Assembly: GCF_937884665.1 (NCBI RefSeq)
Contig: NZ_CAKZYF010000168.1
Coordinates: 1-46,831 of the forward strand
Direction of reading: 5' to 3'
DNA from: an uncultured Allomuricauda sp.
GTDB lineage: Bacteria; Bacteroidota; Bacteroidia; Flavobacteriales; Flavobacteriaceae
DNA: 46,831 nt
Positions within the stretch are counted from its first letter, which is position 1. Each line of letters opens with the position of its first letter. The position numbers and the translations under genes were made by a program. Under the pieces are notes generated by a model that did not search any database, had not been told where the DNA came from, and worked only from the letters and a program-made list of their open reading frames with translations. Shown here in pieces: positions 1-46,831 of the stretch.

Positions 1-87
1 AGGGGTAACTACGATATGTTCTTTTTTCGGTGAACAAGACACTACTAAAACAGTCAAAAAAAGCAACAGCCCAATTCTTCGTATCAT
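1..87 (-). CDS. Lipoprotein, N-terminal fragment (gene runs off the left edge)
   Basis: Reading leftwards from an ATG at 87, the first 29 codons give a classic lipoprotein signal: MIRR, a hydrophobic stretch (IGLLLFLTVLVV), then a lipobox ending SC at residue 19, followed by SPKKEH. The rest lies outside the window, so the function cannot be told. It starts 10 bases after the stop of the VCBS/ASPIC gene at 98 on the same strand, so it is probably the next gene of the operon 6647-98. A surface or periplasmic partner of the VCBS proteins is a reasonable guess. Real coding is supported only by the signal peptide and the tight spacing. Confidence 0.6.
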   Translation of the reverse strand, partial: MIRRIGLLLFLTVLVVSCSPKKEHIVVTP

Positions 88-97
88 CTTAAATATT

Positions 98-3000
98 TTA
101 GTTGAGTAAAGTATACATCTTCGCTTCCTCGTTATTAAAGGTAACCAGGAGGTACGTACTATTATTGCATGTTAGGATGTTGAGATGTCTAACTGATTTT
201 TGGGTCAAGTCCAGACCCATATCATCTGTCAAAATTATGTCATTTTCGGAAGAAATCAATGCCCCTGGAAAAGAATCGAACCTACCGTGAAAGGGAGTGG
301 TTCCAAAATAGTTTCCAGCGGTCAATATTTCTTGGGAACCATCTCCATCAAAATCATGGTTCACAAATGCGGTAATCGGGGATACTTGAAGTGCTTCGGG
401 AAACGGAACAAAATAATAACGCCCTTCTTCATTTTTCAAATAACCGGAATTCAACTCCGTGACCTGCAGAACAGAAGCTTGGTCCAGAATTGACTTTTCA
501 AAAAGCTCCTCCATGGGTTTTCCCGCAAAGTCCTTATAATTGACAAAAGATTTTCTTAACGCTATAATCTGACTGGACAGTTCATCCAGACCGAGCAGGG
601 GATAATGCTTCCCATTTTTTTCAATAGTAACGATGGTTTCCGTACTTCCATTTTTATCAAAGTCTGAATAGTACATTCGCATGGGGGCTTCTACCGTTCC
701 CTTGAACTTTGAGTTGGTTCCCCAATTCCCCAATAAGTAATCCGTATCTCCATCCTTATCGATATCAAAGGGGTGTATTTTTCGCCACAGCCCCTTTAGC
801 GTGTCTTCTTCATCGAGCAGGGACGCCACCTGGAAGCCCTCCGTGGTATTCTCAAAGAATTTAGGTTGCATCCATTCGCCGATTACGATCAAATCCTCTC
901 TCCCATCTCCGTTGAAGTCACTCCAAATAGCATCTGTAACCATTCCAATCTGCTCAAATGGATTTTTATCTTGAACCTTAAACCCATTCTTGGTGTTTTC
1001 CAGAAGATATGAATTTGGGATCTCCCCAAATTTGGAAGTCACCACGTGATTGCCCACAAAGAGGTCTAAATCACCGTCTTTATCAAAATCACTGGCCTTG
1101 ACCACAGCTGTGTTCTCAAACAGCTCGGGCAGTTTTTCTGCTTTAAAAAGCGAATCGCCCTGAAAGAAAAGGACATTGCGCAATGGCTTGGACTTTCCTG
1201 AAAAATCAGCTCCTGCGGTACCGACGAACAAATCGTTCCTTCCATTTCCACTAAAGTCAGCGATTATAGCGGTTACGTCTTCCCGAACGGAATCTCTAAG
1301 GATTTCAGCAAAATTTCGTTTTACGAAACTGCTATCTGCTTGAAGATAGATTTTCGAAGTGGAAAATTTGGAGCTTCCAAAGAAAATATCTGTTTTTTGG
1401 TCATTGTTCAAATCGCCAAGTGCGACCGCAGGACCTCTGTCCGAGACGCGGTAAGGAATCAGTTTTTCACGATTAAAATCAATGTGGTTATCCTCCTTAT
1501 GTTGAAAATCAATGCCCAGATTGCTTTCCAGCTTTTTGAACAGCCTTTTAGGTTTGGGTCTCAATTCAGCATAATCAAATGGTTTCGCATCAGATCGGAC
1601 TATGGTCAAACTTTGATTGACGTCTATATTTTTTAGGGTTTGAAAGGTTTTGTCCGGCCAAACAATCTTCAAAGAATCCACGCTTTGGGTTGAACCATAT
1701 CCAAAATGGACCATAGGTTCCGAGCTGGACTGAAATCCGCGGCTAGGGAAAAGTTCTTTGAACTGCAGAATGCCGCCGTTGTGGTAGGAGAATACTTTGG
1801 TCCCGATCGCAAACGGATTCTTACTCCCAAATTGAAGTTTCAACTTCAAGTAATTGGACTTTCCATCTGTTTTGTTGATATAGAGGGTCGCTTCGGTGTT
1901 AATATTATTGGTTACTAGATCGAGGTCTCCATCGTTGTCGAAATCGCCATAGGCCGTGGCCCCTGAAACCAGGGTGTCCTGAGGAATCCATTTTTTGGAT
2001 TTGTTTTCAAAGACCAATCCGGGTGTTCCCTTGAAGATGGTATTATTCACGGCTCCCGAAGGCATTAGGTTTAAAGCTTGCTGATCGACCAATTTGGTAT
2101 TGTCCAATTTTTTTTGGATTTGCTCGTTGGAAACAAATCGGACATAGTCCAAATCGTTAGGTCTTTTGGGAATACCATTCGAAACAAAAACATCTTGCTC
2201 TCCGTCTTGGTCATAATCCCCGAACAATGCGCTCCAACTCCAGTCTGTTGCGGCAATTCCACTTAACAAGGCGGTTTCTAGATAATTTCCTGATGGCTGG
2301 TTGATGTAGAGCATGTTCCGGGTGAACTGATAGTGATAGCCAAATCGTTCCACACGCAATCGCTGTACCTGAATATTGTCGTCCCCTTCTGAAGATTTTA
2401 GGGGAATCTCCTCTTCTGGGAGCATATCCAATGAAAGTAAATCAGGGAGACCGTCGTGGTTGATATCCGCGACATCACTACCCATGGAAAATCGGCTTGT
2501 ATGGCCAAAATGCTTGCGAAGACTTTCCGTAAATGTTCCATCGCCATTGTTCACATAATAATAGTCGTCTTCATGAAAATCATTTCCAATGTAGATGTCC
2601 GGGTAGCCATCTTGGTTAAAGTCTGATACGGAAATACCTAGGCCATATCCATTGATCCCACCAAAAATCCCGGCTTCATCACTGACTTCGGTAAAGATAT
2701 CACCATCGTTCCGCATAAGCTTGTCCCCAGTTTCGTAGTTTCTTTCATACCGAAGGTCCACCCTGCCAAAAGATTCTTGTGTATGCACTGCATGGTTCAG
2801 CAAATACATATCCAAATCGCCATCCAGATCATAATCCAAAAAAGTAGCCGAAGAGCTATACGAATCAAAATCAAGACCGTATTGAGCGGCACTTTCGGTA
2901 AATGTAGTATCTCCATTGTTGATGTACAGTTCATTATGGCCTTCAAAACCATTTATACCGACAACTGCGCAAACGTAAATATCAAGAAGCCCGTCTCCGT

Positions 3001-3355
3001 TGACGTCTCCCATTACGGCACCTGTGTTCCAGTCGCTTAGTCCTTCAACTCCCGCTTGTTCCGAAATATCTTCGAAGATGAGATTGCCTTTATTTAGGTA
3101 TAGTTTATTGGTCACTCGATTTCCGGAGAAAAAAATATCTGGAAGGTCGTCATTGTTTATATCACCAACGGCAACCCCTCCACCATTGTAAAAGTAGAGG
3201 TAGTCGAGTATGTTCAAAGCATCTGATTCCTCTAGGGTATTGGAAAACGTAATCCCAGTCTGTTCTTTTGATGGATTTCTGAACAATTCCCCTTCATTTT
3301 TGCTACAACCGATGACCAGTAATCCGGCCAATATCCTAATCCAATACTTGCTCAT
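98..3355 (-). CDS. VCBS/FG-GAP repeat lipoprotein with central ASPIC/UnbV domain (1,085 aa)
   Basis: The signal peptide ends in a lipobox (LVIGC, Cys17), so this is a lipid-anchored exported protein. Seven Asp-rich calcium-loop motifs of the DxDxDGxxD type precede residue ~500 (for example DVNGDGLLD, DYDLDGDLD, DFDNDGDLD). An ASPIC/UnbV domain follows at about 500-585 (FPSRGFQ, MVHFGYG, DSLKIVWPD). Seven more motifs come after it (for example DFDKDGDLD, DFNGDGRED, DFDGDGSQE). FG-GAP/VCBS repeats fold into beta-propellers, so two seven-bladed propellers joined by the ASPIC domain are inferred. The segment after the lipobox (LNILDYLYFYNGGGVAVGD) is shared with the paralogues at 3336 and 16620. 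It overlaps the upstream gene by 20 bases, implying one transcript. Proteins of this type are often linked to SusC/SusD loci; their ligand is unknown. No catalytic site was recognised. Confidence 0.9.
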   Translation of the reverse strand: MSKYWIRILAGLLVIGCSKNEGELFRNPSKEQTGITFSNTLEESDALNILDYLYFYNGGGVAVGDINNDDLPDIFFSGNRVTNKLYLNKGNLIFEDISEQAGVEGLSDWNTGAVMGDVNGDGLLDIYVCAVVGINGFEGHNELYINNGDTTFTESAAQYGLDFDSYSSSATFLDYDLDGDLDMYLLNHAVHTQESFGRVDLRYERNYETGDKLMRNDGDIFTEVSDEAGIFGGINGYGLGISVSDFNQDGYPDIYIGNDFHEDDYYYVNNGDGTFTESLRKHFGHTSRFSMGSDVADINHDGLPDLLSLDMLPEEEIPLKSSEGDDNIQVQRLRVERFGYHYQFTRNMLYINQPSGNYLETALLSGIAATDWSWSALFGDYDQDGEQDVFVSNGIPKRPNDLDYVRFVSNEQIQKKLDNTKLVDQQALNLMPSGAVNNTIFKGTPGLVFENKSKKWIPQDTLVSGATAYGDFDNDGDLDLVTNNINTEATLYINKTDGKSNYLKLKLQFGSKNPFAIGTKVFSYHNGGILQFKELFPSRGFQSSSEPMVHFGYGSTQSVDSLKIVWPDKTFQTLKNIDVNQSLTIVRSDAKPFDYAELRPKPKRLFKKLESNLGIDFQHKEDNHIDFNREKLIPYRVSDRGPAVALGDLNNDQKTDIFFGSSKFSTSKIYLQADSSFVKRNFAEILRDSVREDVTAIIADFSGNGRNDLFVGTAGADFSGKSKPLRNVLFFQGDSLFKAEKLPELFENTAVVKASDFDKDGDLDLFVGNHVVTSKFGEIPNSYLLENTKNGFKVQDKNPFEQIGMVTDAIWSDFNGDGREDLIVIGEWMQPKFFENTTEGFQVASLLDEEDTLKGLWRKIHPFDIDKDGDTDYLLGNWGTNSKFKGTVEAPMRMYYSDFDKNGSTETIVTIEKNGKHYPLLGLDELSSQIIALRKSFVNYKDFAGKPMEELFEKSILDQASVLQVTELNSGYLKNEEGRYYFVPFPEALQVSPITAFVNHDFDGDGSQEILTAGNYFGTTPFHGRFDSFPGALISSENDIILTDDMGLDLTQKSVRHLNILTCNNSTYLLVTFNNEEAKMYTLLN

Positions 3356-6300
3356 TTGAAATTTTCTCTAAAACCAAAGGCTCGGAGTTATTGATTCCGA
3401 TGATATAATGCACGTTATTGCCAATGGTTGCTTTTTCAATAGTTCTTGATGGCCCCGGGATGTTTATTGAGACCTCTTTTTGCCAAACAAACTTGTTGTC
3501 CACAAAACTTAATAAAATACCATGAGATGCATCCATTCTGCCCAATTGTGTGCTGATTTCATAGTTGTTGCCCACTAAAAGTAAATCCAGGGTGCCATTT
3601 TCGTCAAAATCATCCACAAACATATCATTTACTGTTGATATTTGGGCTATGTTGGGCAGAGGCTTTTTTGCAAATCTTAGATTCCCCCTATTTTCAAAAT
3701 AGCAGCTAGCCAGTTCATAAACTTTCTTTTTTTTAGATTCCCTTAAACTCTGGGAACCAAAGAGGTCTTCAAGGGATGCCTGGGCAAAACTTTTGTACGA
3801 AAGGAAGTCTTTGTTCAGAAAGGGCATTTGTTTTACCAACTCATCTTTTGAGGCAAAGGGAGTTTCTTTATCACCGTGGAAATAGGTGACCAAGGATTCT
3901 ATGGAGCCGTTACCATCAAAATCCTTTTTGTACAAAGTCAATGGACGTTGGAGGGAGGCGTTCAATCTACTGTTCAATCCCCAGTTACCGGCAAGAATGT
4001 CCAAATCCCCGTCCCCATCAAAATCTTCAACTAACACGGAGTTCCAAAGGCCATGGGTATTTTCCAGGCCAGATTTTGAGGATAGGCTTAATTGTTTGCC
4101 ATCGTTGAGGAAGATGGATAATGGCATCCAATGTCCTACCACAATTAAATCTTGAAATCCATTGTTGTCCAAGTCTGTCCAAATTACATCCTTAACATTA
4201 CCAATGTTTTGGAATTTTTCAGAGAAGGTAGGGGTGATATCGATAAACTTTCCGGTCCCGTCATATTGAAAGAGATACTGACGGTCCTTAACTCCAAATT
4301 GTCTTGGCTTTTGGTCTGAGGTAATGGTAAGGTCAAAATCCCCATCTTTATCAAAGTCTGAAGCTAAAATCGCTGAAGCATTGAGTTGTACGCCTTGAAA
4401 GGCCATCGAATCCCTCTCAAATGTCCCTTGGCGATTCAAGTATAGTCTGGGCTGAATCTTATCAGAGGAAGTAAATTCGTTGCCCGCGCTAACAATGGCC
4501 AAATCTTGCCATCCATCACCGTCCGCGTCGAAAAAGACATGGGCGACGTCCTCATGGAAAGCCTCTTTTGAAAGAAATTCATCCGGATGCTGATAAAATG
4601 AACCGTTTTCGCTTTGGATAAAAAGTGCAGAGGACTGCGCCTTGGCCCCGGAGATACATATATCTTCCAAACCGTCTTTATTTACATCGGCCACGGAAAT
4701 ATTTGGGCCATTATTGGTATTGGCAAAAGGTATCAACGGGTCAATATTGAATTCCAAGGAGGTCTTTTCTTTATGTACAAAAGGAATCAGGCTGTCCTTT
4801 TTGGTGAAAATAGTGCGGAAAGAAGGATTACGTCTAAAGGCGGAGTCTTTGGCATTTACTGCTTCTAGGACGATGTGTCCCCCAGTGAGGTCTTTAAGGG
4901 TCTGATGGCTTCCAAGGGGCCAAACCACGGTCAATGAATCGATAATAGAATCCTTTCCCAGTCCGAAATGCAAGGTGTTGGGTATTGCGGAGAGATAGCC
5001 GCGGGTGGGATAATTTTCGCGAACTTGAACAGTGCCTTTGGAATATAGGATGACCTTGGCGCCAATACCTTTGGTATTGTTTTTGTCTCCTCGAAGTGTG
5101 ATGGATAGGGCATGGGTTTTACCATCCTGTTTGTTTTCCAAAAGAAAGGCTTCTTTGTCTACATTGTTCACTACCAGATCTAAATCCCCGTCATTGTCCA
5201 GATCGGCATAAATACATCCGTGACTGAACGAATTTTCTCGCCGTAACCAGGAGTCGGTCGTATCGCTAAAAGTGAGGTCTCCGTTGTTTTTAAAGAAATA
5301 ATTCGGTACTTCTTTTTCAGGGAGCTCTTCAATGAACGCCATTTCCTTTTGGGACATACCGGCATCTATTGCTTTTTGGATTTTCTCATTGGCAATAAAG
5401 CTTATAAAATCCATATCATTTGTCGCTCCTTTAATTCCATTGGAGACAAAGAGGTCTGTATGCCCATCATTGTCAAAATCAGCCAGCAAGGCACCCCAGG
5501 ACCATTCTGTGGCAGCTACGCCGCTCAGATGGGCCATTTCACTGAAAAACTCCCCAAATCGGTTCAGATATAGGTTGTTCTGCATGTATTGGGGGGCAAA
5601 TCCATTTTTAAGATATTGCTCATATACAGGGTAAGGGTACTCCAGCCCCGATGTTTTATAAGTTTCCAAGTTTTCTGGAAGCATGTCCAGGGAAAGGATA
5701 TCCATCCACCCATCGTTGTTAATATCGGCTATTGCATTTCCCATGGAAAAATGGGAAGTGTGTCCCATTTTTTGTACATCTGTGGAAATGATTTCCTTAA
5801 AGGTGCCGTCTTTCTGGTTGATATAGAAATAATCGTTTTCAAAGAAATCGTTGCCTACATAAATATCGGGATACCGATCATTGTTTACATCGCTAATTCC
5901 AATTCCCAATCCGTAACCGATAGAACCTTGAAAAATACCCGATCCTTCTGAAGCATCGATGAATTTACCCATATCATTTCGATATAAACGATCTCCGGAC
6001 ATTGAATCCACCAGTTTTCTTTTACTTCCTTTGCCATAGGAACGATTTGGATTGGTTGAATGGTTCAGCAAATACATATCCAGATCACCATCCAAATCAT
6101 AATCAAAAAAAGCGGCTTGGGTGGCAAATCCGGAAAAGTCGAGATTGTACGCATGGGCTTCTTCTTTAAAGCTTGGAATCCCGTTTTCGTCCAGCCCTTG
6201 ATTTATAAATAAGAGGTTGTTTCCCTTTATGTCTTTGTAGCGGCCCACTTTGCAAACATAAATATCCAACCATCCGTCATTATTGATGTCCACATGGGTA

Positions 6301-6647
6301 ACACCGGTCGTCCAACCTTCGGAATTCCGAATACCCGAAACCTTTGTGATTTCCTCAAATTTAAAATTGCCCTTGTTCAAGTAGAGCCTGTCGGATTCTT
6401 GGTTGGAGGTAAAATAGAGGTCTACCAAGCCATCGTTGTTAAAATCTCCCGCAGCCACACCTGCACCATTGTAGAAATACAAATAGGTCAAAATATTAAG
6501 GTCTGGTGTATTGGTAAGTTCGTTGGTAAAGAAAATTCCCGTTTCCGAAGCCTTTCGTTTGAGAAAAAGCTTATCCGTTTCTTGTTTTGGATGGCATCCC
6601 GTCAAACAAATTCCCAGTACGCAAAGAAAACACCAGAATCTTCCCAT
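3336..6647 (-). CDS. VCBS/FG-GAP repeat lipoprotein with central ASPIC/UnbV domain (1,103 aa)
   Basis: Paralogue of the genes at 98 and 16620. The signal peptide carries a lipobox (CLTGC, Cys18). The mature protein has seven Asp-rich calcium-loop motifs (DFNNDGLVD, DINNDGWLD, DYDLDGDLD, DVNNDRYPD, DINNDGWMD, DFDNDGHTD, DLDNDGDLD). An ASPIC/UnbV domain lies at about 512-595 (NYPTRGY, LHFGLG, DSLTVVWP). Seven further motifs follow, ending in DFDENGTLD. It is the first gene of a minus-strand operon; its last 20 bases overlap the next gene. It is divergent from the sodium symporter at 6835, with 187 bases between the starts. It is probably outer-membrane anchored, and its function is unknown. Confidence 0.9.
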   Translation of the reverse strand: MGRFWCFLCVLGICLTGCHPKQETDKLFLKRKASETGIFFTNELTNTPDLNILTYLYFYNGAGVAAGDFNNDGLVDLYFTSNQESDRLYLNKGNFKFEEITKVSGIRNSEGWTTGVTHVDINNDGWLDIYVCKVGRYKDIKGNNLLFINQGLDENGIPSFKEEAHAYNLDFSGFATQAAFFDYDLDGDLDMYLLNHSTNPNRSYGKGSKRKLVDSMSGDRLYRNDMGKFIDASEGSGIFQGSIGYGLGIGISDVNNDRYPDIYVGNDFFENDYFYINQKDGTFKEIISTDVQKMGHTSHFSMGNAIADINNDGWMDILSLDMLPENLETYKTSGLEYPYPVYEQYLKNGFAPQYMQNNLYLNRFGEFFSEMAHLSGVAATEWSWGALLADFDNDGHTDLFVSNGIKGATNDMDFISFIANEKIQKAIDAGMSQKEMAFIEELPEKEVPNYFFKNNGDLTFSDTTDSWLRRENSFSHGCIYADLDNDGDLDLVVNNVDKEAFLLENKQDGKTHALSITLRGDKNNTKGIGAKVILYSKGTVQVRENYPTRGYLSAIPNTLHFGLGKDSIIDSLTVVWPLGSHQTLKDLTGGHIVLEAVNAKDSAFRRNPSFRTIFTKKDSLIPFVHKEKTSLEFNIDPLIPFANTNNGPNISVADVNKDGLEDICISGAKAQSSALFIQSENGSFYQHPDEFLSKEAFHEDVAHVFFDADGDGWQDLAIVSAGNEFTSSDKIQPRLYLNRQGTFERDSMAFQGVQLNASAILASDFDKDGDFDLTITSDQKPRQFGVKDRQYLFQYDGTGKFIDITPTFSEKFQNIGNVKDVIWTDLDNNGFQDLIVVGHWMPLSIFLNDGKQLSLSSKSGLENTHGLWNSVLVEDFDGDGDLDILAGNWGLNSRLNASLQRPLTLYKKDFDGNGSIESLVTYFHGDKETPFASKDELVKQMPFLNKDFLSYKSFAQASLEDLFGSQSLRESKKKKVYELASCYFENRGNLRFAKKPLPNIAQISTVNDMFVDDFDENGTLDLLLVGNNYEISTQLGRMDASHGILLSFVDNKFVWQKEVSINIPGPSRTIEKATIGNNVHYIIGINNSEPLVLEKISNEQVLD

Positions 6648-6804
6648 GAAATCAAAATAATTGAGAAATATAACTATTCCTCGAACAACAGAAAAAAGGG
6701 ATTCGTTAATGTTTGAAAGGCAGAAAAAGAGTCTCGCATTGCGATATCACACAAATAAGCAGGCATTAATTGTTGTTCCAGTACTAAATAAACCAATATA
6801 TTTA

Positions 6805-6823
6805 TAAATTGTAAATCAATTTA
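6805..6823. promoter_or_regulatory. Imperfectly centred inverted repeat in front of the 6835 symporter
   Basis: TAAATTG, five bases, CAATTTA: 7-base arms, perfect, ending 11 bases before the ATG at 6835. It lies in the 187-base divergent region between the VCBS operon and the symporter. It does not match the palindrome at 14005 and 16584. It could be an operator or chance in AT-rich DNA. No clear promoter boxes were picked out in the rest of the gap. Confidence 0.3.
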
Positions 6824-6834
6824 ACCAAGCAAAC

Positions 6835-8487
6835 ATGTTGGGCATCCTATCCTTTTTGGGCTTTACCACCTTAGTGGGAGTCATTGCATATCTAGCAACA
6901 CGTTCTACCGATGAAAAATCTTCTGACGGTTATTTTTTGGGAGGTAGAAGCCTAACGGCGGGTGTTATCGCCGGGTCTTTGCTACTCACCAATTTATCTA
7001 CGGAACAGATTGTTGGATTGAACGGAAGTGCCTACAAAGATGGCCTATCGGTAATGGCTTGGGAGACTTTGGCCGCTATAGCGATGGTAATTGCTGCAAT
7101 TTTTTTATTGCCCAGATATCTCAAAGGGGGATTGACCACAGTCCCCCAGTTTTTAGCGGATAGATTTGACGTATCCACCAAGACCATTACCTCAGGATTA
7201 TTCTTGACAGGATATGTCGTGGTGTTATTGCCCGTAATTCTGTATTCGGGTTCCGTGGCGATTAGCGGCATGTTCAAAGTGCCTGAACTTTTGAATGTTT
7301 CGGATTCCACTGCTTTGGTAATCTGTATTTGGGGTATTGGAATAATTGGTTCGATTTATGCCGTTTTTGGAGGATTAAAAGCGGTCGCTGTTTCGGATAG
7401 TATCAACGCCATTGGATTGATTATCGGTGGAGTGCTCATCCCTGTTTTTGGATTGATCGCCATTGGAAATGGCAATGCTTTGGAAGGTCTGGATACCTTG
7501 ATGTCGGCGAATCCCGAACGCTTTGATTCTACTGGTGAGCATGGCCAAGAAGTGCCGTTTTCGACCATTTTTACCGGAATGATGTTGGTGCAGCTTTTTT
7601 ACTGGGGCACCAATCAGCAAATCATCCAGAGGGCTTTAGGGGCGAAAAATTTGGCTGAAGGTCAAAAAGGATTGCTTTTGGCTTCATTTCTTAAAATTTT
7701 AGGTCCTGTTATACTAGTTTTACCGGGAATGATTGCCTATCACTACTTCGATGGTAGCTTGGCCTCCAGTGATCTAGCATATCCTGCATTGGTTGGGGAG
7801 GTGTTGCCCGATTATTTAGTGGGTTTTTTTGCAGCTGTGTTGTTCGGTGCCATCTTAAGTTCTTTTAACAGTGTACTAAATAGTTCGGTGACTTTGTTTG
7901 GTATTGACATTTACAAGCAGCATATCAACAAGGACGCGTCAGAGGTTACCGTGGTGAAATATGGAAAGGTCTTTGGAGTTTGCCTCGCCTTGGCCGCGAT
8001 GTTCATTGCGCCCTTAATTGCCAACGCGGGTAGTTTGTTCAACTATTTACAGGAAATCAACGGAATTTATAATATTCCCATACTGACGATAATCGTTGTG
8101 GGCTACCTCACAAAGCGGGTGCCTGCCATTGCAGCAAAAATCGCCATTTTTTTGGGATCGGGTCTTTACATTTTAAGCCAGTTTATCATTGGTCCTGGTT
8201 TAGTCGGCAAGGCTGTGGAAGAAGCAAAGGCTTCTGGAATTACGGATGAAGCTACTCTCCGTCTTGTTGAAGCAGATGCCTATCCCCATTTTCTACATGT
8301 GATGGCCATTTTGTTTTTGTTGAATGCTGGAATCATGTTGTTGATTGGAAAATTCTATCCCAGAAAGGAGCCTTTTGTTCAACAATACACCAAACAAGTG
8401 GAAATTACTCCCTTTAAATATGTGAAACAGGCAGGAACCCTAATCTGTTTAATTGTTATTGGAATCTATGTTTACTTTTCGAAGTAG
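6835..8487 (+). CDS. Sodium:solute symporter (SSS/SLC5 family), sugar-type, 550 aa
   Basis: An integral membrane protein with many hydrophobic helices from residue 1 to the C-terminus (about 14 expected for the family). The N-terminal region SSDGYFLGGRSLTAGVIAGS followed by LLLTNLSTEQIVGLNG is the SSS signature region. The overall sequence resembles the YidK/vSGLT sugar-transporting branch more than proline or pantothenate symporters; this placement is by eye. It would import a solute with Na+. It ends three bases before the convergent cytochrome c gene at 8491. It is separate from the second symporter at 10196, which is a different branch. The substrate cannot be read from the sequence; the neighbourhood suggests a sugar or sulfosugar. 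Confidence 0.88.
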   Translation: MLGILSFLGFTTLVGVIAYLATRSTDEKSSDGYFLGGRSLTAGVIAGSLLLTNLSTEQIVGLNGSAYKDGLSVMAWETLAAIAMVIAAIFLLPRYLKGGLTTVPQFLADRFDVSTKTITSGLFLTGYVVVLLPVILYSGSVAISGMFKVPELLNVSDSTALVICIWGIGIIGSIYAVFGGLKAVAVSDSINAIGLIIGGVLIPVFGLIAIGNGNALEGLDTLMSANPERFDSTGEHGQEVPFSTIFTGMMLVQLFYWGTNQQIIQRALGAKNLAEGQKGLLLASFLKILGPVILVLPGMIAYHYFDGSLASSDLAYPALVGEVLPDYLVGFFAAVLFGAILSSFNSVLNSSVTLFGIDIYKQHINKDASEVTVVKYGKVFGVCLALAAMFIAPLIANAGSLFNYLQEINGIYNIPILTIIVVGYLTKRVPAIAAKIAIFLGSGLYILSQFIIGPGLVGKAVEEAKASGITDEATLRLVEADAYPHFLHVMAILFLLNAGIMLLIGKFYPRKEPFVQQYTKQVEITPFKYVKQAGTLICLIVIGIYVYFSK

Positions 8488-8490
8488 GAA

Positions 8491-8964
8491 CTAATTTTCC
8501 TCTAAGGCATACCATTCAATATCGGTCAAAATATCGCGGCGTCCCTTTTTATCCGGGGCATAGTTGGCGGCTAGGTAGTTTACGATGATTTCCTCATTAT
8601 TGCCAAGGTCCCATAGGTTTTGGGTTTCTTGCATCCAACGTATTGTAGCTACCCAACCTTCTTTTGTCATTCGATTTTGGGTGACCAGTTTTGCGGAGTG
8701 GCAATTGGTACAATTCTGAATGACTTCGGTCAAACCGTCCGCATCCACAAAACCTGTTGCCACATGGATGCCATTTTCAATCAAGTCTTCCGGTTCTTCG
8801 GGAATTTCTACCAAAGCGATTTCTTCCGGTTGCTTTTTAAGAAGGGTCGGATTTGTAATCACATACAGCAAAGAGAAAATGCAGATAAAAATCACACAGA
8901 ACCCTACTATAATCTTTCGATATAGTATTTCAACCTGATTTTTAAAACGCTTTTCAAAAGACAT
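8491..8964 (-). CDS. Membrane-anchored monohaem cytochrome c, SorB-like electron acceptor (157 aa)
   Basis: One N-terminal membrane segment (IIVGFCVIFICIFSLLYVIT) is followed by a periplasmic domain with a single CTNCH haem-binding motif. The tail (MTKEGWVATIRWMQ, then NYLAANYAP) is the pattern seen in sulfite dehydrogenase cytochrome subunits. It follows the molybdenum enzyme gene directly: the ATG at 8964 starts one base after that stop. The open frame can be extended to a TTG at 8973 that overlaps the upstream gene, but the ATG is the better start. It should accept electrons from the SorA-like enzyme and pass them to the respiratory chain. The axial Met is uncertain; two candidates lie in the MTKEGW and WMQ segments. 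Confidence 0.85.
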   Translation of the reverse strand: MSFEKRFKNQVEILYRKIIVGFCVIFICIFSLLYVITNPTLLKKQPEEIALVEIPEEPEDLIENGIHVATGFVDADGLTEVIQNCTNCHSAKLVTQNRMTKEGWVATIRWMQETQNLWDLGNNEEIIVNYLAANYAPDKKGRRDILTDIEWYALEEN

Positions 8965-8965
8965 A

Positions 8966-10189
8966 TTAAGCAACTTTAATAGCTATTCGATGACAGGCAT
9001 TGTTCAAATATCCTTTAGGATTCCATCCAGGTAAGAGCATGGGTTGGCTCACGCCATTGGCATCGGTGGCCTTGGCCCAAACCTCATAATAGCCCTTTCT
9101 CGGAAAGTGGTCTATGGCCGCCGTAAAATGCTGCCAAGCCAACCGATTAACTGGTTTTTGTAAAGAACACGGATACCAAGTAGAACCAAAATCTATGGAA
9201 TACTCTAGCCTACTTACCTCAAGTTCTCCTGCCCAAGCGTGTCCCCTGATTTTCAGTGCCTGTCCTTCCTTAATGAGCGCGCCCGTTTTAGGATATGTTA
9301 TCAAGGATTTCACAGGCATGGATTCAATGATGCACATATCATCATCAGCAACTTTTTCACCTGGAGCGACAGGTTCACAGGGTACGCGATATGAGGTGCC
9401 CTTCATTTTGGCACCATCATGAACTTTATTTCTCACACTAATTCGGTCGATCCATTTCCCTGAGGCAGAAGCAGGCCATCCACCGGCGATCAATCGTAAC
9501 GGATATCCATGAACCAATGGAATATCCTTTCCGTTCATTTGAAAAGCAAGAAGGGTTTCATCTTGTATCGCTTTTGCTAAGGGTACTCCTCTGGAAATGG
9601 GTTCTTTCTCAGGATTTCGGCTTAAATGGATATCAGCGGCATGGTAACCGATATACACGGCATTTGATCGGTAACCAACATCTTGTAGCACGTCTCTTAA
9701 ACGAACTCCGGTCCAATTGGCACAAGAAACTGCACCCACGGTCCATTGATTTCCTTTGGCAGGTGGATTGAACTCACTTCTGCCATTACCGCCGCATTCC
9801 AGCGTAAGTTGGTACGTATACGTTTTGAATCGCGTTTTTAGTTCGGCCAGGCTATAGGTTTTCTGGTTTTGTACGGATTCTCCATCAATGGTCAACTTCC
9901 AGTTTTTTATATCGATATTTTCTGGGATCAAACCATTATTCCGTATGAACATGTATTTATTGGGTGTCACTTTATCATCCAATAAATGGGCTTTGGACTC
10001 AATATTCCATGGTTTCGTATTGAGAATCGACATATCCGAATCCTTTTTGAAACGTTCAAAAGGATCGGGGTCTTGGAGTGCTAAAGGGGTGTATCCCGAT
10101 GGCATTTTATGTGCAAAGACGATGTCCGTACCCAATACTGTGGCCATTGCGCTCAATGAGGTTTTGGATATAAACCGTCGTCTGTCCAT
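8966..10189 (-). CDS. SorA-like sulfite dehydrogenase, Tat-exported molybdopterin enzyme (407 aa)
   Basis: The N-terminus DRRRFISK followed by a mild hydrophobic stretch ending VFA is a Tat signal, so the folded cofactor enzyme is sent to the periplasm. The sulfite-oxidase core follows: FIRNNGLIPE at ~82-90, the molybdenum-ligating Cys132 in LECGGNGR, and the cofactor-binding stretch GYPLRLIAGGWPASASGKW. A C-terminal Mo-co dimerisation domain comes after (SRLEYSIDFGSTW, GYYEVWAKATDANG). Sulfite oxidases commonly have RNH where this protein has RNN. The expected reaction is sulfite + water to sulfate with electrons to cytochrome c. It sits between the symporter at 10196 (6-base gap) and the SorB-like cytochrome, in one transcription unit. 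A YedY-like reductase is less likely because of the dimerisation domain and the cytochrome partner. Confidence 0.88.
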   Translation of the reverse strand: MDRRRFISKTSLSAMATVLGTDIVFAHKMPSGYTPLALQDPDPFERFKKDSDMSILNTKPWNIESKAHLLDDKVTPNKYMFIRNNGLIPENIDIKNWKLTIDGESVQNQKTYSLAELKTRFKTYTYQLTLECGGNGRSEFNPPAKGNQWTVGAVSCANWTGVRLRDVLQDVGYRSNAVYIGYHAADIHLSRNPEKEPISRGVPLAKAIQDETLLAFQMNGKDIPLVHGYPLRLIAGGWPASASGKWIDRISVRNKVHDGAKMKGTSYRVPCEPVAPGEKVADDDMCIIESMPVKSLITYPKTGALIKEGQALKIRGHAWAGELEVSRLEYSIDFGSTWYPCSLQKPVNRLAWQHFTAAIDHFPRKGYYEVWAKATDANGVSQPMLLPGWNPKGYLNNACHRIAIKVA

Positions 10190-10195
10190 TTACTT

Positions 10196-11740
10196 TTAAT
10201 GAAATATAATATGAAGGGCAATTAATGATAGAAGCATTCCAATACCGGCTTTTGCAAGTGTGGGAGAAGCAGGTTCTGCCTTGAGTTTGTCTTTGATGAA
10301 TCCTGTTCTGGACCCTAACCAAACAATCGTAAATCCTATCAATATGACCCACATGGCCCTGACAAAATAATTCATATTGGGGAAAAACTCCAAGAAGAAA
10401 AACTGCAAGGGCACTGTGGCCAGAAATCCAAAAAGGGCTACACGATGTTTGGGCAAGGCCAAGAAAGCCGCAGCGGAAATCAGTACCACAATCCCACAAT
10501 TGATAAAATATCTGAGTTGGTTCAAGGTATGGGTAAACGCAGCTCCAGGGTCTTGGAACTTAAGATATAATAGAACGATTCCTATAATTACCCCTGAAAT
10601 AAATGATAATAAGATTGCTCTTTTTCCAGAACGAACAACCTGTTGGTCGGATGCATTTCTGTTCACGTAGACTTTATAAATGTCAATTGACCAAAGGGTC
10701 GCCAAAGAATTAAAGGTAGAATCCACTGTACTCATCAGTGAAGCAAAAAGGGCACATAAAATTAACCCTTTTACCCCAATGGGAAGATATGTGTTCACCA
10801 AGTAGGGGAAAGCAGCATCTGGTTCTGGTAGGCCATTATCACCCAATATGCCCACGAGCGCGATTCCTGGTAAAATGATAATAGCGGCCATAAAGTACTT
10901 CATCAGTCCGCCGACCATAAGACCAATTTGGACATCTTTTAGACTTTTTGCTGCCAACGACCGTTGTACCACTGACTGGTTTGCACACCAATAGTTGATG
11001 TTCAATAAAAAAGCACCGAAAATATGTATCCAGGGCAAGGTATCGTGATCTGCAGGTAGGTGCAAATGCATTAAGTGACCTGTTTTTTCGTATAGTTGGG
11101 ACCACCCTCCCAAATGATATATGGCGATGAACATAACACCCACTCCTCCTGTCAATAGAATAGCAAATTGGATGACATCTGTTCGAACTACCGCCGCCAA
11201 TCCTCCAAAGTAGGTATAGGTCGCGGAAAACAATCCGAGAAACACGATAAGAATCGCGATTCTAATGAGTCGGTCAGAATGGATAAATGATAAATAGTCC
11301 CCAAAAACCAAATCAACGGAATAGGCACCCCAGAAAAGAGCTGCCCCCAGCGTGATTGTGGAGAAAAGCAAAATGTTGGCTCCTGAATAAAGCAGCGCTA
11401 CCGTGCTGCCCAATCTTGTTTTTATAAATTGGGTTATGGTAATGATTTTTTCCCGCAAATACATAGGGACAAAAATGAAAGCGGCCAAGAGGAGCCCTTG
11501 AATAGCGTTTATTTCAAAGTTTGCCTGGGCCAGTCCATAAAGATAGGCCGAGCCCATAAAGCCCAGAAACTGGTACCCCTGTACATTAGTAGCAATGGTC
11601 GAGAATGCTATAGAAGGCCATCTTAGATTTCTACCGCTCAAAAAATATTCTTCTGTAGTAGCTTCTTTGGACGTTCTTCCAGTTATTGCGGTAACAAAAA
11701 CAATGATAAAATAAGCACTTACAATCAGTAAATCAATCAT
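10196..11740 (-). CDS. Sodium:solute symporter (SSS family), 514 aa, in the desulfonation operon
   Basis: A multi-helix membrane protein with the SSS signature region TTEEYFLSGRNLRWPSIAFS near residue 30, and a later PAVVRTDVIQFA-like segment (GLAAVVRTDVIQFAILLTGG). It is only distantly similar to the symporter at 6835. It lies on the same strand between the flavin monooxygenase gene (148 bases upstream) and the sulfite dehydrogenase gene (6 bases downstream), so it most likely imports the substrate of this pathway by Na+ coupling. In the Agrobacterium sulfoquinovose monooxygenase pathway the importer is an ABC system, so this would be a different solution. The gap 11741-11889 holds no operator copy that matches the one at 14005, so it is probably co-transcribed from upstream. 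Confidence 0.88.
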   Translation of the reverse strand: MIDLLIVSAYFIIVFVTAITGRTSKEATTEEYFLSGRNLRWPSIAFSTIATNVQGYQFLGFMGSAYLYGLAQANFEINAIQGLLLAAFIFVPMYLREKIITITQFIKTRLGSTVALLYSGANILLFSTITLGAALFWGAYSVDLVFGDYLSFIHSDRLIRIAILIVFLGLFSATYTYFGGLAAVVRTDVIQFAILLTGGVGVMFIAIYHLGGWSQLYEKTGHLMHLHLPADHDTLPWIHIFGAFLLNINYWCANQSVVQRSLAAKSLKDVQIGLMVGGLMKYFMAAIIILPGIALVGILGDNGLPEPDAAFPYLVNTYLPIGVKGLILCALFASLMSTVDSTFNSLATLWSIDIYKVYVNRNASDQQVVRSGKRAILLSFISGVIIGIVLLYLKFQDPGAAFTHTLNQLRYFINCGIVVLISAAAFLALPKHRVALFGFLATVPLQFFFLEFFPNMNYFVRAMWVILIGFTIVWLGSRTGFIKDKLKAEPASPTLAKAGIGMLLSLIALHIIFH

Positions 11741-11889
11741 ATACTAGAGGGTTAAATAAATAAATTCCATAGCACATGAATCCAAACGTTGCAGCGGTTT
11801 AATCATAGTTTAGGTCAAGGTCGGTTATGGAATATTTGTTGAACCATCCAATATACCATTTTGTTTTCAAAAAAAGAGCCATAATGCTG

Positions 11890-13050
11890 CTATATTCGCA
11901 CTCCCGCCGCTAGTGGGGTCAAGGGTTCCTCAGCGTGCACTTTCCCTTGAGCAATGGGCATGGAGAATGTTTTTAGTTTGGGTAGGACCAGTTTTGCGAA
12001 TCGCTCACATTCTTCTTTATGGGGATAACCGGAGAAAATGAAAGCCCGGATACCCATATCCATATATCGGTTGAGTTTCTCTACAATTTGGTCAGGATTT
12101 CCCACTAAAGCCGCACCACAACCGGAACGCCCCTTTCCAATACCTGTCCACATGTGGGGTTCCACATAGCCGTCATCTTTTGAAATCTCCCGCATTTGTG
12201 CTTGTCTGCTCACACCGTACGATTTAGCATCCAAAGCTCTTTCCCTCATTTCTATTCCCTGCTCAACCCCTAACTTGGATATGATGCTATCTGCATATTC
12301 CCTTGCTTCTTCTTCGGTTTCGCGGACCACTACGTGCACGCGAAGACCAAAATCAACCTTTCTTCCGTAAGATGCAGCTTTGGCACTCATGTTTTCCATG
12401 AGTTTTTTAAGATTTTCCTCGGTCTCGGGCCACATCAAGTATACATCACAATGTTCGGCACAAAGGTCAACAGCGGCTGGGGAATATCCTCCAAAATACA
12501 GCAGCGGTCCCCCATTTTGATAAGACTTCGCTGGTAACGAAGAAACCTTAAGGTTGTAAAATTTACCTTGATAATCGATTTCATCTTGCGTCCATCCTTG
12601 TTTTAGAATTTCGATGACTTCGCGGGATCTTTGATACCTATCTTCGGAAGACATCTTTTCTTCCCCAGGAAGGGGTGATGAAATAATATTTATGGTGAAT
12701 CTGCCTTTCAAAATGTGATCGATGGTAGAAAGGGTCCTGCCCAACATGGCTGGATGGATTTCGCCGCACCGAATAGCGGCCAACATATTGATTTGTTTTG
12801 TCATTGGGGCCATTGCAGACACAAAAGGAAGGGTATCTTGACCTACTTGATAGGAAGAGGGGCACAATATATTTCTGAAACCGTTCCTATCGGCGGTCAA
12901 TAAAATTTGGGAAGTGTTTTCAAAAGTACTTTTGTAGTCCATACTTCTTTCCCCAAGATACCTATCGTCACCATTACAAATTGGGGCAAACCAAGAAACT
13001 TCAGCTCCCTCAAGGTGTGGCGATCGAATCGTTATTTTTGAATTTTCCAT
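11890..13050 (-). CDS. SsuD/SmoC-like reduced-flavin-dependent sulfonate monooxygenase (LLM family, 386 aa)
   Basis: This luciferase-like TIM-barrel enzyme matches alkanesulfonate monooxygenase SsuD motif by motif: LLYFGGYSPAA, CDVYLMW, SYGRKVDFGLRVHVVVRET, MWTGIGKGRSGCGAALVG and FIFSGYPHKEE. Catalytic SsuD residues Arg226, His228, Arg297 and Tyr331 correspond to Arg237, His239, Arg308 and Tyr342 here, all with the same offset of 11. SsuD His11 (PTHGD) and Cys54 (GRSCED) are not conserved (PICNGD and SSYQVGQD here), pointing to another substrate. The expected reaction is sulfonate + FMNH2 + O2 giving aldehyde + sulfite + FMN. It starts 13 bases after the aldo-keto reductase. With reductases and sulfite genes on both sides, a sulfoquinovose monooxygenase role is the best guess; another sulfonate is possible. 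Confidence 0.88.
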   Translation of the reverse strand: MENSKITIRSPHLEGAEVSWFAPICNGDDRYLGERSMDYKSTFENTSQILLTADRNGFRNILCPSSYQVGQDTLPFVSAMAPMTKQINMLAAIRCGEIHPAMLGRTLSTIDHILKGRFTINIISSPLPGEEKMSSEDRYQRSREVIEILKQGWTQDEIDYQGKFYNLKVSSLPAKSYQNGGPLLYFGGYSPAAVDLCAEHCDVYLMWPETEENLKKLMENMSAKAASYGRKVDFGLRVHVVVRETEEEAREYADSIISKLGVEQGIEMRERALDAKSYGVSRQAQMREISKDDGYVEPHMWTGIGKGRSGCGAALVGNPDQIVEKLNRYMDMGIRAFIFSGYPHKEECERFAKLVLPKLKTFSMPIAQGKVHAEEPLTPLAAGVRI

Positions 13051-13063
13051 TTCTTCTTGTTTA

Positions 13064-13954
13064 TTAATCGATTTCTCTACCTAGCGCTGCTTCCCAAAGC
13101 ATGTACCATTCTTCATGGGTCAGGTCAATACTCAGCGCTTGGTGTGCTGTGTTGATTCGTTCTAATTTTGAAGTACCTAGAACGGGTACAATTCCAGATG
13201 GGTGTTTTCTTAGCCATGCATACAATAATTGGTCATGGGCTGCATTGTATTTCTTTCCTAGTGAATCCAAAACTTTTTTAATGGCTTCAATCTCTGGCGT
13301 GCTGGTTTTTCCAAACAAACTACCGCCACCCAAGGGCGACCATGCGGTTGGAATTACTTTTAATTTTTGACATTGATCCAACGTGCCATCCTCAAAGGCA
13401 TTTCTGTGCAGAATGGAAATTTCCACTTGATTTGTGACCAGTGGCGTCAACGAGTACAAGAGGTCGAACTGCGAGGGTGTGAAATTGGATACACCGAAGC
13501 CCAACACTTTTCCTTCTTTTTTAAGGGTGGCAAAAGCTTCTGCAATCTCATAGGGATTGAATAAATAGTCCGGTCTATGTAACAAGAGGACATCAATGTA
13601 ATCTGTTTTCAGATTGCTTAATGATAAATCTACGGATTCCAAAATGTGTTTGGCCGAAAGGTCGTACGACTTAATCTTATGGTTGGGCCGATTTTCTGAA
13701 ATCAACTTTATGCCGCATTTTGTGGTTATACGCATCTTGTCCCGGAGGTCCTTCCTGGATTTGAGCACATTTCCAAAATCTTCTTCGGTGGTATAGTGTC
13801 CGTAAATGTCGGCATGGTCAAAATCAACTAGACCAAGTTCCAGACATCCTTCTATAAATTTTTCGTATTCTGTGGTAGATAATTGACTCCCCCAAGTACC
13901 AAGTCGCATGGTGCCTATGATAAAGGGAGAAATAGTGTCTTTGGTTAGGGCCAT
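13064..13954 (-). CDS. Aldo-keto reductase, YdhF/SmoB-like (296 aa)
   Basis: An NADPH-dependent (beta/alpha)8 reductase with the full catalytic set: Asp and Tyr in FDHADIYGHY, Lys in ITTKCG and His in LLLHRPD. The GVSNFTPSQFDLL and LGTSKLERI segments match E. coli YdhF-type reductases. The open frame reaches a TTG at 13984, but the ATG at 13954 gives the family's usual length and start. It is the first gene of the minus-strand operon, with the palindromic operator at 14005-14022 upstream. In the sulfo-SMO pathway the matching enzyme (SmoB) reduces 6-oxo-glucose to glucose after C-S cleavage; the same job is inferred here from the neighbouring monooxygenase. Activity on another aldehyde cannot be excluded. 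Confidence 0.87.
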   Translation of the reverse strand: MALTKDTISPFIIGTMRLGTWGSQLSTTEYEKFIEGCLELGLVDFDHADIYGHYTTEEDFGNVLKSRKDLRDKMRITTKCGIKLISENRPNHKIKSYDLSAKHILESVDLSLSNLKTDYIDVLLLHRPDYLFNPYEIAEAFATLKKEGKVLGFGVSNFTPSQFDLLYSLTPLVTNQVEISILHRNAFEDGTLDQCQKLKVIPTAWSPLGGGSLFGKTSTPEIEAIKKVLDSLGKKYNAAHDQLLYAWLRKHPSGIVPVLGTSKLERINTAHQALSIDLTHEEWYMLWEAALGREID

Positions 13955-14004
13955 AGGGATTATATAATTCTCATTCTGAGTCAAAATTAACCAAATAAAC
14001 CAAA

Positions 14005-14022
14005 AATGTAAACGTTTACATT
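14005..14022. promoter_or_regulatory. LacI-type operator, perfect 18-bp palindrome (copy 1)
   Basis: AATGTAAACGTTTACATT is a perfect palindrome with the central CG typical of LacI-family operators. It sits between the divergent aldo-keto reductase (ATG at 13954) and FMN reductase (ATG at 14074) and could control both. The same 18 bases recur inside 16584-16613. The 8-mer CAAATAAA, which reads TTTATTTG on the minus strand and resembles a Bacteroidota -7 box, lies just below both copies (13992-13999 and 16583-16590). The LacI gene at 14613 is the obvious binder. Confidence 0.8.
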
Positions 14023-14073
14023 ATAAAATTTTATAATATTGCGCATTAATTTTATTCAAAACTAAGAAAGCAC

Positions 14074-14616
14074 ATGATAACCGTAATTTCGGGATCAAAT
14101 CGAAAGAACAATAAAACCATTCACTTTGCCAAGTATGTGTTTGAAGAGCTCCAAAAAGTTGTGCAGGAGGAGGTAAAGTTTCTGGATATTTCGGAATTTG
14201 CCGGCAATGTGGTGAATGAGACCATGTACAAGGATTCTGAACAGCCCAAAGTGGTGCAACAGATTCAAGACGATTATTTTATCCCCGCCCAAAAATTCTG
14301 GTTTTTTGTTCCAGAGTACAATGGGAGTTATCCTGGTATCGTTAAGTTGTTGATAGATTCCATGTCGGTGCGGGAGTACAAAAGCAGTTTTGCGGATAAA
14401 AAAGCCTGTATAACCGGTATCGCTTCAGGGAGAGCGGGCAACTTAAGGGGAATGGACCATTTGGCTGAAGTTTTAAACCATTTGGGAATCCATGTACATC
14501 CCAATAAAAATCCAATTTCTTCGATTTTTAAAATGTTGAATTCAGAAGATAATTCGGTCAATACGGAAGCCATAGAGACCCTTCAAAAACAAATCCAGCA
14601 GTTTTTGGCTTACTAG
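14074..14616 (+). CDS. NADPH-dependent FMN reductase (flavodoxin fold, 180 aa)
   Basis: The N-terminus VISGSNRKNNKT is the FMN-phosphate loop of the flavodoxin-like reductase family. PEYNGSYPGIVKLLIDSM and SGRAGNLRGMDHL are further family motifs. It would reduce FMN with NAD(P)H and supply FMNH2. It is divergent from the aldo-keto reductase/monooxygenase operon and shares the operator at 14005-14022, so it is the natural flavin donor for the SsuD-like monooxygenase, as SsuE is for SsuD. Similar reductases occur elsewhere in flavobacteria without such neighbours, so the link rests on position and operator. Its stop codon overlaps the convergent LacI gene by four bases (shared CTAG). Confidence 0.88.
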   Translation: MITVISGSNRKNNKTIHFAKYVFEELQKVVQEEVKFLDISEFAGNVVNETMYKDSEQPKVVQQIQDDYFIPAQKFWFFVPEYNGSYPGIVKLLIDSMSVREYKSSFADKKACITGIASGRAGNLRGMDHLAEVLNHLGIHVHPNKNPISSIFKMLNSEDNSVNTEAIETLQKQIQQFLAY

Positions 14617-15620
14617 GTTGAAACAACTTTTGAAGACGCCCTTTGAACCAGCTTGGGAGAGAGAACTTTTGTGGTTGGTTTAACCTCCTCTTTCAGTTTT
14701 TTTAGCAAGATGGTCGCGGCCAATTCACCCATCATTACATTTTCCTGGTCTATCGAACTTATTTGAGGTTGTATTAAAGTACTATAGTTCGCGTTCCCGA
14801 AACCGATTAATTTAACCTGTTCCGGAACCTTTAGGTTTCGGTTTTTCAATTGTTGAAGTACTTGGATGGCCATTTCATCCCCATAGACAAATATGCCATC
14901 AATATTGGGATTGGCTTTGAATATTGCATCCAATCGTTGTATGTCTTGATTACCGGTCGTCTTGAGTTCGGCCACCATATGAGAAATTCCTGAAGTACCG
15001 TGTTTTTCTGCGGCAGCCAGGAAACCATCTTTTCTATCCCTAAAAATTCCGACTTGTTGATTACCTGCAACGTGCAGCAGTTGTGTACAGTTATTTTTGA
15101 TAAGGTGTTCTGTGGCGATATACCCGCCCAAATGGTCGTCAAGAACCACTGAATCCACTTCTTTTAATTTCGGAGGTCTATCAAAAAAAACAATGGGAAT
15201 CTTAGCTTCTATAATTTTTTGAATATTGGTGTAGTCCTCGGTTTCTTTGGATATGGACATAAGTACTCCTCCCACATTAAGTTCCAAAAAGGAATTCAGC
15301 GCCGTGTTTTCTTTATCCTGTTGTTCGTGGGTCTGGGAAATAATTATATGAAATCCTGAATCACTGACGATCCGTTCAATACCGTTGATAATACCGCTAA
15401 AGAAAAGATTGTTCACCTCGGGAACGATGACACCGATAATCTTGCTTTTCCCACTTCGGAGGGCCGCCGCCATTACGTTTGGTCTGTAGTCCAGATCTCG
15501 TGCAACTTTTAAAACCCGTTCCCTCGTTTTTTCAGAAACTAAGGGACTCTGGTTAAAAACACGGGATACAGTGGCCAGGGATACCCCGGTTATTTTTGCA
15601 ATTTCCTTGATGCCCGCCAT
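14613..15620 (-). CDS. LacI-family transcriptional regulator of the desulfonation module (335 aa)
   Basis: An N-terminal helix-turn-helix (IKEIAKITGVSLATVSRVFN, then a hinge with YRPNVMAAALRSGKS) is followed by a periplasmic-binding-like sensor domain. The frame stays open upstream to 15794, but that part reads inside the exporter gene. The ATG at 15620 puts the HTH at the N-terminus where it belongs and lies 11 bases after the exporter stop. LacI proteins usually sense sugars or sugar phosphates, which favours a sulfosugar substrate. It is likely to bind the palindromes at 14005 and 16584, the second being in front of its own operon (autoregulation). Co-transcribed with the exporter. Confidence 0.9.
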   Translation of the reverse strand: MAGIKEIAKITGVSLATVSRVFNQSPLVSEKTRERVLKVARDLDYRPNVMAAALRSGKSKIIGVIVPEVNNLFFSGIINGIERIVSDSGFHIIISQTHEQQDKENTALNSFLELNVGGVLMSISKETEDYTNIQKIIEAKIPIVFFDRPPKLKEVDSVVLDDHLGGYIATEHLIKNNCTQLLHVAGNQQVGIFRDRKDGFLAAAEKHGTSGISHMVAELKTTGNQDIQRLDAIFKANPNIDGIFVYGDEMAIQVLQQLKNRNLKVPEQVKLIGFGNANYSTLIQPQISSIDQENVMMGELAATILLKKLKEEVKPTTKVLSPKLVQRASSKVVST

Positions 15621-15631
15621 TTGATCCCTAT

Positions 15632-16564
15632 TTATAAGTAGTTGAGAACATAAAATAAAGAAATTACTCCCAGAAGAATCCAGGTAAAGATGCCTACAAT
15701 CAAAATATTGAAACCCAATTTTTTTAGTTGGGCCAAGTTGATTTGCATCCCGATCAAAAAGAGGGTGAAAATCAAGGCTTTCCTCGCAATCCAAACGATA
15801 TGGGCACTTATTGGTTCTGCTGAGGTTACATAGGAATTAATTAGCATGGCACCAATAAATCCAAAGATAAACCAAGGGAAAGTAAATTTTTCCTTAGAAT
15901 TTGAACCGAATGAAATAATCAATACCAAGGGTATAATCCACAGTGTACGAACCAACTTTGTGGTCGTGGCCACATTCAAAGCCTCATTGCCGTAAACTTC
16001 TGCAGCACCTACCACCGAGCTGGTATCATGAATTGCAATGGCACTCCAGGTACCGAATTGGGCTTGGTCCAGACCAAAGAACTGCCCGATATAAGGAAAA
16101 ACAAATAACGCGATGGCATTGAGCAAAAAAACAATGGCCAAGGAAATAGAGGTTTGCGATGAATCCGCCTTTAAACTGGGACTGACCGCGGCTATGGCGC
16201 TACCTCCGCAAATGGCAGTGCCAGAAGCGACCAGTATGGTAGTAATCCGCTCAGATTTAAGTAGTTTGCCAATACCGAAGGCAATGATAAAAGTACAAAC
16301 AATGGTTATCAGGGTGATAAAAAAACTATTGGAACCAACCTCTATGGCTTGTTGCATGTGGATTCCAAAGCCCAAACCAACAACAGACAATTGCAATAGC
16401 AATTTTTGAAACTTTTTGCGATTTCGCACAAAATCGTCTTGGGCAATTTTGTATATTCCGCTGGCCATGCCTACAGCTAAAGCGAGGGCAGGGGAGATAA
16501 ATCCTAGTAAAGTGCCTATAAGCACAAGAAGACTTAATATGTAAGTGCCCGTCTTTGAAAGCAT
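15632..16564 (-). CDS. YeiH/PSE-family putative sulfite/sulfate exporter (310 aa)
   Basis: A hydrophobic protein with about ten membrane segments. It carries the conserved GTAICGGSAIAAVSP loop and HDTSSVVGAA segment of the YeiH family (UPF0324, putative sulfate exporter). It would move sulfite, or sulfate, out of the cytoplasm. In this setting it would deliver cytosolic sulfite released by the monooxygenase to the periplasmic SorAB-like enzyme. First gene of an exporter-LacI operon; the 30-bp palindrome at 16584-16613 lies 19 bases before its ATG. Export direction and substrate are family-level predictions. Confidence 0.87.
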   Translation of the reverse strand: MLSKTGTYILSLLVLIGTLLGFISPALALAVGMASGIYKIAQDDFVRNRKKFQKLLLQLSVVGLGFGIHMQQAIEVGSNSFFITLITIVCTFIIAFGIGKLLKSERITTILVASGTAICGGSAIAAVSPSLKADSSQTSISLAIVFLLNAIALFVFPYIGQFFGLDQAQFGTWSAIAIHDTSSVVGAAEVYGNEALNVATTTKLVRTLWIIPLVLIISFGSNSKEKFTFPWFIFGFIGAMLINSYVTSAEPISAHIVWIARKALIFTLFLIGMQINLAQLKKLGFNILIVGIFTWILLGVISLFYVLNYL

Positions 16565-16583
16565 TGTTGGGAAACAAAACTAC

Positions 16584-16613
16584 AAATAAAATGTAAACGT
16601 TTACATTTTATTT
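16584..16613. promoter_or_regulatory. LacI-type operator, perfect 30-bp palindrome (copy 2)
   Basis: The core AATGTAAACGTTTACATT (16590-16607) is identical to copy 1 at 14005-14022. Perfect symmetry extends outwards through AAATAA/TTATTT to a total of 30 bases. It lies between the stop of the VCBS gene (16620) and the exporter start (16564), upstream of the exporter-LacI operon. An AT-rich palindrome after a stop codon could also act as a weak terminator. However, the shared core and the LacI gene point to an operator. Confidence 0.82.
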
Positions 16614-16619
16614 TCAAGC

Positions 16620-19600
16620 CTAATTTCCAAGGTATGAAAACACTTTGGGTCTTTGGTTGTTGATACCCACAAAGAGAAACTCCCTTCCTGTTTTATCCGA
16701 GAAGGGCGATAGGTGTTTAATTTCTCCCCGAACGTAAAATCCTGATTCATCGTAAGGGGTCCATTTAAAATTACCATCACCAGAACCGATGAGAACTCCT
16801 CCGTAGCTGGCATCTAATCTGCTGTACTGTGGTTTGAAATCATAATTGTTCCCACCCAAAATCAAATCTAGATTTCCATCGCCATCAATGTCCTTACAAT
16901 TTATATCGCAAACGCAGGAAAACTGTACTTCCTTGGGTAAGGCAATGATATCGAATTGCCCATTACCTTTATTCAGTGCCACAATACTTTTGGTCGTATT
17001 TATTTCCTTGCGTATGGATTGATTTAAGATTGTGGTGTCCATCAGTTCCCCAATACTTTTTGTGGCATAATCAGCAAACTTGAGATTCTCCTTTTTCAAC
17101 GAATTCAATTGTGCTGTAAGTTCTCTTTTAAGTGTCAACGGAACATCCTTGCCTTGGTAGTTTTGGGTAAAGAGTTGTTCAATGGTACCATTGTCATCAA
17201 AATCGTTGACAAACATTTTGATTGGAGATTTGGATGATGCCCTATAACTAAAATTTTCTCCTTGGTTTCCAAGAATAAAATCCATTTTCCCGTCGGCATT
17301 AAGGTCCTCAGCATAAATGGTATTCCACCAACCGGACATGCTATCTAAACTCGTTTTTCTCGGACTGAGCCTCCTTCCGTTATTTTTGAAGATTTTTGGG
17401 GTGCCCCAATCTGTTGTGATTATGAGATCACTTTTTGAATCTGAATCATAATCAGCCCACAGGGCATGGGTCACCATTCCTACATCTTTCAAATAGAAGG
17501 CTTTGCTTTCGGTGACATCCGTGAAGTTACCGTCACCATCATTTTCAAGGAACAAATGTATGGGGTCCACGCCGTAGATACCGGGTACACTTCTGCTTCC
17601 TATAAAAAGATCTTGATCTCCATCTCCGTCAAAATCATGTGGGGCGATTACGGAGACATTGTTTTCCAAACTGGGGATGGTGTTGTCGACCTTGGAGAAT
17701 TTTCCACTGCCATTATTGATATAAATCCGGTTTTTATGTAGCGCCCGTTGGTCTGGAATGTTGCCTCCTGAACCTACAATAAGGTCCAGGTCGCCATCTC
17801 CATCAATGTCGGCAAAAGTAGATGCAGTATCTTCAAAATCCCTATCCACACGAAAGGCATCCGGGGTATACGCCAACGATAAACGTCCGGCATTTTGATG
17901 CTTGAAAAGCTTTGCTGGTTCACCTCTCGATCCCCCCATAAAAATATCGTCATCCCCGTCATTATCAATATCCCCTACTGCTACTGTGGGCCCCTCTTGA
18001 GATATCATTTTCGTGATCAGTCCTTCATAATCGAAATCAATATGTTTGTCCTCTGTATGACGGGGTAACTCTACGACAACTTCGGACAGTAATGTTACAT
18101 TTTGTCCAGTATATGGCTTGTAAGGGGTTTTGGCGTTTTGTTGTCTTAGCTGAAGCAGGGTATTTACTTGAACCTCTTTCAACACTTGCTGCAGCCCATT
18201 GGGCCAAACGACACGTAAGGAATCAAGTTTTTCTGTTTTACCCATTCCCAAGGTCATGACATAGTCTATGGAAGATTGAAACCCTCTTGAGGGAATTAGC
18301 TCTTGGCGCATGGTCCCACCCTTTGAAAACGCTTCAACGATGCTCCCAATCCCCTTGGTATTCGGGTTTTCCCCAATCAATTCAATTTTTAGATAGTTAT
18401 TTTTTAGGGTTTCACTATTGTTCTTATACACAAAAAGTTCTTGGTTAACATTGTTCACCACGAGGTCCAGGTCTCCATCATTATCAAGGTCTCCGTATGC
18501 GGCTCCGTTGGAAAAGGAGGGTGTGTTAAGGCCCCACTCTTTGGAAACATTTGAAAAAGTAAGATCCTTGTTGTTTTTGAACGTGAAATTGGAAACGGGT
18601 ACCGAAGGCATAGCATTAATTACGGCCTCTTTCTGTTCTTTATTTCCGTGAACAGCGGTTTGTTGTCTGGTGACATCCTCGAAAAAGTCAATAAAATCTT
18701 GATTGGTCAAATCGTGATAAATACCATTGCATACGTAGATATCCCGAAATCCGTCATTATCCATATCAAATAACAACGCGCCCCAACTCCAGTCTGTTTT
18801 TGAGATTCCGCTATAGTGGGCTATTTCAGAAAACGAATTGCCCAAGTTAAGTTGTAGGGTGTTCTGCATGAACTGATAGTAATAATCGTTGGACAGTTTG
18901 CGCAGATGGGTATCAAATGTTTCAAAGGTAGTGGTGGTTTTTAAGCGTTCGTCTCCTTCGGGGAGCATGTCCGTTACAAAAATTTCCGATTTACCATCAT
19001 TATTGATATCGGCCATATCAGCCCCCATTGAAAAAAGACTCAAATGGTTGGTCCAATCCTTAATACTTTCTGTGAAGGTTCCATCTTGGTTATTGATGTA
19101 GAGGTAATCATGTTCAAAAAAATCATTGGAAACATAGATGTCGGGATAAAGGTCTTGGTTGATATTACCAACGGTCACTCCCAAGCCAAATCCGATTAGA
19201 CTGCCATAAATATGGGCTTCTTCACTTACATCTTCAAAAATACCATTGTTGTTTCGCAACAATTTATCTCCCCCTCCCTTTATCTCATCGATTACGTTCC
19301 AATCTTCCGCCCTGATATCCCGTTTGTTCTCATATCCGAGACTGGCCACAGGAATAAAACTATTGTTGAGCATATAGACGTCGAGGTCTCCGTCCCGGTC
19401 ATAGTCAAAGAAAGCGGCATGCGTAGTGAAACCGCTATCGGCGAGATTATAGGCTTCGGCGTTTTCCGTAAAGGTTAAATCCCCATTATTGATAAATAGT
19501 TCATTCTTTTGATCGTCACCTTTAATGTTTCCAGCGTTGCAAACATATATGTCCAGTAAATTATCTGCATTGATATCTACAAAGACCACACCGGTGGACC

Positions 19601-19955
19601 AAGCTTTGCTACCCTGGACTCCAGCTTCGGCGGAAATATCCTCAAAAGTGAAATCTCCTTTGTTTAGGAAAAGCTTATTTTTCTTTCGATTAGCAGTTAA
19701 ATAAATGTCTGGTAAACCATCGTTATTGATGTCCCCGATAGCCACACCTCCTCCATTGTAAAAATTGCGATAAATGAAAATATTAAAGTCCTCTTCGTTC
19801 TTGATACTATTCTTGAACGAGATGTTGGTTTGTGTACTATCCATCAAAGAAAATAGTGAAGAGGTTTCCTCATTTTTTATCTCTTCCTTCTTGGAATTGC
19901 AGGATAGTATGGTGCTTATAATGAAAAAAGCCAGCAGGTTTTTTTTAGACGACAT
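16620..19955 (-). CDS. VCBS/FG-GAP repeat lipoprotein with central ASPIC/UnbV domain (1,111 aa)
   Basis: Third paralogue of the 98 and 3336 genes. The frame extends to an ATG at 19997, but the ATG at 19955 gives a clean signal peptide (MSSKKN, hydrophobic core, ISTILSC), so it is preferred. Seven Asp-rich loops (DINNDGLPD to DLDNDGDLD; the fourth is degenerate, NINQDLYPD), an ASPIC/UnbV domain at roughly 520-605 (IPSRGFQSS, DSLRVVWPNG), then seven loops (DIDNDGDDD to DIDGDGNLD) are visible. It stands alone between the SusC/SusD operon, which ends in a terminator at 20060-20084, and the exporter operon. Surface anchoring is inferred from the lipobox; the role is unknown, perhaps binding of a glycan or glycolipid. 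Confidence 0.88.
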   Translation of the reverse strand: MSSKKNLLAFFIISTILSCNSKKEEIKNEETSSLFSLMDSTQTNISFKNSIKNEEDFNIFIYRNFYNGGGVAIGDINNDGLPDIYLTANRKKNKLFLNKGDFTFEDISAEAGVQGSKAWSTGVVFVDINADNLLDIYVCNAGNIKGDDQKNELFINNGDLTFTENAEAYNLADSGFTTHAAFFDYDRDGDLDVYMLNNSFIPVASLGYENKRDIRAEDWNVIDEIKGGGDKLLRNNNGIFEDVSEEAHIYGSLIGFGLGVTVGNINQDLYPDIYVSNDFFEHDYLYINNQDGTFTESIKDWTNHLSLFSMGADMADINNDGKSEIFVTDMLPEGDERLKTTTTFETFDTHLRKLSNDYYYQFMQNTLQLNLGNSFSEIAHYSGISKTDWSWGALLFDMDNDGFRDIYVCNGIYHDLTNQDFIDFFEDVTRQQTAVHGNKEQKEAVINAMPSVPVSNFTFKNNKDLTFSNVSKEWGLNTPSFSNGAAYGDLDNDGDLDLVVNNVNQELFVYKNNSETLKNNYLKIELIGENPNTKGIGSIVEAFSKGGTMRQELIPSRGFQSSIDYVMTLGMGKTEKLDSLRVVWPNGLQQVLKEVQVNTLLQLRQQNAKTPYKPYTGQNVTLLSEVVVELPRHTEDKHIDFDYEGLITKMISQEGPTVAVGDIDNDGDDDIFMGGSRGEPAKLFKHQNAGRLSLAYTPDAFRVDRDFEDTASTFADIDGDGDLDLIVGSGGNIPDQRALHKNRIYINNGSGKFSKVDNTIPSLENNVSVIAPHDFDGDGDQDLFIGSRSVPGIYGVDPIHLFLENDGDGNFTDVTESKAFYLKDVGMVTHALWADYDSDSKSDLIITTDWGTPKIFKNNGRRLSPRKTSLDSMSGWWNTIYAEDLNADGKMDFILGNQGENFSYRASSKSPIKMFVNDFDDNGTIEQLFTQNYQGKDVPLTLKRELTAQLNSLKKENLKFADYATKSIGELMDTTILNQSIRKEINTTKSIVALNKGNGQFDIIALPKEVQFSCVCDINCKDIDGDGNLDLILGGNNYDFKPQYSRLDASYGGVLIGSGDGNFKWTPYDESGFYVRGEIKHLSPFSDKTGREFLFVGINNQRPKVFSYLGN

Positions 19956-20059
19956 TTTTTGAAGTTCTGTAAAGGGGAAGCTAAAAATTTTCATCAAAAA
20001 ATCACAAAAGATAGTTTGGATTAACAGATAGGGAGCGGAATCCGGTTTTGCTGAAGAAA

Positions 20060-20084
20060 AAAAGAGGGCAATTTGCCCTCTTTT
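20060..20084 (-). terminator. Rho-independent terminator after susD
   Basis: An 11-bp perfect stem (AAAAGAGGGCA paired with TGCCCTCTTTT) with a 3-base loop lies 24 bases past the susD stop. Read on the minus strand it is followed by a T-rich run. It separates the SusC/SusD transcript from the VCBS gene at 16620-19955. Confidence 0.8.
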
Positions 20085-20107
20085 CTTTGATACACTTAAA
20101 ACTAGTA

Positions 20108-21733
20108 TTAATAACCTGGGTTTTGGGTCAGGTTAGGATTCGTTGCGATAGCTGAACCTGGAATAGGGTACAAATCCCGATTTTCATCGGTCACTGTTTT
20201 CATCTCCCATGTTTCGGAGGTGAAGGTTCCAAATCTACGTTGCACCAATCTTCTTCCTCCTAGTACTCCTTCTCCATTCAATTCTCTTGCTAAAATATCA
20301 GGCATTTCAGCTAAGGTAAGTGAACCCAAAGGAGCAACATTAGCTCTTTCTCTGACTGCATTCACTTCGGCGAGCGGAGTCAACATAGCGCCAGAACCAC
20401 CACGAAGTCCAGCTTCCGCCCGCATTAGGGCGGCATCTGTAAATCGGGCATACACATAATCGTTGAAACCACCGCCAGGAAGACCACCTGTGGCACTTCT
20501 TACAGGATACTTTACAATTCGCAGTCCATTGCGCTCATTGTTCACTTCCAAACTAGTCAACAACTCATCTTCATAAATCAAGGGATTGGCTTGTCTATCA
20601 GTTAAATTACTTCCATCGGGAGCTCTTTGCTGTCCTCGAATGTAACCTGTGGACAGTCCTTCAGAATCTTCTCCAGATAAGCCTACCCGCGCATCTACGG
20701 CCGGGTCATCCGTGCCGTGTAGTCTGAAGGTTTCGGTCATTGTGACAAAACCATTCCATCCTCCTTGATTTGGATGGGTTTGATTGTACAAGCGTGTGCG
20801 GGCATCTTCATCCAACATAAAAATGACCTCCTGATTCGTATTTCCCGCTAAATTCCATATATCAAAATAACTTTCATCACCGTCAGGGTCGTCAGCACCT
20901 ATCCCATCTAGTGTAAAACCTAATGCCTCGATTGCATCAACGTCTGAAATTACTTGATTCATATCTCCAGCGGTTCCGGTCAATACTTCAAGATTCAGAT
21001 TGATTCTCGCTCTTAGGAACAAAGCAAACGCTTGGCCCGCACCACTAAGGGTAACGGATCTATCATCACCTCGTAAAGGTGCTCCAGGACCATGTGCCGA
21101 AAGATTCCCGCTGGCTATTGCGGCATCTAAATCACCTTGCGCCAAAGCCATAGCTTCTTGCGCTGTTAAAACTGAAGGAAGCTCAGAACTATCAGCATCT
21201 AAATCTCTAAAAGGAACCTGACCAAAATAATCTACTAGTGAAAAAAGGTGGTATGCCCTGATTACTTGTGCCTGGGCCGTCTCAGCAGGCGAAGGACCTG
21301 ATCTTGAATCCAATAATTGGGTTGCTAACAGAACCCCTGCATTGTGCTTATTCCATGCTTGCAGTACATACAAATGGTTAGCATCCCAAGTGTGTGCATG
21401 CAATACACGCCATACACCATTATCACTCCAATCCGCTCCTCTTGTCAATACTGCTATATTATCAGCAGCTACTTCTACTAGTGCATAATCATCTTGTTGC
21501 GTAGTAGCTCTAAAAATTCCTAAACCATTACTCGCATCACTCGTGTAAAGCGCGTCCAAAGTCGCTGAACTATTGGCAACACCTCCAAAGGAAGCACTAC
21601 CAGATTCGCCAGAAGTGTCTTCAGAGTCGTTAAATGAAGGTTCCAAATCGGTACAGGATTCTCCTAATACCAGCACGCCAGCTACCATCAGTAGCGTGCT
21701 AACTCTTCTTAAAAAACTTTCTTTTCTCATCAT
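20108..21733 (-). CDS. susD: SusD/RagB-family surface nutrient-binding lipoprotein (541 aa)
   Basis: The lipobox LGESC (Cys27) ends a signal peptide. The body is typical SusD: DALYTSDAS region, LLATQLLDSRSGPSP, AQVIRAYHLFSLVDYFGQVPF near residue 165, and the C-terminal part with YARFTDAALMRAEAGLR, LAEVNAVRERAN and YPIPGSAIATNPNLTQNPGY. It forms a lid over the SusC-type pore and captures oligosaccharides. It starts 14 bases after the SusC gene and ends in a clear terminator. Divergent LacI-GH65-GH13 genes suggest maltodextrin or another alpha-glucan as ligand; this is inference from context. Confidence 0.95.
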   Translation of the reverse strand: MMRKESFLRRVSTLLMVAGVLVLGESCTDLEPSFNDSEDTSGESGSASFGGVANSSATLDALYTSDASNGLGIFRATTQQDDYALVEVAADNIAVLTRGADWSDNGVWRVLHAHTWDANHLYVLQAWNKHNAGVLLATQLLDSRSGPSPAETAQAQVIRAYHLFSLVDYFGQVPFRDLDADSSELPSVLTAQEAMALAQGDLDAAIASGNLSAHGPGAPLRGDDRSVTLSGAGQAFALFLRARINLNLEVLTGTAGDMNQVISDVDAIEALGFTLDGIGADDPDGDESYFDIWNLAGNTNQEVIFMLDEDARTRLYNQTHPNQGGWNGFVTMTETFRLHGTDDPAVDARVGLSGEDSEGLSTGYIRGQQRAPDGSNLTDRQANPLIYEDELLTSLEVNNERNGLRIVKYPVRSATGGLPGGGFNDYVYARFTDAALMRAEAGLRGGSGAMLTPLAEVNAVRERANVAPLGSLTLAEMPDILARELNGEGVLGGRRLVQRRFGTFTSETWEMKTVTDENRDLYPIPGSAIATNPNLTQNPGY

Positions 21734-21747
21734 TTACATTTTTTTAT

Positions 21748-24726
21748 TTAAAAACTTGCATTAAAGCCTATTGATACTGTTGTTGGTCTAGGATATGCAG
21801 TCAAATCGATACCTAATGAAGGTACGTTATTTAAAAGTCTTGGTGTTGATACCTCTGGGTCTTGACCACTATAATCTGTGAACACCAATAAATTTTGCCC
21901 ATTTGCAAAAACTCTTAGACTGCTAAAGATACTGTTTTCTCCAACAGGAAAGTTGTAACCAACAGTAACATTTTGTAGCCTTAGAAATGAACCATCTTCC
22001 AAGAATCTTGAGGACACTTCCGCTGGATTGAAAGGATTTTCTACTCCAACAAAGGGTAAAAGAGATGCAAAAACATTTCTACCCTGTGATAGGTTACCGA
22101 TAGTTGCGAAGGCATTTCTATCGTTGCTATAAATTTCTTGTCCGAAAAGACCGTTGAAGAAAATACTGAAATCCCAGTTCTTGTAGAAGAAATTCTGTGT
22201 GAAACCTAAGGTGACATCTGGAAGCCCACTTGCACCTACAAAATCTTGAACACCATTATTTCCGAAAATATTATTTCCATCGGCGTCCAATCCCTGCCAG
22301 TCCCTTACAAAAAAGCTAAATAAGGGTTGGTCGTTGGATAGTCTCTGTGCAAACGCACCCGTTAAACCAGGTCCATTAATTGCTCCAGCTTCGATATCTG
22401 GACCATCATAATTCTGTAGAATATTATCATTATATCCGATATTAAAGCTGATGTCCCACGCAAAATCCTCGGTCTCTATGGGTGTTGCATTTAAGCTTAG
22501 TTCGACACCTTGGTTCACAATTTCGCCATCAACATTTTCAAATCTGAAAGGTTGGTCTGCGGGCTGTGCCGTCTGAAGCTGTAACAAGAATTCAGTAGAT
22601 GTCCTTTTATAATATTCCAAAGAACCCGTGATTTTATTGTCAAGAAGACCAAAATCCACACCAATATTGAATTGTTCGTTTTGTTCCCATTGCAAATCAT
22701 CATTTGCGAAGGCTACGGCACCTGTTGCACCAGGATTATCAGAAGTTGGGTCAGCAATATTAAAACGCTCCCTATTCGTAAATCGGTTAGAACCTAAACC
22801 TTCTTGGTTACCCACAACTCCCCACGCTGCACGCAGTTTGAAACGGTCGAATACATCGAAAAACCAATCTTCTTGGGAGAGGTCCCAAGCGGCTCCCACG
22901 GCCCCAAAAGTACCATATTTGTTGTTCCCACCAAATCGAGAAGAACCGTCAATTCTCAATGTACCGGAGAAATTAAATTTGCCGTTCAACGAGTAGTTAC
23001 TTCTCAAGAAAAAGGATTGAAGTTCATCTCTTTCGCTACTTGAATTTGCTGCAAAGTCCTCGGCTCGAGCAATATTGTTGACCATAAAGAACAGGTCATC
23101 TGTAGAGGTAAAATTGGCTCCTTGAAGTTCAATGGTCTCTGTTATGAACTCTTGGTAGGAATGTCCTAGTGTAACATCTAATACGTCATCTCCAAAACTC
23201 TTATTGAAATTTAGGTAAGATTCCCATGTTGTATTGGTCAAATCGAATTCATCTAAAAAGGCTCTACCTATCTCAAAAGAATCGGCAGTAAACAAATCCC
23301 TGGATTGGGCCGATGCACTGGATGCGGTCGACTTGTCCAATCCGATTTTGGTATTGAAGCTAAGGTCATCTGTAATTTGATATTTAGCTCCCACGCCTAC
23401 CAAAACTCTTAAAATACTTACGGCACTTCTAGATAGTTCCAATAATGCCAGTGGATTTCTTCTTTCGTTCGAAGGTTGCAAAAAGCCAGCTACACCACCT
23501 AGTGATGGATCATCCTCGAATAGGGATTGTGTGGGGTCAAAACCATAAGAAGAAGAAAGCAAATCCCCTCTAGCATTGGGATTATCCGTAATGGGCGGTC
23601 TTTGCGTTTCAATGTTCGAAATGTTTGCTTGCGTATCCAAAGTCAATTTGTCGTCAAAAAACTTTTGGGAAGCATTAAAACGTGCGGTCAATCTTTCAAA
23701 TTCACTATCCTCCACTTCACCTTCTTGGTCTTGGTATCCTATGGAAAGACGATAATTTCCACTCTCGTCACCACCACTGTAAGCAAGATTGTAATTTGCG
23801 GTTATGGAATTACGAAAAATGACATCGTATGTGTCAGTATTGCTGCCACTATCCACAAAAGTACCCCCTGACACCGTATTTTGAGCCGCTAAGAACTGAT
23901 TTCTATCCAGCAATTCAATACGATTTTGGATAGACCCAAAAGAAAGGGTTGTTGAAAATTCCAAGACAGGTCTACCATTTCCTTTTTTGGTGGTAATCAA
24001 GACTACACCATTGGCACCTCGAGAACCGTAAATGGCGGTTGCCGAAGCATCTTTTAGAATATCGATACTTGCAATGTCAGCTGGATTTAAAAAGCTTAGA
24101 GGGTCTAGTGCGGTCGTTGTTCCAAGGTCGTCGTTACCGTTGCTAGCAGCTGTTGTATTCGCACCACTCAATGGAATTCCATCAATTACATATAAAGGGT
24201 TGTTGTTAGAACGTACGGAAGCAGTTCCACGAATCCTTACATTTACAGCGGCACCAGGTTCACCGTTTGTTGCTGAAATCTGTACCCCAGCTGTTTTACC
24301 TTGGATCAACTGTTGTGGATTGACGATAACCCCTTTGTTGAATTCCTCCGCTTTGACACTCTCAACAGCACCTACGGCAGTTCTTTTCGATTGTGTTCCA
24401 TAACCCACGACAACCACCTCATCCAATTCACTGGCGTCTTCTTGTAGTGTAACATTAACTGTGGTTTGCCCGTTCACCGAAATTTCTTGGGTAGCAAAAC
24501 CAATGTAACTGAAAACAAGCACTGCATCACTGGCCACATCGTTCAGTGTATAATTACCATCAAAATCCGTTTGTGTACCATTGGTTGTGCCTTTGACTAC
24601 AACACTGGCTCCCGGTAAAGGTCCAGTAGCATCTGAAACCGTACCGGTTACTGTTTGGGCTTTCACCAGTCCGAAACATAACAATGCCCCGAGGAATAGA
24701 AAACCTCTTAGTAGCGTAATCTTCAT
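21748..24726 (-). CDS. susC: SusC/RagA-family TonB-dependent outer-membrane transporter (992 aa)
   Basis: The order is signal peptide (to KAQ), CarboxypepD-like beta-sandwich (about 24-105, GTVSDATGPLPGASVVVKGT), TonB-box region (LDEVVVVGYGTQ), plug (LIQGKTAGVQISATNGEPG, SIDILKDASATAIYGSRGAN), and a large beta-barrel ending in Phe. It imports oligosaccharides in complex with SusD using TonB energy. It is the first gene of a two-gene operon. Its 5' region holds a LacI-type half-palindrome at 24822-24835 and is shared with the divergent regulator gene. The substrate is probably an alpha-glucan by context. Confidence 0.96.
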   Translation of the reverse strand: MKITLLRGFLFLGALLCFGLVKAQTVTGTVSDATGPLPGASVVVKGTTNGTQTDFDGNYTLNDVASDAVLVFSYIGFATQEISVNGQTTVNVTLQEDASELDEVVVVGYGTQSKRTAVGAVESVKAEEFNKGVIVNPQQLIQGKTAGVQISATNGEPGAAVNVRIRGTASVRSNNNPLYVIDGIPLSGANTTAASNGNDDLGTTTALDPLSFLNPADIASIDILKDASATAIYGSRGANGVVLITTKKGNGRPVLEFSTTLSFGSIQNRIELLDRNQFLAAQNTVSGGTFVDSGSNTDTYDVIFRNSITANYNLAYSGGDESGNYRLSIGYQDQEGEVEDSEFERLTARFNASQKFFDDKLTLDTQANISNIETQRPPITDNPNARGDLLSSSYGFDPTQSLFEDDPSLGGVAGFLQPSNERRNPLALLELSRSAVSILRVLVGVGAKYQITDDLSFNTKIGLDKSTASSASAQSRDLFTADSFEIGRAFLDEFDLTNTTWESYLNFNKSFGDDVLDVTLGHSYQEFITETIELQGANFTSTDDLFFMVNNIARAEDFAANSSSERDELQSFFLRSNYSLNGKFNFSGTLRIDGSSRFGGNNKYGTFGAVGAAWDLSQEDWFFDVFDRFKLRAAWGVVGNQEGLGSNRFTNRERFNIADPTSDNPGATGAVAFANDDLQWEQNEQFNIGVDFGLLDNKITGSLEYYKRTSTEFLLQLQTAQPADQPFRFENVDGEIVNQGVELSLNATPIETEDFAWDISFNIGYNDNILQNYDGPDIEAGAINGPGLTGAFAQRLSNDQPLFSFFVRDWQGLDADGNNIFGNNGVQDFVGASGLPDVTLGFTQNFFYKNWDFSIFFNGLFGQEIYSNDRNAFATIGNLSQGRNVFASLLPFVGVENPFNPAEVSSRFLEDGSFLRLQNVTVGYNFPVGENSIFSSLRVFANGQNLLVFTDYSGQDPEVSTPRLLNNVPSLGIDLTAYPRPTTVSIGFNASF

Positions 24727-24821
24727 AAATAATTAATTTTAAGTTTAGTTAATTTCAATTCAAGTGTTAAACATATATAAAAAAAATGTTAATCTAAATT
24801 TAAGCATAATTCAATATTTAC

Positions 24822-24835
24822 CGAAAACGGTTTCG
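24822..24835. promoter_or_regulatory. Putative LacI-type operator in the susC/lacI divergent region
   Basis: CGAAAACGGTTTCG is an inverted repeat with five-base perfect outer arms (CGAAA/TTTCG) and an imperfect centre. It lies 95 bases before susC in the 362-base divergent region 24727-25088. Apart from this site the region is AT-rich and I see no gene, RNA or strong hairpin in it. The regulator at 25089 is the expected binder. The sequence differs from the palindromes at 14005 and 16584, consistent with a separate regulator. Confidence 0.55.
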
Positions 24836-25088
24836 TGTTGATAAGTTTGGGATGATATCAGGTTGGTAAAAGTTTTAATGGTAAACTAATCAAATCTTAA
24901 ATAAGTAGCAGCTTTTTAGCGAAATTAATAATTTGAATTCTAATATACTATTTTATTCCATCGATATTGATTTTGACCATTTTTTGAAGAAATTAAGATT
25001 TCGATAGATTGTGTTAAAAAAATCAGTAAGATATTCTTCCGTATTTTGTTTTGTTTATTTTGGCAGTTACCTATTTAATTTCATCACT

Positions 25089-26108
25089 TTGAAACCAAAA
25101 ATTACGCTTAAGGATATAGCCAGGGAGCTTGAGGTATCCATTTCCACGGTTTCCAAAGCTTTGAAAAACAGTGAGGAAATTAGTAGGGATACCAAAGAAA
25201 AAGTACAAGCTTTTGCCCGCCTTTACAACTACAAACCCAATAACATTGCGGTTAGCTTAAAAAACAAGCGGACTAAAAATATAGGGGTCGTCATTCCAGA
25301 CATCGTCCATCACTTTTTCACTACGGTGATAAGAGGTATTGAAAAGTATGCCAATGCCAAAGGATATAATGTTATTGTTTGTCTTTCTGAAGAATCTTTT
25401 GATAAGGAAGTGATCAATATGGAAATGTTGGCCAATGGCAGCATTGATGGTTTTATTATGTCCCTTTCGTCAGAAACGCAGGCCAAAGGGGATTACAACC
25501 ATCTGAAGGAAGTCACAGAACAAGGGATCCCTGTTGTATTGTTTGATCGTATCACCCACGAAATTGATTGTGACAAAGTGGTTATTGACGATAAATTGGG
25601 CGGTTATCTGGCCACCAAAAAACTGATAGAACAGGGAAAACAACGCATTGCCTTAATCGCTACGGACGATTATCTGAGTGTTAGCAAAGCGCGGAGCCAA
25701 GGCTATACAAAGGCACTGTTGGACCATGGCATACCCGTGGAACCGTCCCGTATCCTAAAACTGCCCACCATGGAAATGGATGAAGACCGCATTCGCGATT
25801 TCTTTGAAACCTCCGACATGGATGCGGTTCTATGTGTTAATGAGATATTTGCCGTCTACAGCATGGGTCTTGCTCTGGAAAAGGGATTGAAAATTCCCGA
25901 GGACATCGCTTTTATCGGATTTACGGACGGATTGCTTTCCAAATATGCACATCCCAGTCTTACAGTAGTGGCACAGCATGGTGAAAGAATGGGTGAAATT
26001 TCCGCACAGATGTTAATAGAGAAGGTGGAAAGCGAAAATGAAGAAGAAACGTTTCAAACCAAAATTTTAGAACCCACATTGGTTTTGCGTAATTCAACAA
26101 TTAATTAA
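25089..26108 (+). CDS. LacI-family regulator of the SusCD/GH65/GH13 locus (339 aa)
   Basis: The HTH reads ITLKDIARELEVSISTVSKA and is followed by the hinge NYKPNNIAVSLKNKRTK and a sugar-binding-protein-like domain (IGVVIPDIVHHFFTTVIRGI, DKVVIDDKLGGYLATKKLI). The frame is open from a GTG at 25011, but those 26 residues are hydrophobic and unlike the family. The TTG at 25089 puts KPKITLKDIA at the N-terminus as in related regulators. It is divergent from susC and 54 bases upstream of the GH65 gene. It resembles flavobacterial MalR-like regulators, so an alpha-glucan sugar as effector is likely. Confidence 0.9.
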   Translation: MKPKITLKDIARELEVSISTVSKALKNSEEISRDTKEKVQAFARLYNYKPNNIAVSLKNKRTKNIGVVIPDIVHHFFTTVIRGIEKYANAKGYNVIVCLSEESFDKEVINMEMLANGSIDGFIMSLSSETQAKGDYNHLKEVTEQGIPVVLFDRITHEIDCDKVVIDDKLGGYLATKKLIEQGKQRIALIATDDYLSVSKARSQGYTKALLDHGIPVEPSRILKLPTMEMDEDRIRDFFETSDMDAVLCVNEIFAVYSMGLALEKGLKIPEDIAFIGFTDGLLSKYAHPSLTVVAQHGERMGEISAQMLIEKVESENEEETFQTKILEPTLVLRNSTIN

Positions 26109-26162
26109 GTTTGCTGCGACTAACAATTTCTACATTTTTAACTTCCACCATACAGTAAACCG

Positions 26163-28469
26163 ATGAATCAAGATTACATAAAAGAAGACCCTTGGTCTAT
26201 AGTTGAAGAAGGCTTTGAAGCAGATAGGGTAAAATCCTCTGAAAGTCTTTTTAGTATCGGTAATGGAGCTATGGGCCAGCGTGCCAATTTTGAAGAAACC
26301 TATTCGGGGGATTCCTTTCAGGGCAGCTACATCGCAGGAGTGTACTATCCGGACAAAACCCGGGTAGGCTGGTGGAAAAACGGATATCCAGAGTACTTTG
26401 CCAAGGTGTTGAACGCCCCGAATTGGATTGGTTTAGAGGTTTTGATAAATGGTGAACCCTTAGATTTGAATACCTGTAAATTGATTAAAAACTTTACGCG
26501 ACAACTAAATATGAAAGAGGGTTGGTACCGACGTTCTTTCATCGCCACTTTGCCAAACAATGTTGAGGTTTCCGTAGTGTCTACTCGGTTTTTAAGTCTT
26601 TATTTGGATGAATTGGGAGCAATTGAATATGAGATTGAACTGCTAAACCAAGATGCCGAAATAGCAATTATCCCATATTTGGACAGTGGTATAAAAAATA
26701 TGGACAGTAATTGGGACGATGAATTTTGGAACACCACCAATATTGAATCCAAAGGAAACCGGGCTTTTATCGAAGCGCATACGTTGAAAACCAATTTTGG
26801 TACCTGTACGTTCATGGACGCCGCCCTGTATTGTAACAATACCAAAGTGCAAAAAGAACCGGTCCTCAAAAAAGATGGACTTTCTGTTGGTCTAAGTTTT
26901 GTTCTCGATGTAAAAAAAGGGGATAAGCTGACCCTTCAAAAATTTGGGGGCTACACCGTTTCCAGAAACCACGAATCCTCAAAATTGATGGAGGCGGCCA
27001 ACAACACTTTGAATCAAGCTTCTCATTTAGGATTTAAAGCACTCCTTGAAAAACAAAAAGAAGCCTGGGCCCATGTTTGGGAAATGAGTGATATCGAAAT
27101 AGAAGGGGACATCAAGGCCCAACAAGGCATACGGTTCAATATTTTTCAGTTGAACCAAACCTATCTGGGCAAGGATTCCCGTTTGAATATCGGTCCCAAG
27201 GGCTTTACGGGAGAAAAATATGGCGGAAGTACGTATTGGGATACGGAAGCCTATTGTTTGCCTTTTTATATGGCAACAAAAAATCAGGAAGTAGCATGGA
27301 GCTTGTTGGAATATCGCTACAACCATCTGGGCAAGGCGATTGAAAATGCGGAAAAGCTTGGATTCAAAAATGGTGCTGCGCTCTACCCAATGGTTACCAT
27401 GAACGGGGAAGAATGCCACAATGAGTGGGAAATTACTTTTCAGGAAATCCATAGAAATGGGGCCATCGCATTTGCGATATTCAATTACCACCGCTTTACT
27501 GATGATTTTAGCTATATTCCAAAAATGGGATTGGAGGTATTGATTGGTATTGCACGTTTCTGGAAACAGCGTTTCAATTTTTCAGAGGATAAGCAGGCTT
27601 ATGTGATGCTCGGTGTGACCGGACCCAATGAATATGAAAATAACATCAACAACAATTGGTATACCAACTATCTGGCGAAGTGGTGTCTGGAGTATACCGC
27701 ACAACAATTGCAAAAAGTAAAAGAAGGGTTTCCAGAAGATTACAAAAGGGTTGTAAAAAAGACGGGAATAACGCCAAATGAGATAAAATCTTGGGAAGCT
27801 TTGGTTTCCAACATATATCTTCCTTATTCTGAAGAATATGGCGTTTACTTACAACAAGATGGTTTTTTGGATAAGGAAATGATACGCGTGCATGATTTGG
27901 GACAAGCGGAACGGCCCATCAACCAAAAGTGGAGCTGGGACCGGATTTTGCGCTCCCCTTACATAAAACAAGCCGATGTCCTTCAAGGGTTCTATTTTTT
28001 TGAAGATCATTTCACGCCGGAGGAACTGGAAAAACACTTTGATTTCTACGAACCTTTTACAGTCCATGAATCGTCTTTGTCGCCTTGCGTACACAGTATC
28101 CAAGCCGCAAAACTGGGTCGTATGGAACAAGCCTACACTTTTTATCTTAGAACCTCCAGGCTAGACTTGGACGATTATAATAAGGAAGTGGAGGAAGGAT
28201 TGCACATCACCTCTATGGCAGGAACTTGGATGAGCATTGTAGAGGGATTTGGAGGTATGCGTATCAAAGAAGATAAACTGTCATTTGAACCTCAAATACC
28301 GGAACAGTGGGATTCATACATTTTTAAGATAAATTTCAGGGGCCAGATTGTTACGGTCCGCATTGAACAGAACAAGTCCAGTTTCGAAATTACAGGGGAT
28401 ACGGAATTACCTATTCTAGTCAATAATAAACAGCTTACCTTGGTTCCTGGAAAAGTGGTACATCCATGA
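26163..28469 (+). CDS. Glycoside hydrolase family 65 phosphorylase, probably maltose phosphorylase (768 aa)
   Basis: A full-length GH65 protein: N-terminal beta-sandwich (SLFSIGNGAMGQRANFEE), then the (alpha/alpha)6 barrel with GEKYGGSTYWDTEAY (about 351-364) and catalytic acid Glu490 in VTGPNEYENNINN. It has no signal peptide, so it is cytoplasmic. The family splits maltose, trehalose or kojibiose with phosphate, giving beta-glucose 1-phosphate and glucose. Maltose is favoured by the GH13 and SusCD neighbours. The usual partner, beta-phosphoglucomutase, is not in this window. Its last four bases (ATGA) overlap the amylase gene, so the two are translationally coupled. Confidence 0.92.
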   Translation: MNQDYIKEDPWSIVEEGFEADRVKSSESLFSIGNGAMGQRANFEETYSGDSFQGSYIAGVYYPDKTRVGWWKNGYPEYFAKVLNAPNWIGLEVLINGEPLDLNTCKLIKNFTRQLNMKEGWYRRSFIATLPNNVEVSVVSTRFLSLYLDELGAIEYEIELLNQDAEIAIIPYLDSGIKNMDSNWDDEFWNTTNIESKGNRAFIEAHTLKTNFGTCTFMDAALYCNNTKVQKEPVLKKDGLSVGLSFVLDVKKGDKLTLQKFGGYTVSRNHESSKLMEAANNTLNQASHLGFKALLEKQKEAWAHVWEMSDIEIEGDIKAQQGIRFNIFQLNQTYLGKDSRLNIGPKGFTGEKYGGSTYWDTEAYCLPFYMATKNQEVAWSLLEYRYNHLGKAIENAEKLGFKNGAALYPMVTMNGEECHNEWEITFQEIHRNGAIAFAIFNYHRFTDDFSYIPKMGLEVLIGIARFWKQRFNFSEDKQAYVMLGVTGPNEYENNINNNWYTNYLAKWCLEYTAQQLQKVKEGFPEDYKRVVKKTGITPNEIKSWEALVSNIYLPYSEEYGVYLQQDGFLDKEMIRVHDLGQAERPINQKWSWDRILRSPYIKQADVLQGFYFFEDHFTPEELEKHFDFYEPFTVHESSLSPCVHSIQAAKLGRMEQAYTFYLRTSRLDLDDYNKEVEEGLHITSMAGTWMSIVEGFGGMRIKEDKLSFEPQIPEQWDSYIFKINFRGQIVTVRIEQNKSSFEITGDTELPILVNNKQLTLVPGKVVHP

Positions 28470-30337
28470 ACAGGCTAACCTTTGGTTGTTTTTTGATACT
28501 ACTTGGAGGCTTTTTAGCATGTGAAACAAATATCAAACCCAAGGAAGTGGAGTCAATAAAGGAGAGAAAAGTAGTGGTTTACCAGGTGTTTGCCCGACTG
28601 TTTGGCAATACGAATACTACGAACAAACCCTGGGGCACGGCAGAAGAAAACGGGGTGGGCAAATTTTCCGACTTTACGGAAAAAGCCCTCTTAGAAATCA
28701 AAAACCTTGGAGTTACCCATATCTGGTATACTGGTGTGCCACATCATGCACTTATTGGAAACTACGCTGAATATGGTATTTCTCATGACGATCCGGATGT
28801 GGTCAAGGGACGTGCCGGCTCTCCCTATGCCGTTAAGGATTATTATAACGTAAATCCAGATTTGGCCGAAAATCCTGCTAATCGATTGCAAGAGTTTAAG
28901 GAGTTGGTAAACCGAACCCACAAGATTGGAATGAAGGTGCTCATCGATATCGTCCCAAACCATATTGCCCGCAAATACGAGGGACACAACAATCCCAAAG
29001 GAGTTGTGGATTTTGGAGAACATGACGATACTTCGCTGGAGTATCATGTGAACAACAATTTCTATTACATTCCTAAGGAAGAATTCAAGGTCCCAAATTG
29101 GGAAGATGGATACCAACCTCTGGGGGGTGAAGCAAATCCATTATCCGATAGAAAGTTTGAGGAAATTCCTGCAAAATGGACAGGCAACGGTTCCCGTTTG
29201 GCACAACCCCATTTCAACGACTGGTATGAAACGGTGAAGATAAATTATGGGATACGGCCCGATGGCACCAAGGATTTTGCAGAATTGCCAGAGGCTTTTG
29301 AAAAAAAGAACCACGCGGAACATGCAGATTTTTGGAAGGATAAAAAGATTCCGGATTCTTGGATGAAATTCAAGGATATTGCCCTGTACTGGATAGATTT
29401 TGGCGTAGATGGTTTTCGTTTTGATATGGCGGAAATGGTCCCTGTTGAGTTTTGGAGCTATCTAAACTCAAGTATCAAAATGAAAAACCCCGATGCTTTC
29501 TTGTTGGCGGAAGTATACAATCCGGAACTGTACCGCCCTTATATCCAAAAAGGAAAAATGGATTATCTCTATGATAAAGTGGAACTCTATGATAGTCTAA
29601 AGCATATCATTAAGGGGTATGGGTGGACCGACCATATTTCCGTAGTTCAAAAAGGAATGGAGGATATTGAACATCACATGCTGCATTTTTTGGAAAACCA
29701 TGATGAACAGCGGATTGCTAGTGCTGAGTTTGCCGGAAATGCAGATTGGGCAAAGCCCGCCATGGTGGTATCGGCGACCGTTAGCACTTCGCCCACCATG
29801 ATTTATTTTGGTCAGGAAGTTGGGGAACCGGGTGCAGAAGATGCAGGATTTGGCAAAGCTTCGCGGACCTCAATTTTTGATTATATAGGTGTTCCGCACC
29901 ATCAAAGATGGATGAACCACGGACAGTTTGATGGAGGACAGCTCACCGCTGAAGAAGTGGAACTCCGTGATTTTTACAAAAGACTCTTGAATTTCACTAT
30001 TTCGAGTGAGGCGTTGATGGGGGAATATCAGGAAATTCATTTCTTCAACAAGGAAAACACAGCGCATTATGACCATAGGGTATTTTCATACGTAAGATGG
30101 TCTTCGAATGAAAAACTGATCATAATCTCAAATTTTCAGGTAGATGATAGCTATGAACTTGATTTAAAGATTCCGGAGGAAGTACTTAAAAAGTGGCATA
30201 TTGAAGATGGGCATTATATCTTGGAAGAAAAGTTAGGCGGAGAAGCCACGTATTCGATGGTGGTGGAAAATGGCTTAGGTAGTGTAGAGGTTAAGCTTTT
30301 GCCGTTGGAATCCCTCATTCTCAGTTTGGAACAATAA
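28466..30337 (+). CDS. GH13 alpha-amylase-family lipoprotein (623 aa)
   Basis: The signal peptide ends in LGGFLAC (Cys19), indicating a lipid-anchored extracytoplasmic enzyme. The four GH13 regions are present: DIVPNH (161-166), GFRFDMAE with nucleophile Asp320, LLAEVYN with acid/base Glu349, and FLENHDEQ with Asp413. A C-terminal beta domain follows (SYVRWSSNEKLIIISNF). It should cut alpha-1,4 glucans into oligosaccharides for the SusCD system or in the periplasm. It overlaps GH65 by four bases and is followed by a terminator. Exact specificity within GH13 cannot be told. Confidence 0.92.
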   Translation: MNRLTFGCFLILLGGFLACETNIKPKEVESIKERKVVVYQVFARLFGNTNTTNKPWGTAEENGVGKFSDFTEKALLEIKNLGVTHIWYTGVPHHALIGNYAEYGISHDDPDVVKGRAGSPYAVKDYYNVNPDLAENPANRLQEFKELVNRTHKIGMKVLIDIVPNHIARKYEGHNNPKGVVDFGEHDDTSLEYHVNNNFYYIPKEEFKVPNWEDGYQPLGGEANPLSDRKFEEIPAKWTGNGSRLAQPHFNDWYETVKINYGIRPDGTKDFAELPEAFEKKNHAEHADFWKDKKIPDSWMKFKDIALYWIDFGVDGFRFDMAEMVPVEFWSYLNSSIKMKNPDAFLLAEVYNPELYRPYIQKGKMDYLYDKVELYDSLKHIIKGYGWTDHISVVQKGMEDIEHHMLHFLENHDEQRIASAEFAGNADWAKPAMVVSATVSTSPTMIYFGQEVGEPGAEDAGFGKASRTSIFDYIGVPHHQRWMNHGQFDGGQLTAEEVELRDFYKRLLNFTISSEALMGEYQEIHFFNKENTAHYDHRVFSYVRWSSNEKLIIISNFQVDDSYELDLKIPEEVLKKWHIEDGHYILEEKLGGEATYSMVVENGLGSVEVKLLPLESLILSLEQ

Positions 30338-30340
30338 AAA

Positions 30341-30361
30341 AGCGGGCTAAAGTAACCCGCT
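30341..30361 (+). terminator. Probable terminator after the GH13 gene
   Basis: AGCGGG paired with CCCGCT around a 9-base loop, four bases past the stop codon, with a weak T-rich tail (CACGTTTTAG). It ends the lacI-GH65-GH13 unit. The remaining gap to 30548 shows nothing else that I can identify. Confidence 0.65.
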
Positions 30362-30548
30362 CACGTTTTAGGGTCGGCTAGTTATTTCTAGTCCTGATAA
30401 TTTGTTTTGATTTCTTTAATAAAATCCCATAAACTTAAGAAAATCCTGTAAAAAATGATAATCTTAATGGGAAGTTAGTGGTTTTGGTTGGGTTCTTTTT
30501 TAGGCATTCCCTTACCAAATTGTATTTTTAATCTTCAAAATTATTCAT

Positions 30549-31298
30549 ATGAAAAAAGTATTGGGACTTTTGTGTATTTTGTTTTTGGGCAATTCATGTA
30601 TCATGACGGATTCAACACCTTTGGTAATTGGACATAGGGGCGCAATGGGACACGAAACTGAAAATACATTGGCCTCAGTTCAAAAAGCGCTGGATTTGGG
30701 GGTCGATATGATTGAAATTGATGTGTTCCAAATTGAAAGTGGTGAGATTGTCGTCTTCCATGACGAGCGTGTAGATCGTCTGGCCAATAGTGGAGGAAAA
30801 ATTGAGGAGTACAATATTTTTGACCTCAAGCAACTGACTTTGGACGGAAATCACAAAATTCCCATGTTGCAGGAAGTGTTGGAGCTCATCGATAACAATG
30901 TTGTACTGATCATTGAATTGAAGGGGGCCAATTCTTCAGTAAGAGTGAATTTCATTATGGATTATTATGTAAAGGATAAAGGCTGGGCTTTGAACAACTT
31001 TATCATTTCCAGTTTTAAGTGGGATGAACTTAGAAAAATGCGGCAACAAAATCCATCTGTTCAAATCGCGATATTGACCGAAGATGACACCTTGAAAGCC
31101 TTGCCTATCGCTAAAGAAATTAATGCTGTGGCGATAAATCCAGATTTTTCAAAACTTACCGCAGAGAAAGCCGCTAAGATTCAAAAAGAAGGTTATAAAT
31201 TATATCCATGGACGGTAAACGATCCCAAGGATATTCAGCGTATGAAGGATTATAATGTAGATGGGATTATTACCAATTATCCCGAACGTGTAAACTGA
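30549..31298 (+). CDS. Glycerophosphodiester phosphodiesterase, lipoprotein (249 aa)
   Basis: The signal peptide has a lipobox (LGNSC, Cys17). The GDPD TIM-barrel signature is intact: VIGHRG near residue 29, ENTLAS, MIEIDV and VVFHDERVDR, and the C-terminal WTVNDPKDIQRM with DGIITNYPER. It hydrolyses glycerophosphodiesters from phospholipid headgroups to glycerol 3-phosphate and an alcohol, outside the cytoplasm. The TGATG junction (one-base overlap) couples it to the flavoprotein gene at 31298. Confidence 0.93.
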   Translation: MKKVLGLLCILFLGNSCIMTDSTPLVIGHRGAMGHETENTLASVQKALDLGVDMIEIDVFQIESGEIVVFHDERVDRLANSGGKIEEYNIFDLKQLTLDGNHKIPMLQEVLELIDNNVVLIIELKGANSSVRVNFIMDYYVKDKGWALNNFIISSFKWDELRKMRQQNPSVQIAILTEDDTLKALPIAKEINAVAINPDFSKLTAEKAAKIQKEGYKLYPWTVNDPKDIQRMKDYNVDGIITNYPERVN

Positions 31299-32563
31299 TG
31301 TTTGATGTAATCGTTGCCGGAGGTGGAGCGGCCGGTTTTTACGCAGCTGTTCAGATTGCCGAGACAAATCCAAATTTTAAGGTTGCTATTCTAGAGCGGG
31401 GAAAAACGGTACTTTCCAAGGTAAGAATTTCAGGAGGAGGTCGATGCAATGTAACTCAAGGAAAGTTTTTTGCCAAAAGCCTTGCTGAGGGATACCCCAG
31501 AGGACAAAAAGAACTCTTGGGCCCCTTTCATAACCATTCCGCGGAAGATGTTATCGCATTTTTTCAGGAACGGGGCGTTCCCCTTAAAATAGAACCGGAC
31601 GATAGGGTTTTCCCAAAAAGTAACACTTCACAAAGTATTATTGACTGTTTTTTGGAAGAGACGAAAAAACATGGGATTAAAGTGCTCAAAAATAGTGCGG
31701 TCAAAAAATTTGAGAAACTGGAAAAGGGATGGCAAGTGACCACGATGAACAAGAACTACCAGGCCAAATATCTGCTATTGGCCACGGGAAGTAACTCCAG
31801 AATATGGGATATGCTGAATACAATGGGGCATACCATCGTTCCGCCGGTCCCATCATTGTTCACATTCAACATTAAGGACGAACGTATTAAAGGAATTTCA
31901 GGTATAAGTTCCTTTGCCTCGGTATCAATTCCCCAAAAGAAAATCTTCACCTCCCAGATAAGCGTTAAACTAAAAAGTGCACCAAAGCAGTTGCCAATTT
32001 TAGAAACAGAGGGCCCGGTGCTGATAACGCATTGGGGATTGAGCGGACCTGCCATTCTGAAACTATCAGCTTGGGGTGCTCGCATTCTAAAGGATTACAA
32101 ATATGTTTTTCGGGTAAATGTGAATTGGACCCCGGAGTATTCCACGGAGGCTATGGAACGGTTTTTAAGGGAAGTAAAAGAAGTAGAACCTAAAAAAACT
32201 GTTATGCGCACGCAAGCCATTTTGCTCCCCAAACGTTTGTGGATGCGATTGGTTACTGCGGCAAAAATCCCGGAAAGCCTGAAATGGGCTGAGGTGAGCA
32301 AGGAGCATATTAAAAATTTAGCAGAACAACTCACGGTCTGTTCCTTTAAGGTGGAAGGAAAAAGTACCTTTAAGGAAGAGTTTGTAACAGCTGGTGGTAT
32401 CGATTTAAAAGAGATTAATTTTAAGACATTTGAAAGCAAGTTGTTTCCCAACCTCTTTTTTGCCGGAGAAATTATAGATATAGATGGAATTACCGGGGGA
32501 TATAATTTTCAGAACGCATGGACAGGTGCCTACTTGGCCGCTCAGGAAATTGCATCCAGATAA
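31298..32563 (+). CDS. HI0933/BaiN/YhiN-family FAD-dependent flavoprotein (421 aa)
   Basis: The N-terminal Rossmann FAD-binding motif VAGGGAAGFYAA and ERGKTVLSKVRISGGGRCNVT are the hallmark of the HI0933-like family. The C-terminus has FVTAGGIDLKEIN, LFFAGEIIDIDGITGGYNFQNAWTGA, again diagnostic. No reaction is firmly known for most members; an oxidoreductase role is assumed. It is translationally coupled to the phosphodiesterase and convergent with glpF, ten bases away. Confidence 0.92.
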   Translation: MFDVIVAGGGAAGFYAAVQIAETNPNFKVAILERGKTVLSKVRISGGGRCNVTQGKFFAKSLAEGYPRGQKELLGPFHNHSAEDVIAFFQERGVPLKIEPDDRVFPKSNTSQSIIDCFLEETKKHGIKVLKNSAVKKFEKLEKGWQVTTMNKNYQAKYLLLATGSNSRIWDMLNTMGHTIVPPVPSLFTFNIKDERIKGISGISSFASVSIPQKKIFTSQISVKLKSAPKQLPILETEGPVLITHWGLSGPAILKLSAWGARILKDYKYVFRVNVNWTPEYSTEAMERFLREVKEVEPKKTVMRTQAILLPKRLWMRLVTAAKIPESLKWAEVSKEHIKNLAEQLTVCSFKVEGKSTFKEEFVTAGGIDLKEINFKTFESKLFPNLFFAGEIIDIDGITGGYNFQNAWTGAYLAAQEIASR

Positions 32564-32573
32564 GCGTTGGAAA

Positions 32574-33302
32574 TTACGGTAACCCCAAAGACAATAAAGC
32601 GGCTAAAACTCCGCCGATAATGGGCCCTAATACAGGAATCCATGCATATTCCCATCCATACGGACCTTTATTTTTGATGGGAACCAAAGCATGAACTATC
32701 CGAGGACCTAAGTCCCGCGCCGGATTTATCGCATAGCCGGTGGTTCCACCTAGACTCAGGCCAATTCCCCAAACGATAAGGGCAACCGGAAGAGCGCCTA
32801 ACGACCCCAGTCCGATAATCGTATTGTCTTTGGTAAGGGTGGCATCCGTGAAATAGAGCACTGCGAATACCAATACAAAAGTTCCTGCAATTTCGGTCAA
32901 TAGGTTCAAAACTGTATTTGGGATGGCCGGAGCATTACAAAATACCGCTCGTTTGTTATTTCCATCTTCCGTGGCATCAAAATGGTCTTTGTGAATCAAC
33001 CAAACAAAAAAGGCGCCGAGCATGGCCCCAATAAACTGCGCAATGATATAATTGGGAACATCATAAATTGAAAAATCCCCGGCCAAAGCAAGCCCTATGG
33101 TAACGGCGGGGTTCATATGGGCGCCACTATAAGGTCCGGCCACAACAACGCCGATATACACGGCAAAGGCCCATCCTGTTGTGATTACCATCCAACCGGA
33201 GCCCGAACCAAAGGTTTTTTTTAGGGAAACATTGGCGTTTACCCCACAGCCCAACAAAATCAGAAGAAAAGTACCGACCACTTCGGCGATAAACGGCGTC
33301 AT
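32574..33302 (-). CDS. glpF: Glycerol facilitator, aquaglyceroporin (242 aa)
   Basis: A six-helix MIP channel with both NPA motifs: AHMNPAVTIG (Asn64) and AINPARDLGPR (Asn193). The Asp after NPAR marks glycerol-conducting members as opposed to pure water channels. It starts 12 bases after glpK on the same strand, so uptake and phosphorylation of glycerol are co-expressed. Convergent with the flavoprotein gene. Confidence 0.95.
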   Translation of the reverse strand: MTPFIAEVVGTFLLILLGCGVNANVSLKKTFGSGSGWMVITTGWAFAVYIGVVVAGPYSGAHMNPAVTIGLALAGDFSIYDVPNYIIAQFIGAMLGAFFVWLIHKDHFDATEDGNNKRAVFCNAPAIPNTVLNLLTEIAGTFVLVFAVLYFTDATLTKDNTIIGLGSLGALPVALIVWGIGLSLGGTTGYAINPARDLGPRIVHALVPIKNKGPYGWEYAWIPVLGPIIGGVLAALLSLGLP

Positions 33303-33314
33303 GTCTTTTGGGTT

Positions 33315-34811
33315 TTAATCAATTTTGGTCCAATGTTCCAAGGCTTGAATGGCCCGATACCATCCTTTAATTCCGTTTTCTATGGGTTGTCTTTCTGTTG
33401 TTGGGTTAAAGCGGATATCCGTTTCCCAAACTTGTTGTATTTCTTTGGCACTTTCCCAAAAACCGACAGCCAAACCGGCAAGATAGGCAGCTCCCATTAC
33501 GGTAGTTTCGATGATTTTGGGCCTAACGGCAACGGTGTTCAAAACATCCGCTTGGAACTGCATCAACATATCATTTACTGTCGCCCCACCATCCACACGA
33601 AGTTCTTGGATGGAGATTCCTGAATCTGCTTCCATGGCTTTCAAAACGTCCATGGTCTGATAAGCGATGGATTCTAAGGCGGCCCTCGCAATATGCGCGT
33701 CGGTGCTTCCTCTGGTCAGTCCAAACAAGGTGCCTTGTGCATACTGGTTCCAATGGGGTGCGCCCAGTCCTGCAAATGCCGGTACAAAATAAACACCATC
33801 CGAAGAATCGACAGAGCTGGCCAGATTCTCCACATCTGAAGATTTTTTGATGATTTTTAAACTATCCCGTAACCATTGCACCACGGCTCCGGCAATAAAA
33901 ATACTTCCCTCTAGGGCATATTCGGTCTTACCATTTATTTTCCAAGCTACGGTGGTCAATAAATTGTTTTTGGAGACGATAGGTTTTTCCCCAATGTTCA
34001 TCAGCATAAAACATCCAGTACCATAGGTGTTTTTTACCATTCCCTCTTGTGTACACATTTGGCCGAACAAGGCAGCTTGTTGGTCACCGGCGATTCCGGA
34101 AATGGGGATTTCTGCCGCAAAAAAATTGGATGCGGTATGCCCGTAAACCTCACTGGACTGTTTTACCTTGGGAAGCATGCTTTTGGGTATGGTGAGTAAT
34201 TCCAAAAGCTCATCATCCCAATCCATCGTTTTAATATTAAAAATAAGGGAACGGGACGCATTGGTCACATCCGTGATGTGTAGTTTTCCCTCGGTCATTT
34301 TCCATATCAACCATGAGTCTATGGTCCCCAAGAGCAGCGTGCCAGCTTGCGCTTTCTCCCGTGCGCCCTCAACATGGTCCAAAATCCATTTTACTTTGGT
34401 GCCCGAGAAATAGGAATCAATCACAAGACCTGTTTTTTCTCGTATCATTTGGGATTTCCCTAGCCCTTTCAACTCATCGCAATAGGCTGAAGTACGCTTA
34501 TCTTGCCAAACAATGGCATTGTAGACAGGTTCGCCAGTATTTTTGTCCCAAACGACTACGGTTTCTCTTTGATTGGTGATTCCTATTGCCGCAATTTGTT
34601 CTCCTTTAATTCCTTTTTTACTTACTGCTTCCGCGGCCATACCAGCCTGTGTGGCCCAGATTTCAGTGGCATCGTGCTCGACCCATCCTGGTTTTGGGAA
34701 TATTTGTGTGAATTCCTTTTGGGCTACAGAAACAATGCTTCCCTGTTTGTCTACTACCACTGCCCGAGAACTAGTGGTGCCTTGGTCCAAGGCTAGGATA
34801 TATTGATTCAT
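33315..34811 (-). CDS. glpK: Glycerol kinase (498 aa)
   Basis: An FGGY-family kinase of the usual length. [16 protein letters not shown] at the N-terminus is the ATP-binding phosphate-1 loop; [47 protein letters not shown] and [20 protein letters not shown] are standard GlpK blocks. It phosphorylates glycerol to glycerol 3-phosphate in the cytoplasm, trapping what GlpF lets in. First gene of glpK-glpF. No glycerol 3-phosphate dehydrogenase gene is in the window. Confidence 0.97.
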
Positions 34812-34884
34812 TTTGGTTACTTTAATGTTGCTGAATTTACTAAAATAAATCGTAGTCGTTGGACGAAAGTATAAAATTGAAAAT

Positions 34885-35418
34885 ATGGGGACTTACATAG
34901 CTCTCCTACGAGGAATCAACGTAGGGGGACACCGAAAAATAAAAATGGTTGAGCTTCGGGAAGTCTTATCAAAAAATGGGTTTGACCAAGTGCAGACCTA
35001 TATCCAAAGTGGAAATATACTTTTTCAAAGTGCAGAAAGGGATTCTATTAAAATCGCGGCCACAATTCGTAAATTGATTGATAAAGCATTTGGTTTCCCA
35101 GTCCCCGTCCTTGTGGTTTCATCAGAAAGGTTGAGAACCATTTTGGAGAACAATCCTTTTCAGAACGTCGCGGAAGAAAACCTGCTTTTTTTTACCTTGC
35201 TCAAAGAGGTACCGGAACCAGAAAAAGTTATGGAGTTTAAAGGAATTCAGTTTGAAGGCGAACATTTTCACATCACGGAATACTGTGTTTATCTAAGTTT
35301 TACCGGAAATTATAGGAATGCCAAATTGAACAATAACTATATAGAAAAAAAGCTTAAAGTAGAGGCCACAACACGTAATTTAAAGACAATGCGAAAGCTT
35401 TTGGCAATGATGGGCTAG
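34885..35418 (+). CDS. DUF1697 family protein (177 aa)
   Basis: The N-terminus [22 protein letters not shown] followed by [12 protein letters not shown] is diagnostic of DUF1697, a widespread cytoplasmic family without an established function. It is the usual length. Its stop abuts the end of the convergent TspO gene with no gap. Nothing in the surroundings hints at a role. Confidence 0.9.
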
Positions 35419-35892
35419 TTAGTTCAACTCCCAGATTTTATAGTTTAAAATGGCAGCAAAACCTACCCACAATAAATAGGGGACTAGGAGTAAGGCCGCA
35501 AGTTTGCTAACCACTTTGAACCATCGTATGGTAAGTATGATCAACGTCAATAGGACCAAAATAACGATCAAGGCCCAAAATGGATTTTTAAAGCCGAAAA
35601 AAACAATACTCCATAGGGCATTGAACAACAATTGAAATCCAAAGTGGTACAATGCGGTCTTTACCCAGATATGATGAAATCCCTTAGACCATACGATTCC
35701 CGCTGCCACTCCCATCATCACATACAATACGGTCCAAACTGGCGCAAAAATAGCGTTTGGGGGATTAAAACTAGGCTTGTTCAGTGTCGTATACCAAGTA
35801 TTGACAGAACTTTGGGTGGCAAAACTGGAAAGAAAACCAATGAAGAGGCACACAAGTACGGCAATAGCAATATAAACGACTTTCTTTTTCAT
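35419..35892 (-). CDS. tspO: TspO/MBR-family tryptophan-rich sensory membrane protein (157 aa)
   Basis: Five hydrophobic helices, and the family core WYTTLNKPSFNPPNAIFAPV followed by WTVLYVMMGVAAGIVW; NALWSIVFFGFKNPFWAL is the matching helix-3/4 region. TspO proteins bind tetrapyrroles and act in stress or light responses. It is a single gene, convergent with DUF1697 and divergent from the mevalonate-pathway genes. Confidence 0.92.
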   Translation of the reverse strand: MKKKVVYIAIAVLVCLFIGFLSSFATQSSVNTWYTTLNKPSFNPPNAIFAPVWTVLYVMMGVAAGIVWSKGFHHIWVKTALYHFGFQLLFNALWSIVFFGFKNPFWALIVILVLLTLIILTIRWFKVVSKLAALLLVPYLLWVGFAAILNYKIWELN

Positions 35893-35959
35893 AAATCATG
35901 TGTATACCCTAAAATAACAATTTATTTGAATCTTAAGTTTCCTGTCCTGAAAGCATGGT

Positions 35960-35967
35960 TATCTTTG
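35960..35967 (+). promoter_or_regulatory. Bacteroidota-type -7 box for the mvaD operon
   Basis: TATCTTTG matches the TAnnTTTG consensus exactly and lies 17 bases before the ATG at 35985. No good TTG -33 element was seen at the right distance, so this is tentative. It argues against the longer reading frame that starts at 35955, which would begin before this box. Confidence 0.45.
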
Positions 35968-35984
35968 CGCAAATTTTCTTTAGG

Positions 35985-37070
35985 ATGAGGGAGCAGGATT
36001 TTTTGCCCAAGGTTTATGCCAATTTTCCCGAAAAAGGAAAAGTGATATGGAAAGCACCAAGTAATATTGCTTTAGTAAAATATTGGGGCAAGCGAGCCCA
36101 ACAAATTCCGGCCAATCCATCAATAAGTTTTACCTTGGACGCTTGCGCCACAACAACACAACTATCTTATGAAATTCGAGGAGAAAATACTTCAGATTTC
36201 TCATTTGACCTGAGTTTTGACGGCAAATCCAAAGAAGATTTCAAACCTAAAATAAGGGCGTTTCTAGAACGTGTGGAACCGTACCTGCCCCATTTAAAGA
36301 GATATCATTTTCAGATTGAAACTTCGAATTCTTTTCCACATAGCAGTGGTATTGCTTCTTCGGCAAGTGGAATGGCCGCTTTGGCACTGTGTTTTTTGAG
36401 TATCGAACGAAAGATTCAAGAGATGGAGGACGGATTTTTTAATCGAAAAGCTTCTTTTTTGGCTCGACTGGGCTCCGGGAGTGCTTGCCGAAGTATCGCT
36501 GGCGATTTAGTACAATGGGGTTACCACCAGGATATCGAAGAAAGTTCTGACCTTTATGGCATACAATATCCTTTTAAGGTCAATCAGGTGTTCAAGAACT
36601 ATCAGGATACTATATTGTTGGTGCACAAAGGGAAAAAGCAGGTAAGCAGTACTGTTGGACATGATTTAATGCATCAGCATCCCTTCGCATCCAAACGCTT
36701 TGATCAGGCTCACGAAAATCTAGCACAACTGAAATCAGTTTTAGCAACAGGAGACTTAGAAAGGTTTATCCAAATTGTTGAAAGTGAAGCATTGACCTTG
36801 CACGCCATGATGATGACCAGCATACCCTATTATATTCTAATGCTGCCGGACACTCTGGAAATATTACAAAAAATATGGCGCTTTAGAAAAGAAACCAAAA
36901 TTCCAATTTGCTTTACCTTGGACGCCGGGGCCAATGTTCATGTGCTTTATCCGGAAAGCGTCGAGGAACCGGCCATGCAATTTATTCAGGATGAACTGGT
37001 TGTACATTGCGAGAATGGACACTATATTTGTGACCAAATTGGACTTGGAGCAAAACAAATATTTGAATAG
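35985..37070 (+). CDS. mvaD: Diphosphomevalonate decarboxylase (361 aa)
   Basis: A GHMP-superfamily enzyme with SNIALVKYWGKR near the N-terminus, the ATP loop FPHSSGIASSASGMAALAL, and GSGSACRSIAGDLVQWG, the decarboxylase-specific block. It converts diphosphomevalonate to isopentenyl diphosphate with ATP. The frame extends upstream to 35955, but the ATG at 35985 with TTTAGG just before it and a -7 box upstream is the better start. It heads a plus-strand run with the GHMP kinase and the UbiA prenyltransferase. Confidence 0.94.
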   Translation: MREQDFLPKVYANFPEKGKVIWKAPSNIALVKYWGKRAQQIPANPSISFTLDACATTTQLSYEIRGENTSDFSFDLSFDGKSKEDFKPKIRAFLERVEPYLPHLKRYHFQIETSNSFPHSSGIASSASGMAALALCFLSIERKIQEMEDGFFNRKASFLARLGSGSACRSIAGDLVQWGYHQDIEESSDLYGIQYPFKVNQVFKNYQDTILLVHKGKKQVSSTVGHDLMHQHPFASKRFDQAHENLAQLKSVLATGDLERFIQIVESEALTLHAMMMTSIPYYILMLPDTLEILQKIWRFRKETKIPICFTLDAGANVHVLYPESVEEPAMQFIQDELVVHCENGHYICDQIGLGAKQIFE

Positions 37071-37193
37071 TAGATACGCTAATGGCATTTATAGCGTTCT
37101 GAATGTTTAAGTATAGAAATGACGAAAGTCAGTAAAACCAACTTTTTTGTTTATCTTTATAAAAGAAAAGATTAAACAAAAATCTTTTTAAAT

Positions 37194-38132
37194 ATGAAAG
37201 GACCACTCTTTTATTCAAAAATACTGCTGTTTGGAGAATACGGTATTATTAAAGATTCTAAAGGACTTTCCATTCCCTATAATTTTTTTAAAGGAGCGCT
37301 TAAGTCTGACGAGCAGGTCTCGGAAGCCGCGAAAGAATCAAATAATAGTCTCCGCGAGTTTACGCTTTATCTAAAAGAACTGGTTTTAAATGAACCAGAA
37401 TTGGTTTCTTTTGATTTTGAAAAATTGGATTCTGACATAGCCGAGGGTATGTATTTTGACAGTTCCATTCCCCAAGGTTATGGAATTGGCAGTAGCGGTG
37501 CCTTAGTTGCCGCTGTTTATGATAAATATGCCACACAAAAAATCACCGTATTGGAAAACCTGACACGCGAAAAATTGCTGAAGTTAAAAGTGGTGTTTTC
37601 CAGGATGGAGTCTTTTTTTCACGGTAAATCTTCCGGTTTAGACCCCTTGAACAGTTATTTGAGCTTGCCTATCTTGATCAATTCCCAGGACAACATTGAG
37701 TCCACGAGCATCCCCTCGCAAAATAAGGAAGGGAAAGGTGCAGTTTTTTTGCTGGATAGTGGAATTACCGGAGAAACGGCTCCCATGGTCCAGATTTTTA
37801 TGGAAAAAATGAAGCAGGAAGGTTTTAGGAGCATGCTTAAAAATCAGTTTATTAAGCATACCGATGCGTGCGTGGAGGACTTCTTAAATGGAAATGTCAA
37901 ATCCTTGTTTGGAAACCTAAAACAACTTTCCCATGTGGTCTTGGACAACTTCAAACCCATGATACCCACGAAATTTCATGACTTGTGGCAGCAGGGTATA
38001 GAGAGCAATGAGTATTATCTAAAATTGTGCGGCTCAGGTGGCGGTGGGTACATTCTTGGATTCACCCAAGACTTTGAAAAAGCAAAAAAGGCACTGCAAG
38101 GACATAAATTGGAAGTGGTATACAACTTCTAA
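37194..38132 (+). CDS. GHMP-family kinase, mevalonate-kinase-like (312 aa)
   Basis: YSKILLFGEYGIIKDSKGLSIP at the N-terminus is the GHMP substrate segment. IPQGYGIGSSGALVAAVYDKY is the ATP-binding PxxxGxGSSAA-type loop, and LCGSGGGGYILGF is the C-terminal GHMP motif. Position behind mvaD and before a prenyltransferase supports mevalonate kinase (mevalonate to 5-phosphomevalonate); phosphomevalonate kinase is an alternative. Cytoplasmic. Confidence 0.87.
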   Translation: MKGPLFYSKILLFGEYGIIKDSKGLSIPYNFFKGALKSDEQVSEAAKESNNSLREFTLYLKELVLNEPELVSFDFEKLDSDIAEGMYFDSSIPQGYGIGSSGALVAAVYDKYATQKITVLENLTREKLLKLKVVFSRMESFFHGKSSGLDPLNSYLSLPILINSQDNIESTSIPSQNKEGKGAVFLLDSGITGETAPMVQIFMEKMKQEGFRSMLKNQFIKHTDACVEDFLNGNVKSLFGNLKQLSHVVLDNFKPMIPTKFHDLWQQGIESNEYYLKLCGSGGGGYILGFTQDFEKAKKALQGHKLEVVYNF

Positions 38133-38141
38133 ATCCTCACC

Positions 38142-39047
38142 ATGCTCAGCAGAAAAAATAAACTCCTGCTGTTTAAGCTGCTGAGTTTGTTTTCGGTGGT
38201 CCGGGGGTATAATATTTTAATGATCACCTTGGCGCAGTATTTAGCGTCGATTTTTATTCTCTCTCCCAATCTACCACTTCGGGAAGTTATCTTTGATTTG
38301 AATCTTTTTTTGATCGTGACCGCCTCGGCATTGGTCATTGCAAGCGGATATATCATAAACAATTTTTACGATGCTGAGAAAGACTTGATCAACAAACCTA
38401 CAAAAACTATGTTGGACAGGTTGGTCAGCCAACGTTTTAAGCTGACCACTTATTTCATTTTAAATTTCGTTGCGGTATTTGCGGCTAGCTACATTTCTTT
38501 TCGGGCCGTACTTTTTTTTTCTGCTTATATTTTTGGGATTTGGATATACTCCCATAAGTTGAAGCGCATTCCCTTTTTGGGAAATTTTGTATCCGCTTTA
38601 TTGGCCATTGCCCCTTTTTTTGTGGTCTTTGTGTATTACCGAAATTTTGAAGCGGTAATTTTTGTACACGCCCTCTTTCTGTTTCTACTTATTTTAGCTC
38701 GTGAGTTGATCAAGGACTTGGAAAGTATCGCTGGAGATATGGCCCAAAACTATAGAACCGTACCTATAATCTACGGACATCGAGTCTCAAAACTGATTAT
38801 TGGTCTGTTGATAGGGCTGACCTTGATTCCTGCTTTGCTGTTGATCCAAATATTTGATGTGGGCTATATGTATCTCTATTTTTGGATGTGTATCGCCTTA
38901 CTGGGACTTTTTATTGTCCTGTTGATTAAAGCCAATGGTAAAAAACACTACGTATGGCTCCACAACATTTTAAAATTCATTATTGTTGCAGGCGTATTTA
39001 GCATTCTCCTTATTGATGTCGACTTAGTATTAAATCGAATTTTGTGA
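38142..39047 (+). CDS. UbiA-family prenyltransferase (301 aa)
   Basis: About eight or nine membrane helices. The first aspartate motif is NNFYDAEKDLINKPTK and the second is RELIKDLESIAGD, both needed for prenyl-diphosphate/Mg2+ binding. In related genomes this branch is annotated as geranylgeranylglycerol-phosphate geranylgeranyltransferase-like; the acceptor cannot be told here. It starts nine bases after the kinase and would use the isoprenoid product of this operon. Its stop TGA overlaps the ATG of the following nitrilase by one base. Confidence 0.9.
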   Translation: MLSRKNKLLLFKLLSLFSVVRGYNILMITLAQYLASIFILSPNLPLREVIFDLNLFLIVTASALVIASGYIINNFYDAEKDLINKPTKTMLDRLVSQRFKLTTYFILNFVAVFAASYISFRAVLFFSAYIFGIWIYSHKLKRIPFLGNFVSALLAIAPFFVVFVYYRNFEAVIFVHALFLFLLILARELIKDLESIAGDMAQNYRTVPIIYGHRVSKLIIGLLIGLTLIPALLLIQIFDVGYMYLYFWMCIALLGLFIVLLIKANGKKHYVWLHNILKFIIVAGVFSILLIDVDLVLNRIL

Positions 39048-40000
39048 TGGAAAACGAACTCAAAGTAGCTTTGGCCCAGGTGGCTCCGATTTGGTTGGAT
39101 AAAAAGGCGACCCTTGAAAAAGCAAAATTAATCTTGACCGAAGCGTCCCAAAATGGCGCAGAGCTTGTTGTTTTCGGTGAAGCCTTTTAGCCAGGTTATC
39201 CATTTTGGTTGGCCTATACCAATGGCGCGGCATGGGATTTAAAGGTAAACAAAGAACTGCATGCACACTATGTTCGCAATTCGGTTCAGATTGAAACCGG
39301 AGAATTGGAGGATTTGTGCCAATTGGCAAAGGAAAAGAAACTTGCAGTATATCTCGGAATGATGGAACGCGCCCAAGATAGAGGTGGGCACAGCCTGTAT
39401 TGTTCGCTGGTGTACATTGATGCCCAGGGAAAAATTCAATCGGTGCACCGCAAGTTGCAGCCTACCTATGACGAACGGTTGACCTGGGCTCCAGGCGATG
39501 GTCATGGACTTCGGGTACATCCGCTAAAAAAGTTCACGGTTGGCGGCTTAAACTGTTGGGAAAACTGGATGCCCTTGCCACGTGCATCGCTCTACGGACA
39601 GGGGGAAAACCTACATGTTGCGGTTTGGCCCGGAGGACTCCACAATACAAAGGACATTACGCGATTTATAGCTCGGGAATCCCGGGGATATGTCATCTCA
39701 GTTTCTTCATTGATGCGCACTTCAGACTTCCCTAAAGACACGCCGCATCTTCAGAAAATTTTGGAAAAGGCTCCGAAAACTTTGGCCAATGGAGGTTCGT
39801 GCATTGCTGGACCTGATGGGGAATGGGAGATAGCGCCCATTGTAGACAAAGAAGGTCTTATTTATCATACTTTGAACATTAATAGGGTGTATGAAGAACA
39901 TCAAAACTTTGACCCAGTAGGCCATTATGCCCGCCCGGATGTGACGCAGCTTTCGGTGAATCGAGAACGGCAGTCCACCCTTAAGATGAGCGATGGATAA
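39047..40000 (+). pseudogene. Nitrilase interrupted by one in-frame amber codon
   Basis: From the ATG at 39047 the frame encodes a nitrilase (carbon-nitrogen hydrolase) of 317 codons, except that codon 48 (39188-39190) is TAG. The context is FGEAF-stop-PGYPFWL, where nitrilases have Leu or a similar residue, so a single change from TTG would explain it. All three catalytic residues are in frame: Glu45 before the stop, Lys136 (VHRKLQ) and Cys170 (GLNCWENW) after it. The rest of the frame is uninterrupted to 40000. Restart after the stop would lose Glu45, so the product should be inactive unless the codon is read through or the base is a sequencing error. It is translationally coupled to the UbiA gene. 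Confidence 0.87.
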
Positions 40001-40183
40001 AAATTACGTGACGCCACTTGTTTTGATTTTGCACGATGCCCAATTTCAATAGAAATTCCACCGACGTCATTTTATTTGATGAAACGAATCCCGATATTTC
40101 CATTTCTAGTATTTCATAAGATAGTTTTTGATAAGAGACCAAACTAAAAATTGGGGAACTCCTTTAGTGAACGTGTCGCGTTA

Positions 40184-40211
40184 TTGGGAACGGTTAAAAA
40201 CACTATCTTCG
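40184..40211 (+). promoter_or_regulatory. Bacteroidota-type promoter for the pseudouridine synthase gene
   Basis: TTG at 40184-40186 and TATCTTCG at 40204-40211 (one mismatch to TAnnTTTG), spaced by 17 bases, 17 bases before the ATG at 40229. This fits the -33/-7 arrangement of Flavobacterium promoters and favours the ATG at 40229 over the upstream start of the open frame at 40151. The stretch 40001-40183 otherwise shows nothing I recognise. Confidence 0.5.
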
Positions 40212-40228
40212 CCAAAAATTCACGACTG

Positions 40229-41065
40229 ATGGCGAAATCAGACAACTCAAGGAAACGAAAAACCTCCGGTACTTCCCGTAAAACGTATCAACAACACTCA
40301 TTTCCAAAAAAAACAAATCGTCCGGAGCAAAGACAAAAAACAGCTGCCAATCCCAATTTAGTCCGTTTAAATCGCTATGTGGCCAATGCCGGTATTTGTT
40401 CAAGACGGGAAGCGGATACCTACATCGCAGCAGGCAATATTACGGTCAACGGTAAGGTCATCACGGAAATGGGCTTTAAAGTGAAGCGTACGGATGATGT
40501 GCGCTTTGATGGTCGTAAGCTCAATCCAGAGAAAAAAGAATATGTATTGCTCAACAAACCCAAAAATTTCATTACCACCACGAGTGACGAAAAAGGGAGG
40601 CGAACCGTTATGGAACTTGTATCCAGCGCCTCTAACGCACGTCTACTCCCGGTGGGGCGATTGGACCGTAATACCACAGGCCTATTGCTGTTTACAAATG
40701 ACGGGGACCTGACCACAAAACTGACCCATCCCAAACATGGAATCCGTAAAATCTATCAAGTAACTTTAAATGAATCCCTGCGGATGGCAGATCTTCAAAA
40801 AATTGAAGCGGGTCTCGAATTGGATGATGGCCCGGTGCAGGTGGATACGGTAAGTTATATTCAGGGCGCGCCCAAAAGAGAGGTCGGAGTAGCGATCCAT
40901 AGTGGTCGAAATCGCATCGTACGCAGGATCTTTGAGCATTTGGGATATACCGTGGTCAAACTCGATCGGGTCGTTTTTGCCGGATTGACCAAAAAAGACC
41001 TACCTCGCGGACATTGGCGCCATTTGACCCAGCAGGAGGTAGCCAACTTGAAAATGATACAATGA
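40229..41065 (+). CDS. RsuA/RluB-family rRNA pseudouridine synthase (278 aa)
   Basis: A basic low-complexity N-terminal tail (about 60 residues, rich in Lys, Arg, Thr) precedes an S4 RNA-binding domain (VRLNRYVANAGICSRREAD, GNITVNGKVI). The catalytic domain has GRLDRNTTGLLLFTNDGDL, with the nucleophile Asp, then GRNRIVRRIFEHLGY. It converts a uridine in rRNA, probably 23S as RluB does, to pseudouridine. The extended N-terminal tail is common in Bacteroidota members. Monocistronic, with its own promoter. Confidence 0.93.
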   Translation: MAKSDNSRKRKTSGTSRKTYQQHSFPKKTNRPEQRQKTAANPNLVRLNRYVANAGICSRREADTYIAAGNITVNGKVITEMGFKVKRTDDVRFDGRKLNPEKKEYVLLNKPKNFITTTSDEKGRRTVMELVSSASNARLLPVGRLDRNTTGLLLFTNDGDLTTKLTHPKHGIRKIYQVTLNESLRMADLQKIEAGLELDDGPVQVDTVSYIQGAPKREVGVAIHSGRNRIVRRIFEHLGYTVVKLDRVVFAGLTKKDLPRGHWRHLTQQEVANLKMIQ

Positions 41066-41081
41066 TTTTCAATCTATCTTT

Positions 41082-41858
41082 TTATATGCGGGTTTGTCCC
41101 CAAAGAATCAAATCTTGGAGTAGGCGCACCAATTCTTGATGCACCATATCCAAATCGTAACCATAGCGGCCATCATGTTGGCCTTCTGATAAATTTGTAA
41201 GCCGTTTTGTCAAGCGCTTGAGCGATTTCATGGTCTTTACGGGGACGGAGGTCGTATCCGTTTCAAATTTGCTCAAGGAAGTTGTGGCTTGTTTTGTTAG
41301 AGAAATGGCCTGTCCTAAATCGGCTTGAATCACTTCAGGTAAGGATAGTTTTTCATTAGATTGAATGTCTTCCCTAAGGTCATATAAGGTTTTTTCATGC
41401 TGCATGAAGAGTTTTCTTGCCTCCAGTATTTGGCCCAATTCGGTATGTATTTGGGTAAGTCCCAGTTTTTCATCGTGGAACATATCTTCCAATTCTGGAA
41501 TTTTTATCGGAGTACCATCGGAAATGTTCCTTACGTCCTCAACACGGTTATAGCTTGCCACAATTTTTGAATAATGTCGGTTGCCGTAGTAGTTTCTGCA
41601 GAGGTTCCATAAGGTTTCCCCTGATTTGAAAATATGTGTGGGCACAGAATCCCTTTTTGCGATAGGTGTTTCCGTATTGGCAGTGTAAGATGTTGTCTTT
41701 AAAGTACTGGCGCTATCCACTTGATTTGTTTTTGGGGAACGATTTGAGGTCTTTTTCTCTTCGGATTTTTGAGCACAGGAATACACAAGCAGAAATACCA
41801 TCAAAAAAGAACTTGTTTTTTTTAAACTTCTTACGATATGCCTACTTAAGACGGACAC
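41082..41858 (-). CDS. LysM-domain lipoprotein (258 aa)
   Basis: The signal peptide ends in LLVYSC (Cys28). A Ser/Thr/Lys-rich linker leads to one LysM domain (FKSGETLWNLCRNYYGNRHYSKIV, then NRVEDVRNISDGTPIKIPEL), which binds peptidoglycan. The rest is a helical tail of about 130 residues with no recognised fold. The start is the GTG at 41858; no better ATG with a complete signal peptide is present. Probably an envelope protein. Convergent with the pseudouridine synthase. Confidence 0.85.
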   Translation of the reverse strand: MSVLSRHIVRSLKKTSSFLMVFLLVYSCAQKSEEKKTSNRSPKTNQVDSASTLKTTSYTANTETPIAKRDSVPTHIFKSGETLWNLCRNYYGNRHYSKIVASYNRVEDVRNISDGTPIKIPELEDMFHDEKLGLTQIHTELGQILEARKLFMQHEKTLYDLREDIQSNEKLSLPEVIQADLGQAISLTKQATTSLSKFETDTTSVPVKTMKSLKRLTKRLTNLSEGQHDGRYGYDLDMVHQELVRLLQDLILWGQTRI

Positions 41859-41961
41859 TTTTAAGTGGGTTTACTGAAAAAATGGATTACTCTCAAAGAT
41901 AGCGTCCTTTTCATAAACGATATCCAGAATCAAATTTTGAAATCCAAAAAAAGGACAGTGG

Positions 41962-43128
41962 TCAATTCACACTTTCGAGAAGTTCCGCACAAAAACTATC
42001 AATTCTGGATTTGGTAATGTGCTGCATGACCACAATGTGGGCCATATCCTCTTGTGTGGCGAGTTGGTATTTTCGCACCAGTGCGGGAATAGGTTTTTTA
42101 AAGGTGACAATGATTTGGTTGGGAAAGTGGAAGACATTGGGATAGTCCATATCATTCAGTTTTTGGGTGAGGTACTTTGCATTTTCGATACATTGCATGC
42201 CCTCTAGTTTAAAACCTTGAAGCCCCTTTTTCTGAAAGATATACCATAGGTTCAGCGCTAAAAAACCATTTCGGGAACCACTGATGGTAGTGTCCTTGGT
42301 TCCTACGTAAGGGACCCAATTTCTACCAAATGCTTTATCATGGATATCTTTTTGACTCAATACAATTCCGCAAGGATGAATGGCACCCGGAAATTTATGC
42401 CCGGATATCGCAATACTGTTTACGCCCTTTTTGAAAAGCGGTTCCGCACGATCCAGAAAAGGATAGATAAAACCCATCAGTGCGGCATCTGCATGAATAA
42501 AAACGCGTTCTGGTGAAATTTTGAGCGTTTTGATAACTGCTATGATATCCTCCAAACTATCCATAGCCCCCGTCATAGTGGTCCCTAGATTTAGATTAAG
42601 GATGATGCCCTCCTTTTTTTCCAATTTCTTCAATTGAGCGTTTAGGTCATCATAGTCCATTTCGCCACTGGGCCGAGCATTAATGGGCAACGCTTTTATA
42701 CCCAAAAGATGGGCGTTCTTGGCCAAAGAATAATGACTGGAATCTGTGAACAGAAATACAGGTTGTCTTCCTTGGTTCAGATGATAGTCGCGCCCCGTGT
42801 ACATGCCGTAGAGGTTGCCCTCCGTTCCACCGCTGGTGATGTATCCCCAGTAATTATCTTCTATCCCGTACAACTGGGCCACAAAGTCCAAAGCTTCCCG
42901 TTCAAAAGCTTTTGTATGCATTTTGGCATTGCCGTGGACCCAAGGATCACCCGCGTTGTTCAAATGCAATTTGGCCAAACTGCTTATGCCCAAAATGGAG
43001 AGATCATTGTTTTCCGGTACCTCAGGATATCCGAAATAAGTAGTGGCATTTTTGATTTGTTCTGCTAAAAAGTAAGAGAGGCGTATCTCTGCTGCGGCCA
43101 ATCGTTCCAGATCCTCTGATTCCTTCAT
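41962..43128 (-). CDS. PLP-dependent decarboxylase, histidine-decarboxylase-like (388 aa)
   Basis: A group II amino-acid decarboxylase fold: NNAGDPWVHGNAKMHTKAFE, SGGTEGNLYG, His132 in DSSHYSLAK that stacks on PLP, Asp214 in FIHADAALMG and the PLP lysine 245 in ISGHKFPG. TTISGSRNG is also conserved. It is closest by eye to the bacterial PLP-type histidine decarboxylases (making histamine), though another aromatic or acidic amino acid is possible. It is a single gene with an inverted repeat at 43159-43182 just upstream. No antiporter or partner gene lies next to it. Confidence 0.83.
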   Translation of the reverse strand: MKESEDLERLAAAEIRLSYFLAEQIKNATTYFGYPEVPENNDLSILGISSLAKLHLNNAGDPWVHGNAKMHTKAFEREALDFVAQLYGIEDNYWGYITSGGTEGNLYGMYTGRDYHLNQGRQPVFLFTDSSHYSLAKNAHLLGIKALPINARPSGEMDYDDLNAQLKKLEKKEGIILNLNLGTTMTGAMDSLEDIIAVIKTLKISPERVFIHADAALMGFIYPFLDRAEPLFKKGVNSIAISGHKFPGAIHPCGIVLSQKDIHDKAFGRNWVPYVGTKDTTISGSRNGFLALNLWYIFQKKGLQGFKLEGMQCIENAKYLTQKLNDMDYPNVFHFPNQIIVTFKKPIPALVRKYQLATQEDMAHIVVMQHITKSRIDSFCAELLESVN

Positions 43129-43158
43129 TGCTTGTTATTTTTGAAACGGAAAGTTAAT

Positions 43159-43182
43159 TATTTGTTGCAAATACAACAAATA
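43159..43182. promoter_or_regulatory. Inverted repeat upstream of the PLP decarboxylase
   Basis: TATTTGTTG and CAACAAATA form perfect 9-base arms around six bases, 30 bases before the ATG at 43128. On the minus strand the centre reads TGTATTTGCAA, close to a -7 box, so this may be a promoter with an overlapping operator. It could also be a weak hairpin in the 5' leader. Confidence 0.4.
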
Positions 43183-43248
43183 TGCATTCAAAGAATTAAA
43201 GCATCCCAAACGGTGCTTTCTAAATCATGAAAGCGTTGCTAAAACTGG

Positions 43249-44928
43249 TTATTCCAGCTTTGAACTAGAATCTGCTTCTAGCAACTGTGTTCGTAAATAA
43301 ACAAAACTGTCTTCGATATTCTGGAAGACATCTTCCTCGGGGACAAGATCTGGAATAATATCCACAGCTTTCAGCATGTCTTCCGGTTGCTCCTTTAAAC
43401 CGATTAGGATAACTTCAATGTTTTGGGCCCGTAAATCAAAAATAATGCCTTCCAAAGTGTACAATCCAGACTGGTCAATATAAGGTACGCGATCCATTCG
43501 GAGGATAAGCGCGGTCACTCCATCGGGCAGGGCATTAATCTGATCCTTGAAATAGGACGTAAATCCAAAGAACAAAGGCCCGTAGAGATGTTTGATGATT
43601 ACTTTGTCCTTATATTTTTCGTAGAACCCCTGTTCGTCTTGCCAAGGTTTGGAACCGTCCATATCCGAAACACTGCCAACTTCCATCCCTTTTTCGCTAA
43701 TATCCCCGGATTTCTTCATGAATAGTAGACAGGCCAATGTCACACCTATACCCACCGCGTATATCAAGCTTCCAAACGTAGTGATAAGCAGCACCAAAAC
43801 TAGGACGACGGCGTCCGCACGAGGTACTTTGGTAAGATGTTTCAAACCTTTAAAATCAACAATTTTAAAACCAATGGGAATCAATAGGCCCGCCAACACG
43901 GCCAAAGGGATATGAGCGGCCAACTGACCAAGTCCCAATAGCACCGCGAGCAGAAAAACGCCGTGTAAAATACCAGAAAGTCTTGTTTTTCCACCTGCAT
44001 TTATGTTCACCACGGTACCTTTGGTGGCACCTGCACCTGGAATACCCCCAATAGCAGCAGCCATCATGTTCCCGATTCCTTGCCCAATCAACTCCCGATT
44101 GCTGTTGTGTTTGGTTTTGGTGATGTTATCAGCGATTACCGAGGTCAACAAGGAGTCAATGCTCCCTAGCACGGCCAGAACCAAGGCGTACTCCAGGACG
44201 GTGGAATAGACACTGGCGTCTACGGTAAAAATATCCCCAAGTTGAAAAGAGGGCAAGCCTGATGGAATTTCCCCGATCAATGGCACATCCATTTTCATGA
44301 AGTATGCGATCAAAGTTGCTACTATCATGGCTACTAATGCACTGGGTATAGCTTTGGTCACTTTAGGAAAAAGAAAGTAGATGGCAATGGTGACCGCTCC
44401 AAGAATAAGGGCGGAGAGATTTACTTCCGTGAAAAGCCTGGGAAAATCCTGGATAACCGCCAAAGTGGATTTTGCAGAATCCAGGCCCGCAAAAGGGAAC
44501 AACTGTAAAATGACTATGATAAGCCCCACGCCGCTCATAAATCCGGAGACTACGGGATAGGGAAAGTATTTAACATAGCTGGCAATATTCAAAAACCCAA
44601 AAATTACCTGAAAAAGTCCCCCGAGCAGAAAAGTCAATAATATGATGGGCATAGCATTGTCCAAAGTTCCATTCATTCCAATGGCAGCGGCCACCAATGA
44701 TGCGGACACCACGGTCATCGGACCCGTGGGGCCACTGGCTTGGGTCTCTGTGCCCCCGAACATGGCCGCAAAAATACCGACGGCAATGGCCCCGTACAGA
44801 CCTGCCGTGGCACCCATGCCCGACTGGACCCCGAATGCCAAGGCCAAAGGTAGGGCCACAATCCCTGCGACCAATCCGCCGGTAAAATCTCCTTTTAAGT
44901 TTTTGATATTGTAAATCTTGGACAACAT
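43249..44928 (-). CDS. SulP-family anion transporter with STAS domain (559 aa)
   Basis: About 400 residues of membrane helices with GGLVAGIVALPLALAFGVQSGM and FGGTETQASGPTGPMTVVSA, the SulP signature, followed by a cytoplasmic STAS domain (VTALILRMDRVPYIDQSGLYTLEG). SulP members carry sulfate or bicarbonate, often with Na+; the sequence alone does not decide. It is monocistronic and 27 kb from the sulfite genes, so a link with them is not claimed. Confidence 0.92.
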   Translation of the reverse strand: MLSKIYNIKNLKGDFTGGLVAGIVALPLALAFGVQSGMGATAGLYGAIAVGIFAAMFGGTETQASGPTGPMTVVSASLVAAAIGMNGTLDNAMPIILLTFLLGGLFQVIFGFLNIASYVKYFPYPVVSGFMSGVGLIIVILQLFPFAGLDSAKSTLAVIQDFPRLFTEVNLSALILGAVTIAIYFLFPKVTKAIPSALVAMIVATLIAYFMKMDVPLIGEIPSGLPSFQLGDIFTVDASVYSTVLEYALVLAVLGSIDSLLTSVIADNITKTKHNSNRELIGQGIGNMMAAAIGGIPGAGATKGTVVNINAGGKTRLSGILHGVFLLAVLLGLGQLAAHIPLAVLAGLLIPIGFKIVDFKGLKHLTKVPRADAVVLVLVLLITTFGSLIYAVGIGVTLACLLFMKKSGDISEKGMEVGSVSDMDGSKPWQDEQGFYEKYKDKVIIKHLYGPLFFGFTSYFKDQINALPDGVTALILRMDRVPYIDQSGLYTLEGIIFDLRAQNIEVILIGLKEQPEDMLKAVDIIPDLVPEEDVFQNIEDSFVYLRTQLLEADSSSKLE

Positions 44929-45206
44929 AGCACGTATTTTAAAGTTTGTGACGCCTATTCACCAGACGGTCAATTTTAAGGTTATCTGTGGTACTGGTTC
45001 CGGGTAGCTTACTCGCTTTGATGAGGCCTAATGCCGGTTGACCCTATTCGATTCCAGATTCTTCGGTTTTCGCATTGAAGTTAACGAATTCCTGATTGCA
45101 GTTTGCAATTAATTGAGGTCCCGGCCCTGATGGATACCTGTTTCCCATTTTAAGGAAAATCGGATGCCAAACAAATTAGGTGCAACGGTTTATACGTTTG
45201 CCAGGT
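44929..45206. other. Intergenic region without a recognised gene
   Basis: This 278-base stretch lies between the SulP and methyltransferase genes, which are on the same strand. It holds a 34-codon minus-strand frame (45148-45044) that I do not consider convincing. No strong hairpin, operator-like palindrome or clear promoter box was found. Confidence 0.4.
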
Positions 45207-45827
45207 TCATTTTTTTCGGCCCACAAAACGGGTGACCGAGCCTTTTCCATTATGATAGAGGCCCTCGCTTAGCACTACTTCCTTTTCCACCAGTTCCATT
45301 ATCTCATAATTTTTAAAATCCAAAGCGAGCTCTTCCGTGGAAAATAAGGAGTCCAAATCCGGAGGTCCGCCCACTTTTGGGTTTTTGTTCCGATAGTCCA
45401 AATGGTTCTTGCCAAAAGCTTCGAACAGGATTACACCGCCTTTTTTAAGTTTTTGGTCCAGCACTTTGTGATATTCTGATTTGATACTTGGTGGAAAATG
45501 GGCATAGATTAGGGCGATGGCATCAAATTGTGCTTCCCGGAAATCCAACTCCGGTAAATTCCCTACCTGATACTTTAGGCTTACTTGGTTTTCCTTGGCC
45601 AGTTCCAGGGCTTTGTTCCTGCCTTCTACGCTGATATCGAAAGCAAATACATCCCATCCCAGTTTTGCGGCGTAGACGGCATTCCGGCCCTCACCCTCCG
45701 CTCCGAACAGGATGGTTCCGGGAACCAGTTTCTGGATTTGTTCCTTTAAGAATGTGTTGGGTTGGGTTCCATAGGCGAATTCCTTTTCCCGAAAGCGGTC
45801 GTTCCAGCGTTTTAACCAAGTGTCCAT
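45207..45827 (-). CDS. Class I SAM-dependent methyltransferase, TehB-like (206 aa)
   Basis: The SAM-binding motif I is [21 protein letters not shown], followed by [21 protein letters not shown] (motif II) and [13 protein letters not shown] (motif IV). The N-terminus [17 protein letters not shown] is common to the small flavobacterial methyltransferases annotated as tellurite-resistance TehB-like. The substrate is unknown. Monocistronic. Confidence 0.9.
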
Positions 45828-46008
45828 AGGTCTTCCGTTTCTTTTTTATACTTCAAAGCTACGGGTTTGTGCGGAACTTCTTGGCCAGAAATTTTGATGA
45901 AAGCGGGCGGGTGTTCGCTATATCAGGGATAGAGGGTGAATCGCAAAATGTACGACGTCAAGAAGCCCCGTAGTATGGGATGCTGAAACACGTTCGGAGA
46001 TTGGCCCA

Positions 46009-46542
46009 TCAGCGTAGTTCGATGATATCAATGAGGAGCTTGAACGTTTCTTTCTTTTTATTCCCTATCAAAAACGTGATTTCCTCAAGATGTGCACCAG
46101 AAAAATTCGGTTGGTTCAACTTTCTTCCGCGGAAAGAAGGGTACATATCCTCTAGAGGAATTTCTATTTCCTGCCAATCCCCTGATGTTTGAAAGGGCAT
46201 GATGTAGGAATAATAATCCCGTCGGTTCTCTTTGATTCGAAATTGATAGGTTTTGCCATCTCCTTTGAGCTTTATGCGGACTTTGGTATGTCCCTGGACG
46301 GCCATTTTTTCAAATCCATATCGCACGGAGGAGAATCCTCCATTGTTCTCCAAGGATATTTCGCCCTCAAATACCCCATGACCCGATGCATCCAAGCGAA
46401 AATTCCCTAATGATTTCCCCCCCATGACACCGTCATCCACAACGCGCCAATTTTGAATATTAGCATCAGTATTAAAATCAAATATGATTTGAGGAGCCAT
46501 AGTTATCCCTAAAATAAAAAAAGCAATAGCGTTCTTACGCAT
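46009..46542 (-). CDS. CIA30-family protein (177 aa)
   Basis: A short hydrophobic N-terminus (probable signal or membrane segment) precedes a CIA30/NDUFAF1-like galactose-binding fold: FDFNTDANIQNWRVVDDGVM, then GGKSLGNF, and FEGEISLENNGGFSSVRY and YQFRIKENRRDYYSY. The eukaryotic relative helps assemble respiratory complex I; bacterial members have no settled role. The gap to the methyltransferase (45828-46008) shows nothing notable. Confidence 0.85.
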   Translation of the reverse strand: MRKNAIAFFILGITMAPQIIFDFNTDANIQNWRVVDDGVMGGKSLGNFRLDASGHGVFEGEISLENNGGFSSVRYGFEKMAVQGHTKVRIKLKGDGKTYQFRIKENRRDYYSYIMPFQTSGDWQEIEIPLEDMYPSFRGRKLNQPNFSGAHLEEITFLIGNKKKETFKLLIDIIELR

Positions 46543-46626
46543 AATCCGAGCTAGAATGAATAGTAAACTACTCAGACGAAGTTCGCTAATTTTAAGGAAA
46601 TACCATCCTTTTTGGTTTCTCGTTTT

Positions 46627-46745
46627 CAGAAATCAGAAATCAGAAATCAGAAATCGGAAATCGGATATCAGACATCGGACATCGGACATCAGACATCGGA
46701 CATCGGACATCGGACATCGGACATCGGACATCAGAAATCAGACAT
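46627..46745. repeat. Heptanucleotide tandem repeat, 17 units
   Basis: Seventeen contiguous 7-base units of the form C(A/G)GA(A/C)AT, beginning with four CAGAAAT, passing through CGGAAAT and CGGATAT to mostly CGGACAT, and ending CAGAAAT, CAGACAT. The unit length is not a multiple of three. It lies between the start of the CIA30 gene and the right edge. Variants are grouped, as expected of slippage and local expansion. The rest of the sequence to 46831 shows no recognisable gene. Confidence 0.95.
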
Positions 46746-46831
46746 TGAAGTACTCTTTCTTGGATTTGGGTCTTATGTTTAGAACCTTCCAAAACCGCTA
46801 GAAATGTCTGGGTTTTCCGCTTACTTTATTT

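What the first reader, a model, noticed from the sequence alone, without database searches (positions are those of the whole stretch)
8491..16613. Candidate oxidative desulfonation pathway for a sulfosugar (sulfoquinovose-type) in a flavobacterium
Seen: a contiguous set of genes for an aldo-keto reductase, SsuD-like monooxygenase, sodium symporter, SorA-like and SorB-like sulfite dehydrogenase subunits, FMN reductase, LacI regulator and YeiH-type exporter. Known: in the Agrobacterium sulfo-SMO pathway a flavin reductase (SmoA), an SsuD-like monooxygenase (SmoC) and an aldo-keto reductase (SmoB) turn sulfoquinovose into glucose and sulfite. Inferred: this is a Bacteroidota version that swaps in an SSS importer, a flavodoxin-fold FMN reductase, a YeiH-type exporter and SorAB disposal. 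A LacI regulator and sugar-type transporters favour a sugar sulfonate over a simple alkanesulfonate. Sulfoquinovose would be abundant for an organism living on algae. I cannot check whether this arrangement has already been reported.
Basis: partly seen in the sequence, partly recalled or inferred. Interest (0 to 1): 0.92.

Follow-up and report, generated by a model that had tools for sequence, protein, structure and literature searches.

The report
Sulfoquinovose desulfonation regulon in a flavobacterium
This flavobacterium carries a co-regulated gene set that very probably cuts the sulfur off the plant and algal sugar sulfoquinovose to give glucose and sulfite, a route so far described mainly in Proteobacteria, and the same DNA switch also sits in front of a gene for using glycerol, the other half of the natural compound.

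Summary
In detail: 8491-16564 encodes a SorB-like cytochrome c, SorA-like molybdoenzyme, sodium symporter, SsuD-like monooxygenase, aldo-keto reductase (AKR), FMN reductase, LacI regulator and YeiH-type exporter. The monooxygenase matches two solved enzymes that I recall as SmoC at 491 and 482 bits, against 210-238 for SsuD/MsuD, and falls on the SmoC/SquD side of the tree, apart from SsuD (100/100). A perfect 18-bp palindrome lies before both halves of the cluster, at the same two places in six related genomes, and its core is absent from six compared genomes where this LacI cluster was not seen. The only third exact core in the genome precedes glpD, also in a congener, which points to sulfoquinovosyl glycerol as natural nutrient. 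In related loci, mostly Bacteroidota, the same symporter usually follows the monooxygenase (61 of 73 scorable) and the AKR is sometimes beside it (27 of 79). The AKR is not a SmoB orthologue. No sulfoquinovosidase of the two known families was found (weak test). Known pathway, new variant; chemistry untested.

The parts
8491..8973 (-). SorB-like membrane-anchored c-type cytochrome (one CTNCH haem motif, one N-terminal hydrophobic segment)
   Evidence: weak family matches; motif read in the sequence
8966..10189 (-). SorA-like periplasmic molybdenum sulfite dehydrogenase, twin-arginine start MDRRRFIS
   Evidence: same place in L029, L057, L058, L060, L084
10196..11740 (-). SSS-family sodium symporter, proposed sulfoquinovose importer
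   Evidence: next to the monooxygenase in 58 of 82 related loci, 61 of 73 scorable
11890..13050 (-). SmoC-type FMNH2-dependent monooxygenase, proposed sulfoquinovose monooxygenase
13064..13984 (-). aldo-keto reductase, proposed 6-oxo-glucose reductase (start TTG 13984 or ATG 13954)
14005..14022 (.). operator AATGTAAACGTTTACATT between the AKR and FMN reductase genes
14074..14616 (+). flavodoxin-fold NADPH-dependent FMN reductase
14613..15620 (-). LacI-family regulator (LacI1)
15632..16564 (-). YeiH-type (PF03601) exporter, proposed sulfite export
16590..16607 (.). second identical operator, 25 bases before the YeiH-type gene

Best explanation
A LacI-controlled oxidative desulfonation regulon of the sulfo-SMO/ASMO kind. 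Inferred working: the SSS symporter brings sulfoquinovose (SQ) into the cytoplasm; the FMN reductase supplies FMNH2; the SmoC-type monooxygenase splits the C-S bond to sulfite and 6-oxo-glucose; the AKR reduces that to glucose; the YeiH-type carrier exports sulfite; periplasmic SorA/SorB-like proteins oxidise it to sulfate and pass electrons to the respiratory chain. LacI1 represses through identical operators at two places in the cluster, and a third operator at glpD couples in glycerol use, so the nutrient met in nature is probably sulfoquinovosyl glycerol. Shown here: the genes, their families, conserved order, the operator sequence and its distribution. Inferred: substrate, reactions, direction of transport, that LacI1 is the protein that binds the operators, and repression.
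For: Best solved relatives of the monooxygenase are 7oh2 and 7olf (490.7 and 481.7 bits), next MsuD/SsuD at 237.8 and about 210 (that 7oh2/7olf are SmoC is recalled, the table says alkanesulfonate monooxygenase and methanesulfonate sulfonatase). It is 59% identical to the monooxygenase of Ruegeria sp. AD91A, which sits with a Gfo/Idh/MocA protein, AKR and flavin reductase; PMC10755693 reports GH188 sulfoquinovosidases as near-universal in Roseobacter sulfo-SMO clusters (passages). SsuD cut-off not reached (278.7 of 518.2). Tree: SsuD/MsuD apart at 100/100 and at 100 in a fuller quick tree. Operator: 2 perfect copies in the window, 0 of 100 shuffles with 2; same two places in L029, L057-L060 and L065, and in the L097 genome before the YeiH gene and in the LacI-monooxygenase gap; exactly 3 perfect 14-mers in the own genome, the third just before glpD; the same glpD site in congener G229; 0 sites in G384, G341, G249, G150, G086, G099. 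A GlpD ORF lies near the monooxygenase on the other strand in 7 of 82 loci, Saprospirales and Arcticimaribacter-like, and glpD and glpK follow it in Novosphingobium pentaromativorans beside a gene annotated alpha-glucosidase, LacI and AKR.
Against: No enzyme was assayed. The AKR groups with Bacteroidota YdhF-like AKRs, not with SmoB or SquF. No YihQ-type GH31 over cut-off in any of 22 monooxygenase-bearing genomes (none of the 14 control genomes passed either, E. coli included, so weak) and only a 25% partial match to a GH188 candidate. At 60 positions shared by SmoC-type and SquD-type rows but not SsuD, the window keeps 41; many of the losses lie at residues 23-46, so a different sulfosugar is possible. 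The glpD operator is seen in two genomes of one genus; six other genomes with the operator cluster (G120, G102, and those of L059, L065, L067, L097) have no close site in the 300 bases before glpD, and the third site of G102 precedes another ORF. With one mismatch allowed the operator core has 2 more sites in the genome and the reversed control pattern has 2. The order of groups inside the monooxygenase tree is not settled.
Confidence: 0.85

Rival explanations
1. The cluster desulfonates another sulfosugar or sugar sulfonate (for example a sulfofucose or sulforhamnose glycoside) by the same chemistry.
For: 19 of 60 SmoC/SquD-shared positions differ in the window; AKR separately recruited.
Against: Closest solved relatives by far are the two enzymes I recall as SmoC; the glpD operator fits a glyceryl glycoside such as sulfoquinovosyl glycerol; SQ is the abundant sulfosugar.
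Confidence: 0.1
2. It is an ordinary sulfur-scavenging alkanesulfonate system (SsuDE-like) for simple sulfonates.
For: Same enzyme superfamily; flavodoxin-fold FMN reductase with weak MsuE/SsuE matches.
Against: SsuD, MsuE and SsuE cut-offs not reached; tree separates it from SsuD/MsuD at 100/100; sulfite export and oxidation genes suggest that sulfur is disposed of, not assimilated; AKR and LacI under the same operator.
Confidence: 0.04
3. SusC/SusD and the ASPIC protein at 16620-24726 form the outer-membrane entry of the same pathway.
For: Neighbours in the window, L029, L057 and L058; SusC/SusD also in L059 and L060.
Against: The SusC|LacI2 gap has a different near-palindrome CGAAAACGGTTTCG at 24822, kept in four relatives, and faces a LacI2-GH65-GH13 maltose-type locus; that GH13 is in 142 of 397 family genomes; no LacI1 operator in that gap.
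Confidence: 0.3

Closest known systems
sulfo-SMO pathway of Agrobacterium tumefaciens (SmoA, SmoB, SmoC; gene names from PMC13372026 passages; reviewed in PMC9594981 and PMC12890257)
   Same: SmoC-type monooxygenase with an AKR and a flavin reductase in one cluster; proposed products glucose and sulfite.
   Different: AKR not in the SmoB clade; FMN reductase of the flavodoxin fold (PF03358); SSS symporter in place of ABC or TRAP transport and LacI in place of GntR, compared with the Ruegeria, Rhizobium and Marinovum clusters (the Marinovum regulators are annotated only as transcriptional regulators); SorAB-like sulfite oxidation; no GH31 or GH188 sulfoquinovosidase found.
sulfo-ASMO cluster of Novosphingobium (SquD, SquF)
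   Same: LacI, AKR, monooxygenase; glpD and glpK beside them in N. pentaromativorans pLA3.
   Different: pLA3 also has a TonB receptor and a gene annotated alpha-glucosidase (the like-named gene of strain EMRT-2 passes the YihQ model); its monooxygenase is 45.9% identical to this one.
SsuD/MsuD alkanesulfonate monooxygenases
   Same: Same superfamily, and matching stretches such as FGxRxHVxVRET and SGYPH in the alignment.
   Different: Separate side of the tree, 100/100.

Membership tests
sulfo-SMO/ASMO pathway (PMC13372026 passage: SmoB and SmoC, hits within 10 ORFs; PMC9594981 section 10: SquF is an AKR of PF00248) | SmoC/SquD-type monooxygenase | tested here: met
sulfo-SMO/ASMO pathway | AKR of PF00248 beside it | tested here: met
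   adjacent at 13064-13984
sulfo-SMO/ASMO pathway | flavin reductase in the cluster (frequent, not required) | tested here: met
   PF03358, 75.3 bits
sulfo-SMO/ASMO pathway | C-S cleavage of sulfoquinovose to sulfite and 6-oxo-glucose | not testable with these tools
   needs enzymes
Agrobacterium/Roseobacter-type smo cluster (a subtype; these two features do not define the pathway) | AKR in the SmoB clade | tested here: not met
   SmoB rows form a clade (99), cluster AKRs lie elsewhere
Agrobacterium/Roseobacter-type smo cluster (a subtype) | GH31 or GH188 sulfoquinovosidase | tested here: inconclusive
   none found; genome 96.9% complete, control did not pass the cut-off
SsuD alkanesulfonate monooxygenase | TIGR03565 curated cut-off | tested here: not met
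   278.7 of 518.2
SorA sulfite dehydrogenase | NF052245 curated cut-off | tested here: not met
   222.5 of 600

The most novel reading that the evidence does not exclude
Bacteroidota hold a large, separately assembled branch of oxidative sulfoquinovose catabolism, built on a monooxygenase-SSS symporter pair that defines a new class of sulfosugar importer, run in some lineages by a LacI regulon that couples desulfonation to glycerol use through glpD, and fed by a sulfoquinovosidase of a family not yet known for that activity.
Probability: 0.45. Interest if true: 0.75.

Novelty: new variant of a known kind. Interest (0 to 1): 0.62.

Why it matters
[quoted passage not shown] That 2026 review places the oxidative route mainly in alpha- and beta-Proteobacteria; a 2026 survey adds Actinomycetota and Spirochaetota. 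A Bacteroidota branch with its own importer and regulon would add a main group of aquatic bacteria to the sulfur cycle, and it gives a 14-bp operator by which the regulon, perhaps including the missing sulfoquinovosidase, can be sought in other genomes.

Tried and rejected
The GH65/GH13 pair at 26163-30337 as a sulfoquinovosidase: GH65 is closest to maltose phosphorylase (726 bits) and the GH13 is in 142 of 397 family genomes, so an ordinary maltose-type locus. Own GH31 as sulfoquinovosidase: closest to the MalA model (484 of 800), 192 bits against the YihQ cut-off of 553. A GH13 oligo-1,6-glucosidase-like gene near the monooxygenase in 5 of 82 loci, two of them with LacI and operator (L065, L067), stays a weak candidate because such genes are common (17 of 18 genomes searched). 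First symporter 6835-8487 as SQ importer: in L030 (the same place as L057) it neighbours a xylose isomerase and a xylulokinase-like gene, so more likely a plain sugar symporter. I first read the quick tree as bracketing the window between SquD and SmoC; the careful tree puts SquD beside SmoC and leaves many AKR-less marine rows outside a 69-row set, so I dropped the bracketing claim. No structure was predicted, since solved relatives are close.

Rows dropped and a slip: before the tree I removed eight near-duplicate rows (L030, L031, L033, L034, L036, L041, L042, L045), but their twins (L057, L058, L063, L102, L111, L128, L132, L134) had already gone as exact duplicates, so eight proteins, two of them from full clusters, are missing from the 102-row trees and from the count. 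I found this when checking and rebuilt a 110-row quick tree with them: SsuD/MsuD again apart (100), window in a 14-row set (99) and a 6-row set, all AKR-linked (99). The careful method was not repeated on 110 rows.
Full report
Observation. Two divergent units meet at 13985-14073: AKR, monooxygenase, SSS symporter, SorA-like and SorB-like leftwards, FMN reductase rightwards. The YeiH-type and LacI genes form a third unit that runs leftwards into the tail of the FMN reductase gene (4-base overlap). The window is one whole contig (C168) of a 4.2-Mb, 216-contig genome, 96.9% complete with 4.2% contamination. The family is Flavobacteriaceae: the contig of family member G150 has the length of Aureicoccus marinus SG-18 scaffold 1, 3,047,489 bases.

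The monooxygenase. Its best solved relatives are 7oh2 and 7olf (490.7 and 481.7 bits over nearly the whole chain), then MsuD 7jv3 (237.8) and SsuD 1nqk/1m41 (about 210). The PDB titles are generic; that 7oh2 and 7olf are the SQ monooxygenase SmoC, 7jv3 MsuD, and 7bby the AKR SmoB, is recalled. Independent support: in Ruegeria, Rhizobium and Marinovum plasmids the 57-59% identical enzyme stands with a Gfo/Idh/MocA protein, an AKR and a flavin reductase (in Marinovum the annotation reads putative dehydrogenase, putative oxidoreductase and a flavoprotein-oxygenase-type protein), which fits what PMC10755693 says of sulfo-SMO clusters with GH188 (passages). It does not reach the SsuD cut-off (278.7 of 518.2). 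In a 102-row tree the three SsuD/MsuD rows stand apart at 100/100 and the window lies in a 10-row clade at 100/100. Eight proteins were missing from that tree by a slip; a 110-row quick tree with them keeps the split (100) and puts the window in a 14-row set (99). Deep order is unsettled: in the careful 102-row tree a 69-row set (94/100, drawn open) holds the window, Saprospiraceae, alphaproteobacterial SmoC and Novosphingobium SquD-type rows, with many AKR-less marine flavobacterial rows outside; the quick trees put SquD-type rows next to the root. Of 60 positions fixed in 5 SmoC-type and 2 SquD-type rows and absent from the SsuD rows, the window keeps 41; the 25 AKR-linked rows (window included) average 42.6, the 61 AKR-less rows (four not Bacteroidota) 44.2, the Spirosoma/Emticicia rows 36-41. 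This does not discriminate substrates.

The reductase. Best solved matches are YdhF-type AKRs (228-241 bits) and SmoB 7bby/7bbz (221). In a 56-row quick tree SmoB (4 rows, 99) and SquF (3 rows, 100) are separate clades; 28 cluster AKRs, window included (92, drawn open), sit beside 18 AKRs found elsewhere in flavobacterial genomes (a clade at 100), the two joined at 93; a 29th, from Chloroflexota, falls weakly with SquF. So the Bacteroidota AKR looks like a separate recruitment to the same job. Identity to Ruegeria SmoB is 41%.

Conservation. At E <= 1e-60, 22 of 397 Flavobacteriaceae genomes (own included), 18 of 237 genera, have the monooxygenase. The full cluster, with SusC/D and ASPIC genes around it, is in the window, L029, L057 (=L030) and L058 (=L031); L060 has SusC to SorB without ASPIC genes in its 14-kb contig, L059 shows no SorAB, L065 ends inside the monooxygenase and shows no SusC/D. 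A reduced AKR-monooxygenase-symporter set is in many Saprospiraceae. Of the 21 other family genomes, 4 have the AKR beside the monooxygenase, 15 have the symporter but no AKR beside it, and 2 show neither (G290, and G081 where the contig ends). In 82 loci (80 named ones plus L029 and L032) the next gene is an SSS symporter in 58; of 73 loci with enough downstream DNA 61 have this symporter (>50% identity), and of 79 with enough upstream DNA 27 have the AKR within 3 kb. By record title 75 of the 80 are Bacteroidota, 3 Chloroflexota, 1 Abditibacteriaceae and 1 unnamed bacterium. SorA-type matches (>=71%) are in 8 of 22 monooxygenase-bearing genomes. AKRs at >=65% are in 5 of 22; all 22 have some AKR at >=41%.

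The regulon. The perfect palindrome AATGTAAACGTTTACATT is at 14005-14022 and 16590-16607; with 3 mismatches allowed these are the only two in the window, and 0 of 100 shuffles had two. The 14-base core is at the same two places (AKR|FMN reductase gap; before the YeiH-type gene) in L029, L057, L058, L059, L060, L065; once in L097 (LacI-monooxygenase gap), L067 and L073; not in the other 9 of 18 loci examined. The L097 genome has its second copy before its YeiH gene. Nine of nine distinct loci with a LacI1 relative at 42% or more (window, L029, L057-L060, L065, L067, L097) carry it. In 15 genomes searched, 9 have it and 6 do not: G384 (same genus, no monooxygenase match), G341, G249, G150, G086, G099 (LacI1 itself was not searched for in these). 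The reversed control pattern had 1 match in one of the 15 genomes and none in the rest. In the own genome there are three exact cores: the two in the window and C55:48618, 34 bases before the ATG of glpD (by NCBIfam GlpD 328.5 of cut-off 360 and type 1 glycerol-3-phosphate oxidase 495 of 840, both under the cut-off). At one mismatch there are two more (C68, C110; no neighbour among my reference proteins) and two of the reversed control. Congener G229 has the same glpD site. In the about 300 bases before glpD the best sites have 3 mismatches in G120, 4 in G102, the L059 genome and the L065 genome, 6 in the L097 and L067 genomes (the starts of the last three are approximate); no GlpD match was found in the L060 genome at the limit used. 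G102's third site precedes a 133-aa cupin-like ORF ('cupin' is my reading, no family search). That LacI1 binds this site is inferred from the neighbourhood and co-occurrence.

Glycerol. Sulfoquinovosyl glycerol is the delipidated form of the sulfolipid (PMC13372026 introduction passage). Besides the operator, a GlpD ORF lies near the monooxygenase, on the opposite strand, in 7 of 82 loci: L072, L107, L113 (Saprospirales) and L095, L101, L104, L108 (Arcticimaribacter-like), with GlpK next to it in L107 and L113; L043, outside the 82, also has one. The 82 loci hold 1.34 Mb; with one glpD per 3-4 Mb about 0.4 would be expected (my estimate). The loci are related, so this is a few independent events. 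Novosphingobium pentaromativorans pLA3 has monooxygenase, glpD, glpK in a row.

What is missing. No glycosidase is in the cluster. The own genome has one GH31 over cut-off, nearest the MalA model (484.4 bits, under its cut-off of 800) and 192.3 for the YihQ model, where the Novosphingobium EMRT-2 gene scores 881.6. None of 22 monooxygenase-bearing genomes passes the YihQ cut-off, but none of 14 control genomes did, E. coli included, so the test is weak. A GH188 candidate from Ruegeria (so named from its place, not by test) finds only a 25%, 143-residue match. Either free SQ is used or the sulfoquinovosidase is of another family or was missed.

Boundaries. SusC/SusD/ASPIC (16620-24726) are neighbours in the near relatives, but the SusC|LacI2 gap has another near-palindrome, CGAAAACGGTTTCG at 24822, kept in L244, L245, L246 and L247, facing a GH65/GH13 maltose-type locus. 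I leave them out of the core. The symporter at 6835-8487 keeps company with xylose genes in L030.

Sulfite. Sulfite made in the cytoplasm would be exported by the PF03601 protein and oxidised outside by the SorA-like enzyme, which has a twin-arginine start, with its membrane-anchored cytochrome (read in the sequence). The best solved relatives of the SorA-like protein are sulfite oxidases (176 bits) and, at 145, a sulfite:cytochrome c oxidoreductase. A YeiH-type protein also stands in the Rhizobium sp. SL42 cluster, only 23% identical.

Literature. PMC9594981 section 10 and PMC12890257 passages describe the route as largely or mainly in alpha- and beta-Proteobacteria; the count in the latter's text is 0 for words beginning 'Bacteroid' or 'Flavobacter'. 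PMC13372026 section 22 names Actinomycetota and Spirochaetota; its figure 7B and supplementary tables were not seen, so Bacteroidota may be in them. Searches showed no paper on such a Bacteroidota cluster by title or abstract start; some searches listed only 20 of 92, 40 of 3,017 and 15 of 195 papers, and most subscription papers are not held. The founding PNAS paper is not held.

Verdict. A sulfo-SMO-type pathway with high confidence in kind, moderate in exact substrate; a new variant in a phylum for which I found no description.

Noticed in passing
window 98-3355, 3336-6647, 16620-19997: Three lipoprotein-like proteins of about 1100 aa, 38-40% identical to each other; FG-GAP/ASPIC-UnbV domains were found in the one scanned with Pfam (16620-19997). 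Role unknown.
   Followed up: partly
window 24822-24835: Near-palindrome CGAAAACGGTTTCG in the SusC|LacI2 gap, kept in four relatives, probably the operator of the maltose-type locus.
   Followed up: partly
L054 and L182 (Spirosoma oryzicola plasmids): SmoC-like enzymes (54% and 52%) with amino-acid permeases, and in L054 an amidohydrolase, cytochrome c and a gene named soxC: perhaps a different, amino-type sulfonate.
   Followed up: no
L053 (Emticicia oligotrophica plasmid pEMTOL05): SmoC-like gene, SSS symporter and a GH95 gene together on a 34-kb plasmid.
   Followed up: no
L090, L112, L116, L121: A glycerate kinase (Pfam in L121; the others by clustering) directly upstream of a 441-450-aa ORF and the monooxygenase-symporter pair; the like-placed ORF of L048 is a GntP permease. 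A link to glycerate use?
   Followed up: partly
L065:6762-8411, L067:6192-7835: Oligo-1,6-glucosidase-like GH13 inside or beside the LacI-operator cluster; weak sulfoquinovosidase candidate.
   Followed up: partly
window 30549-34811: GDPD, HI0933-like, GlpF and GlpK follow the maltose-type locus; all four kept in L244 and L245, the first two only in L246 and L247.
   Followed up: partly
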